NCBI GenBank assembly: GCA_034687125.1
Contig: JAQGBZ010000007.1
Coordinates: forward strand, 547,695-611,694
From: Neelides folsomi
Lineage: Eukaryota; Arthropoda; Collembola; Neelipleona; Neelidae
Reading direction: 5' to 3'
Length of the DNA: 64,000 bases
The translations under genes and the position numbers were made by a program. Under the pieces are notes generated by a model. The model had not been told where the DNA came from. It searched no databases and saw only the letters and a program-made list of their open reading frames with translations. Positions within the stretch are counted from its first letter, which is position 1. Every line of letters starts with the position of its first letter. Shown here piece after piece: positions 1 through 64,000 of the stretch.

Positions 1-74
1 AATTATTTAATAGTTGAGCATTAAATTATTTAATTTGAAAAAATGAGCCATTTAATAAGTAATAAATTCTTTAC

Positions 75-2722
75 TAGCGAAAGGACGGTATAAAATCTTC
101 GAGTGACTTCCGTGGGATTAAGGTTTTTATCACCGGTAAAGATAGAAGTTACGGGGACCCATTTTGCTGTGGTTTCTCCATCAAGAGAATCCAATGAGTC
201 GGATCGTTGTTTAGGAGAGAGCGGCGAACAAGTTGAGGCATCATCATCAGAATAAGGTCGAGGTGGGGAGGCAATGGCTAAGAGTTCACACTCCAAACTT
301 CCTCTTTCAAGATTTTCTCTCACAGTATCTTCAAGAACTTCTTTCTCGTACTTTCGAACATCAAATTCTTCTTTATTCTCTTCTTCTGCAACGATTTTTT
401 TCATTCGCTGTTCAAACGTTTTGACCCTCATAAAAAATTCGGGTGTGTTTTCTTCAATCTACATAGTTTAATAAGTATTTAGTACAGGATTATGTATTAT
501 AAATATACATGATGCAAACAAATGATAATGATTCATTATAAATATCTGTACAAATACAAATAAATAATATTTATGTTCAAGTTATAAAAGAAATAAATAA
601 TATTATGAATTACCATATGCCATCTTAAATATTTTCCAACAATTGATTTTTGGAGTTTCTTGATGGCATCACGAAATTTCAACTTGCTTTCTTCAGTAGA
701 TTTTCGTCGTTCGATCTCAGAGAGTTGAAGGTTTGCCTGAGCTGCTGAAGCATTCAATTGATCCGCATATTCACGTTGAAATTCCGTAAAAGGGCCAAAA
801 TCCTTTTGGCTCGATTGACTTGAAGATTCACCTAGACAAATAAATACTATACTATAATAATACTATTCATATAACGAGTATATAATAGTTAATAGTAAAT
901 TAAGATAAGATAAAGAATTAAAATGATCCAAATCATACCTTGGTCGAGAACAACTTGATGTTTTTCTAACACAGAAACAAATTGATGAATTGTTGTTTTG
1001 TAAATCTCCTTCAATTGTGGTCCACTGATCCCAAAATTCATTGACATGTAATGGAGTTCTCTAACATAATTGTCAACTTCGAGTTGAGCTTCAGGGCTGA
1101 GCATTCCCTTTTCCAGCTTAGGCACAAGCAATGACATTTGATTAACGATCATTCCCATCTTTCCAGGTGAGGCAGCGTTTGAGGTTGAAGGACCAGCCTC
1201 AGGTTCTTGAATATTTCTTTCTTGAATTGCATCTTTATCATTTATGATGGGTTCGACCGAATCGGGAATTCCAAGACTGCTCGGAGTTCCCATCAAACTT
1301 CCAATTCCAGAATCAACCTCAGACTGATCGGGTTCAAGTCGACTTTTTCTCGTACGCTTCACTGGAGACTTATCGTTTTCGAAAAATGGGCGGAGTAAAG
1401 GAAGATCTTTATCATCACGTATAACATTTGTGGTCATGTCAAAATCAAGACATGAACTGAGAAGTGGAGGAATTTCATTTCGAGTTTTGTACTTTCTTTT
1501 TGTCTTGGGCTCTTGCTCCTGTTCACCCTAAGATAATAGTTTAGTAGAATGACATGATTTGAACTTAATAATACTTTTTAATTAATTTTTAATCTTCTAA
1601 ATAAATAAGTATTAAGGTGACTTACTTCTGTAGCACTTTTTGTTGGACTCTGGTTTTGCACTTGATTCGATTCTTCGACATTTAATTCGGATAAAACAGA
1701 AACTGGGTCATCTTTTTCTTGTTTTACTGTTACTTCTGAAAATAGAAAAGTTTATTAAAGTTACAATCAATTTTAGTACATGATGATCATTTTAATACAA
1801 GTGTTTTTTTAATATAATTGTTATAAAGTAATTAATACCCTTCAACTTGATATAAAGAATTTCAATGTCATCGTCATTTGGATTTTCTGGAGGGGGAACA
1901 GGTTGAGGAACCCATGGTTCACATGGTACCCAATCCATAATTTGTAGATCATTATCGTCTTCTAAGTCAGGATCGTTGGGAGGATCTATTGGTGGATTAT
2001 TGTTTTGAGAATTAATTTCGGAGTTTGGTTCTGTTTGTAATTCATTTCCTTCAGCAGGAACTTCAACAGGGGGTTCTATCTTCTTCCTCCCTCTTCTTTT
2101 CCTCTCGGGTGGAGCTCTTTGAATAGAAAATAATCCAAATAAACAATTTGACCTCAATTACAAGATGAAAAGGTCAATTAAATTAAATCACTGTATTGAG
2201 AATTTATTTAAATATAATAATTATAAAATTACGTTCTAGTAACATAAGCAGCCAGCTGAATCACTTCTTCGTGAGCATCTTCCACTTGCGCTGCATACAA
2301 TTTCGAAATAGCTTCGACCATGAATCCTGATTCGGCTAAATTTAAGCTAGACGTATTGGAATTTTTTATTCTATTTGGGTGGCTTTGTACATGACGAACA
2401 TAATTGTCCAACATCTGAAAATAAATAGTAATTATTTAATATTTTTTAAAAACAATGGCAAATGTAAGAATGTGAGAATTAACGTATAATGTAACTTATG
2501 ACAGTTAAAGTTTAGAGTTATTAACTTATTATTTTATACCTCTTGATACTCTGAATCAAACGGGTCCTTCTTTCTCTTCTTTAAGGTCATGAGCACATCT
2601 CGGGCATTTTTAGAAAAACCTGCAAAGGATTCCTCAACTTCTTCTCTTAACCTCTTCCTTTTCCCTGTTCGCCCTCCCGAGTTCTCATTCCGACCCTTAC
2701 TTACTCCGTCTTTGTTGCTCAT
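75..2722 (-). CDS. NCAPH2: Condensin-2 complex subunit H2 (NCAPH2-like), 3'-partial
   Basis: Kleisin-type subunit that links the SMC2/SMC4 heads and HEAT subunits of condensin II in mitotic chromosome assembly. Seven exons read in phase: 2722-2540, 2414-2233, 2116-1839, 1735-1626, 1527-939, 831-614 and 458-75 (648 codons so far). The N-terminal part (exons 1-2) aligns with the CNDH2_N region: NLAESGFMVEAISKLYAAQV corresponds to the NF.EAALLIQGSA..Y stretch of animal H2 proteins. The last visible exon matches the C-terminal winged-helix region: RVKTFEQRMKKIV, then EEFDVRKYEKEV, then RRFYTVLSL just before a GT donor. In relatives the next residues are ANDY..., so the remaining exon(s) lie beyond base 1. 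The middle is acidic, Pro/Ser-rich and poorly conserved, as is usual. The ATG at 2722 is the first in frame after the exon's upstream stop. Identification comes from remembered family motifs, with no alignment run. Confidence 0.78.
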
Positions 2723-4937
2723 TTTTATTCCTAAATATCAAACAATAAATTTGGTAAATCTCAACAATATTTCATAAAATATATAAAATAAAGTTGGAGT
2801 GGAGAATATCAATAAAAGCCTATTGGATTTCTACTTTTAAAATTGTAGAGAATAGGAATGATGAAATTTATTATGAAATTAAAAAAACCACTCCAACAAG
2901 GTTTAATAAATGAGTTTTTAAAACGATAATTAACATATTATTAAGACCTATTTTTAAATTATGTAAATCATTAAAAAATATGAAACTGGCTTTCAAACTT
3001 ACCAAATTAATATAGAAATTAATTGAGTAAATGCCACTCCTGCAATAATTCATTCTGTCCACTCCAAGTTGAAGTAAATGTACAATAAAATTAATATTTT
3101 TATACGTAAAAGTATATGAGATAACTAATTTCCCAGAATCATATCAATTGAGATGAATTTTTTGATTTTAAGACCCCATTTTAAATTATTGTTCGAAAGA
3201 AAGGAAATTAATTTTGATTAAGGTTTCAACTGCGTGGAGTTCAGATTTTCCCACAGAATCTCTTTAGCTCTTTTCTTATTATGAGCGTATTGATTGACAG
3301 TTTTTAGAGGAATGATTTCCAATTGTAATAGTTTGCCCCAATATGTTATCTGTGCCAGACTCACCTTACTTTTTAATTATTTTTTTCACTCTTGAATTTT
3401 CCATCAAGATTTACAATTAGGGTTAATCCGTTAATATGTATGTTAGAAAGTTAAACTAATCGTAAATAATGAACGAAGATTTTCAGCATAGTATTTATTA
3501 CATTTTCAATCCTGATTATTTTAATAACAAGTTGTTATAATTACGTAACATTTCGAGAATATTCATAACATTAACAGGGGTAAGAACATCTCAACACTTC
3601 AATATAACCAATAGGCACTTTTTATTTAAGCTCTTTATGTTATTTGCAATCGAAAGTCTGAAGCATATTTACTTATATACGAACTTTTAACAAGAGAGTA
3701 TTTTTTCGTTGTTTTAATTCGAATATATTGCTAAATGATATAATTAATTTAGAAATCAATTGGGTTTTCTGGCATTATTTTAGCTTTTAAATTTAAAGCA
3801 TTGCTTGAAGGAATAAGTTTTAACCTTTTAACTATCTATACAACTGAACGAAATATCTAACTACAATTTTTATCAATGTTATTATTTGTATAATTTTATA
3901 ACAAGCTAAAATTACTTGGTATGCATATGATTAGACAGATTAGATAGTCTTACAAAATAACATAGTTGCCTGAAACATATGTACCTACACACATAATACT
4001 CAATGATTGTATATATATTAATAAATTATATTAAGAATTAAATGTGGTTCGCAATAAAGCATTTGAGAAAACTGGACATTTCGTTTCGGCCTCAATTACA
4101 AAAAGCAACTTATAAATTGATACACAGAGATACAATGTAAAATCATATAAATATTTTTTAAATTATCATATTGTTAAATGGAGTAAATAATTAAAATTAA
4201 CATGGAATGATATTCATATAACTAAATGAATATGAATAAATAAAATGTTACACCATGGATAAAATAATTTAAAGATAAATACAGCGATTATCTGACAATT
4301 CTATTTTTGAAATTCTATTTTATAACAAGAATTTTGAATGTTCAATTTCATTTATAATTTTAGATGGAATGTACAAAAACAATATTTGGACAAAATTGTA
4401 AAATATAATAAAATAAACATACACATGTTTTGAATGACATTTTTTAACAATTGTTATAAGTTACTTGAATAGATTAATTGGTAATATAAGATTTGTGTTA
4501 ATCTAAAAAAATAGATCTTAAATCACAGAGTTGATCTGGTATTGTAAAATTGGAATAGCATTGTCAAACAATTAAAAGTTGGAAATGTAAATAATATTTG
4601 TTTATATTAGAATGGTGTTGATTATAATTAATTGGAAGAGATTTTGTTTAAGTCCCAGGTCTCAACGTGAAGTTGTGATTATTGAGCAAAATAATTTGAG
4701 GAAACCAATAATATCTATTGAAAAGAAAGAAATAGAATGATGCATATGAAGAAACTTTAACAAAATCAATATTTAAAACGTTAAACTACTGAATAAATTG
4801 TGTTAATTATAATTAGTGTGAAAGAATGTATGAATGTCCTTATTAACAATTGTACTAATAATAAGTTATGTATAATTAAGGAACAATTAAAATACAACTA
4901 AAGAAATATTTGTAGTAATGTGTCATAAATTAAGTAA
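2723..4937. other. Intergenic AT-rich spacer
   Basis: This is the DNA between the NCAPH2 start and the PGAP2 stop, both on the minus strand. It should hold the NCAPH2 promoter/5'UTR and the PGAP2 3'UTR. I see only short chance reading frames and no splice-flanked coding exon, RNA gene or clear repeat. Confidence 0.6.
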
Positions 4938-6108
4938 TTAAAATATTTTAACACTATTTAAAAACTTTAAACCTTCCGGACCTATTGTTATAATTCTATC
5001 ATAAAAATCCCATGAGACAGTCAAGTGAAACCCCATATTCGTTAGAACAACGATGTATTCCAATAAAGCAAAAATTGTATACACTGAAATACAAAAATTA
5101 TTTAAATAATTATCTTAATGATTGAATAATTATATTTATGTTTGAAAAAAATAATTAAATAACTCACTCCCTGTTTCGCAGTGATTATTGTGACGGATAA
5201 AGGCGTAGATTGCAAGTACAAATGCCACAAAGTTGAGGACCAAAAGAATCCATTTGAATCGAAGACTTTTCTTCTCTAATGAACTTGGCGAAATATTCCG
5301 ATATTTAGTGAGAAGTACGCAGAGCAAAACCATGTAGACTTGTCCACACACCATGAACATAATAAAGCTCTTCTCATGAATCCCTTTAATAATATAAAAT
5401 TACTTAATTAATTTAATTAAATATTTACTACATACATGTTAATTTATTACAACTCACAGTAATTGTCTTTCGATGATACGAATGTGAGAATGATGAGTCC
5501 AAAATTTTCAAATACGTGAAGACTGCAGGTAACTTTGACCAATGTAGATTCTCGAAGATAAATGATTGAATTGAGATACTCGTAATAAAGACTGATAAAG
5601 AGGAATCTTGAAGGTGCTTGAATAGCGATGCAAACCCTCCAAACAGATTGTGACAATTCAAAATTCCCAATTGCTGCTGAGATCGAAGGCAAGTAGTTTT
5701 TTACCTGACATCAATACAGTTAATGTAAAACATAATAAACTTAAAATTTTTGAAATAAATATATGAGTTCTACTGTATTTACGCCGCAGTGAGTATATGT
5801 GGCTCCTTCAAAGTCTTCGTACAATGCCCAAACCACACAAAAAATAAACCCACCAAGAGGCAAACAAAGCATTGTTGGAGCGATCTAATTAAATAGAAAA
5901 TAACATTAATTCTTCGCATATGTTTGTAGTATAATTTTGTAAATATTATATATTAGAAGTTAAGGTGAAATGAATTATCGTAATTTTCCAAATAATTAAA
6001 ACTGAAGGAACTTACATTTCTAAATTTAATTCTGATAGCCCAGGGATTTGCTTTTTCACGTTCAAATTCGTAGTCATGGTCGGCAAATTTATTATAATTG
6101 GACCTCAT
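4938..6108 (-). CDS. PGAP2: Post-GPI attachment to proteins factor 2 (PGAP2)
   Basis: Multi-pass Golgi membrane protein of the Frag1/DRAM/Sfk1 family, needed for fatty-acid remodelling of GPI anchors before GPI proteins reach the surface. Five exons close in phase: 6108-6016, 5884-5783, 5704-5458, 5383-5168 and 5083-4938 (267 aa, close to the usual ~250). Diagnostic stretches are THCGVKNYLPSISAAIG (residues ~60-76), SVWRVCIAIQAPSRFL, NYWIHEKSFIMF, RHNNHCETGMYTIFALLEY and VVLTNMGFHLTVSWDF near the C-terminus. At least five hydrophobic segments are visible. The start ATG at 6108 opens a 31-codon exon ending in the cytosolic basic stretch before the first membrane span. The gene lies head-to-head with PATL1, 1.2 kb away. 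No key motif is missing. Confidence 0.93.
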
Positions 6109-7332
6109 TTTCACTAACAATGGAAGGCTTTGATTACCAAAATCAAATTTGTATATTGTTTCTAGCTATTAATGACTTGATAAATAAGTTATTAGTGTTA
6201 TTATGTTATTGAAAGCTTTCTGTTGAAATAACCCTTAAATTAATCCCCAAGTTTATTGACTAATACTTGCTAATGACACTTTAAAGAAATAGTTAAAATC
6301 AGGTTGTATTATTGTTAGACACCGGAATGAATCTCATTTCTTTCGTTAATTACACACTGCTAAACTTTTAGGATACTAACACTTGGTTAAAGATGACCAT
6401 TAAAAACCAATTTTACAATGTGTGGCTAAAATGCTTCGTATACAACTAAATGGCTCGAATTGCAATATAGTTAAAAATAATTTACAATTGGATTCGCTCG
6501 ATTCGAATCAATTGCAATTCAATGTTTAATTTTACTTGAGTTCTAGGTTTTTAATATCACGAAAATGGGATTTTACAATTAAGCTCCGTTTTTCCCCAAT
6601 TCAATAATTAATGAACGGCAATTAATTTTGACTAAAAATTTCCTAATCTAATTGTTAACAAGTTAGCGTTATTAAATATTGGTAATATTATAAGTTTAAC
6701 TTGTTATAAAAGTTAAGTCTAAAGTTATTTTCTTATTAGTTATTTTCTTATGGGAATAGTTTGAAATTCCCTGATAGCCGGGTGTTTGATGTTTAGGCTT
6801 TCTCATCCTGACTATATAATATCCCAACACGGTTTTCAATTCGCGAGGAATACCGTGAGTTTAAGCATATCGAAAAAGAAGCCTCTGAAAATAGGTAGAA
6901 AATTTTATTTCATTTTACTCCCAAGCCCATTTGTAAATCGTGTCTTATAAGTGGTTAAAGTCCTTAACTACTCAACTTTTAACTTCTTTCGGGCGTCTTT
7001 GATTAAACACATTGCTGTGCCTTTGTGAAAATTCAACCGAGGGGATCGTTGATTGAGAATTAATGAATTTTAATAAGGTAACCCAATTGATTTCTCTATG
7101 TAAAACAACTTAATGTTAATGTTAGATAAACCTGAAAGTAGCTAAACATCCTAATCAAATTCTATTCCTACACTTATCTAAATATATAGCCTGATTGCTA
7201 AAGTTAATCTTAAAACTTACTTGGATGAATTTTGGAGAAAATTTACCAAATCTCCCACTACTTATATTTTTATAGAAGATCTGAAATTGAGTTATTACGT
7301 TGTTTGTAATTTTAGGTCAGATAAAATAAATA
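6109..7332. promoter_or_regulatory. Divergent promoter region between PGAP2 and PATL1
   Basis: The 1.2-kb gap separates two start codons pointing away from each other. It must contain both 5'UTRs and probably both promoters. A plausible acceptor just before the PATL1 ATG (ttttag at ~7312-7317) suggests a non-coding first PATL1 exon upstream. No obvious TATA box; core elements not resolved. Confidence 0.45.
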
Positions 7333-10300
7333 ATGGATTCCTTTGAGTCTCACGAAATCGGAGGCTTGGAAAATGATCCCATCGATGACGATATTGACGC
7401 CTTCAACGACGAAACCTTTGGAGATGAAGGGAGCGGTAAGTTTTTACATCTATCCTAACAAACATAAAAAGTTAAATAATGTATATTATTTGAATCATTA
7501 ATGTAATTTGGTATCGTATGTGAATAGAATACAAATGGGAAGATGCATCGAATCTCCTTTTTGACCAAGAAGTTCCAACTCATTCTAATGGAAGTGCTTC
7601 TCATGGTCTAAGGGAACCTGTAGACATAGTTGAGGTGAATTACGAAAAATGATTTTCAGCATTTTCCTAATTACTTTTTATATGATAAGTAATAGTTGAT
7701 AATGTTCGTTTATGCTTTAAATATGTTATTTAAATGGTTTAGGTACCTTTGGAATCCAGTATAAAAAAGGCAGGTCCTATAGCGAGCAGACAAGAAGTTG
7801 TTTATGACACATTAGCCAACGAGAATGATTTGGAAGAAAGCATTTCCCGTCTAGTTTTCGATGACTTTGAAGATGAGGAGATCGAAGGGAACAAGAAAAA
7901 GAAAAGTTCGACGACCAACAATTTCGCTTACTTTATGCCTCCCCAGGTTCGTAATCAGCGTTTTAGAGATTTTGGGAAGTTGAAGAAGTGGAGATGGATT
8001 ATGAATTGAAAATTGATATTTTGATTCTGTTTTAGGTAGCAAATAAAAATTTGAACTGGTTGATGGAAAAGGAGCTTCCGGGTTCGAGTTCCCTTCTCGG
8101 TTCTTCAGTTTGGGCGATGCATCCTCCTTCATCTTCATCCACTCCGCCCAATTCCATCACCCCAACATCTTACAACTCTGAGAGGACTCAGCCAATACAA
8201 TATCCCTATTCTACGAATTCCCTTCCCCAATGTAGATTCGAGCCTCCTGGTCTTCATAAGGTTCCTTTAGTTCCTCAAGAAATGATCACCCCCTTGAGTA
8301 GAGAAGAACAAATAAGGCTTCTTTGTCCTCCTGACATTAGACCAATTCAAGGAAATACGGTAAATAGATGAAAAATGATAATCTTATGATACTAACATTA
8401 TAAATTAAACATTAAATAGTCATAATACTCTGAACATTAGTTGTTATCATTAAATAAATTATAATTAACAAATTAGACAAAACGAAGTTTGGAATACTTA
8501 TAGTAGTACATATTATTTTACCTGTTTATGTCAATTTGCCGTTTCTAATCGTGTTTAGAAATATATATATAGTTGCTCCCAAAACGTAAAATAGTTGTTG
8601 CGCTCTTTGGTTCGACCGACATCGTTCCAATCGTTATCTGTCCATCCATTTTCTTTAAAACTTTATTCTTAGTAAATTAAACTCTTGTGGTGTTACTTTG
8701 TCTTTCCCCATTAATTAAAAAAATTTAAAAGGAATAATTGGTCAGTTAGAAATATAAGATGAGGAGATAAAATAAGGATAGGTGTCAAATCAGGAAGCGC
8801 GCCAACTATTTTGCTTTGGTTTAATTGGTTTGCAGCAAACCATGCCATACCATATTGATGAATCATTTATTTAAATTAGCAAACGATTTGCTACTTACAC
8901 TAGCATTGGTTAGGACTAGACGTTTTAGGTCTATGGGTTATTTTGGGGAGTACATCTAATGTTAATTTTAAATGACGTTCATTGGTTTTAGGAGTTGAAA
9001 ACACTTGAAGAAATTGAACGTGAGCTCCATGGTGAAACGACAAGTGGTAAAGTACTTTCGTTACAAGAATTAGAACGCGAACTTCTCCGCGATCCTCGAA
9101 ACGTTGAAAGTCGAAAAGTCGTTCCTCCTGGTCCTCCTGGTCCTCTTCAGCATCAACTTCCGCCACATCTAGGACAGCAACAACTCTCTGCATTGGAACA
9201 ACAAAGAATCCAAGAATTTCAGATTCAAAAGCAACTACAACTAAGAGAAAGAGCAGCGGCACAATCAGCTCCCAATCCAAATTGTAATCTGTTAGCATAC
9301 AACGGAGTTCCATTGGGACTCCTTCGACATCCGCCGCCTCCTCATCGTCCACCCTTCATCCATCCTCATCCTGGTTTTCCCCTCCATCAACTTCCGAGGT
9401 TTAGACAAATGGAGGTCGAAATTATTGAGGATCCCTATGCTGGCCTAATGAATGAGAAAGATAAACAGAGACTCAAAAACATTCAGATAATTCAGCTTCA
9501 AAATGATCACCCCTATCCCACTGACTATTACTGTCTTGTAAGTTGATCCTTTTTATGAATCAAGCCATCAATTATTTTGTAATTATTTTTTAATATATTA
9601 CAACATTAAATTGTCATTGAATCTTTATAAGATTATTAACAAGTACTCCCAATTTAACTAATTGATAATAATTACGAATTTTGATTTATAGATGAATCGG
9701 ATTAAAAACAAACAAGCGGATCCTATGAGCAATAGATCAGCCCTGGTTAAGCTTTTCCCAAAAAGAGGGCTAGAAAACTTAAACAAGAGTAATTACCAGC
9801 CTATGACTTTTGAAAATTCACTGGGAAAGTTGCAGGTAAAACTATACCTATAGAATTTTACAATTTTCGCATTTAATTTCATATTAATTATAACATTTCT
9901 ATAAGCCTAAGATTTTAATGATTTTAGGCTGTAAGTGCATTGGCTCCAAAGAAAGCGATAGATACTGTAATTCGTGTTACGGATACAGGACCAAGGAATA
10001 AATATGGCGTGAAGCGCTATCGCTATCTTCTATTAGAAATTGAAAATGTAAGATCTAATAATTTATGAAAAAGATGATTACTATAGAGTAATTTTATTTA
10101 ACAAGTTTAAATACAATATGAATTTCCCTTTAAAGATGTACGAGTGCCTCTTGACGATTGAAGAGTCTGATATTCGCAATTCCCTCATTTGCAACGGAGA
10201 TGAGCAGGATTTTCTCATAAGAAAGAAAGCTTGTGACAAAGTGACGAAAGTCCTTGCAAACATAAAGACACTTGGGGAATTTCTCGAAATCAAGAAAGGA

Positions 10301-11152
10301 AAGGTTTGTTAACAACTTAAAAATGTTTGGAAATTAAGATTTTTTTTATTTAACGTTTTTATTTAGCATTTGCTAATTGTTTCTAATGTTCTAGATGCTT
10401 GTGTCGCGATTAATCCCACTTGTGGATTCGAACATCCGTTATTTCATAATGGGCTTCATGCTCTCGACATTTCACAAATGGTTCGAAGTGGATAATAAAG
10501 AAATGGAAAAGGGATATCCTTACCTTCGTCATGCCATTTTAGTAGCAAAGCACTCAGATATCATTGTGATCATTGAAAAAATGCCCAAAGAGGCATTCTC
10601 TGCTATGGTTGGAAACAAGGTAAATTCATTTAACAAATATATTAATAAAATTAATGATTTAAAAACTTTATTTAATTTTACAATCAAATTGTATCAAATC
10701 TGACTGATTTCAATTTTTATCTTAATTTCGTATTATCATTTATAAATTTGCAGCTAGGGTTGACGATACTTCTTGCAATTATTCATCAAGGATCAAAATT
10801 ACTTGAAAATGATCAAAAGCCTGACAACCTCGAATTTCTTTTTATTTGGAAAACTTTCATTGTTTCCTATTTGAATCAGATTGTTTCTCATATTAATACC
10901 CTTGCTCTCCCCATTGAGATCTTTCGAGATATTATTGCGCACATAAGGAGGTAATGATGACTTAAATTTATTATTTGAAATAACTTATACATTCAGTAAA
11001 CTTGTTTCGGGATAATTGTAGAATGAAATATATTTATTGATAGTATTCTAATTATTAATTTTTATTACAGTTTTAATTTCGACGATGCTGTTGTTGAACC
11101 GATGTATCAAACCTTCAGGCTTTGGGTACAAGCTGGTGTCGAAGTTCATTAA
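7333..11152 (+). CDS. PATL1: PAT1 homolog 1 (PATL1), mRNA decapping/P-body factor
   Basis: RNA-binding scaffold that couples deadenylation (Lsm1-7, CCR4-NOT) to decapping (DCP1/2, DDX6) in cytoplasmic P-bodies. Eleven exons read in phase: 7333-7435, 7528-7634, 7743-7946, 8036-8359, 8992-9537, 9692-9835, 9928-10047, 10136-10303, 10395-10619, 10754-10950 and 11071-11152 (739 aa; human is ~770). The N-terminus shows the family's acidic start, with DDDIDAFNDETFG at ~18-30. The middle is Pro/Gln-rich (residues ~150-400). The PAT1 C-terminal helical domain starts around MNRIKNKQADP (~430) and includes RYRYLLLEIEN and NIRYFIMGFMLSTF. AATAAA at 11415-11420 is a candidate poly(A) signal. Complete, with no frameshift. 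Confidence 0.93.
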
Positions 11153-12190
11153 TATATATTAACCCATAATTTCTTTTAGTCTTCTTTTAATATAGAAGGA
11201 CAACTGATTTCTCAGTTTATTGTTATGAATAATTGGTTAATTTTTACTCATTGTTATGCAATATAATATTAACAGATTTATTAATAATGTTTTAAGTAGT
11301 TATATTACTTACAATTCATATCAATTCAAATGATACGAGTTATCATTATTATGATTTCAAATTTTTAAATTCCTATTTCTAGACATGAAATATATTTAGA
11401 AAATTAGTTTAAAAAATAAAATACGCTTTTGTATAAAAATAACATTTATGTTTAAATAATTTTTACATGTTAATCCACAAAAATGTTGACTTACCTCTAT
11501 GCGAAAATGTCGATATTCAATTTTATGCCAATTTACTTTTTACAATGACGATATTGATGGTAGTTATTGAAAACATTTGAATGAATTAAATGAATCATGA
11601 AATATCAATTATCACAATTTATTAAAACCAAAGTATTGGCGAATTCAAATTATCAATTATATTTGATTTTCGAATATGAAATTTTAGGTAAATATGTCAT
11701 GTAAGCATTCGAATACAATTTTTGAGTTATAACACAGAAATTGTTTTTGAAATCATCGCACTTGTAACACGATTTTAATTAAAGTTCACACAATGGCAAA
11801 CTTTATTTATAATTTAATTATATTTGCAAGTCTTATTCGCTGCAGATAAGAATTTGATTTTGAGATTAATTTTTTATATACATAGTTGATAAAATACATT
11901 ATCGGTATTTAACAATTGCGTTAATTTTGAATGACAGTACAAAGTGTGAATTAATATAATATACACATCCATTTATAAACACATATTAGGTAACATCGTC
12001 AAAAGTTAAGATATTACTTTCAAATAGGCGCATAGATATATTAAAAATTTGAATTTTACCTGAGGATGGGTGAGTGGGAAGAAAGGTATTGATTTGGATA
12101 AATTCATAGGTATTCATATAGCACGTATTTTATTTATGTCTTAAAGAAGATAAAAGACCATCATCCGTTGAATCACACAGAGTTTCATAA
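11153..12190. other. Convergent intergenic region, 3'UTRs
   Basis: Lies between the PATL1 stop (plus) and the stop of the minus-strand membrane-protein gene, so it holds both 3'UTRs. AATAAA at 11415-11420 fits PATL1. Otherwise AT-rich without a supportable gene. Confidence 0.55.
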
Positions 12191-13098
12191 TTACTGGAGT
12201 AAATCCTGAAAAACATTATAAATTAACAAAACCGGCATGAATAGTTAATATTGTTTACTAAATATTTAATACCATGCATTATATGTACTTACTTAGTACG
12301 TATGGTATATTTTATACATGTATTTAATGGTATTCTGGTTATAAGTATGATAAACATATATAAATAAATAAATTTAAAACATTTCATATACCTCATCGGA
12401 TAAATTGATGATTTCTTTAGAAGAATTATTTTTGTCATCAATAAACGAATAGTTTCTATCTGATTGACTATTTGAAATTGCAATTAGGGAATCTGTGATT
12501 GTTTCAAGCTGAAGCGTTGCTGGTTTCACCTAAAACATCAATTTATTATGAATGGACTACAATTTATTCGTTGTATTATTCATAGTAAATAAAATTCAAA
12601 TGAAGGAAGTGTGGGTTGGTCCGGGATGAGTCTCACTAAGAGCTTAATTAATAATTAATTATTTACCTCCATTTCATCATTGTCGTTGAATTCATCTAGT
12701 TGAGTAGCGCAGGGTTCGGCGTAGATCACCGAATGATCCACCTCATTTTCACTCTGATTCAGTCGCGAGTATCGATACTCTTCAATTCTAAACAAGGAAA
12801 AGAGTTCTTTTGTGAATAATAATATAAATATATGTGTTTAATTTAATTTTTAAAGAAATAAGTATGGACGTGTTAGATCTATAAAATGCGTGGGAGTGAA
12901 AGTCGTTTACTTGTACAGGCCAGTGTTGAAGTTTTTCCGATGCTTTTTCCAAAAGTAGTAGAATGTTACGTAAGAGCAGACAGCCACCAGGGTAAAGGTT
13001 ATGAAGATGAGGAACGTGTCTTTAGAGGGGCTCATTTGGTGATTGAGGGGTTTGGAGACGAGCGGTGAAGACCTCAACGGCGGCCCTGTCGCGTTCAT
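12191..13098 (-). CDS. Unrecognised single-pass membrane protein with acidic tail
   Basis: I do not recognise the family. Four exons fit in phase: 13098-12911, 12787-12667, 12529-12392 and a 15-base terminal coding exon 12205-12191 (DLLQ then stop). The product is ~153 aa: a short N-terminus with an NAT glycosylation sequon at residues 2-4, one strong transmembrane segment (TFLIFITFTLVAVCSYVTFY, ~28-47), a basic stop-transfer stretch (WKKHRK), then a long acidic, Ser/Asn/Tyr-rich cytoplasmic tail including YRYSRLN and HSVIYAEP. The start is uncertain. A polypyrimidine-AG at 13136-13137 would add PLVIFSAFLRVE in frame before the chosen Met, which looks like the end of a signal peptide encoded by an earlier exon. 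If so, this is the 3' part of a type I receptor. The gene diverges from the Fife-like gene. Confidence 0.55.
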
Positions 13099-14162
13099 TT
13101 CGACCCTGAGGAATGCGGAGAAGATAACAAGTGGGCTGATGAGAGTGAATGAGTTTGGGAACTTATGTTAGGAATTGAAATTCGAAGCGGCCTCTGTGGC
13201 TTTTCCTTCCTTGGATTCGTACACGGGGAGAAGTTGGATCAATAACTGGGTCTTTTCATTTATTACTACTCCCGAGTGTTCGCTCGTGGAGGAAGGAAAC
13301 CGGGAAGTCGGAGAGAGTAAATCCGAATTCCTATCTCTTCCCCCCAAACTCTTTTCCTCGCAACTCTCAATTAAATAAATATATTGGGCTGCTTGTACAG
13401 AGCTACATAAACACACATGTATATATTGCATGTATTGCATGTGTGTATGAATTCCTCTGGGAGATCTCGCAAACGTTTGCTCTCACAGAGAATCTTGGGT
13501 TATTGGATGAATTTTGGATGGAGAAAGCGTCGATGGAATTCCACTTCCTGTTTCTCAAATTATTCCATATTGTTCCATCATTCATTGATGGGCTGGCGGG
13601 AATTGGAAGAAATGAGGCGGGTGTTGGACCGAGTGAGAAATGGACCGAGGCCGTTGAGACTTTTAGTGGGACATCCGGTCTTTGGGAGGAAGAGAGCTTC
13701 CTAAGAATGCAATGATGATTGAGTAGTTGGAGCATTCGCGTAAATGGGTCAGTGTTGCGATCCGGGGTTCTGTGTGAAAAACAGTGTAGTAGGCGGAGCG
13801 AGCGAGCGGTTGGCTCCGATTCACCGTCGTGTCTATTGATTCCCCGATTCGGGCCCCGACGACGAGAACTCGTCCCCAAAGGAGGCTCACCCCGAGTTTG
13901 GCAGAGGCGATGTACAGGTTTCTCCAGTTGGTTCGGAAGGCCGAGGAGCGAGGAAGCCCTGCTGGCTCTGCGCTATCGTCTTCCCCTTCCTCGTCTCCAG
14001 TTTCCCAAAGAACTGACCTAGGAAGGATGTGTCGGTCCCCTCCCAGGCCACGGACCTGAAGGCCAAGGGATGTGGAGGCTCCGCTCCCCCGCCGCGGCCG
14101 GATGAGCCCCGTCACAAAACAAGAAGGAAGGTGAAGACGTCGGCGAGCTCAGGAGAGCCAAC
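13099..14162. promoter_or_regulatory. GC-richer divergent promoter/5'UTR region upstream of the Fife-like gene
   Basis: The sequence rises sharply in GC from ~13.6 kb to the start codon at 14163, and again within the first exon. Several overlapping long open frames here on both strands are expected from high GC and contain no recognisable domain. The region likely holds the Fife-like promoter and 5'UTR and perhaps first exons of the minus-strand membrane gene. Confidence 0.4.
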
Positions 14163-17100
14163 ATGTTCAGCTTCGCCAGCAAAATGCTCAACACGATCAT
14201 GGGGGAGGGCGAAGGGCAGCCGTCAGGTCAGCCCCTTCACCCAGGCCAACAGCAGCCTCAGCATCTCCAGCAACAACAACAACCCCCCAGGCCCATGGGA
14301 GGCGGCGGGTTCCCCCAACCACGCCCGCCCCAACCTGGCCCCAACGTGCGGCCCTACGGCGGTCCCCCACAATTCAGTGGCCCTCGGCCGAACCCAGCCC
14401 TCGTTCGCCCCATGCCGCCAAACTTCGGCGGCGGACCGCCAAGAGGGATCGTTGGCGGTCCGGGCCAACCTCATCGGTTCAACGGGAGGCCGCCGGGGCC
14501 GGGCGGGCCTCCGGGGCCGGGCGGGCCTCGCGGAGGACCGCCAGGTCCCCACCCAGGAGGGCCCATGGGACCCCACGGCCCTCACCCTGCCGGCCACCAA
14601 CCGCCACCGAGTTCCATGTCTGGTCATCCGGGCATGATGCGAGGGCCACATCCTGGACAGCCAATGGGAAATCGCCCGCGTCCGCCCATGGGCCAACAGC
14701 CGCTGAAGACCCAACCGCCACTCCATCCGCATGGTGAGTGAAACGTTTAAGTCCGCCAATTAATGGTCTATTGATTCCCCTCCCCACCCTTCCTCATATT
14801 TTATGTATCACATTTTAAACTACGTTGTTCCTCGTTATCCAAGTGGATTCCGAGAGATCGATTTTTCATTCCTCCGAGAGAGTTGAATTGAAAGGGCTTA
14901 AGCTGGAAAAGACCTTTTCTCCCCGCAGATCCCATCTTGACTCGCCTGCTCGGACTAATATTAAAATTATTATGATTTATAGGCGGAGGGATCGGAATGG
15001 TCCCGAATGTTCCTACGACCACGGGCGCCCCGGTTCCGGACCTCGATCTAAGCCATTTGAGCGACGAGGAGAGGGCCATGATTGAGAACGTAATGGCCAA
15101 AGCCCAGCAGCTCGAACAAGAAGTCCCGCCTGCTCCAACCACCTCCATTCACCAGCCGAATCTCGGAGGGCAGAACCGTATGATGAGGTAAGGTCTTTGG
15201 TTCACTCTCACCGCACCCACCGCGAGAGATGCCAAGAGATGTGGTATGGTCTGCGAGGTGCTTACTTCTTACCCACAATCTCCTTTTTATTCATAGGCCG
15301 GATGAATGGTCGGGGATGGAGATGGGTGGAGGTCTGTGTCCCATTTGCAGACACGAGGTAAGCCCCGTTCCCATCCTATGCCCCCTGTTCCCAAGGGGAG
15401 CATTGAGGTCACTGGGGAATTTGCAGGTGAACGTGGACGGGCACGGTGGACGAGAGTGCGGAGACTGCCGGACCATTGTGTGCAGCAGGTGTGGGGGAAT
15501 AGCTCAAGATCCAGAGAATAAGGTACTCCATCCTAATTTATCCTCTCGCCCATTCATTTCCATTACAACAGGTTCAGGGTGTTAGGAGTCCCCTCGCAGA
15601 TTCAATTAGGATGAGACGATAAAGCATAAATATTCATAAGGGGAAACTACCGCTAATTAATTCCGCTTGTATTAAGTGGACTCTGAACCAACAACGCACT
15701 CGCACCTCCATTCATGGGATCACAAACTTCCCACTTGGAGTGGTTGACTTTACAAACATTCTTTTCGAGACTCTCGTTGACACTTCTCGTATACATCATG
15801 ATCGAGATTTATCAACTCAAATAATGAAACCAAGAGGATCCGGACATAAAGAGTGTTGACTCAGGACATTTAAAACATTTCCACAAATAACCCCTATTTA
15901 ATGCTATTCAATTATCGGAGAATATTGAAACTTGTTAAAATTTGATACTTTTTAACATGGTGAAAGTCCTACTTTCGCCATTCTACATACTTTTCTAATA
16001 CATGTGTTATTTCGAGTTATTTGGCCCAATTGGAAGTAGGGGAATTTAGTAGAAATTTTTATTATTTTTAATGCTGGGGGTGTTCAACTTCCTGATCACT
16101 TTTAGTAAGATTAATTATTTTTTTATTTCAGCGTCAGGATTGGGTTTGCGTGAATTGCATGAAGCGCCGAAGGCAACAAGGAATAATTCCAGTTGTAAGT
16201 TTGCCTACCTCATCCATGGCCCAAGGATTTCGACCTCCGGTTTCCCACTCGACTCAAGGGAGCCCCAATCCCGTGAGTGACTGTGAAGAATCCCCACGTG
16301 AGTCTTTTCCTCAACCTTTCGCTCTTAGGTTGACTGGGAGGGGGGCCGCCGGGGGAGCGGGGGGTACGCCGACCAGCACCATCACCAGCACCAGGCTCCG
16401 CACCAGCCGCAGCGGTGGGAGAACGAGAGTGAGTTGGGAGAGAAGGGTGGTGGCCAAGTAGAGATGTGGGAGATTGAGGAACCGGATCATATGAGGAATG
16501 ACCCATCGACCATTTTGTCACCCGATCGGCTGAAGGAAGAGCTTTTGCTAAGTCCTGATAGGAGCCCTGTCGAGGAGTTCCAAAGCCCCCTTAGGTCACC
16601 CATCCTTGACTTTCCTCAACACACCCTGAGCATGAGCACTCCTTTACCAGCCTCTGCTAGCAAAACAAAGCCTTCTTTTATTAAACTGCATAGTCGCTCC
16701 ACTTGCATTGAAGTGAATGAGCAAGAGGAGCGCGTTGAGCCCCCCCTCGTCGACCCGCCGAACGACAAGGCAAATGCCCTCATGGAAGAGCTTTCCAAGC
16801 TCCAGTCCGCCGTCGAAACCTACACGATGAAGCGGCTGGAGCGCGAGAAGGCCAAACCTCCGGTCGAATTTCCCTCTCGGCCCAAACGGCGAGTCTGGGA
16901 CTCGTCCACGCCCTCGCCTGCGGGCTCGCCCGCCGAGAGCCCTTTGCGAGAGACCAACCGGATCAGGTACCGGGCGGAAGAGTCTCCCGAGTCTCCCGAA
17001 GCCCCCGAAGTGAAAAAGTCCATCAATCTCAACTCCGAGGGCGATGACTACAAGAGTTCGACCGACGAGGAGTCACCGAGCGACAGCGACGAGGAGGGTA

Positions 17101-20100
17101 AGGATCGCCACCCTCATGACAACTCCGGGTTCTATGATCATAACCCGGGAGAAGTGTATACAATTCCGGAAGAGGAGGATGAGGGTGGAAGTCCAATCGG
17201 CGGCGATCTCGTCTCAAGTCTCAATCGTACCGGTAAGTGCATGTTCTCCTTGCATGAGCGACTCGACGCGTACAACACAAACATTTTATTTTTCGTTGCC
17301 TCTCCGGTCTTCAGTCAATGTGTTGAACGTGGAGCAGGACGAAAGCTCATTTTCTCCCTCAGAGACGAAAGTCAATTAGCCGTGAAGAACGCCTTCACTC
17401 TCACTCATCAGAAGTGAGCAAATTTGAGAATCCCGAGGTGTTTCAACTACTCCACTTGTAGCAACTCCATCTAATAATAAATACCTCTCTATCGATGCCC
17501 CATGACTTCCCACATGGCGGAGACGGGAAATAGTTGCCAACGTCTCTCTGCTTAATTATGCTCTCTCGGGGAAATTTCATTATCCATGATGTATGGAAAG
17601 TTTCTTATTCAATCTCCCGTTCCATTAAAGGGGGTTTATGAGGAATTAAAGGAATCTCCCCCCTTCGCCTCACTCAACTCTGTCATATCCAATTGCGCCC
17701 ATCACTCCCATCATCCTCCTGTCTCATTTAAACCTAATTTGAAACTGTTTTATTATGAGACTCCAACGCCCATGGCTTTCCCGTTTATTTACTACCGGAG
17801 AAGGTCGTAAATATTCCTCCCGTGTATACTTACCTTCAACATCCATTGCCATCATGTTTTCTCCATGTTTTAAATCCACATTCTTCATCTTATGATTATT
17901 AGATTCAAAGAGCAATCTCAGAGGTTCCTTATTGTAAATAACCTAATAAGGTTTCCTCATTATCACTTTTAATCATTTCCTCCCTTGGTAAGAAAACTTT
18001 ATCTCTTTTCCGTTTCAATGGTTTACATATAAATGGAACTATTTATTTGTATATGGTAAATATACATAAGTACATGGTTAAATGAACCTTTTTGTAAATC
18101 ATTTACACTATGTAAATTGTACCTATTGTAGGTATATGAAGAAAAAAACTTTCCTTTTCCTTGCCTCTTTTTCTTTGGGCTTTGATGAGATTGGGAGATA
18201 GGATAAATCCTTTTGAACAAAATTCTTTTTCCATGGAGTTTGAAAGTGTGGTGAGATTGGGAAAGGAATAAAATTGGGTCTTGGATTTATACTGTTTCTG
18301 GGTTGGTCAGAGAAAACTCCCCTTGTCCGATAAGTGGACAAATATTGAAAGGCAATTTCATTTGTTACGAGAGCCGCAGAGACGTAAAGGCAGGTTGCTC
18401 AGAAAAGTTGTAGTAATCTTGAAGGAAAATATATCGATTTAAATTGGCCATTAGGACCATTGTGTTCCCGAGAAGAGATTTTCTTCCCTTGTTAGCCAAC
18501 CATGACAAAGGTGAAAGGAGAAGTTAGAAAAATGTAAAGTTTTCGTCCTGCTCACTTCAAACCCAATCTGATTTTTCAGAGTTTTTCCAGCAAACATACT
18601 TTTAGAGTTAGGAACCTTTAATATCTAAATAATATCTAAAACTTCTACTACGATTATGATTATGGAATTTAAACTCGTTTTCACTTGATCGTAGAGTGAA
18701 AAAAAATTTCGAGTTCATATATGATAAACGCCTGTAGCAAAGATAGCTGCATTTAACTACTAATATATAAACTCCAGTAATAGTTTATATAACGATATTC
18801 TTTGACATTATTTTGTAATGGTAGAAGTTTAAGGTTGAATTTTTGATTTTTAAAAATGTAGTTTACTTTGTATTCAACCTAATAAACATGTAGAGCCGCA
18901 TAACCTAAATAAAATATGTAGGTAAAATTAGTTTAGACCTCATTTAGTACCAGACATTTTATTGAATATATTCATATTAGAAATAAATGCTTTCTTTTAT
19001 TTGATATTCATTGACTCATTGTGTCATTGTAAATATTTAACCGTCGCTATATAAGTTTATTCAGATTGCTATTGTAATGCCTAATAAACTTCTGGTCCTA
19101 TCTGATTGAGTGTCACGGAACACTCAAAAGCTATTAACAAAAGATTGAATTAAGCATTGATAGTTGTGAATTTTTGATTTAACGATTTTCCCGTCTTTGT
19201 ATTAGACTTTAGACAGCTCTACAACAGACATGTAGGCATCCAGACATGAACAAAAATAATTTGATTACTAAGTTCAAATAGACTTGATAGGAGGTAATTA
19301 GTTTCATCTGAAAAAAACATTAAAAACTTATTTCTCGTTTTCCTATTATTCAAACTTCCATCAGATAGGGCATGAAAGACAACCGAGAAACTTGCATTTG
19401 TTAATCGATTTCGACATGAATGAAATTTTTTGCTTTATTTTATATATGTATTATGAAATACCTCTTTGTTTGTTATCATGCATTTATTAAGTATGTATTT
19501 ATATGTTCTGTAAAGTGTTGGTTACTTTAAATTCTCACGCACTACTCTTTAAAAGTGCTTTTATATAAATCATACTACTTTAGTATTAACTTGAACCAAG
19601 AAATTCATCATTTAAGCATATCAATTATTTACATATGAATTTAATAGAGAATCATTTAAACAGAATAAATATGACGCCAAATAAAATAAAAACATATATT
19701 AGGTCTTATATTTTATATGTACATAAGTAACTATATCAGTAACTATATACATAGTCATATTACACTTTTGTGTATCTGACACATTTATGACTCGTCTTTA
19801 ATATTAATTGACTTAATGTACTTGTGTTTGTATTTGGTTTTGGACAGGAATGGACCATTATAAGTACAATACATTACATTATTCAATTAAATGTATTTTA
19901 AATATTCATGAGTATTAACAAGCACATAATTAACATACATGTTAAATGATTTAAAAATGTCATGAAAACGACAAAAAATTTCCTTTGATTAACTAATCAA
20001 AATATTCAAATTGAATGGCACAATTTTTTAAATTGCACATATACATATTATTAGTGATACAATAAAAGCATAATGAATTAAATTTATGAACCAATTAATT

Positions 20101-23100
20101 AAAAAAACACTTGTTTGGGTTGAAGTTGAGTAGTTGGTAAGAAGAGACAGGAAATTTTGGCTTGATTCATGGTAAAAGTACTTTTAGTACTCACTTCAAA
20201 ATATTGAGTAAATGTTTACTTACGTTTGATAAACGGCTTCCAATTAGCGAGAAAAATATACATGTACTTAAATGCAATTGTATAATTTGCTCATGAAATT
20301 CAATTGCGAATTCAGTTGATGATCAAGTGCTCTATTCTCAATTACTTAATGAGAAATGCCTTTTATGATGTTGCAGTGATCTTGTTGACTTTTGGAAATC
20401 CTACCAATTTTATTATTAGACCTATCCATTTTCAATTTTTAATGTGCAGTAATACTTGTTAAGTGAAAGTCATTCCTTCAATTTTATTTTTTAGAGATTT
20501 TAGAGCCTTAGATCCTTCACTTTTGTATTTTACATGTAGAAATTGGAAACTGATTTGAATAGTTCATTCACATAGTCATATTCAATATTAGTTTACCAGT
20601 GTTGCAAATGTGCTTATTGTGAGCTGCCTATTATTGTTGAGTGTTAACTTTTTTATTTCTAGTTAAAACCAAAACAATATCTCTATCTTATTACCCTATT
20701 AGCGAATAGACGCAGGCTTTAAATTTTGCAAAATTTGAGTTAGGATCTCAAAGAACAAACTTTGAGCTTTAGTCTTATACTGTGAATTTGAATCCAATCA
20801 CTTACCTCGTCTGGATACAAAATACACCCAAAATCGGATTGCATGAAACTCTTTACACATATATACTTAAATACTGTATGTAACTTGAGGGAAAAGAATT
20901 TCAGTTGGAAAAACTCTGATGGCATTTTGGGTTCTTGAACAGTTCAAAACAGAAAACATAAATATTGAAAAAATTCTACTTTTTGGTTTCAAATGCTTTT
21001 CTCAAAACATTTCATCCAAATTCTACTTTTTTAGTCTGCTCAACTTTTTTTCCGTACATATATTTAAAGCCAAATGTTGACTTGCCTAGTAATGGATTGA
21101 AGAATGCTCATGATGAGAGCCGTGAGGTAAGGCTGATGACATCAAGAAATCACAAATCTCTTTCGTTAACTTTGTCTTGAGGCTGCATGACTTTGTCTTT
21201 CATTTACAACCATAGCCCTTATTTGCGCTTTTAACTGTGCTCAAACTCCTCTCTGCCCTTCACAGAATACCCAAAACCATTTTACACGTTAATTTGAATT
21301 TCGAGTCGTTTGTCGGTTCCTCAGTGCCCCCATCGTTCGTATTCGATCGTAGTTTGCTTTTCTCCTACTTTACTTTCATTGTGGCTCTCGAGTCGGAATA
21401 AAGCACTTGGGATTCCTTATCATCACTACTTTTCATAATTCCTCCAAAGTACATATGTACAACTAATTTATTTATGAACATCAAAGCCTTTTAAATATAT
21501 TCTCTTTCTACTTTCTATAATGTCTCTTTTTGCTCTTTTTCCTGTCACTTCTTCCTCTCTTTTACCTATCAGACTTTCTTTTAAATTTGGGGAGTCTTCT
21601 TAAATAAAATACTCTTTTGCGCATTTCACTTACAACTTCCTCTCAATACTTGTCCATCACAAATGAGATTAAAAGGGGAGACTTTCCCTTTTTAGCTTTA
21701 ATATAAAACAATATTAGCTCTTAAGTCTAATGCATAAGTATTTATATACAGTACTATTATATAATTTGATATTAAGAAATACAACGAAGGGTTTCTTGGT
21801 GTTCATTAGTAAGTCTTCTTTCTATCCAAACTATTTACATTATGTATTAATAGAAAAGTACCATGTTACATACTAAACTGTTTTCGAGTAATTCAGCTCA
21901 CTGTAATACTCTATACTCTATATCTAGGATACATAAGTATATACACTAAGTTTTTTAAATTTTAGGCACACACATCCAGCATCCTGAAATTAAAAGACTT
22001 TGAATAATTTTTACAATTCTAAAAATTTTCCAATTGGAGATACACATTCTTTGCAATATTCAAAGTTGATTAAATATTATATGGCTCAGTTGGGATTTAA
22101 CCAGAATATTGAATATTTATAATGAGCCAAATAATATTAATGAATTCCAACCTACGAGCAGTATAGGAAAATTAATTACACAAGCCACGTTTCTTGAAAT
22201 ATCTACATAGATTTGAAGTTTGGAAAAAAGGTCATGAACTTTTCAATGACCAATTTTGGCTTAGGGCATTTGAGGAAAACCAATTTTTGGTTTAAACCAA
22301 TAAAAAATATCAAAGTTTGTCAAAATCTTGATTGTTTTAAATTTTACCCAAATGCCCCGAGCCAAGTTCTGAAAGTGAAAAGATCCTGACATGTCTTTGA
22401 GTCTACCAATCACTGACTTAACAAATTTTTGAAAACGAGACGTAAAAGCTCGTGAATAATTTACTATATGGCTCCTTTGGTTGGGGTTCTCTACTTCTGG
22501 CTCATAAATAATATTCATTTAATTACAAATTTTTTCTTCTCTTGCTGTTTCTTTAATTTTTATTTTTTGAGTAGGCGTTTTGACTTTTCTGTTGATTAAT
22601 TAAAGAACTTTCAAAGTTTCAAATTTCCTATGTTGTTCAATTTTTGGAAAAGCTTCCAATCGATTTTTTAATTCCGCTAATTTCCTATCGCTCATTCAAT
22701 GAAGTAACAATATAAGTTTTTCTGTTCTTGTCAAATTAATGCAAAAGGATCACATAACCATTGATTAGATTAAGAGTTTAATCTTTTCAAAGGAGCTTAG
22801 TTAGGTAGTTTGTAAAGTAAAATATTACTTTGCCAAATGGGATAATTAGCTTTTAAATCCCATGCTGAAATCCCATTTAAAAATTTAGCCAAGGGAGAAG
22901 ACATATTGTTTCCTTTCTCCACTACTTACGCTAACCTTAACACTATATAAATAAATGAGCCTGAGTTCTGAAAGTGGAAATGCTAACATAAAACTTTATT
23001 TCCATACAAAAACTTTATTTGCTCTTCCAAGAAGACCTTTATGGAGAAGAGTTGTAAAAACATTATGTATTCTATTTCTATCTTCCACCAATTGTAATAA

Positions 23101-26100
23101 GACATAATCGAAGTTTTCTAAATCCTCATCCCATTAATAATAACGAGCAGATTAAAGTTTCCATAAGGGTGTAAGACTGTTCAATTAATACATTAGTTTT
23201 ACTATTTCCACAAAGAGAAGTTTGAGTATAAAATAAGCTCCAATTCTATATTCTCCGAAACGTGTATAAGTATGTTTTTATAATAATAATAATAATAATG
23301 ATATTAATATTAATAAACTGTGGGATGGAAATTTGAATTCCAAGTTACTAACAAAAGAATATTTCCCCAGGACTCCCAGGGCAGATGAACGAGAACGGCG
23401 AGATGAATCGACGTCGAATGGCTGGGCAAGAACTCCATCAAGGAATGCATCCCTCTGACCAGAGCCAAATGACAAGACCTCAACTTCGTGTTCAACGATC
23501 TCTCGACAATAGGCTTCCAACTCACACCTTGAGCGACACGCAAAGCAACATTCAGATCGACGCCCTAGGAAACTTCAGCCCTCATCTCCCACGGACATCT
23601 CACCACCAACCCGGGACTCATATGGATAATCAAGGAATCATGAGCCAAGCAAATGGCAATCTTTTGAATGGTGCTTCCTCATTGAGGAATATGGATGTTG
23701 TGCATACGACAGCTGGAGGTTTTGTTGGGGAACAGCAACTTGGTCAATCTCTTCACTCTCATATCGGTCCCACAGCGACGAGTTCAGACATGGTGATGAG
23801 CAGTTCTGGCCCTCCGTATCAAGTAAAAACCATTCTTTTTACTTCTCTACATACATAATAAATATACCTTCTTTACCTTACTGGGCAATAAAATTATTTA
23901 TCAATTTGTTTTATCTACAGGCTTCGTTATTGGGACAAACAACCCAAGACAAATCTCCGATGGGTCAGTGGAACAACAATTCAATAATGAGCAATCAGAA
24001 CCATCAGCCTGGAATGATTGACCACACTGTTATGGAGGGAGGCCTATTACCTGACCAAGATATAAAGAATCAACCATATCAAACAGACTCAAATGCTTTT
24101 ACAACTCCTCACACTCGAGCGTCCAATCAATTCCCTACATCACAAGGACAAATAATGCCTTCACACTCCCAACAATCTCAACAGCAATTGCAACAGCAAC
24201 AACACCTTCAGCAGCAACAGCATCAGCAACATCAACAACAACAACATCAGCAGCAACAGCAACAGCATCAGCAACAACAGCACCAGCACCAGCAGCAGCA
24301 GCAACATCAACAGCAGCAACTTCAACAACAACAGCATCAGCAATTACAGCAACAACAACACCAGCAGCTTCAACAACAACAAATCCAACAGCAACAATTG
24401 CAACAACAACATCTTCAGCAACAACAAGCCCACCAGCAGTCCCAACATGCACAAAGCTTAATGCAACATTCAACACAACAAGGCATGAGTTCTCAGCACC
24501 AGCAGCTTCAGCACCTTCCCACTTCCCAGCAGCAATATCAACAACAACACAATTCCCAATACCAGCAAACAACTGACCATTCCAAGCTCCAGCAAATGGA
24601 CTATTCCTCTCCTCAACAAATGGTTCCTAACATTGGTAGCATGGGCCAACAGCAATCAAGGCTCATCACCCCAAAGCCAATCTACGAACAAGTTCCACAT
24701 TTAGACAATTCTCCACATCACTACAACCAACAGAATCCTCAAATGGGAACTGACCATCAACATCAACAGCAATATTCCAGGACACATCCACAGAGCCAAA
24801 TACCCGGCCAACAGCAGCATCACCAAGATCAGCAACATTTGGGGCCTATGAGTTCGCAGGGGTATAATGCGCAATATAATCCACATCATACATCTCAAGC
24901 TGGGGCTCCTGGAAAATCAATAAGTGGGCTTTTGGCTGATTTCAGTCGAGCTCTAGGTAAGAATTTCTTAAATACTTTGTATAAAAATAATAAATAAATA
25001 TACTAAATAATTTATAATTTCAGATACATTTAATTAATCTATTAATTGACGTGTAAAAAAATGTTTTGTATTTACAGGAATAGGAACTTCACCTCGGCCT
25101 TCTCCGTCAGAGGATAAAAGCGAGCCATTCCCAATCCCGTCCGGAAGACAAGGAAGTGGGACAGACCAGTTTCATGGCCTATCTCCTTACGACATCTCCC
25201 ACCATGCCCCTTTGGGGAAAGGGCACATGGAGCAGTCCGCCTTTGCTCCGATTCAAATGCACGATGGGGGAATGTTAAGGGAAGACTCTTCCCTGGGTCA
25301 ATCTTACTTCCATCCTAATTATACCTCACCGACTCCAAGTGTTCAGCAACAGATGGGCCTTCAGAACGTCCACCTCGGTGGCAGGTAAATATTTCAAAAC
25401 CAATTCATTACTATTATTTATTATATTAAATATGATTGATACATATGGATTGATATTAATGGTCAAATGGGTTTGTTTGTAGTAGCGTGCAGCTCGGGAG
25501 CTATACATTGGGATCCCAAGGAGCAACTCCCCAGTTTGCCGTCTTAGGTTCAACCCATCAAGGGCAAATAGTTGGGCCACAAGGAGTTGGGGTTGTCGGT
25601 GGACTGACCCAAGCACAAGCACACATGTATCAGCACCAAATGGCACTGCAGCACCAGGCACAGCATATGAAAAAGACAAGCCGAAGGGCTCAACTCACCG
25701 GGAACGAACTGCGGAAAGAACAAGGAGGATCCGCTCTCATCTTTGGAGGCCAAGGTATAGCTATGGGCCCTGGAGGAATGACTTTAGGAACTCTCGGTCC
25801 AGCCGTCGTCACGAGTCTAGGGACATTTATCGGAGGAACTCCGACAATTATAGGGACGTCCCTTATTCCGCAAACTCTTACAGGTTGAATCATAGAAAAA
25901 ACTTTCCTTTTTAGCTACCCAGTCTATCTGTAGAACCGGAGACTCAGAGACCTGACTTTCCCTCGTGCATGTTCTTATTATTTACCTCTACACTTTTTCG
26001 TGGTTAGTGACGCCGTTGGGTACTCCATTAGGAACTCCTGCCGGAACCCCACGGAGCGGCCGCGATCCTGGAGGAGATTCCTCCGACACCATGAGCGAGA

Positions 26101-29100
26101 CGGACTCCCAAAAGTCGCTCAGGATGAGGAGGAAACTTCCCTGTCTCCCGCCTGACCAGGAAGCTGCTCCTCTCCCCACGACAAAAAAACGAGATCGGCA
26201 AAGAGCCCAAGAGGCATTTAGGTAAAATGACAATTTAAATGAATTAAACCTAAGTAATTTAATTAATGATTTTCATAATATTTATCTATTAATAATAATT
26301 ATAATAAGTGTGATGATTTTATTATTTTTAGGTCGCTCTCGCCAATGCGAATGAGTTCATTTGAAAGTGCCCTTCCTGGAAAATCCTATCCTTTTTCAAA
26401 CCTTTCCCTTTCGAGACCGAGTGCGAGTGAAAGCAATTTGAGAAAAATGACAATGGGAGTTTCAGAGACAATTCCCAGACCTGGTTCTGCCTTGGGACTC
26501 CTTCAAGGTATAAAAATATGTCGTTTTTCTTAAAAGCTTTGGGGTAGAATGTAATATTGAATTATAGTAATTTTCAAAATGGTAAAAATTGTTGAATAAA
26601 TGTGTGGGCTTGTACATAACAGTTTAGCATTTACTGCAGAAATATGCAGAGGAATACATAAAAACAAACATATCAATTGGAAAAGCTACTTATTCCAAAT
26701 TACTGCATTCCTAAAAGGAATGGTTTAGTAGACTGAAACAAATTGTTCACATTTAGGATCGAGCATTGTGGGAGGTCAAACCGATTCGGTTTATCCTCAT
26801 ACATTCTTGGGCCCCTCTTCTTACCCGCTTGGCCTTCGAGGGACGAATGCGGGCTTCTCGGCCTCCTCGGACCTCACCACGACCACTTCGGTGTTATCCG
26901 GGCTCTATCCATGCTACAAAACATCCGAAAACTGGAATTCCAACATGGAAGAACTGGCCGCTTGTCTCCCGCCCGACCTCCGCCACCTCCTGAACAAAGG
27001 CGACGGCGACCTGCGAGGGCTGAGCGGCCTGAGCTCCGGACTGGGCGAACCAGGCCTCGGGTCCCAGCTCCCCAACTACATGCGGACCCTTCGGGAACAG
27101 CTGCAAGAGGAGCGGCGCCAACTGCTGTCCGACGAGCGTCGTCGGCTGGAGGCCCTGCGAGAGCGGGACCGGGAGCTGGGGGCCCGACTCGACGCCGTGA
27201 CTCGGAAAGCAGACGGGACGAGGTAATAGAGCAAGGCGTGACAAGTAGCTGACAAGTGGCACAGGCACACACTCACAGCACACGCACGAAACAAACTGTG
27301 TGAGGAGTCCGCGGCAGACTAATTGATTCCTGGGTTGAATAATGCAGAGCGGACGTTTCTAGGAATTTGGGAATATCGAGGTCGGCGGGGGCAAGCCCAC
27401 TCCTGAGTCGGAAACTGAAAGGACACAGACGTCAGTTATCCGATCCCAAACTTTCCCTTCCCTTCTCGCCCATCCAAGAGGACGGGGATTCAGAACTCCA
27501 GGATTTCGATCGAGTATGAGCTCCTCCTGTGTTTGTCTTTGTGTCTGTCTGTGCCCTTCACCCTCTCGACCCGAGGAGTGCCGTCTGCTCACTCCCTTTG
27601 TCTTCCAGATCTCGGCAGCACTATTGAGGCAGCCCTACAAGTCCTACGAGTACGAGTCGCTCGAGGACCGGCCCTCGCCCGGAGTCGGGGACTGGGACCA
27701 CTCGCAGTCCTACCTGGCCTCCTCGTGGGCCCAGGTGGGCGGCATCCTCCGTGACACCGCCATCCAAAGCATGACCTCGGACGAGTTCCGGACCAGGCGA
27801 CGGAGCAGCGAGGGAGAAGCCTGGCCGCCCTCGCCGCTCTCAAGGGTGCCGGGGAAGCGGTCGTCTGGGCGACGCCACCGAAAAAGCCGCTCCTGGCACC
27901 CTTCGCCCTACGTCTCCGAAGAGGTAAAGACTGGCCTATTCCCCTTGACGGAGTCTCTTGACCACTCGTGGGATAGGAGGACGAGGAGGAGGAGGAGACA
28001 ATGAGCAGGGAAGAAAAAAAGGCCCGAATTAAAGCAGAGATTGCCCGTCGTCGGGCTCAAATACAGGAAAGGACGGGGACCCATCACGACATCTACCGAA
28101 TGTCCGGGCTGCGAGAGGGACATGACCTCGAACGCCACAGCGTCCTGAAGTCCGTCGACCAGCTGCTCCGTGACCAGTACGGCCGTCGGGTCGGGTCCCG
28201 CCGTCCGCCGCTCAGCCCCACCGCCAGCGAGGAGGACCGAAGCATCGACCGGATCGCGTCCACGTTCCGCAGCGAGGACTACGCCTTCTTCGACAAGCTG
28301 GGGGAAATGTCCCCAATGGCCACCGACACGGAGAGCCTGGCCAGCGAGGCGCCGGCCATGCCCATCCTACCCGACATGCCTTCCCGGTCTCGGCGACTCC
28401 TCGAGGACCTCGGCTCGGCCCCCATCGGCCTTCACGGAGTGAGGGGCCTCAAAGGCAAGTACGGTCTCTCCAACCAGGGGCTGAGTCTTCCATTCCGCAC
28501 TGTGCTCTGACAATACTAAGTGAACGGCATGGACTTCCTGTTGGAATGATGTGTTTATGGTGAAGACGGAGTTCTTGTTCACGTTGCTTGCCTTGCAATC
28601 TCAGCCTCGGTGTTTGACCGTCGGCCTTGGACCCAACGAGGAGAAGACGTTCCTCTTGCATATCCTTCATCTGCTCTTTCTCCTGCTCATCTTTTGCTCG
28701 TCACTTTGGGCCGTGTGATGTGACCCTCTTGCCCTGCTCGTCTCTCTAGGATCCTCCTGAGGTGGTGGCGGTTAGTTCTCTTCGTAGCCCCTCTTGGAGG
28801 AGCGAGAACAATCTTTGGTGCCTTAGCTTTCCTTTCAAAGACTTCTTTTGACCGCCGAGCCCCAGATGTGCCGAGGTGCTTGCTCCTCCTCCCAATCAAT
28901 GAAGTGACTCTCTTTACCTCCCTAGACTTGGAACAAGTTCCTTGAAGATGGAAGACTCATAGACTCGTCTCTTTCCCTCTCCACCGGCGAAGAGATATAG
29001 AGCAACTACTATATACATACCTACATATGTACTGCATGACTTGAATGAATACGTCGTGTGTCCTCCCGGACATCTCTCCCCACCTCACCGAGAGCCCCAG

Positions 29101-32100
29101 TGATTTTACAGTAGTGGTGAAAGTGATGAGCAGAATACGCTAGAGATCCTAGACACGACAGAGTTATCTTCTATTCGTAGTGCTCACCTTATACTTATTA
29201 CATATATATATACTCTCTGTACATGTATCTCTTGTTGATCAGAACGGACTACCAAACTTGGCGTCTATATTTGAGTTCAAATTTGTTGCTATGAAATAAA
29301 TATTAAGATGATTCTTTGGCCTTTGTTAGTCATCGTGTCATGTGAGGGCTCCCATCGCCCCTCATTAATACGCCTTTCATGTACTCAATCTCGATCAAAG
29401 CATCTTTTCTCGTACTGAAAGCGAGGAGGGCAAGATTCAGAATTTCATCTGCATTCCGCCTTCCTTCATATATTTATGAATGCGAATTCCTGTCTCCATC
29501 ACCATTCCTCTGGAAATGTCTCACCACTCTCCCTCCGATTTCTCTATTATTATTTCCGCTTTTCACGTTCAGACTCACGCTATGGTTTACTCATTTGCTC
29601 TCTCACACATTCGGCTCCCACATGCCAGCAACTACCATTTAAATGTCGTGAATTCTTTATTGTGGAACACTCAAGAACTTGCCAGAAAACTTGATAACCT
29701 GATCCGAATCCAACTCTGTCTCCCTTTCTTCTTTCTCTTTCTCTTGGCTGATTTCTGATTCAATTGACTGGAGATTCTTGGGGGAACTCTCACTCCTTGC
29801 AGGGAAGGTCCTCGATGATAGAAAATTGAGTAAGAAGGAGACAGGCGAGGAGATGGTGAAAAAATATCTGAGTGAAGCCAAGGGGTTCGAAGAAGAGTGG
29901 AAGCCCATCGAGGACGACATGGGAAAGTACGAGAAGGCTGTTAAGTCCGATACCCCGACCAACTCCAGGAATTCGCTCAACTCAGGCTCTCTTTCTCACT
30001 CAAAGTCAAAAAAAGTTCAAGTAAGGGAAAAATCTTCAATTCCTTTCCCAGTCACTAAGCCCATTCGTGCTTAATCCGAGCTCAACTATGCAATGTCTTT
30101 CAATGCGGTCCCGACCTGTAGACCAAATCTCCCGTCGAGGCCGCAATTTCTTTCGGATAAACCTTTTACGCTTCTTCCTTGGCTCCCTTTTACTCTCTCG
30201 TAAAGATAAAGGATGCATAAAAGGATTCAAGAGCTTTGTTGGTGATTAATCCCTTCCTTATTCTCCCTTTGAAAGGCCCTTTCAACCCCCGACGATTTGA
30301 AATCCGAAGAGAAAGAGAGCGCTGAGAAGAAAATATTCGTCGTAAAAAACAAAAGCGGAAAGCTCATTTCGAGGAATGGATATCAATTAAGGATTGTAGG
30401 AGGGAAATTAATTCCTCAAACTGAGAGCCTTGCGGCCTTCATTTCCAAGATCGTCCCACCGGAAAAACCATTCAAAACTGATTTTATTGAAGACATGTAC
30501 GAAGGTTCGGATTTCGCATGCCATTATTAACTCAAATATACATTACAAAGGTAAAACAATTGGCAGTTTTGAGTCAAATAAAAGACACAATACGAAACAT
30601 TTATTACATGGCTTAAAATTAATTAAAAAATTAAAGTATAAGTTCAAATCTTATACTTACTTTACCACTATTTTCCTGTATATTGTCTAACTACTACATA
30701 CATATATGTAATATCCTTATATCTCTTTGTATGTGATCTTTTTATACGCCAAATCATATTGTGCAGATCAATAATATCATATACTTATAATATAATACTT
30801 ATAATACTTTATGTATATAGTCTATATTTAGAATTCGTGCAAATAAGTACTACGTATACATAGATTAGATATCCAAAGGCGTGATTCTGCATTTTACATA
30901 TCATACTTAGGTACATCACTATCTACCTGTATCTGTATATACTATTTATCAAGGTATCATCTAAATAGTATTTTAAGATTGTAAAGATCTATATAGTGAT
31001 GAATTCCCATCTTTTTTATCGGCTATATGCAAACCATTTTGGAAAAGTGGGTCATAGTCATAATACAAATAAATCTTTCTAGTCCACAAGACTTGGACCT
31101 TTTTGCATTTCAGAAATATTCACAAGATAAATCACAAAGATGAATTATTTATGAATTTGAATAAACATAAGAAGGATAACTCTGCGTTTGTCAGAGATGC
31201 CTTATTTATATGCCTACTATTTAAAAAGAAGATTCTTTCTAAACCCTCTAGCTAAACGCATTACATTGTTAACAAAGAGAAATGTGTTATATCTACCATA
31301 TCAAAATCATTTAATTTAAGCATGATTTGTGGCATGAGCGTGTGAAAGAGAAAAATCTAATAAATGTAAAATTAATATAATAAATATTCTACCGATGCGA
31401 TAGCGTCCTATACTGTACCACCATATTTACAAAAAATAAGTAGAAAGTATAAATGTATATAATATCATTATATTATATAATATAGTAATACAATATCCTA
31501 AGTTTATAATATAATAGTTCTATATAAATACAACATACCATGTGATTTCACCCCTTTTGTTCTTTTGAGTTCTCAAAGATCATTAATTATTTTTTGGATG
31601 AAACTCAAATAACAGAAAATCCAGTTTAATTATGAAGTTAATTAAATATAAAATATTCTATAGAATATAAAATAAAAACCACGTATTTATGTATACCATA
31701 TACATACAATATTGAAACGGTAGCTTTGCCCGAGACTATTTCCTAAATTGATCCAAGTTTTGTGGTCAGAGTGAGTCCAAATGTTTGAGAGAACATTGTT
31801 CTTCCTCATTAATTAATTCGAAGGTAAATAATTTCGTTCTTTGGATTGAATGTTTATACATTACTTTATTATTCACATTGCCAAACATTTGGTGCATTTG
31901 TTTAAGCAAAACACTGCCGTTTCATTTCGACTAGCAAACTTTCCCAGATATCACATAATATATTTAGAAACACTGTAGAATTCTAATAGAATCCCAAGTC
32001 TAATTGAAGCATATAAAATTTTAAAGTTTAATTAAATGCCCTCTTTTTTAATTATAACCGAAACATGAATAGCCTTTTGAGAAATAAGTAATATCTTTAA

Positions 32101-35100
32101 GTAAAGAGTCTAGTTACACAAACTTTTTTGTTCTATCATATATCTTCACAATGTACCACATACAAGCTTAAATATAGCTAACTTTGTATAGATATATTAG
32201 GTTTGTGTTTTTAACGTGAACTGTATTTAGTAAGTACATATATGGTATGAGATGGTATAGAGTATATAATATGTAAAATAATACTATAATATAATAATAT
32301 AATACATAAAAACTATAGTATAGATACGAATTTCAGCCTCTCGTACACTGTTACTTTTGCTACTTTTCGCTCTTACCATTAGTCTTAAAAAGAAATCAAT
32401 ATTTTTTAACATTATTTATATAAATACATTCAAAAAGCATTTTACCAAGTCAGTCAAACTTTAAAAAAATACAAGACAACAATTTTTTAAACAGAAAGAG
32501 CATTTTCTTTAAAAATGGTTGTATCGAATTTCAAATATTTCACTTTATATTAGGCACTCATAAATTTTATAGAGTATTTTTATATTTACTTGTTGTATTA
32601 CAACATAAACATTTAAAGTAAAAGGTAAATAATAATAATAAAATAGTATGGTTAACAAATTTTTGGATTTCGAAATACAAGGTACAAATTCTTCCAAAAT
32701 GGAAAGACATGCAAACATGCATGCTCTACATGTATTATGAGAATACACATTTACAAGGTACAAATACAAATACAATATACCTCCATATGAATATTTAATA
32801 ATTAAATAATATCTTCTTACATTCATATAAATGGATATTTTTCTTTAGATATCGGCTGTCAAATTTCAAAATTTTACACAACAGATCTAAGGATCAGTCT
32901 GGAAGATATGTGATGTATCATATAACTCACGAATTTTAGATTTTTATGGATTTTTCTTGGAGCTTTACAACCAGCTTAAACAATATTATTTTTATAGATG
33001 TATAAATATTTGCATTATAGCTCTATATGATGCATGTTACCTAACACTCAGGAATTATTTACACTCCATATTATAGAATTGACTCACGAGTGCTCTCTTT
33101 TCTCGAAACGCCGGTTAAATAATGTATTATTTATAAAAAACACACCTATATTTTATTTGAAACCACTTTCACACTCCCATCTTCAACTCACAGAGAATAA
33201 TATAAAGCTAGTAATACCTATACTATTCACGTATCACAAAGTATAATACATTTAACATACCTTTTGTGCATAAAACATGAATCTTTTGATCATATTTCGA
33301 AATGCGTATTGTTTATATACATACGTAGATGTCTGCCTTACAATGAACACTTGATCATGAAAGATTGAAATTTCAGGAGATATTGTTCTCCAGTGGAACA
33401 AAATTTCGTTCCATGACAAAACTTTCGAACAAGTCACATCCATCATTGCAGATGAAGAGTTAACTGACAAAATCGAACTTCTCCTACGCAGGTACATTAA
33501 AACAAAATATTAAATATAACTTTATATAAGTATCAGACGAGACAAAATATACTATAGTGCTTCACAAACAAAATTATTAATTTAAAACAATCACATTAAT
33601 TGACAAAAATTATGATATTAACAATATACATAGTATACCTACTCAGTATATATGATTTACATATTTTATGCACATGTGATTGTAGGTTTTTTATATGTAT
33701 CTATTAAAAATGTACATTTGTTTACAAAATAGAGCTAAATAACTTTAAATACTTATACATATGTAGGATAGTATTTTCAATGGTATCCTATAAACATTAT
33801 AGTAGAGATATACATGCTTATTATAATATTTTATATGGAAAAAATAGATGGAAAAGTTTTTGTGCCATAAACATATTTTGAAAAACAAACTTAAATGTTT
33901 TTAATAACCATCCAATGGAATGCGTATGCTAAAAAGTTTCAAAGTTTGCTTTTGAAAGTTTAACCTATAGTACATATACCTGTACATATGTAATTTATTT
34001 TTGTTACTTTTAAAAGCATTGAAAATTAGAAAAGCATTGTCTTTCCGAATATTTATGAAATTCTTCTTTGATGGATTTCTTAAAGTTTTTCTTGCTATTT
34101 GCTATATTCAGTTATATGAAAACTTTATTCGCTTAAAACAATTTTTGAAATGACTTTACAACTTTAATTTTCCCTTTCAATTTTAGTGATTTTGATATAT
34201 TCACTGGGAAATCTCGATCGAACGGGTCTAAACGCACATACACTAGTTCTGACACCATTGACATCAATCAGTTCTCTTCAAATCCAAGTTTATCCGAACA
34301 AGAGGTAAGCTCAATTTCCTAATGGGATCATTTCATTTTTTCGAGAGCTCAATCGATTGAACATGACATTATTGTACATACGACATACCAAACAACTTAT
34401 TTGCCCAGTTTTAAAGTAAAAGTCCACTATTTGTATGTATAGCATATAGGAAATGTATCAGTATATATTTTGGTAGGGACAATAATATATTAGTATACCT
34501 TATATCAGTATTACATTTTTAAATGCAGTTTTGCAATATTAAAGTACACACATTTTTATAACAAGTGTAATCAATTTAAGTCTGCCAATTAGTAATATTA
34601 CATAGATATGTGATGAATAAATAAATAAAATGAATATTCGGATAATTACTTATTTAGGGTTAGTTAGAATAATTAAAACTAACCATTAATTAGGTTTAAT
34701 TAAATCAGCATGACTCCATAATTAATGAATATAGACAAAATAAAAGGTTTAATAAAACACTTATTCATTTGATGAGTAGTAAGTACTAGATATGCTCTCT
34801 AAATTAAATATGTGTATTAAATGCATGAGCATTAAATATTAAATCTAGCATTAAAGACGTATTTGACATAGGCTAAATAAGTAAAATGGCGCAGTGCTTA
34901 CATTTAAATAACTTTCTTCCAACTTTCATTTTGCTCCAACTTAAAGTAGACATTATACAATTTGCACTTACAGATATATAAAAGTTGAATAAAAATAATT
35001 TCAACTATTCTGATTGCTTTTTGAATTGAAAAGTGAAAGAAGGAAAAAATGTCTTTTCTCAGCAGTTTTTTCTAGTAGGAAAGTTTTCCTTTCAAGAATT

Positions 35101-35241
35101 GAAATGTTTTGTGAAATTCGAAGTGAGATGTGATAAAGTGTGAGGAAAGGACCATCTGAGAAAATTGATTTGGAGAAATCATTTTTCTTTTAGCTCGAAT
35201 CCCAAGAGAGCAGCCAAGATCAAGATGTACAATGGGATTGA
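14163..35241 (+). CDS. Fife: Fife/Piccolo/RIM-type presynaptic active-zone scaffold
   Basis: Scaffold expected at neurotransmitter release sites. Twenty-one exons close in phase (2238 aa): 14163-14733, 14983-15187, 15297-15357, 15427-15522, 16132-16272, 16329-17232, 23371-23822, 23921-24956, 25078-25384, 25483-25883, 26008-26221, 26332-26507, 26757-27222, 27348-27513, 27609-27923, 27977-28454, 29803-30020, 30276-30504, 33377-33491, 34187-34304, 35194-35241. Pro/Gly-rich N-terminus, helix LSHLSDEERAMIENVM (~213-228), then a RIM-type zinc finger with eight cysteines (C273, C276, C290, C293, C298, C301, C317, C320). Residues ~890-1040 are poly-Q; a coiled-coil-like Glu/Arg stretch follows near 1650. 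The PDZ (~2085-2184) has GYQLRIVGGK and GDIVLQWNKI, closer to Piccolo/Fife than RIM. The C2 domains expected after the PDZ are absent; the last exon ends in DVQWD-stop. Fife is preferred over RIM from PDZ wording and Gln-richness, not proven. Confidence 0.72.
17233..23370 (+). other. 6.1-kb intron of the Fife-like gene
   Basis: Donor GGTAAGTGC at 17232-17240, acceptor ttccccag at 23363-23370. It contains a possible alternative last exon (17315-17379) and then ~5.9 kb of AT-rich sequence with no supportable gene on either strand. A short ATA/ATT microsatellite sits near 23280-23315. Confidence 0.7.
17315..17379 (+). CDS. Fife: Possible alternative terminal exon of the Fife-like gene (zinc-finger-only isoform)
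   Basis: A good acceptor (tctccggtcttcag, ending 17314) is followed by 20 codons plus TAG that continue in phase from the exon ending at 17232, giving a product ending SETKVN. AATAAA at 17476-17481 lies ~100 bases downstream. Used with that poly(A) signal, it would give a ~680-residue protein with the zinc finger but no poly-Q region or PDZ. No transcript evidence is available here. Confidence 0.45.
24166..24475 (+). repeat. CAG/CAA poly-glutamine tract within the Fife-like coding sequence
   Basis: About 300 bases of interrupted CAA/CAG/CAT codons encode runs of Gln broken mainly by His and Leu. Mixed CAA and CAG codons and frequent interruptions argue for a selected low-complexity protein segment rather than a fresh pure-codon expansion. 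The minus-strand frames across it (poly-Leu, poly-Val/Ala) are shadows. Confidence 0.9.
28455..29802 (+). other. GC-AG intron of the Fife-like gene with a retained-intron stop
   Basis: The exon ends CTCAAAG and the intron begins GCAAGTACGG, the classical strong GC donor; the acceptor is ccttgcag at 29795-29802. No GT donor near 28454 keeps the phase into the next exon. If unspliced, the frame runs on to a TGA at 28508-28510, a second possible early end. The rest of the 1.35 kb holds no recognisable gene. Confidence 0.6.
30505..33376 (+). other. 2.9-kb intron splitting the PDZ domain
   Basis: The donor after GAAG at 30504 and acceptor tttcag ending 33376 split the PDZ between the first half (GYQLRIVGGK) and GDIVLQWN. 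The intron is very AT-rich with many TATA/ACATACAT-like short repeats and no supportable gene. Confidence 0.7.
33492..34186 (+). other. Intron of the Fife-like gene
   Basis: Bounded by the donor at 33492 and acceptor ttttag ending 34186. AT-rich; nothing further seen. Confidence 0.75.
34305..35193 (+). other. Last intron of the Fife-like gene
   Basis: The GTAAGC donor at 34305 and ttcttttag acceptor ending 35193 lead into a 15-codon final exon with a TGA at 35239-35241. AT-rich; no other feature seen. Confidence 0.6.
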
Positions 35242-38200
35242 ATTGATGGAAGACTCCCAGGATCTGAGACACATATGTAACTTGAAACCTTCTGCCGTTT
35301 TACAATGCCGCTCAATTTATGAAAAAATACAATTTGGCAGTCATTGGGGTCGAATCAAATTTGTCTTCTTATTTTATTTTACAAACTTTCCTCGTCCACA
35401 ACATTATGGTTAACATTAAATTTAAGACCACGATACATAGAGATATATCCACATACAATACATACATACACAACCTATGTCGTCATGTTAGAACTTTTTG
35501 TCTTAATGTCAACTGCTCAGACTAATATATAATTATTTTCCCAATACTTTATATATTTTTACATATCACATTTAACGGTATGTTACAAAACAGTAATAGA
35601 AATTTGCTAAATATTAATATTTAAATTTTATATTTCAACGGAAATGTAAATTATAGCTCTTCTCCCGTTCCCCCCTTATAATCCATCTCAATCGAAAAAG
35701 TATAAATGGGCGAAGGAAAATACTTTTTTCTCAATTTAATATCTACCAACATGTATAAGTACATATTACAAAGGAGTATTTAAGTACTTATACTTGTCTA
35801 AAGTAACAAGTAAACGTAAGTACATTTGAAATATTCGCTCTAAAAGCAAGCAATTTTCTCTTGCCTGCAATTCCAAGCCTTCCTATAGTTTACTATTTAT
35901 TACCCCATTACACTCTAATGTGACTACCAATTGAGTAAAAGACATTATACACTAGCTATACGTAATTTATATTTTATTACCCATATGTGACTTCAGTATA
36001 GAAAGGTAAGATTGCCACGTTAATATTACATAGGTCCATACCTTCTACGAGAATTGTTGTGATTAAAATAAAAGTAAGATGAAAAGAACCAATATTTTAT
36101 TTCATATATTCTTTTAAACATGTTAAAATTCTTATGTAATAATATTTATATATTAATAACATTAATACGAGGAACAAATATACCAATTTCTTGTTAAATA
36201 CTATCCAATAAAAATTACATTTTAAGTTTTAGAAATACTACATAAGGAAATACAACTACCTACATACATAATATACTCTATATTTTACACTTATACTTAC
36301 TTATTTGCTAATTGCAAGTTTGTATAACATATCCAGGAAGCTACTACATAAAGTAGACTTGTACATCATTACTACTCACATCTTTTAAAACTTATAATAA
36401 ACTCATCTATCTTAAATAAATGAATATTAATAGCACATTTTCTTAAGAGTTAATTTATTTCCTTCACTACACAGCACAGTTTCAAATTGCAACGCAATTG
36501 AAATAACTTTAGTGCTTCTTATAATTTACGAGTGAATATTGATTATACCAAATACGTAATCGTATAATAATTCTTTTATTGTGGAAATATTTGAATAAAT
36601 TTTGACTTTATTTTGGAAACAAAATATTTAATAAAATTAAATAATCAGCAGTCGTGACATATTGTATAAGTGATTGTTATTGAATAGGTATACAGATATT
36701 ATGCACTTTCATATATAAATATGTTGTATATTAATTTATTAAACATGTAGGTAGTATTTATTTAAATGAGATATATTTATTATAAGTTATGGATGTATGT
36801 ACATACATCATAAATCTAATATTTTTCCGTTTAATGATTTATATAAATACTTATAACTTGTATTGTGTTTTACATGTTTAATTAACAATAAATAGGTACA
36901 AATACATATGTTGTCTTCATTTTCCCAAATATTAACTTTAGTTTCCAATCACTGTTTTCACGTAATTGTTCTATGGAAAAAGAAGAATCGACAAATATTG
37001 AACGTTTCATATGTATTACATTACATACATGTACTATAATAGAACTTAAACATAACTTATGCCAAATTTTTAATTACAAATAGTTATAAAATGACCTAAT
37101 GAAATTTAAAACAATCAACCTAAGGATCAGAAATATTATATATCTAAACATATGAAATTTGATCTTTTCAACAATAAACATAAAGACGATAAATATTACA
37201 ATGTTTTAAAGAAATAACATAATAATTAGATGTAATTAATACACGATCATTTACAATCCTTCTTAACAGAGGAGAATGTGTGCGTTTAACGCGGATCCAA
37301 AAACTAATTTTTAGTAGGTTCTTTCACAATTATTCTTGAATATAGTACTTATACAGGGTGGGTCAAAAGTAGCTTTCTTGTTTTGTAATTATCTATTTAA
37401 AAAAGAAAGCAACTTTTGATGCACCCTGTATATGGTTTATGTTATAGTTAGTTTAACCACCCAACGACATGTAAGTAATATGTAACCATAAATAAATAGG
37501 CACTACATAAGATTGTTCAAAATAATTTTTATACATAAGATGAAGATATGTTCCAAGGAATTATGTATACCTATGGTATATGTTTATTGCTAAATATGTA
37601 TGTATGCGTTGGTACATAGTTATACTATTTAGGTAATACAAATGGTTTTAAGAATTTCTTGTAATAAATGAACAAATCAAAGTCAACAATATAGTATACA
37701 GAAAAATGATAAAAGCAATTGTAGAATTTATGGTGATGATCAATTATCGAAACCTAAACAGACCCCCAATCCTAAACAGTTCAATTCAAAATACTCGAGA
37801 AACTTTAGAAAGGTACGTAATATAATAATAATATATAATATATTATATCTTATGTATATCGTACTAATAGAACAATACCATGAACATGCATACATATGAA
37901 TAATCTCCATTTCCCTTCCCGCAACACGCCGAATTCACGGCGTGCTCGTCGACGTCACTACATTGTCAACTCACCTGGATCATCATTTGGTTCATCATCC
38001 GGACCATAAAGTTCACCCTTCTTTCAATATGTTATATTTTAAAACTATATACCTTACCAGTAGATAAAATGTATTAATGCAAATCTTTTCTGCAAAAAAT
38101 TTAGTTTTTTCAAAATTTACTTTCAAAATTTGATATTGAAGGGATGTTTAACTCATTTATCGTCTATTGTGTACTATTATTGTTTTAATTGTCTTTAATA

Positions 38201-38830
38201 CTGTCATAATATAGTATATGTATAGTATATCTGTATATGTATCTCCAAATCAAAACCGTTGAATGATTGAATAAACGCATTATATTTATATATGTTTACT
38301 GCCATCTTTCATATCCATACAAATGTACCTATTCTACGTTATGTAGTATAATATTTATAATATGTATATTAATAATTACCTATGGTATGTATTTAATACT
38401 GATATTTAATACTTCATGTATTATACCTACTACATCACCCACCTAAGTATGTATTAATATGTTAAAATGTTACATAGGTTTTATTGATAATGTGCTTATT
38501 TTGTAAGTTTGTTAACGTTACATGTAATGTATAATAAATGTGTTTTGAAAATGTTTGAACTTGTTCGATCAAACCACCAGATTTTTTTCTTGTTGGAATT
38601 TTAAATTTTCACTATTATTGATTATTCAAAGGAAACTCATCAGAAAGCAAGTCGTGTGAGATGGCGATGATTATCATGAAGATACATGGAATGTTTTCCC
38701 TCCCCATTTGTTCTACATATTTAAATTTGGTCATTGTCAGTTGTAATAAGGCTCGTTAATTATGAAGGTGAATGAGGATTAAGTATTATTAGGTTAATGA
38801 TTGATTGTGGTAGTTTGTAGTCCATGGTTC
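35242..38830. other. AT-rich region after the Fife-like gene
   Basis: Contains the probable 3'UTR, a 75-bp inverted-repeat element (37354-37428) and a short GC-richer patch at ~37915-38025. On the minus strand that patch reads as a possible small exon (acceptor tgaaag, then KGELYGPDDEPNDDP, then a GTGAGT donor). No other gene is supportable. Confidence 0.5.
37354..37428. mobile_element. 75-bp miniature inverted-repeat element, Tc1/mariner-like ends
   Basis: Starts CAGGGTGGGTCAAAAGTAGC and ends in its near-complement GCAACTTTTGATGCACCCTG. The arms are ~26 bases with few mismatches around a short AT loop, and TA lies directly on both sides (37352-37353 and 37429-37430). TA flanks and CAGGGTG ends are typical of Tc1/mariner-derived MITEs. 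Too short to code. Confidence 0.7.
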
Positions 38831-40805
38831 CTACACGGTTTCTGCATCTTGATTCCTAAGGAGGCTCCTCGACTCCTTTTTCGTAGCTTGCAAAGCCTCG
38901 CTGTTCTTCGAGTTGAAGAAGAGCCAATGCTTTCGCCCAAGAGGAACAAAAACGTCTCTCTTCGACTCTCCTCGATCCTTTCTCCGGAAGTTGGTCGTGA
39001 GGAGGAGGATGATGATGCCGGCATAGAAAACCACTACAACCTGAAATGTTTAATATTCAATTACCAGAATGGGTTCTGAAGAGCTAATCTCAATTCTATG
39101 GGCGATGTAAGTCGGATATTTTCCCCTGTCACTACTTCTATGATATAAGTTTTGTAATTTAAGCAGTCAATCCATCATTTCAATTGCGTCTCGCCCTCTC
39201 AACTGACGCGGCCTCTCAAACTTTGTTAGAACCTTTTAGAACACATTTGGCCTGCCATAATACGATATACCATACATATGTATGTATGTACACCACTGTA
39301 CACGAATAAACGACATATTCAAAGTAAGTATAACCGCCTATTACATGCTGAAAAATAAATATGAAGTATCATGCTTCTCTCGGATACTGGGATAGTTTAA
39401 TAGTTCTTCTTCAAGTTCCGAAATAGGAGGTTATTATAATATACCATTATAATGAACATTTTTATCAAATTATTTTAAATTATTTTAAAGCTAAAATTTA
39501 GATGAAAATCATTAATGTACTAATATATGTATATTCATGCAATGTTTATTATTAGAAATACTAATTTATTTAATTCCCTTAAACCATTTAAATTTATTTC
39601 CTCAAACTCGATTAAATGAATTAATGTGGTAGATATAATGAAAATATATTGTCCATACTCATAACAGGGAATTGCAGTGTCTATGGCTCGTATATGCAAG
39701 ATATTTATTTATATATCAAAAGCATTTAATAAGATTAAATTGAGCATGGGAAATAAGATTGTTAAAAGATTAAGTGAAGATTAAAGAGAATAAAAACGTT
39801 CCGAACCGTCACGTATATAATTGCATCTGTGGAGTAATCAGATTTTAAAATAATTTGACGATGCGGGTGGGCGTGAAATGGGAAATTGTGTCTTCTCATC
39901 TTGAAGGAATTCCTTCTTCTTCCCGGTTTTCAATTTGCCCCAACGCGAAGTCTGAAAGTAAAAGGAACGTGAAGAGTTATGTGGAGAAATTGGTAAAAAC
40001 CACCCTGGGGTCTCGGGCCGTGGTAATATGATGAAAGACCCTTTGAGGCAGGACGAGTAATTTAATTCCCTCCTAATTGAAAGGGTGTAGGGATGGATGT
40101 AGGAGAATAATCTAATCAACTTGTCCCTGGGTTTACCAATGGACTTGGAAGCTGGCCGGAGGTGATAAATGGGATGTCGTGATTGAAAGGAAAAGAACTT
40201 ACCTCCCTGGGTCCTCGGGTGAGGTATAATACTGGAATGGCGTGAGAAGTCGAGGGAAAACCATCAGAGCGAGTCGAGAATTAGAAAGGTGATATTTGCG
40301 GTCAATCCGCTTTATCCACTCTCACCGCTCTCACCTGCTTCGGTCTCTTTTCCCCTCTCACTCAGAGAAATCTCTCGTTCCTCATCCTTTTCCATCCCCG
40401 GGTGGTGATACGGTTCACCGTTCCAATCCCTGCGCCGGACCAAATGCTCCAAAATTCTCTAGATTTCTTCCCTTTTTAATCAAGTCTTCCCAACTGCGAC
40501 TCATTGTTCAAATAACCTAATTTTCACTTCATCATATTTTCATTGTACACCCGATGAGGAAGATGGGAATCGAAAGTGGCCTATATTGCAAATACTTATT
40601 ATATGGGGAACATTCCCTATGGCTCCATTAGTCCGCAATTGAATGGCTAAATAAAGACTAAACGAGGCAATTAACTTGAATTATTGAATCATGAATTCCT
40701 ATCAAAGTGTAATGAAATAATGATGCAGGATGGAAGAGCGAACCACCACCATGGTGAAGCCAACAATTGCATAAATAACCCCATGAGTGAATTGAAACAC
40801 ACGGG
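38831..40805 (-). CDS. Probable membrane-protein gene, 5' part unresolved
   Basis: The 3' coding exon 39040-38831 is well defined: acceptor catttcag, then a hydrophobic stretch (VVVVFYAGIIILLLTTNF), a basic stretch (RRKDRGESKRD) and a ~40-residue polar tail ending QDAETV. Upstream, 40805-40750 has a strong polypyrimidine acceptor and reads RVFQFTHGVIYAIVGFTM. Joined after that Met, the two halves give one continuous transmembrane segment. The join is in phase, but the donor (ATG|GTGGTGG) is weak. Other intervening pieces with good splice signals (donor GGGAG|GTAAGTTC near 40200, acceptor near 39957) may belong to alternative forms. The N-terminus was not found. Family unknown. Confidence 0.4.
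39041..40749 (-). other. Putative intron / unresolved transcribed region
   Basis: Between the two better exons of the minus-strand membrane gene. It contains a strong minus-strand donor near 40200 and a polypyrimidine acceptor near 39957, followed by an open frame (TSRWGKLKTG...) to a stop near 39838. I could not join these convincingly. Confidence 0.3.
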
Positions 40806-40931
40806 CTTTAAGGAGGAAAGATGAAGGCGGACGGGAAGTGGGAACCGGAGTTTGGCCAACTCACTCCCCCATACATAGGAGGATAATACAATGAGGAAAT
40901 TGATGTAATTGAGAGATTGAGAGGGAAAGAG

Positions 40932-41264
40932 ATGAGTAGAGTGATCACTATTGTAGTTATAAGCATCTATATCTTAATTTCTCTTCGCGCAGTCTCTTCG
41001 GTTCTCTTAGGTCCCGGATCTTTCTATTTACCCAGAGCTCCTGTTCTGCAGGTTGAGGATCATACGTCCTTAACCGCCGCACTTTCCTCTTCATCTCTCT
41101 CAAATCGGCCCAGTGTTCTGGTTTCCACCCTCAACCCATGGTGGGAGACGAGGAAAATGAGCGGGAGTGTCGGGAGATTTCCCATACAAGTAATACATAA
41201 TAGACGAGGGAAAGTTGACAGCTCAGGATTCAATTTCGAGGATTCGAGCCCTCAAGCCACCTAA
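40932..41264 (+). CDS. Possible small secreted protein (110 aa), family unknown
   Basis: A single-exon frame starts MSRVITIVVISIYILISLRA, a good signal peptide with a hydrophobic core and a likely cleavage site near residue 22-24. The remaining ~86 residues have no cysteine, are Ser/Arg-rich and include dibasic-type sites (ETRK, NRRGK) that a prohormone convertase could use. Two AATAAA signals follow closely (41279-41284 and 41309-41314). A neuropeptide-type precursor is one possibility, but no known peptide motif is recognised. The longer frame from a TTG at 40917 is not used. No homology supports it. Confidence 0.4.
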   Translation: MSRVITIVVISIYILISLRAVSSVLLGPGSFYLPRAPVLQVEDHTSLTAALSSSSLSNRPSVLVSTLNPWWETRKMSGSVGRFPIQVIHNRRGKVDSSGFNFEDSSPQAT

Positions 41265-41314
41265 GCCGAATTCCTGGGAATAAACCGTGTGAGAACTTCC
41301 GATTCATGAATAAA

Positions 41315-44300
41315 TGATTTCAATTTACAACAACATGCTTTCTTTTTATCATTCTCTGCACTTTAGTCATAAATTGCCATTTGTATGGATGGCCTCGAGA
41401 TGTGATATGGGGAAAGTATGAGATAATAATCATTTTGGAGTGATAGGAGGAGAGCCGGCGAGAATTCAAGGAATCTGAATTAATAACATTAAAAGGACAG
41501 GGTGGAGCAATAAACCTTTAGGACTCACCAAATTTCTCCCCATTTCCCTTCCCAACTTCCTACTACACATCATCGTATTATGTAAGTGCCTGGCTCCCTT
41601 TACAAGTATGGGCTGATCGATACAGAATTTAATTTCCAACCGACTCCATCATTTTAATTCACTTCCGTCCATTCCCAACAATTACGTCTAGGTCTTATCT
41701 GTGGAGAGAATTACATATGTAGTGCGGGTGGAAAATTGACATAAAAGACATATCCCTATCCCAATCTTACAGACAATAAGAAACCCCAACTCCACATCAT
41801 CAAACATTATACAAAGTAAACTCACTGATGTACCTATACGTATATTCGCTATGGTGGAATCTTAGGCCTGTATCTACCATATATTACATCTTTGTATCTA
41901 CCTATGTATTTACATTTTATCTAAATAAATATATGCTATTTTAAACATAGGTATATTAAATTAAGCTATTATTGATTTGCATCATTCACACTTACACACT
42001 GAAGGGGAATTTATTAAAGGTAGGTAATTGATATAATTTTACAGTTGTATATAAGTAAGTATATCCTTATTTCGGATAAGATTGGAAGTTTGACATATCT
42101 TATATGTATTAAAGAGAACAAGGTGTCCCTAAACCTTTTAAGATGTATGTACTACATAGTAGGTGTATCCCTTTGACTTTTGATTTTCTCAGGAAGATCA
42201 GTCTTCAGCTCTTATCTCCTTTCCCTATGGTCCCTATCCCTACCTATAGTCGTCGGTCGCCGAGTCAATGCATTTCCCGGGGTTTAGAACTCGATTTAGA
42301 ACACAATTTTAATTACTATTTACTATAGATTATAATAAGCTAATCTAAATCAAGTTCTAAACACCGAGAAATATATGTATTGACTGGGCGATGGGAGACG
42401 CATACTCATATCTAGCAGAATATTTTTTGTATTTATCAACTTAATATTAACTGATCAGTAAAATTGAGAGCTTTAAAAATATTTTATGGCTATCAAAAGA
42501 TCTTTGAAGTTATTTCCCACGCTCACCTAAGCTTACTCATATTTACATAGGGACCATAGTACATAAAAGCCATTCATAAAGATGTTAATGCTGTATGCTA
42601 TGCTATGTAATTGGATATTGGCCATATTGGATATTGGTGCAAAGCTTTGAAACGATATGGAACCATACTCTTGTTTCTGTTCATTAATAAATCCCTAATT
42701 TACGATGTTTTTATGCATTTACATATTAGAAAGGAAAGCCTGAACAATGTGATCGATTCTTTTTAAGTAAAAAAATTAACACTGACTGAAAAAACATCTG
42801 GGTCTCGGAAACTTTGCGTTGTTGCTGCCATGTGTGTTTACTCTTAACTCGCTCACTATGTGTATGTAATATATAAAGAGAGTGAGAGGTGAAGATGGTC
42901 TATAAATTCTCCAACTAACTCGCTCTCATGTCCTTCCATGCGTGCTTAGAGAAAAAGTATAGAAACTCAACCAGGGAAAGTTCCTCGGAAAGTTGGAGAT
43001 GACGAAGAGACTCCTCTGGCAAAAAACTTGAGTCGACTAATTTAATCCATTAGATAATATGCGTTCATACACCGTTGATTTTACTTTACTTTTCAATATG
43101 AAGCATGCTTCACACTTGAATTGAATAAAAACTTCATTAATTTCACCAATTACGCAGTTTCTGCGTAATACCATTTGTAATTTTATAGGTAAGATAAAGT
43201 TAGGATATTATCCTTTTACTCTGATCCTGGTTAAAATTCCAAACTATCATTTTATAACATTATGATATGTATGGTGAGTATATTTATTTATTTATAGGAT
43301 TAGAAATAGTCTTGCATTAAATTGTAAATTTCTACAATATCAGTATGTATGGCTGTAACTAGTAACTAACCCCTATGCCCGTACATATTCAGATTAATGA
43401 GAGTGAGAGTAGTAGAGCATTTATGTGCAATCATTAGTGTAATAAATAGAATATTATACCCGTATATGTATAATACTTTCACCCAGCATCACACATACTT
43501 AATTTTAAAAGTTAGGAAAATATATTCAAGTTTAGTAGTTTTTAACTCATTGCATGATCTTCCTGACGGCCCAAACTGCCAACGGCCAAATTCAGTAATA
43601 TTATCTAACATAAAATATAAAGTTATTAGATATGGGACTCGAAAACATCCGAAGCCATATGTATTTGATAGGGACTAGCAAAGTATTAAATAAATAAGGG
43701 CCAATCTTCGCGTTCCCCAACTCTGAAACTTTTAATGAAATAGACGTGATATTTATACGTAATGAACAAAATATTGTTGCGGAGTTTCAGAAGTCTCGAT
43801 TTCAATTACATGTTATTACTTTTCCTACTGTTATGCGCCCGGATGCAAAGAAAGTAAAGAAAGTTGAAAATCACGAGTTTGTTGATGATAACATTACACC
43901 ATGTAATCTAAGCATAAACTTTAATTAATGATATAAATAAAAACTTGTTCCTTTTTATACAAAATATGAAGGTAGCTTGACTAAAGATGTAAATGTTCAT
44001 TAAATGCTTAGTGTACCATTAAAATCAAAAATGCAATTACATTTCTCCCATCATGATTTATAAGTAAAACATAAATATGTATGCAAAGTAGGCATGCAAG
44101 GATATATATCTGTATTTATGCTATTAGGTGTTAGGTATAACTTACTTTGATTTTAATAAAGGGCTTTATCGTGCATGTGCATAATATACATAGTAAATAA
44201 CTCCAAAAGTTTTTGTTAAAATTATTTAACTACTGCATTAGTTAGATAAATCTTTAGACATTATATTAAATACAGATATAATTGGTAATAATAAATACTA

Positions 44301-44632
44301 GGCAGAACAATTTTATCGTAGATATAAATAACAGTAGTACATAACGGAAGTTTGTACTAAACAGGCAATGATATTTTAATATCCGTCGCACATTCAGCTT
44401 ATAAATATATTTGTATATGGCAATTAATATCCATTATAAATATAAATAAATAAGCCAATCATACTTGTATTTCTTATTACCAACATAAATATTTATAAGT
44501 AGATAAGAATTAAAGGGATTAATCATCAACAAATTGATAAGTCAAAATAATTAAATCATTAAAATACAATATAAATATGTAGTATTACTATACTTACATT
44601 GAAAAAAATTACTTTACCTTATATACCTAGTA
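41315..44632. other. AT-rich intergenic region
   Basis: No convincing coding exon. Open frames at 43397-43678 and 43746-43928 lack domains and codon structure. A TATATAAAG at ~42871-42879 followed by GC-richer sequence to ~43040 could be a plus-strand promoter or non-coding first exon, but no coding exon follows in phase. Confidence 0.45.
42251..42400. repeat. Imperfect long palindrome (~50-bp arms)
   Basis: The left arm (42251-42300) and the reverse complement of the right arm (42344-42400) share CGTC, GTCGCC, AGTCAAT, GTTTAGAACT and GATTTAGA blocks in the same order, with small gaps. The central spacer is ~43 bases. It looks like an old fold-back or MITE element; no target duplication was recognised. 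Confidence 0.6.
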
Positions 44633-44927
44633 TTCCTCCGGTTCATATTTATAGGCACAATTCATTCGACTTTTTACCTTCCTTTTCCTTGGCTCGGCCT
44701 ACCTTCCTCTCATTTTCTCTTTTCCTTGCGATTCCTCATCAATTATATTTTATCAATGGGAAAAGGTAAAAAACACCAGAGGAATCAATTAACTTGATTA
44801 AAATAAAGTTTTTAAATAATACAAGTGTCAGCATAATTAAAAATGAACTCTGCACTCAAAGGCCGAGCCAAGGAAAAGGAAGGTAAAAAGCCGAATGAAT
44901 TGTGCCAATACATATGAACCGGAGGAA
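44633..44927. mobile_element. 295-bp MITE with 68-bp terminal inverted repeats and TA target duplication
   Basis: Terminal repeats 44633-44700 and 44860-44927 match at 65 of 68 positions by eye, beginning TTCCTCCGGTTCATAT and ending GGCTCGGCCT. TA lies directly outside both ends (44631-44632 and 44928-44929). The interior is non-coding. Long repeats plus a TA duplication fit a non-autonomous Tc1/mariner-type element. Confidence 0.85.
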
Positions 44928-45252
44928 TACATACAGAAGAGAATTAATGTTTATAACTTTATATTAGATAGATGACATTTCGTAAAATTTAAAAATAACC
45001 TGAAAATGACGAATTAAATGTAATCTATTCAATAAAATATTGCAATACAAAATATTATATGGCAAAATGGTTTACTATAGATTATTTTTATAATAATTTC
45101 CTTGTTTATTGTAAGTAGTCATAAAGGGAAATAAAGTTTCATCTGATTTGTATAAAATACACAATTGTAATTAAAGCTAAAATAAAGATAATTGCAATTA
45201 AAGTTGATTAAAATTCAGATTGGTATGCAAATTAATAATTGTGTTGAATCAT

Positions 45253-48200
45253 TTATTTCGAAGTAAGTTCCTGGTAGCAAGCATCGCAAACTCTGACTGG
45301 TTTCTTGCTGCTTGGAATGGAAGCTGATTGAGAAGAGCAGTCGTTGCAAAAGATGTTTCCACAATGTCTACATCATTAAAAAACCAATAAAAGACTGCAA
45401 TAAAATTAAATATTGAGAATAACGTAAAGACTTTTTACCGACAATGGTGTTTCCTGAAACAAAAAAACATTTTATTAAAACTCAATACATCCTACTTTAA
45501 TATTAAAAATAAAAGATAATACATATTAATATAGAATACATACATAAATATAAATGTTATACCTCTATAATTACTATAATAATTAAATGGCTCACCTAAT
45601 TGTAAGGCTGAACTCTTTAAAACAAGTGCCGCATATGTTGACCAAAGAATCATCAAGCCATTTTCGACCTTCTTTTTTGGCACTTTCCAATTGCAAACTT
45701 TGATTTTCTCTTCCCAACTCGTGTAAAGCGGCCATATTGTCTTCTAATTTCCTTCGTGCTTCTTTAACTAAATTCTCTGCCTTTTCTCTCTCGCTGTCAG
45801 AATTCAAGATGCGTTCCAATAAGATGGCCTTTTCCTCTTCGCACTTCTTCGTAAGATCTATATAATACACAAGTGTTCATGTATAATTAATTATATTTTA
45901 CCTCCATTGCCACAGAGGATAATAATGATCTTATACAATTACCTGAAATTTCTTCTTTGTTTTTGACAGATTCAATTTGGACCAAACTTAATTTACTTCT
46001 CATTTCCTCAAGCTCTACTTTGCTTTCACTCCAAACTTTTCCAATAGATTCTAATTCTCCCTTTACTTTATTATATAAGTCTATAGTCTCTTTTACCTTT
46101 TGAACTTTTTCTTCAATTGTGATCTGGAAGGAAGGAAAAGTTATTCTTTGGCCATTTTAAAATCCCCAATATTAATTATAATGAATGAATAGAACTGAAT
46201 CCACTCATACTTGTCAGATTAAAATCATTAAAACTTTATCTTTACCTTAAGTTCACAAATCTCCTTCTCTTTATTTTTAAGAGAGCTTTCTTTCTCCATT
46301 AGATTTTCCTTAATTGAATCCATTTCTTTGTTCATTTTCAAAATTTCACCAGTCTTTGATTCTTCCAATGAATTAAAGTTTTGAGTCAATTTCTTCAATT
46401 CTGACTGAGAACTTTCATAATTCTGCTTAAGAGTCCCATGGTCTTTTGATTTCTCTTCCAGTTGAAGATTGAGCTCTTCATTTTCTTTCATAAGAGACTC
46501 TTTGAGTTTATTTCCTTCAATCCGGAGTTGTTCCTCGTTTTGCAACCTAATGTCAAGGCTATTCATTTGCTCACTTAAGGCCAATCTTTCATCTTTCAAA
46601 CGGATCTAAATAACAATATCAATTTTATCAATTTACTAATAACAGATAATAAATTTCAATTATAAAATAGATTTTTAGCAAACCGATTCGTTTTGATTTT
46701 GTTCGATAATAAAATTTAAACCCTCGACATCTTTTTTAAGCCTCTCCAGCGAACTTTCCATAGATTGAACTTTGTTATCTGAAAAATTTAAGATTAAGAT
46801 AAATTAGAAATATTTACTTTTGTTATAATAATTTAAATAATAGGTAATTGGGCTTTATTTCTTTTCACAAACCTCTGATTTTAAGAGCAATTATATGTTC
46901 TTCCTCTTTGTTTTTCATTATAGTTTGCTTCTCCAATTCCTGTGAAAATAATTGAAGATAATGAAAATGATTATTTAATTAAAGAAAGAAATTTTTCACA
47001 AAAATAAATAAGAAAAAACCTTGCGATTGATTTGTTCGTTAAAAAGCAAGGCCTTTTCCATTGATTGCTCTTTTTCAGCTTCGTGAGCTTCGTGCAAGAC
47101 TTTGTATTCATTTAATGATTTTTCTAATTTGATTTCTAAATTGTGAACATTGTTTTGCAGCTCTTTGTTGAGATTCTGAGATAACTCCAAGTTGGTGCGA
47201 TAAATTCGATTGTCATTTTGGAGTTCTTCAAGTGCTCCTTTTAAATCTTCTCCTTCAAATTTTCGAAGAAGTTCCTTCTTTTGCTCTTCAAGTCTTTCAA
47301 TCTCTTCTTTCAAGCACCAGCATATTTTATTAGCTTCATCCAATCTCTTATCATTCTGAAAAATTAAATAAAATTCAATTTAAATTAAATCAACTTGAAC
47401 AATTTACTAATTTCACAATTTAATAGATTCATAAGTATTGTCAATCATTATCATATTTATATAAGTAACAGTAACAAACGTACATTTTCTTGTAAAGAGG
47501 CTAAATCCCGATTTTTTGAAGCATTTTCAGAGAGGGCAGCTTCTAGTTCAATGGACAATTTTTCGCCCTTGTCCATAAGTTCCTGCGTTTTAGTTTTGTA
47601 AAAGCTTGAAGCTTCCTTGTAAGAATCAATCTCTTTAGTTGTTTCTTCTTGTAATTTGACATTTGCCTCAAGACTCTTAATAAACCCCTTTATTTCTTCT
47701 TCTTTGGCCGCTAATCGAACCTCCAAATCGCCCAACCTTTTTTGAAGCTCGATCACTATTTCATTTTCAGCAATGTCAGCCCCCTCTGACCTAAGAAATC
47801 AAACAAAGTTATAAAGCGAGATAAAACGAATTGAATAATAAAACTAGGAATTTTCATACTTTTGTTCTAAAGTGTCTCGTTGAATAAGTTTCTGTCGTAA
47901 GTCATTGTTTTCAATGTTAAGTGAGCGAAGCATATCTTCTATTTTTCCTTTCTCCGAGAGCAAAGTTAAGATTCTGTCTTGGTCTCCTTTTATTTGCTCT
48001 TTCAAAATCTCAAGTTCTTTCTTGACTGTAAAAGAAATGCTAATCAATATAATGAATTACAATGTTGGTAAATATAGTAAATAAATATGAATATAAATTA
48101 CATAAAGTTTCTTCAGCAGTCGGCATTCTCAGCATTTGACTTTTGTTAAGACCTCGCATATCTCTCATATCATCCTGTTATTTAAATAGGTAAAGTTTTT

Positions 48201-48615
48201 CAAAACATAAACACAATCAAATACTAAATACAATCAAAAAGCTTAATTATGTAAAATAATAAACTTTTTATAATTACGGTCAATTGATGCACAGCCCCAT
48301 TTTCTAATTCCTGATTACCGGAAGCTTCATGAAAAGTTTCAAAGTGTTCAATGTTGTAATGACTTTCAAGCTCCTCTGGAGATGAAAATGCCATCATGCA
48401 TTGAGGGCAAAGGAAGCCTTCAGCAGAGTGATGATCACTATCGAATTTCTTTGGGTTTTGATCACCGGATCCTTCTCGGCCTCCATTACCCTTAAGATCA
48501 ATTATAGTTAAAAACCAAAAATTAATAAAGATTTATGAAATACAATGAAAAGAACATCCAATTGTCATACCATGTCGGCGATTCGATTTACAAGACTCTT
48601 AATGTCCTTAAACAT
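45253..48615 (-). CDS. EEA1: Early endosome antigen 1 (EEA1), compact
   Basis: Rab5 effector and tether for early-endosome fusion, recruited by PI3P. Thirteen exons close in phase (744 aa): 48615-48571, 48490-48278, 48174-48102, 48025-47860, 47790-47484, 47355-47020, 46939-46873, 46778-46684, 46605-46246, 46123-45943, 45857-45596, 45453-45439 and 45367-45253. An N-terminal C2H2 finger, the Rab5-binding site in the family, has [10 protein letters not shown] at ~41-50 and SHYNIEH at ~57-63. Residues ~100-670 are Glu/Lys/Leu-rich coiled coil. [10 protein letters not shown] precedes a C-terminal FYVE finger with [15 protein letters not shown] and [12 protein letters not shown], so all zinc cysteines and the PI3P-binding basic patch are present. 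About half the human length (1411 aa), because the coiled coil is shorter. The 15-base exon 45453-45439 encodes most of the KHHCR motif. Candidate AATAAA on the minus strand at 45110-45105. Confidence 0.93.
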
Positions 48616-49241
48616 CTCACACCTTCAATCTGTCAAAAATTAAAATATTTATTACACTCAATTATATGCCATGTTCAACAATCGATTTACCAGTATTCAA
48701 TCAAAATTTATATGGAGTAAATTTTACTCTAAATTTAAATCTAAAAGTGGAATGAGTCTGGCTCATATAAATTGTCTCAATCTCATTAACAAAATTCTTG
48801 TCCAAATTAGAAGTAAAGCTTCCAAAACTTTCAATATTTATGCTCTAATAATACACGTATCATTAAAGATGTTGTCGAGAGTTGTGAAATCAAGTAATTA
48901 CCTTAACTATCTTTTGGCTAAATCGTCGAGAACAAATCCCCTCCCCAGTGAGCACACTGAAAGCTGTAATCCCCCAGTCACAATTGAGCTGTCATGAAGT
49001 GAAAAGAACAGGCCTTAGTTATAAATTATGTAACTGATGTCAATATTTATGATAAATACTTTTTAACAATCTTAAATATTTAGTTTAAATATTAAATAAA
49101 AAATTGCCAAGTACCTGGGACTGACGCGAGAGGTTTGAGTAGCAAATTATAGGCGAACGACAACATGTGAACAAGTTTGATGGAAAAGGGAGCATGTAGG
49201 ACGTATTTACTTACTTTGTATACCTATTTAATCTTAACATT
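48616..49241. promoter_or_regulatory. EEA1 upstream region
   Basis: Contains the EEA1 5'UTR and probable promoter between its start codon and the hAT insertion. No coding exon or clear core element was seen. Confidence 0.4.
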
Positions 49242-49347
49242 GTGGAGATCAAAGGTGGGCGTTTTAAGCCCGGTCGGACGAAACCCTAGCCCGATCATAT
49301 GTTTTTCAAAAACCCGCCCGAACCCGAGTCCGATTATTCATGTTTTT

Positions 49348-49475
49348 ATAGGGCCCGCCCCCGAGCCCGAGCCCAATCAATTCTGAAATTTTAGGGCCTG
49401 CCCGAGCCCGATCAATCCTGAATTTTTAGGGCCCGCCCGAGCCCGATCAATCCTGAATTTCTAAAGCCCGAGCAC
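49348..49475. repeat. Subterminal GCCCGAGCCCGATCAAT tandem repeats of the hAT element
   Basis: About three degenerate copies of a ~35-bp unit (core GCCCGAGCCCGATCAAT, then CTGAATTTTTAGGGCC). Inverted GCCCGAGCCCG motifs recur near the right end (50793-50822). Such subterminal arrays are transposase-binding sites in hAT elements. Confidence 0.75.
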
Positions 49476-49928
49476 GGCCGGGCTCGGTAAAAATCATAGA
49501 GCCCGACCATTACCCGCATCGGGCACTGATTGGGCTATTAGGTAAAGTGATTTGTAGTTTATGGTAAGTGTAGTTTATATATTCTACTTACTACTAATAA
49601 CAATGAAATGTCCTAATATATTTACTTAAGATATAAGATAAAAACAATCCAAGTTTAAGCCTCTATTTACACAAAAAAGCATTTAAACAACTTCTCGAGT
49701 TGAATGAGTTCATTGAAGATTAAACATTTCCCAATTAATGTTTTACGCCTATTACACTTAAGTCGATTTTTTTAAGACAGTAAGATTTATATATATATTT
49801 ATATAACATAATAGTTTGTTTAAATAGAAAAAAATAATTTTATGAAAATTTTAACCTAAATAAATTGTTTTCGGTTAACAACATTATTAATTGTATTATA
49901 ATAATATAAATTGTAGGTGCCAACTAAG

Positions 49929-50348
49929 ATGGGTGGAGGAGTATCAAAAGGGGACATTGACAACAATCTGCAAATTGCTCAAGAAACGAAGGACAGATTT
50001 AAAGAGATACAAATCAAAGAAATGAAAAACGACACTCGACTTCAAGGGATGAATGATATCATGGACATGGTGAAGGAACATGCTTCCTAAATTGATGCCA
50101 TTATTGGACTCTTCATTCTGATTGTCGTATTGATTTGCGTTGCATTCGCATTGAAAAAGAAGTTCAAAACACTCAAACTCCTAACACTTCCAACATTGAA
50201 TCAGACAAAAAATACAATTGAGCTAGCCTTCACATTAATGAAAGAAGAAGCATGCAATATTAATGAAAATGACGCACAAATGATTTCTGTTTCGCAAGAA
50301 GAGCCTCCTAAAAAGAAAGCTAAATCTACAGTTTTTGATGAACTCTGA
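49929..50348 (+). pseudogene. Chimeric frame inside the hAT element: membrane-protein-like N-terminus fused to transposase remnant
   Basis: An ATG opens MGGGVSKGDIDNNLQIAQET, a glycine-2 start of the kind used for N-myristoylation, then a charged amphipathic helix. One in-frame TAA (50088-50090) interrupts the frame, which then continues IDAIIGLFILIVVLICVAFA and KKKFKTLK: a transmembrane helix with a basic stop. It runs on into a Glu-rich stretch ending PPKKKAKSTVFDEL, resembling the linker before a hAT dimerisation domain. The first ~75 codons do not look like transposase, so they may be a captured foreign segment. Family not recognised. A gtag directly before the ATG region may be a remnant splice acceptor. 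Confidence 0.5.
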
Positions 50349-50529
50349 TATGATCCCCGAGAGCAAAGATGAATCTATGCAGCTTTCAGAGATTCAGACT
50401 TATTTGACAGAGCCCTTGTCTAAGAATTTGAAATGCGATTAAGATGTACTCAATTATTGGAAACTTAACAAACATCGTTTCCCAATCTTGTCAAACTTGG
50501 CCTTAACATACTCGCCTTTAACATCATGA
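50349..50529 (+). pseudogene. hAT transposase C-terminal dimerisation domain remnant
   Basis: In the frame shifted by one from the preceding segment: SEIQTYLTEPLSKNLKC, a TAA, then DVLNYWKLNKHRFPILSNLA and a TGA at 50527-50529. The [D]VL.YW..N..RFP.LS.LA pattern is the hATC signature. One frameshift and one internal stop make it non-functional. Confidence 0.85.
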
Positions 50530-50845
50530 GACGAAGTTTTAAAATACTAATATACGAATAGAGTAACATTATAGATTGTTTTTGCATTTGCAATTTATTA
50601 AATTCTATATCTATCAACTACTAAAATATATATTACATATTACATTGTCAAATAAAATTATAGAATAAAATTTTCATTTTACAACCTAGATTATATTAAT
50701 TATACATATAATCGACAAATCAATTCTTTTAATTCAAATAAATTAAATTTAAATTTATGTTGTTTAATCATTGATCTTGTTTTTCAAGTGCTCGCCCGAG
50801 CCCGACTGCCCGACGGCCCGGGCTTCGCCCACCTTTGGTGGAGAT

Positions 50846-51637
50846 AGGTAGGCAAAAGGTGTTTCGTCTGCAGGGCAGATGAGGCTTTCACACATCCATC
50901 GTCCAGAAATGTTCAATAGGTTATAGTTATAGCCATTTTTATTATACCTTCTTTTTATTCCATCTCCGCCCACTGTGTATATGTATTTAGCTATAGGGAG
51001 AGAGCCTGAGCCACTTTGGAGTTTCTGTCATAGATCTAGATAGAGAATCTCTCTTTCATCTTCATTGCAGGTGTGACGGACTTCTCGGACGTCAAAAGAT
51101 GTAGTTCAACCATCGAACACATCGACCCCGTTTTAACTCATCCTTTCCTATTTAACATTTCTAACCCTTTTCTATCATTGGACTTTAGTTAGGATCACAA
51201 CGACCGGATAATTGTTTGATAAATTAATCCAATAGAGGCGGATTTCCAAAGGAAGTGAAGAATGAAATTGAGTCGACCGGAGGTATACAAACCATACGTG
51301 TTTCGCATATTTAACTATTATTTCTTTTCATTTTTGTTCCCACTTCCTTGTCAATTTTCATGTGGAGAATGTGTCAACACAAAAGCTGAAATTTCATTTT
51401 CTATTTAACTCCCTTATCACGTCCCCTTCATATCCTTTTTACTTTCCATAAATTGGAATAATGAGGATAAGAGCTAATTAGAACCAATTTATCTAATCTT
51501 TTTATTAATCTCAATTTATTACAATGGATATTGAGCTTTGTGAAGGGGAAAGACAATTTTTAATTCAATTATTTTATTTTCAGATGTTGAAGAGAGAAGG
51601 TCGCCAACCAAATAGAAATACCAAAAAGAATTGAAAT
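50846..51637. promoter_or_regulatory. Upstream region of the PH-actin gene
   Basis: Includes the probable promoter/5'UTR. A polypyrimidine acceptor (atttcag ending ~51581) lies ~55 bases before the start codon, so a non-coding first exon upstream is likely. No other gene seen. Confidence 0.45.
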
Positions 51638-54600
51638 ATGGATTCCTCATACAACCAAAGCATGTACGGGTCAAGAGGACCTCGACTTACTAACATTGAA
51701 ATCAAAATTCATTCGCCAGATGAAGAGAAGGATGCCGGACTTTTCAAGACTCTTATTCAATGTAATCAAGATAACTATGCAGCTAATGACAAGGTTAATA
51801 TCAACTTTGTATTAATTATATTTCAAATCATTAGATAAGATTACGATTTAATCGATTTGCCTCTTATCTTTATGTAAATTAAAACTTGTTAAATACTAAA
51901 ATCTATTGGTATAATCTTAATCCGTTTGTGTTTTTTATCTATTTTTTGTAATTGTGTTTCAAAACATTATCCAGGCCCTGTGTCCACAAGAATATATTCC
52001 TATACATTGATACATAACAAAACTATAAATATTGATATATTCAGATAAATAATGTGTACTTGTTTAGATGATAATTTATCTATGAAACTATTGTTTTGAT
52101 TAATCAACATAAACTATGATATTTAATGACTATGATGACTTAATTTTTGATTCCATTTTCAGAATGAATTCAAAAATTCAGCAAAGAACATATCTGAAGT
52201 TAACTCTCATGTGGTAGACAATTTACAAGAATCAAATCACGAATCAATCGGTAATTAAATGTGACCCATAAATATTAATGTAACGTTATTATTTACATTA
52301 TCCTTTATTCCGAGGATATTTATACACATTATATATTACATATAATCAAATAAAACATAGTGTAGTTGTAATTGTAATATGACTAACAATTGTTATTTAT
52401 TAATATTACAGATAGTCTAATTCCACGAGCAGCAAGGTTGATTTTGGCCCAGCAGTCAGATGGGAAAAACGAGAGCAGCGATGTCGAAGAGGAATTTTTT
52501 GATAATGATATGGATGGAAATTTGAGCCTGACAGAAACCTCTGATTCATTTCCCTTGGATGATTACCAAATGCCCAATTACGTTGATCAAGGTATTAAAA
52601 CTTATCGAATATACATGTCTTTACATGCCATGTATCTTCAAACTTTATTTATATAAATCTTATGATATTTAATTGTAAAATTTCAATTAAATTATTCTAA
52701 GTCCGCTAAAGTCACGTTTAAACATTTAGGACTTGAGGTTATCCACGAAGAAACCGAAAGCCAAATTTCCTCAGATACAGATTTTGACCTTGATCGATAT
52801 GATGAAATATGCTCAGAGACTTTACTCCAAAGGAAACCGAATCCAAATGATCACAGCGATCAATTTTGGATTGACCATTTTGTAAAAAAAGAATCGCCCA
52901 GAAATTCAGAATCTTTACATGAGGTTTCCGATGACGAATTCACACAATCCAAGAAAACTCCCTCGGGGGATGAAATCATCTCTAAACACATTCGAATTTC
53001 TTCTAATTGGAATCCTGTGAGTTGCCATTAAAATTTTTTCATAAAAATATATTTATTATTCCAATTCTGGATTTTATGGATAATAAATTTTTTTAGGATT
53101 CAATGCTTAAAAGACTTTACGCCATTCCTGAACCGCCAAAAGAAGGGAAAAAGGATGCAAAAGAGTTGATGGCTGGCTACATGCTCATTTTAAGTGGAAA
53201 TAGGAAAAAGGGAACTTTTTGGAATGCATGGAAGCGAAAGTTCTTTATTGTAACAGCAGACAAACTCATTTCTTATGATGTATATAAACATTCATATAAT
53301 TGGTTTACCTATTATAAATGCGTTCATGTGTAGTATTCTGTTGTTCAATTTTTTAAAAATCCTTACTATGTTAATTTCAAGTTCTAATTAATTCATTTTA
53401 CTTATTTTAGAATGATAGTTGTCAAGAATTGGTCGAAAATGTTAGTATTCGGGGAGGATCAGTTGATTTTCTTGACCCGAAGGAATTTGTAAGAACTGAG
53501 AAGGTGATTTAATTATGTTTGTATTATATTTACAATTATATTATCTAATTAATAGAATGTGAATAATATTTTCTTTTATTCTAATTATTTTAGGATAAGA
53601 ATCTCACGAACCGTATAATTGGAGTTGATGACGGGGTAAATTGATTTTAATTTTCCTTTCTAATGAATTATTAAATTATAATGGATAATGTAATGACTGT
53701 TTGTTAATATTTCAGAAAGGCCATTATTTTGTTCTTCAATGTGCCACTGTTGGTGAAGCTGAAGTTTGGATCGAATCTCTCGAGAAAGCTGTTTCTTCTA
53801 AATTGACTTTCTCGGCTCCTCTGCTTGTTAAAGAACCTTCCCTCTACAGGGACATTCTTTTGGTTGATTTTGGTTCAACTAATATTCGAAGCGGAGTGTT
53901 GACTTATCAAGGTGAATTGAAATTACATTTGGAACCCTTTTCATTTTTTGAATTCTATTTAATTTCTTATTGTCGTGTTCATTTAGCAATATTGCCATCT
54001 TTATTTTTTGCTTCTGTAATGTCTGAGAATCCGGAAAAAGGAATAACGTTATATGGAAATGACGTGTATTTGCCTCAAAACCGGAAAAATGCCAAAATTA
54101 GATTTCCGTTTGAGTGCTCTTCGAAAATATCTCAAGTACTTTCATTTTCATTTTTTTAATATCTTCTTTTATCATTTTAAAATTTTCCGAACCAGTTTCA
54201 TTGAATGATATTTCATAGAACACTATTGATGTGAATGCGTTGGAGGGATTTTTCCTCAAGATTTTGAAAGAACTGAATCTTAATGCTGAAAACTTCAGAA
54301 TATTTTTCAATTTTCCAAGAAGAATCGATAATAATTGCCGAAAGAGTATTTTGAAACTACTTTTTCACAAATACAAGGTAGAAAATTTAACAATGATGAA
54401 TCTTTTACCATAATATATGTAATTAGCATAATATCTGTACATTAACTATTTCAACTTAAAGTTTTAAATTTGTTTTTAATCACTTTTGTCATCATTTTCT
54501 ACTCAAGGTACGAAGCGTCCTCTTGGCTCATCAAAGTGTAATGGCATTTTGGGCTTATTCTGTCGAAAACGGAATTATTTGTGATGTTGGAGAAAGATGC

Positions 54601-55582
54601 GGTAATTTTTTTATTTCATTATTAAGCATATCTCGGTTTTATTTTTAATGGTAAAATCAAGGATTTTAATTAATACGAATTGTTAATCTATTTAGACATT
54701 GTTCCGGTTAGTCAAGGATTTGTGTTGAATTACGCATGGAGTTCTGCTCCTCTTGGTGGCCATCCATTAAAGCATTCTCTTCGAGGACTTCTCGGACCTC
54801 AGGTGAATTTACTTCAATTTTACAAATTATATTTTAACAATTTTGTTATTCATTTTAGGAAAATGGCCTTTATTTGTCAACACCGGCTGAAAATCTTGTT
54901 TTGCGATTCATTTCTGAGAATTTTACATGTGTGAATGGGGCTGGTCCTTCGCGTCGGAGTTCTCAGGATTCACAGGAAATTGTTGTTGAGATGGACCTAC
55001 GTGATGTTCTACCATTTTCTGGCCTTATTGGTGTAAATCAAGAAGTTCTTCGAAGTGTTGCTGAAGGCTTTTTCCATCCTTCATTTTACGGCCTTGACTG
55101 CTCAGGAATTCCAAAACTTCTTCTTAAAGCTTTACAGGTTTTCAATTTTTCCAAAAAACAATCGTTAAATGTATACATATGTTTTAAACAACCTTTAGCG
55201 GAATCTAATATTTGTTTGATTTTGACAGTCAATTAGCGTGGATTTGAGGAAAGAAATCTCTCAAAATATTATTTTGGTCGGAGGAAGCACGTTGATTCCT
55301 GGGTTTGTTGAGAGACTTCAAGGAGAATTGACCAAACTTTGCCCACCTCATATGAAACCGAAGGTGGGTTTTAAATTACAAACAATCTTAATATTTATGT
55401 TTAATTATAAGCATGGTTAAATATTATTATTTGTTTTGTTATAGATCCTAGCTTCACCTTATCGCTACCATGCATCGTTCATAGGGGCTTCTGTATTGGC
55501 GAATACAGACTCTTTTGAAAAATCTGTTCTTCACCGAGCGAAATATGACGATGGTCCTGGACCAACACATTGGCTCATTTGA
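51638..55582 (+). CDS. PH domain fused to a full-length actin-like domain
   Basis: Fifteen exons close in phase (761 aa): 51638-51793, 52163-52250, 52412-52591, 52730-53016, 53097-53279, 53411-53503, 53594-53635, 53716-53911, 53987-54135, 54219-54377, 54508-54601, 54696-54802, 54859-55137, 55229-55363, 55445-55582. Residues 1-250 are acidic and probably disordered. A PH domain (~258-370) shows AGYMLILSG, WNAWKRKFFIVTADKLISYD and a C-terminal helix with VWIESLEKAV. The actin fold (~388-761) keeps phosphate loop 1 (VDFGSTNIRSG, from 393), a Gln aligned with actin Gln137 (residue 520), phosphate loop 2 (GIICDVGE, Asp 537), the adenosine loop (ILVGGSTLIPGF, ~687-698) and the C-terminal ASPYRYHASFIGASVLA. 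Nucleotide binding is therefore plausible. I know no named family with this architecture. Expected, by inference, to act at phosphoinositide-rich membranes. Confidence 0.85.
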
Positions 55583-57815
55583 AAACTAAGGCTCTCTATT
55601 ATGTGCACTCCAACTTATTATTTATTTCCATTTCATTTGCCAATTCTAATATTATTTACTGACAGTACATTCTCGTATTAAGACTATTTGTCCTTATCAC
55701 CCATTATAAATATTTGGTATTTTATTAACATTGTTATTCATAATAAGTATGGTATGCGTAATGTTAACTACTTGCAAGTCAAAATATTTTACATGCCATG
55801 TTTAACACATTCCATTTTTCACTGCTAGCAGTATATATTAAGTATTATTTAAAAGACAAACAAGCAGCAAAGTCCAAATCTTGTAAGAAAATTACAAATC
55901 TCTATTCCAAAGATATATTTATTGAAGGTTAAATGAATGCACTATTCAATTTTCAAGTTACCCAAGAGCATCTCTATTCTTACTTTGACAATTTCAAGTA
56001 ATTACTTATATCGGCAAAACATTTTAGAATCATTAATCTTATTTTTTATGATTAAATACTTATGCAAGTCTCATTAAAATAAGATCTTAAATGAGATTTT
56101 GAAGAATCCAACTTATATTTAATTATTTTTTACACGGCTTTACAATGAAAGCCATTTATTTATATAAATTTGGTAAGCAGCTAACCTTTTATTAAATTGA
56201 ATTAACTGCTATTAATCAATTTATCAAATTCCTTATGTGTATCAATCTAGGTATTTATATTCTAGTTTCAAAATTGTTAATTTACTTTAAAGATAACACT
56301 TGTATATTATTTGCATGACACGAATGCAATGTTTTACTGGAAAAGTTTTAATTCACTTACCTGTATCTATGCTAGGTATAAGGATGTGTAATTTTATATC
56401 AATTATATCTATGTAAGTTGTTATGATTTATGCTATGCATTCCATTTTAACTTGTGTATCTATTTAAGACTTTTATTTATATCCATTAGTAGTACTTATG
56501 TTTTTGCTATAGAATTTAGCCATCGGTTGCTATAATCTCTAGACGAGTAGTTTCTAGTGAAATATAACACACACACAGGTTTTGTGTAATTGCAAGGTGT
56601 TTTGTAATTTTTATCAAGTTTAATTCATTAATTGCGCACTTTTTTAATATCGAAATCGAATGACAAGATTGATTAATTGTTAATTCACGATTTTTATCTG
56701 AATAAAATTTACGGAATACGGTGTTTCATTTTTAGAATTGATTTCATATCATATTAACTTTAACCAAAGCATACACATCTTTTTTAATGTACCTATATTA
56801 TGAGAATATCGTTCCGATGGATTATGAGGTTTAATGACATCACATATGACTCAAACTAATGATTAAGATATCTAGGTTACAAACTTCATTTTTCCGATTG
56901 CACCAAATAACTAATTTAGATGTAAATGTTAATTTTAAAAACTGAAGTATGTGTAATCAAAAATGAGTTTATTTTCATTAAAATCGATGACAAATATTCG
57001 AGATTATTTAGTATGGAGCTTAATTGTATTGAGTCATATTCTTTATTTATACTTACAAAGCCTTTGAGATATTTCGATATGTTTTAAGTATTTCTGTGTA
57101 ATACATAAAGTATCTCACAATATAAAATAACCACTCGTGAAGGTAAATCTTGTTAAGTAAGTAAATGCATGACAATTAAATAATACGGCTTGTAAATAAT
57201 CTTGTTGTAAATTAATATCACGTCTAAAGAAATTTTAAGCAAACGATGGTATAAAATTAATAATTAACTCTCGATATTGAGTTTGGAAGATACAAGTTAA
57301 AGATTATTTAAGTAGAAAAACACACGTTTGTATAAAAAGTATTACATTCTATATAGAATATACCTTACAATAGGATCATTAATGTGTTACAAAATGGTAT
57401 AAAAATATATCTTAAAAATGCATTTAAAATGTTCATTAAATATTTAGTACCTAATTACTCATTATAATAGTGATAAAGGCAGTAACTAATTATAATTTGA
57501 CTTGTAATTTACAATATTTGTTTAAATACAAATACGATTCAAAAAATTACTATAATAGTACTATAAATTAAAACTACTCTAATGTTTCAAAGTCTTCTAC
57601 ATTATACATAGTACATAGTAAAATCTGTAAGTACCATACTTGAAGAAATACACAGTTACATTATTTGTAATTCTATAAAATGAAATTTCTAAAAGATATA
57701 ATGCCAGTATTCAAAAAATGTAAGTTATTGATTCAATGTACCTTTGTACAATTTGTCAAGACTTTTGACCTTTGGAGTTCAATCAATCACTCCTTAAATG
57801 TATGATGATTCAAAG
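55583..57815. other. Convergent intergenic region, 3'UTRs
   Basis: Between the stops of the PH-actin gene (plus) and the PH-PDZ gene (minus). AT-rich, with the two 3'UTRs and no supportable gene, RNA or mobile element. Confidence 0.55.
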
Positions 57816-60764
57816 TTAAGTTGTTTGAAATTCTTTGTAATCTTTGAATTTCTTCAATTGCTTTTTCATCTGCTTAACTAAATCTGCAGGTTGAACTAGG
57901 ACAGAGATGTTTTTTCCCACAGCATTGAGACGTTCCTTGACTTCGTTCCCCCTTGAAAAGAGGCAAAGCGGACTGTTGTTCACTTCAGTGATGAACCAAT
58001 TGACTAATGAGACTCCGTCCGTTGATTGGGCTTTTGGTGTGAGTCCTTGTTCTCCACATAAACCACACACATCTCCAATCTCTCCACTATTCCCTTCCAG
58101 ATCTAAGGAATTCAATATTTAATTAATTTCTTACTCTTCATTAAAAGTTTCAATAAATTACCAATGCCCAATTTTTGCCCTTCTACTGATCGCTTAAAGA
58201 CGAAAATCTTTCCAAATGGAACTCGTTTCACCAGAAATTCAACCTTAAAATAAATATAACGATGTATACCATATCATAAAATCATTCATTATGATTTAAT
58301 TAGCATTTAATTATTTAAACAATTCAAGTTACTGACCTGTAATGAAGAAACCATTTTGATTGCTCGAACCGCTTCGATGCTATTTTGTATTGTAACACCC
58401 GCTACTTTCACAATTTGGTCCCCAATATGGAAAGCGTATTTGAGAACTAGAAAAATTTAATTTAAAAAGTCAAAAAATTTATTTAATTCATTAATACAAT
58501 TTACTTTATTGTTTATGAAATTTAATAAAGTAAAATGATTTACCAGGATGATCATTTTGCTTCCATCCAGCGACCCTTTAATATAAAAAAACATTTCGTC
58601 ATAAACTCTCGATGTCTCAATAAATCCCATTGAATAGATCTTGGTGTGAAATTGAAACTAACCAAACAGCTCCGAGATAATCAATGAGAGCGATGCTTTC
58701 AACACAATCTTTCTTTTTCAAAACGATTCTCACTCCGCCCGCATGATTAATTTCAGTTCGAAGTCGAAGAACTTGCTGTTCTTTTAATGACAAGTTGGAG
58801 GATGCTGGGAATGACACAGCCGTGTATTGAATTGCTCCTTCCCTATTGCTCCGACCCGTTACGTTGTCTCTTGACATTCTATAAGCTTCTCCCGAAATGC
58901 CCAAAATTGAATCCATTGGCTGATTCTAAAAGAATTGTCTTTTGATAAATGCGTTCCTTCATATAAGATCATTAAAGTGAATTAATTAATGTGAATTTAA
59001 ACCTCTCTGTCGATTGAATGAGAGCGGCCATTGTGGGCTGAAGGGCTTCCATTCAGCGGTTGAATCTCACCGTGCTCTTCGACGTGTCTTCCCCTTCCTG
59101 ATTTTGGCGTATTTTGACTACTTCTATAAATTTAATTAAAATCCATTTAAAATTCTCATATTAAATATTACAAATATAAATTCCTGTTTAAATTCTTTGA
59201 AATTTTTATTTAAAATTAACCTTTTATGCAAAACCCTTGATTGTGGATTTTTCTTTGGGATTGCTGGAGTGACTTCGATGATCGATTGTTCATTCGTTGA
59301 ATTTGGATTGACAAAAAGGGGTTCATAAAGATTTTCACCCAGTCGGGAATTGTGGGAGGACGTGGGTTGACTTGGTTCTTTCTTAGGACGAGATTCTTTG
59401 CTTTTACCTTGAACCATTTCAGAAACTTTAACTCTTATTTGCGAAGGCCCAATTTCTCTAATTTGACTACTCGGCCCAGGAAGCTCTGACGAAGTTAAGG
59501 GATTTCCCAATTCGATGACTGTATTGTATCGCAGAGGGGCATCGGGCCTCGATGGCCTTGAAGCCTGATTGACACGAATGCCGTCAGCCTCATGATTTCT
59601 AAAAGAACCGAAAACTCATTTGCAACTTAAGTTATTCATAAAAGATTAAGATAAAGGAAAGAGATTGAATTTAAAATGTAAATTAAACATCGAGGCCGAT
59701 ATACCTGACTCGTATGGGTAACTGCTGCGATGAAGCTGATGTCGAAGGTCTACCGGATGCAGATGAAGCTTCTGATGAGACAAAGATTTCGCTTAAAGCT
59801 GGCAAAAGAGGTTCGGTTGAACCATTCACCACAACACTAGTAATGGCAGAATGGTCCAGCGGAGTTTCAAGAACATTCAAACGACCAGGAGAGTTTTCGT
59901 TATCTTCTCTCAAGTCTGGAAAACAAATATTTTAAATATTGAAATTCTTTCGCAAAGGAAGGTCACAATAATTTAAATTGGAAATATACGTTAAATAAGG
60001 TTATTAGATTATTACCAATCAAAGGATTGCTCTGTCTTGAATGATGATTAGGGCGAATTGGAGGAGTTGGAGGAAGTGGAGAATTCGGATCTCTCGTTCT
60101 TCCTCCAATAATTCCAGGAATAATTGGATGTCTCAAGACCGGTGGGTCCGGTAATTTTGAGTATAAATTGTCTTTCGGCCCAAGAACTTTCATATCGCGC
60201 AATTTTCCTTGAAGTGACTCGAGCCATTCACTCATTTGGGCATAGGAGGAAGCTTGCAATCGAATGACCTCACTCGGCAGCGTCACGGCAAATTGATGTT
60301 CTTCGTTCTCCTCTCCCATGATTGAAGGTGAGACGTGGAGACAGGTATTGAGAGAAATGGCAAATGTCGGTTTGTGATTTGCTGTCCCCACTTTTGCTTC
60401 GATGTAAAATTCGAGAAACGCTTCCACATCGTCATGAATGCAGAAAACTACCCAATATTTTTCTTTCTTTGGAAGGAACGTCCCTTTCTTTTCGCTTGAT
60501 CCGACAATTCTCTTAAGCCAAGCATTCTTATGGATTTCTCTCACTGCTGGTTGACCATGATTTCCACTGGATCCGGATATTCGGATAAATCTTCGTGGAG
60601 CCCCTTCAATTACTCCTAAATGATATTAAAATTAAATAGAGTAAAATATTCCTTTAGAACGAACAATTTAACAACTATTTAATTATTTGAATTATTTATG
60701 ACAAACCCGAAGATGCTGCAGGAAGTAACGGACGATCCCTTTCTTGGTTTGAATTTGAACTCAT
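57816..60764 (-). CDS. PH- and PDZ-like-domain adaptor protein, unnamed
   Basis: Ten exons close in phase (713 aa): 60764-60707, 60615-60016, 59915-59705, 59598-59221, 59123-59003, 58925-58663, 58575-58544, 58446-58337, 58243-58162, 58102-57816. An N-terminal PH-like domain (~45-150) shows IHKNAWLKRI, KEKYWVVFCIHDD and a final helix YAQMSEWLESLQGKL. A long Ser/Pro-rich linker follows (~155-440). The C-terminal ~270 residues hold PDZ-like modules: the first with AFHIGDQIVKVAGVTIQNS (the GD.I..V.G pattern), the second starting FVFKRSVEGQKLGIDLE, with WFITEVNNSP and LNAVGKNISVLVQPADLVK near the end. A likely cortical or signalling adaptor by domain logic. I could not assign an ortholog name. The carboxylate-binding GLGF loop of the first module is not obvious. 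Confidence 0.8.
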
Positions 60765-62593
60765 GATTTTATGAGTTTTGTAGTTATTTTAAATTAAATG
60801 CAATTCAGCCTCAACCCTCATTGAAACTAGAATTTTGCGTTTTTCGATTTTAAATAACAAACTCTTTAAATCCCGAGGGTCGAATTTACTCCCATTAACC
60901 AAATATTCGAAAATAACTTCATCATTGACACGATTCAATTCTCACAGTTAATCTTTAATCAATTTAAAATAGATCATTTTTTCCTTAACTTCCTAATAAT
61001 TATCTTTCAATAGGTTTCGTGATAAATAAATAATTGACTTTGATCTGAGTGTACACTTAATTATTTATTTACAAGGCCTTCTTTATTGTAAAGACGTAGA
61101 GAGAATTCAAGTTATTCGTGAAAATTTTATAATTTAAATAAATGTCTATTAAATGAGCGAGCAAGAGAAAAATTTCTTTTTAAAAGTGCAATTTAGTTTA
61201 AACTTGAGACTGATGTGGGAATTAATTGGAGAAGGGGGTTTAAAGGTCCAATGCCTCTGAGGAAAAAGAGGACCAAACTTCGAGTCCCACTTTTGCACAC
61301 TTACTTTTGCACATGAGGGATTCGAGGCCTTTGGGAAAAGTAGGATGGAAATCACAATGTTGAAAGATAGGACACAACTACCTCCAAACGAACACACCTG
61401 ACACATCCAACACCTACATCCCTTTACAAGTAATGCACACGGGGATCTTCACCTGTGTGTATTATCGCAAATATCTGTCTTATTTATCACGAGGTTCTCC
61501 TGAATTTCCTGTCATTTACAGTCACAAGAGTGACTCACTCTCGCAGTCTCACAAAGATTTGCAAACCTCCAGGGCGGAATTTTTATCATTTATTCAGCAA
61601 TTAGAACCTGACGTGGATCAAAACTGTCTTGGCAAAGCTATTAACACATTTAGTGTTTAAATTAAATCCCACTTAAGGTATGTTAAATTATGTTAAAATG
61701 TTTTTGATGCATAAATCCTTTATTTTATTTATTATTTATTATAAATTAATATACTTAAATTAATAGGGAGCATATAAATGGTATATAATATTTAGTAGAA
61801 CTAAAATATTATTAGATTATTCCATAGAATAAAACCAATGTCTCGCGCTCTCATTAAGTTAGTTAGAATGAAGATGGTTCTACATAAAACATTCAAGTCT
61901 TTTGACCATCAGTACATTTATTTAGCCTTGACTTATTATTTGTGAGTGTGTAACTGGGATTAACTGCCGGCGCAATTTCTTGATACTCAAATCCATTACT
62001 CGAGTTGATCAACATCTTAGGGACTACTCATTTTATTCGTTTTCGCAAGGCAAGGGTAATATTTATTTCTGAGTATTTGACCACACCGACCTCAACTTCA
62101 ACAAATAGATATAACTAGCGGTAAGCCATTATCGATTTGTTGTCAAATGACGAAATGACTCAAGTGTGTTGATTCATGGGTTTATTTTGTTAAACCATAC
62201 TAAATCTCATTTCCTAAAATACTTTAACTGGAACAATTCAGGTATGCCAGTGCAAAGATTTTTGACTGTTTTCGAAGTATATTTTAGTCAATCAAATGGT
62301 GCATATTACGAATATGAGGTCCATTAATAATGCCAACCTAAAATAAATGAATAATTACAAATAGCTAAACGCGGAAGCGTCTTTTTTCCCCTCCTATCCT
62401 GAAATGAAGTGCACGGTTTGGTATTACCAAGCTTTTAACCGAAATTCAGATCTCGAATTAGCCAACTTTAATTTTCAATTAAATTTTATAATTTTGCATT
62501 CTTATTAGCCATCATATTCGTGATCTCCATATGTTAAATTGTAAAAAAGTCATCAAGATTCAAGGAATTTCACAGATTCTGATTTTAATAGAA
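60765..62593. promoter_or_regulatory. Divergent promoter region between the PH-PDZ gene and PGAM
   Basis: Contains both 5' regions. A short frame at 61433-61660 has no domain or splice support. Non-coding first exon(s) for PGAM are possible around 62.0-62.2 kb but not demonstrated. Confidence 0.4.
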
Positions 62594-63472
62594 ATGGACC
62601 CAACGTACAAGATTGTGATGGTGCGTCATGGGGAAAGTGAATGGAACGAGAAGAATTTATTTTGTGGATGGTTTGATGCCAATCTGAGTGCTAAGGGTAA
62701 TTTATAAATTATATTAATTACATCCAATTAATCCAAATCTTATTAAGGAAATAAATGTAAATATGAATTGATGTAAATAAATAAATTATTGTCTTTTTAA
62801 TCAACAGGCGAAGAGGAGGCTCGGAATGCCGGAAAAGCTTTACAAGATGCCAATTACACTTTCGACGTTGCTTTCACTTCAGTGCTTACAAGAGCTCAAC
62901 GAACTCTCGCCCTCGCCCTGAAGGGCATTGGCCAAGAGAACATTCCAATAGAGAAGACTTGGAGACTCAACGAGCGACATTACGGAGGACTCACAGGGCT
63001 GAACAAGTCCGAAACAGCAGCCAAATATGGTGACGAACAAGTGCAAATCTGGCGACGAAGCTTCGACATTCCCCCGCCGCCAATGGAAGCAGGAAGTCCC
63101 TTTTACGACATCATCATGAAGGATCCCCGATATGCCGAAGGGCCATCGGCAGAGAAATTCCCAAAATTTGAATCTCTTAAGTTGACCATCGAGCGAACTC
63201 TGCCTTACTGGAATGAGGTCATTGTTCCTCAAATTCTGGCTGGGAAGAAAGTTCTCATTGCAGCTCATGGGAATTCATTGAGGGGGATTGTAAAGCATTT
63301 GGATGGGATGAGCGAAGAGGCAATCATGGGACTTAATCTCCCAACGGGAATACCCTTTGTTTACGAGCTTGACCAAAATATGAAACCAGTCAAACCTATG
63401 GAATTTCTCGGTGACGAAGAAACTGTTAAGAAAGCAATGGAAGCTGTTGCAGCTCAAGGGAAAGCAAAATAA
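62594..63472 (+). CDS. PGAM: 2,3-bisphosphoglycerate-dependent phosphoglycerate mutase
   Basis: Cytosolic glycolytic enzyme interconverting 3- and 2-phosphoglycerate through a phosphohistidine. Two exons, 62594-62696 and 62808-63472 (255 aa, the usual length for animal PGAM1/2). The catalytic signature [14 protein letters not shown] is at 9-22 (phosphorylated His12). [15 protein letters not shown] (~89-103) supplies the acid/base Glu and substrate residues, and [16 protein letters not shown] (~187-202) the second His and Arg. [12 protein letters not shown] and the C-terminal lysine-rich tail that gates the active site are present. Complete and intact. AATAAA at 63491-63496 and 63587-63592 are candidate poly(A) signals. 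Confidence 0.97.
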
Positions 63473-64000
63473 TCAATTTGATATAAATATAATAAAATTA
63501 AACTTAATTTTCCGAAACTCTTACATTCAAAAAATTCAAATTGTGAGTATATAAATTGATGAATTAAAATATATATTGAAATACACAATAAATGCATATA
63601 TGATTGAAATTGAAATATCATTGGAGTTTTATTTGATCGTCATTGTCTGTGTAACATTTTGTTTTTATGACAATACATGTACTATTGTTATGAATTATGC
63701 AGCAGGTTTGTAATTATAATTAATAAATTAATATCTTACTTGTTTCATGAATGAAAGGATGAGTTATTTTTATGAATAAATAAGTAGGAAATTAATTGAT
63801 ACAAATACACCATTGAATGGATTAATAATCTTTTTAATATCTGGATTTTAAATTCAAAATAACATTTTGCTGGATAACATTCGTAATTGACTTATAGATT
63901 TTTAACTAAATACAGGATGATTAGTTAACGTTTGAACACTATTTATTAATTATTTTATAGCTAAAATCAGCATTAATATTCCAATTAGCGATATTTCTTT
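63473..64000. other. PGAM 3'UTR and AT-rich flank
   Basis: Two poly(A) signals (63491-63496, 63587-63592), then AT-rich DNA to the window end with no further gene. Confidence 0.6.

Follow-up and report, generated by a model that had tools for sequence, protein, structure and literature searches.

Actin and the actin-related proteins (Arps) are mostly stand-alone folds, which reach membranes through separate binding proteins. In the window analysed here, a 64 000-nucleotide stretch of Neelides folsomi DNA, an earlier note described a single gene joining a PH domain to a complete actin-like domain. The locus raises the question of whether this fusion is genuine and, if it is, what kind of actin relative it carries and what such a protein would do.

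The predicted coding region (table 1) runs from an ATG at 51638 to a stop codon that ends at 55582. An in-frame TGA (51632-51634) two codons 5′ of this ATG and the context AAT ATG G both fit a start at 51638. Phases agree across the 15 exons, and splicing followed by translation gave 761 codons without an internal stop or frameshift. Introns 4-14 are only 56-131 bases in length. Methionines stand at residues 1, 9, 115, 135, 240, 262, 266, 420, 523, 623 and 713 of the product. The locus is predicted to be one intact eukaryotic gene, with a model established at the DNA level. Residues 1-237 are high in Ser, Asp, Glu and Asn, and the Pfam scan of the product found no domain there; composition suggests an acidic, disordered N-terminus.

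Table 1. Features of the predicted PH-actin gene; positions are those of the window.
Feature	Position	Strand	Basis
Whole coding region, 761 aa, 15 exons	51638-55582	+	splicing and translation; introns 14/14 GT-AG
Exons 1-5	51638-51793, 52163-52250, 52412-52591, 52730-53016, 53097-53279	+	
Exons 6-10	53411-53503, 53594-53635, 53716-53911, 53987-54135, 54219-54377	+	
Exons 11-15	54508-54601, 54696-54802, 54859-55137, 55229-55363, 55445-55582	+	
N-terminal region, residues 1-237, exons 1-4 with the intervening introns	51638-53016	+	without Pfam domain
PH domain, residues 262-369, exons 5-8	53169-53793	+	Pfam E 4e-8; closest sequence among solved PH domains, pleckstrin
Junction exon 8, residues 344-409, shared by the PH and actin matches, free of Met	53716-53911	+	Pfam and splicing
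Actin-family domain, residues 391-752, exons 8-15	53857-55552	+	Pfam E 5e-40; PDB conventional actins
Phosphate loop 1, DFGSTNIRSG, residues 394-403	53866-53895	+	alignment
Gln520, aligned with actin Gln137	54532-54534	+	alignment
Eroded phosphate loop 2, DVGERCD, residues 537-543, last codon completed in the next exon	54583-54601	+	alignment
Adenosine loop, GGSTLIPG, residues 689-696	55280-55303	+	alignment

The searches that the earlier note had proposed with the Pfam PH and Actin profiles matched both families in the spliced product, each above its curated cut-off: PF00169 (PH) at residues 262-369 (E 4e-8, 34.2 bits against a cut-off of 25.1) and PF00022 (Actin) at residues 391-752 (E 5e-40, 137.8 bits against 27; profile positions 7-399 of 410). 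As the note had also stated, the end of one domain and the start of the other lie on a common exon: the 196-base exon 53716-53911 carries, in phase and in one open frame, 26 residues from the end of the PH match together with 19 from the start of the actin match. Methionine is absent between residues 266, within the PH domain, and 420, past phosphate loop 1, and also from the frame upstream of the exon as far as 53689. Translation from an ATG that yielded the actin part alone would therefore leave out phosphate loop 1. The introns flanking this exon, 7 and 8, are 80 and 75 bases long. Intron 8 (53912-53986) has no stop in this frame either, and the genomic sequence 53689-54156 thus stays open whether spliced or unspliced; retention of the intron would add 25 residues to the actin domain just past loop 1.

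The rival to a genuine fusion is a gene-prediction artefact, in which a wrong exon chain has linked adjacent PH and actin-like genes, or else a gene copy that has decayed. The exon chain is a DNA-level prediction, with the boundaries of exons 1-4 set by splice signals and an open frame alone, and the PH and actin domains come to light only after splicing: when exon 54859-55137 (93 aa) and the junction frame (156 aa) were each searched by themselves, no Pfam family matched at E ≤ 1. Against an artefact stand the open, Met-free exon common to both domains, the short introns on either side of it and throughout introns 4-14, the 14/14 GT-AG boundaries and the 761 uninterrupted codons. The note's view that mis-joining is unlikely is borne out by this evidence; we consider an artefact very improbable and the PH-actin fusion, as a predicted gene model, very likely to be real.

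How unusual the pairing is can be judged from other actin relatives. Known Arps were said to lack a PH domain, and this agrees with the four that we scanned (ACTR10, ACTR1A, ACTR6 and ACTL6A), in which Pfam at E ≤ 1 found Actin in 4/4 and PH in 0/4. In the human POTE ankyrins the actin part is near conventional actin. PMC10175787 describes these proteins as an actin domain fused to another module, as in the window protein, with ankyrin repeats in place of PH. Filactin of Dictyostelium resembles the window protein in having a long extension N-terminal to its actin domain, but that domain is near conventional actin, as described in PMC2441452, and the term ‘PH domain’ is absent from the main text of that paper. 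Among the open-access papers listed by literature searches, none named a PH-actin protein. Fusion of an actin domain to another module is thus a known kind of arrangement, PH as the partner was not found in print by these searches, and automated database entries with the PH and actin pair may well exist.

The actin-like part matches the actin family over its full length by profile. In a PDB sequence search the protein matched 165 distinct sequences at E ≤ 1, with conventional actins leading among the best 60 (best E 6.8e-37). On the same Actin profile, the scores are 166 bits for human ACTR10, 449 for ACTR1A and 137.8 for the window domain, which places the last further from the family profile than ACTR10. 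The protein departs from conventional actin in phosphate loop 2, the D-loop and the barbed-end cleft, and adds the PH domain and approximately 240 further N-terminal residues. The description of a complete actin with both phosphate loops therefore stands in part: full length, loop 1, the adenosine loop and a counterpart of Gln137 are present, whereas loop 2 is eroded, reading DVGERCD where actin has DSGDGVTH, with nothing aligned to His161.

For residue counts, beta-actin and six Arps (Arp1, Arp2, Arp3, Arp4, Arp6 and Arp11) were aligned with the window domain and compared at 22 nucleotide-contact, 13 D-loop and 13 barbed-end cleft positions that we take to be the relevant ones. By this list the window protein has the same nucleotide contacts as actin at 10/22 positions (Asp11, Gly13, Ser14, Gln137, Asp154, Gly156, Gly182, Arg210, Glu214 and Gly302) and differs at the other 12/22, which is not the intact ATP site of conventional actin; of the 22, Arp1 keeps 16, Arp2 19, Arp3 16, Arp4 8, and Arp6 and Arp11 10 each. 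Gln137 is present in the window protein and in Arp1-3, and absent in Arp4, Arp6 and Arp11 (Ser in Arp11). The nucleotide site resembles that of Arps with a degraded site, Gln137 excepted. Among the filament contacts, 11/13 D-loop columns are filled in the window protein and 2/13 are identical to actin (5, 3 and 4 identical in Arp1-3), the barbed-end cleft is identical at 4/13 positions (12, 5 and 5 of 13 in Arp1-3), and the plug region at 7/13, equal to Arp1. Tyr306 and Lys336 are replaced, as they also are in Arp1. These predicted filament contacts do not set the window protein apart from Arp2 and Arp3.

Placement among actin relatives was analysed with seven references, beta-actin and the same six Arps, leaving out Arp5, Arp7-9 and the testis actin-like proteins. 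The window domain is 27.0% identical to beta-actin, 24.5% to Arp1, 23.9% to Arp2, 22.6% to Arp4, 20.7% to Arp11, 20.3% to Arp6 and 19.7% to Arp3; phmmer and BLAST likewise ranked beta-actin first of the seven, a kind of ranking that favours slow-evolving rows. A maximum-likelihood tree of eight rows joined the domain to Arp11 at 73/74, flagged by the tool as a meeting of two long branches. When Arp6 was removed the join persisted at 57/48 under the same warning, and when Arp11 was removed the domain fell beside beta-actin, a neighbour without support. Long-branch attraction may account for the weak Arp11 join. Of the groupings not in the best tree, that with Arp1 was rejected at the borderline by the AU test (p 0.0445), while p values of 0.125 for Arp2, 0.078 for Arp3, 0.088 for Arp4, 0.116 for Arp6 and 0.105 for beta-actin mean that most placements stay possible. 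Residues common to the window domain and a single reference numbered 17 for Arp4, 16 for Arp11, 11 for Arp1 and 7-9 for the four others, all inside the control range of 5-24.

Arp10/Arp11, the pointed-end actin of dynactin, is the leading but unproved alternative to orphan status: the gene could be this lineage's Arp10/Arp11, or a duplicate of it, to which an added PH domain would give dynactin direct membrane contact. Besides the tree join, a comparison by exon put Arp11 ahead in exon 11 (11/32 identical, the six others reaching 7-9), both proteins show SVLLA in the alignment and have an Arg in the same position of loop 2, and the two have in common an eroded nucleotide site and marked divergence. 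Yet Arp11 leads in none of the seven other exons compared, its identity is 20.7% against 27.0% for beta-actin, and human ACTR10 gives no PH match, has Ser in place of Gln137 and fills 0/13 D-loop columns where the window protein fills 11/13. Nothing in the present data connects the window protein to dynactin, and we think this origin quite unlikely. None of the tested Arp classes claims the window domain firmly, and on these comparisons it would best be called an orphan.

Microbial and viral collections were also searched for relatives. A 418-aa query spanning the PH end and the actin domain matched by pattern 7 stretches in IMG/VR and 69 in GTDB genomes, with 0 confirmed in either. An alignment query (window domain, beta-actin and Arp1) gave 59 stretches in IMG/VR, 0 of them confirmed, and 111 stretches in GTDB, which yielded 8 loci. 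Among eight queries, beta-actin was the best match at 8/8 of these loci, with 55-93% identity against 25-31% for the window domain; the window PH domain produced two chance-level matches to them (E 1.4 and 8.2). As candidate special kin of the PH-actin gene the 8 loci were rejected: nearest to beta-actin in every case, they are actins in bacterial records. The absence of relatives in IMG/VR and GTDB says little, because both collections are non-eukaryotic.

The 125-aa PH piece scanned by itself matched Pfam PH at E 1.5e-9. A PDB sequence search with the PH part alone returned 11 sequences at E ≤ 1, of which the PH domain of pleckstrin (1x05 and others) was the best, though weak, match (E 0.0012); pleckstrin is not known to have an actin domain. 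Many PH domains show no strong lipid binding. We take the phosphoinositide-binding motif to be K-Xn-[KR]-x-R in beta-1/beta-2, and on inspection it is present in part only: GYMLILSGNRKKGTFWNAWKRKFF, read by eye, has Ile at the beta-1 place where Lys is usual, K-R-K as the second half of the motif and a basic NRKK loop. This loop might make up for the incomplete motif.

A second PH domain lies in a minus-strand open frame at 59966-60625 (Pfam E 1.5e-8), which has no PDB match at E ≤ 0.1. As a donor of the fusion's PH domain this neighbouring gene is unsupported, the similarity between the two not being clear (BLAST E 0.028 over 17 residues; phmmer 3.4 bits, E 0.0029; both one-sequence searches). 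Searched against the whole window, the PH-actin protein matched its own exons only. Elsewhere in the 64-kb window, ARAGORN found no tRNA and Rfam no family at its gathering score. A non-autonomous hAT-like element (49242-50845) lies 0.8 kb upstream of the PH-actin gene. Its 12-base inverted ends are perfect (49250-49261 and 50826-50837), with the 8-base duplication GTGGAGAT on either side, and its label comes from duplications of that length, which we take to be a hallmark of hAT elements; inside it, a small reading frame containing MGGGVSKG (in 49917-50090) is followed by a stop and by a second frame, which includes a hydrophobic stretch (50091-50348). On the plus strand, the frame 62801-63469 is of the histidine phosphatase superfamily (Pfam E 1.1e-20) and presumably resembles phosphoglycerate mutase, and on the minus strand 33-458 gave a weak match to the C-terminal domain of the condensin II subunit CAP-H2 (24.3 bits, below the cut-off of 32). 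GC-rich blocks at 14001-18000 and 24001-30000 (45-54% per 2000 bases, against 29-40% in adjoining blocks) hold long open frames, with CAA/CAG repeats at 24179-24427, and are perhaps exons of large genes.

For function, our main reading, to which we give a probability of about 0.45 as a whole, is that this orphan, pseudo-actin-like protein serves as a scaffold anchored by its PH domain and does not work as a filament-forming ATPase. The PH domain would bring it to the membrane, through phosphoinositide, or to a membrane-bound partner. The actin-fold domain, which we read as fast-evolving, would act as a binding scaffold, holding nucleotide weakly or statically and docking on actin, on an actin-like filament end or on another partner, and the protein itself would form no conventional filaments. 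Membrane targeting, the lack of polymerisation and the scaffold role are parts of this proposal that we infer. The degraded-type nucleotide site, together with the low D-loop and cleft counts, favours a scaffold over a filament-forming ATPase, though not firmly: with Gln137 kept as in Arp1-3, a plug count the same as that of Arp1, and neither the low D-loop and cleft counts nor the changes at Tyr306 and Lys336 being distinctive, some ATPase or filament activity is possible.

The earlier note had spoken of a lipid-targeted actin-like ATPase. In this rival reading the protein would be a working enzyme of that kind, which would polymerise or nucleate on membranes. A full-length domain that keeps Gln137, Asp11, Asp154, Gly156 and Gly302, and a plug like that of Arp1, would suit such an enzyme. 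The eroded loop 2, the gap at His161 and the 10/22 nucleotide contacts would not, and the D-loop and cleft counts point the same way, although both are low in Arp2 and Arp3 too; this reading seems to us unlikely. The tether part of the scaffold proposal has points against it as well, namely the modest PH match (34 bits; best PDB E 0.0012) and the incomplete lipid motif. That motif and the weak matches to the nearest solved PH domains would fit a PH domain not meant for lipids, serving to bind protein or, within the molecule, to regulate the actin-fold domain, but the basic NRKK loop and K-R-K at the usual place speak for lipid, and we regard this alternative as rather doubtful.

The scaffold reading remains the one that we prefer. 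A PH domain carried by the actin-like protein itself would unite membrane binding and the actin fold in one chain, and the PH-actin protein would be a simple system for the role of a membrane-tied actin fold with a decayed ATP site. It is a bolder and doubtful idea that the gene represents a new class of membrane-anchored Arps, in which a PH domain hard-wired to a full-length, repurposed actin fold and conserved in an animal lineage would link phosphoinositide signals directly to the end of an actin-like or dynactin-like filament.
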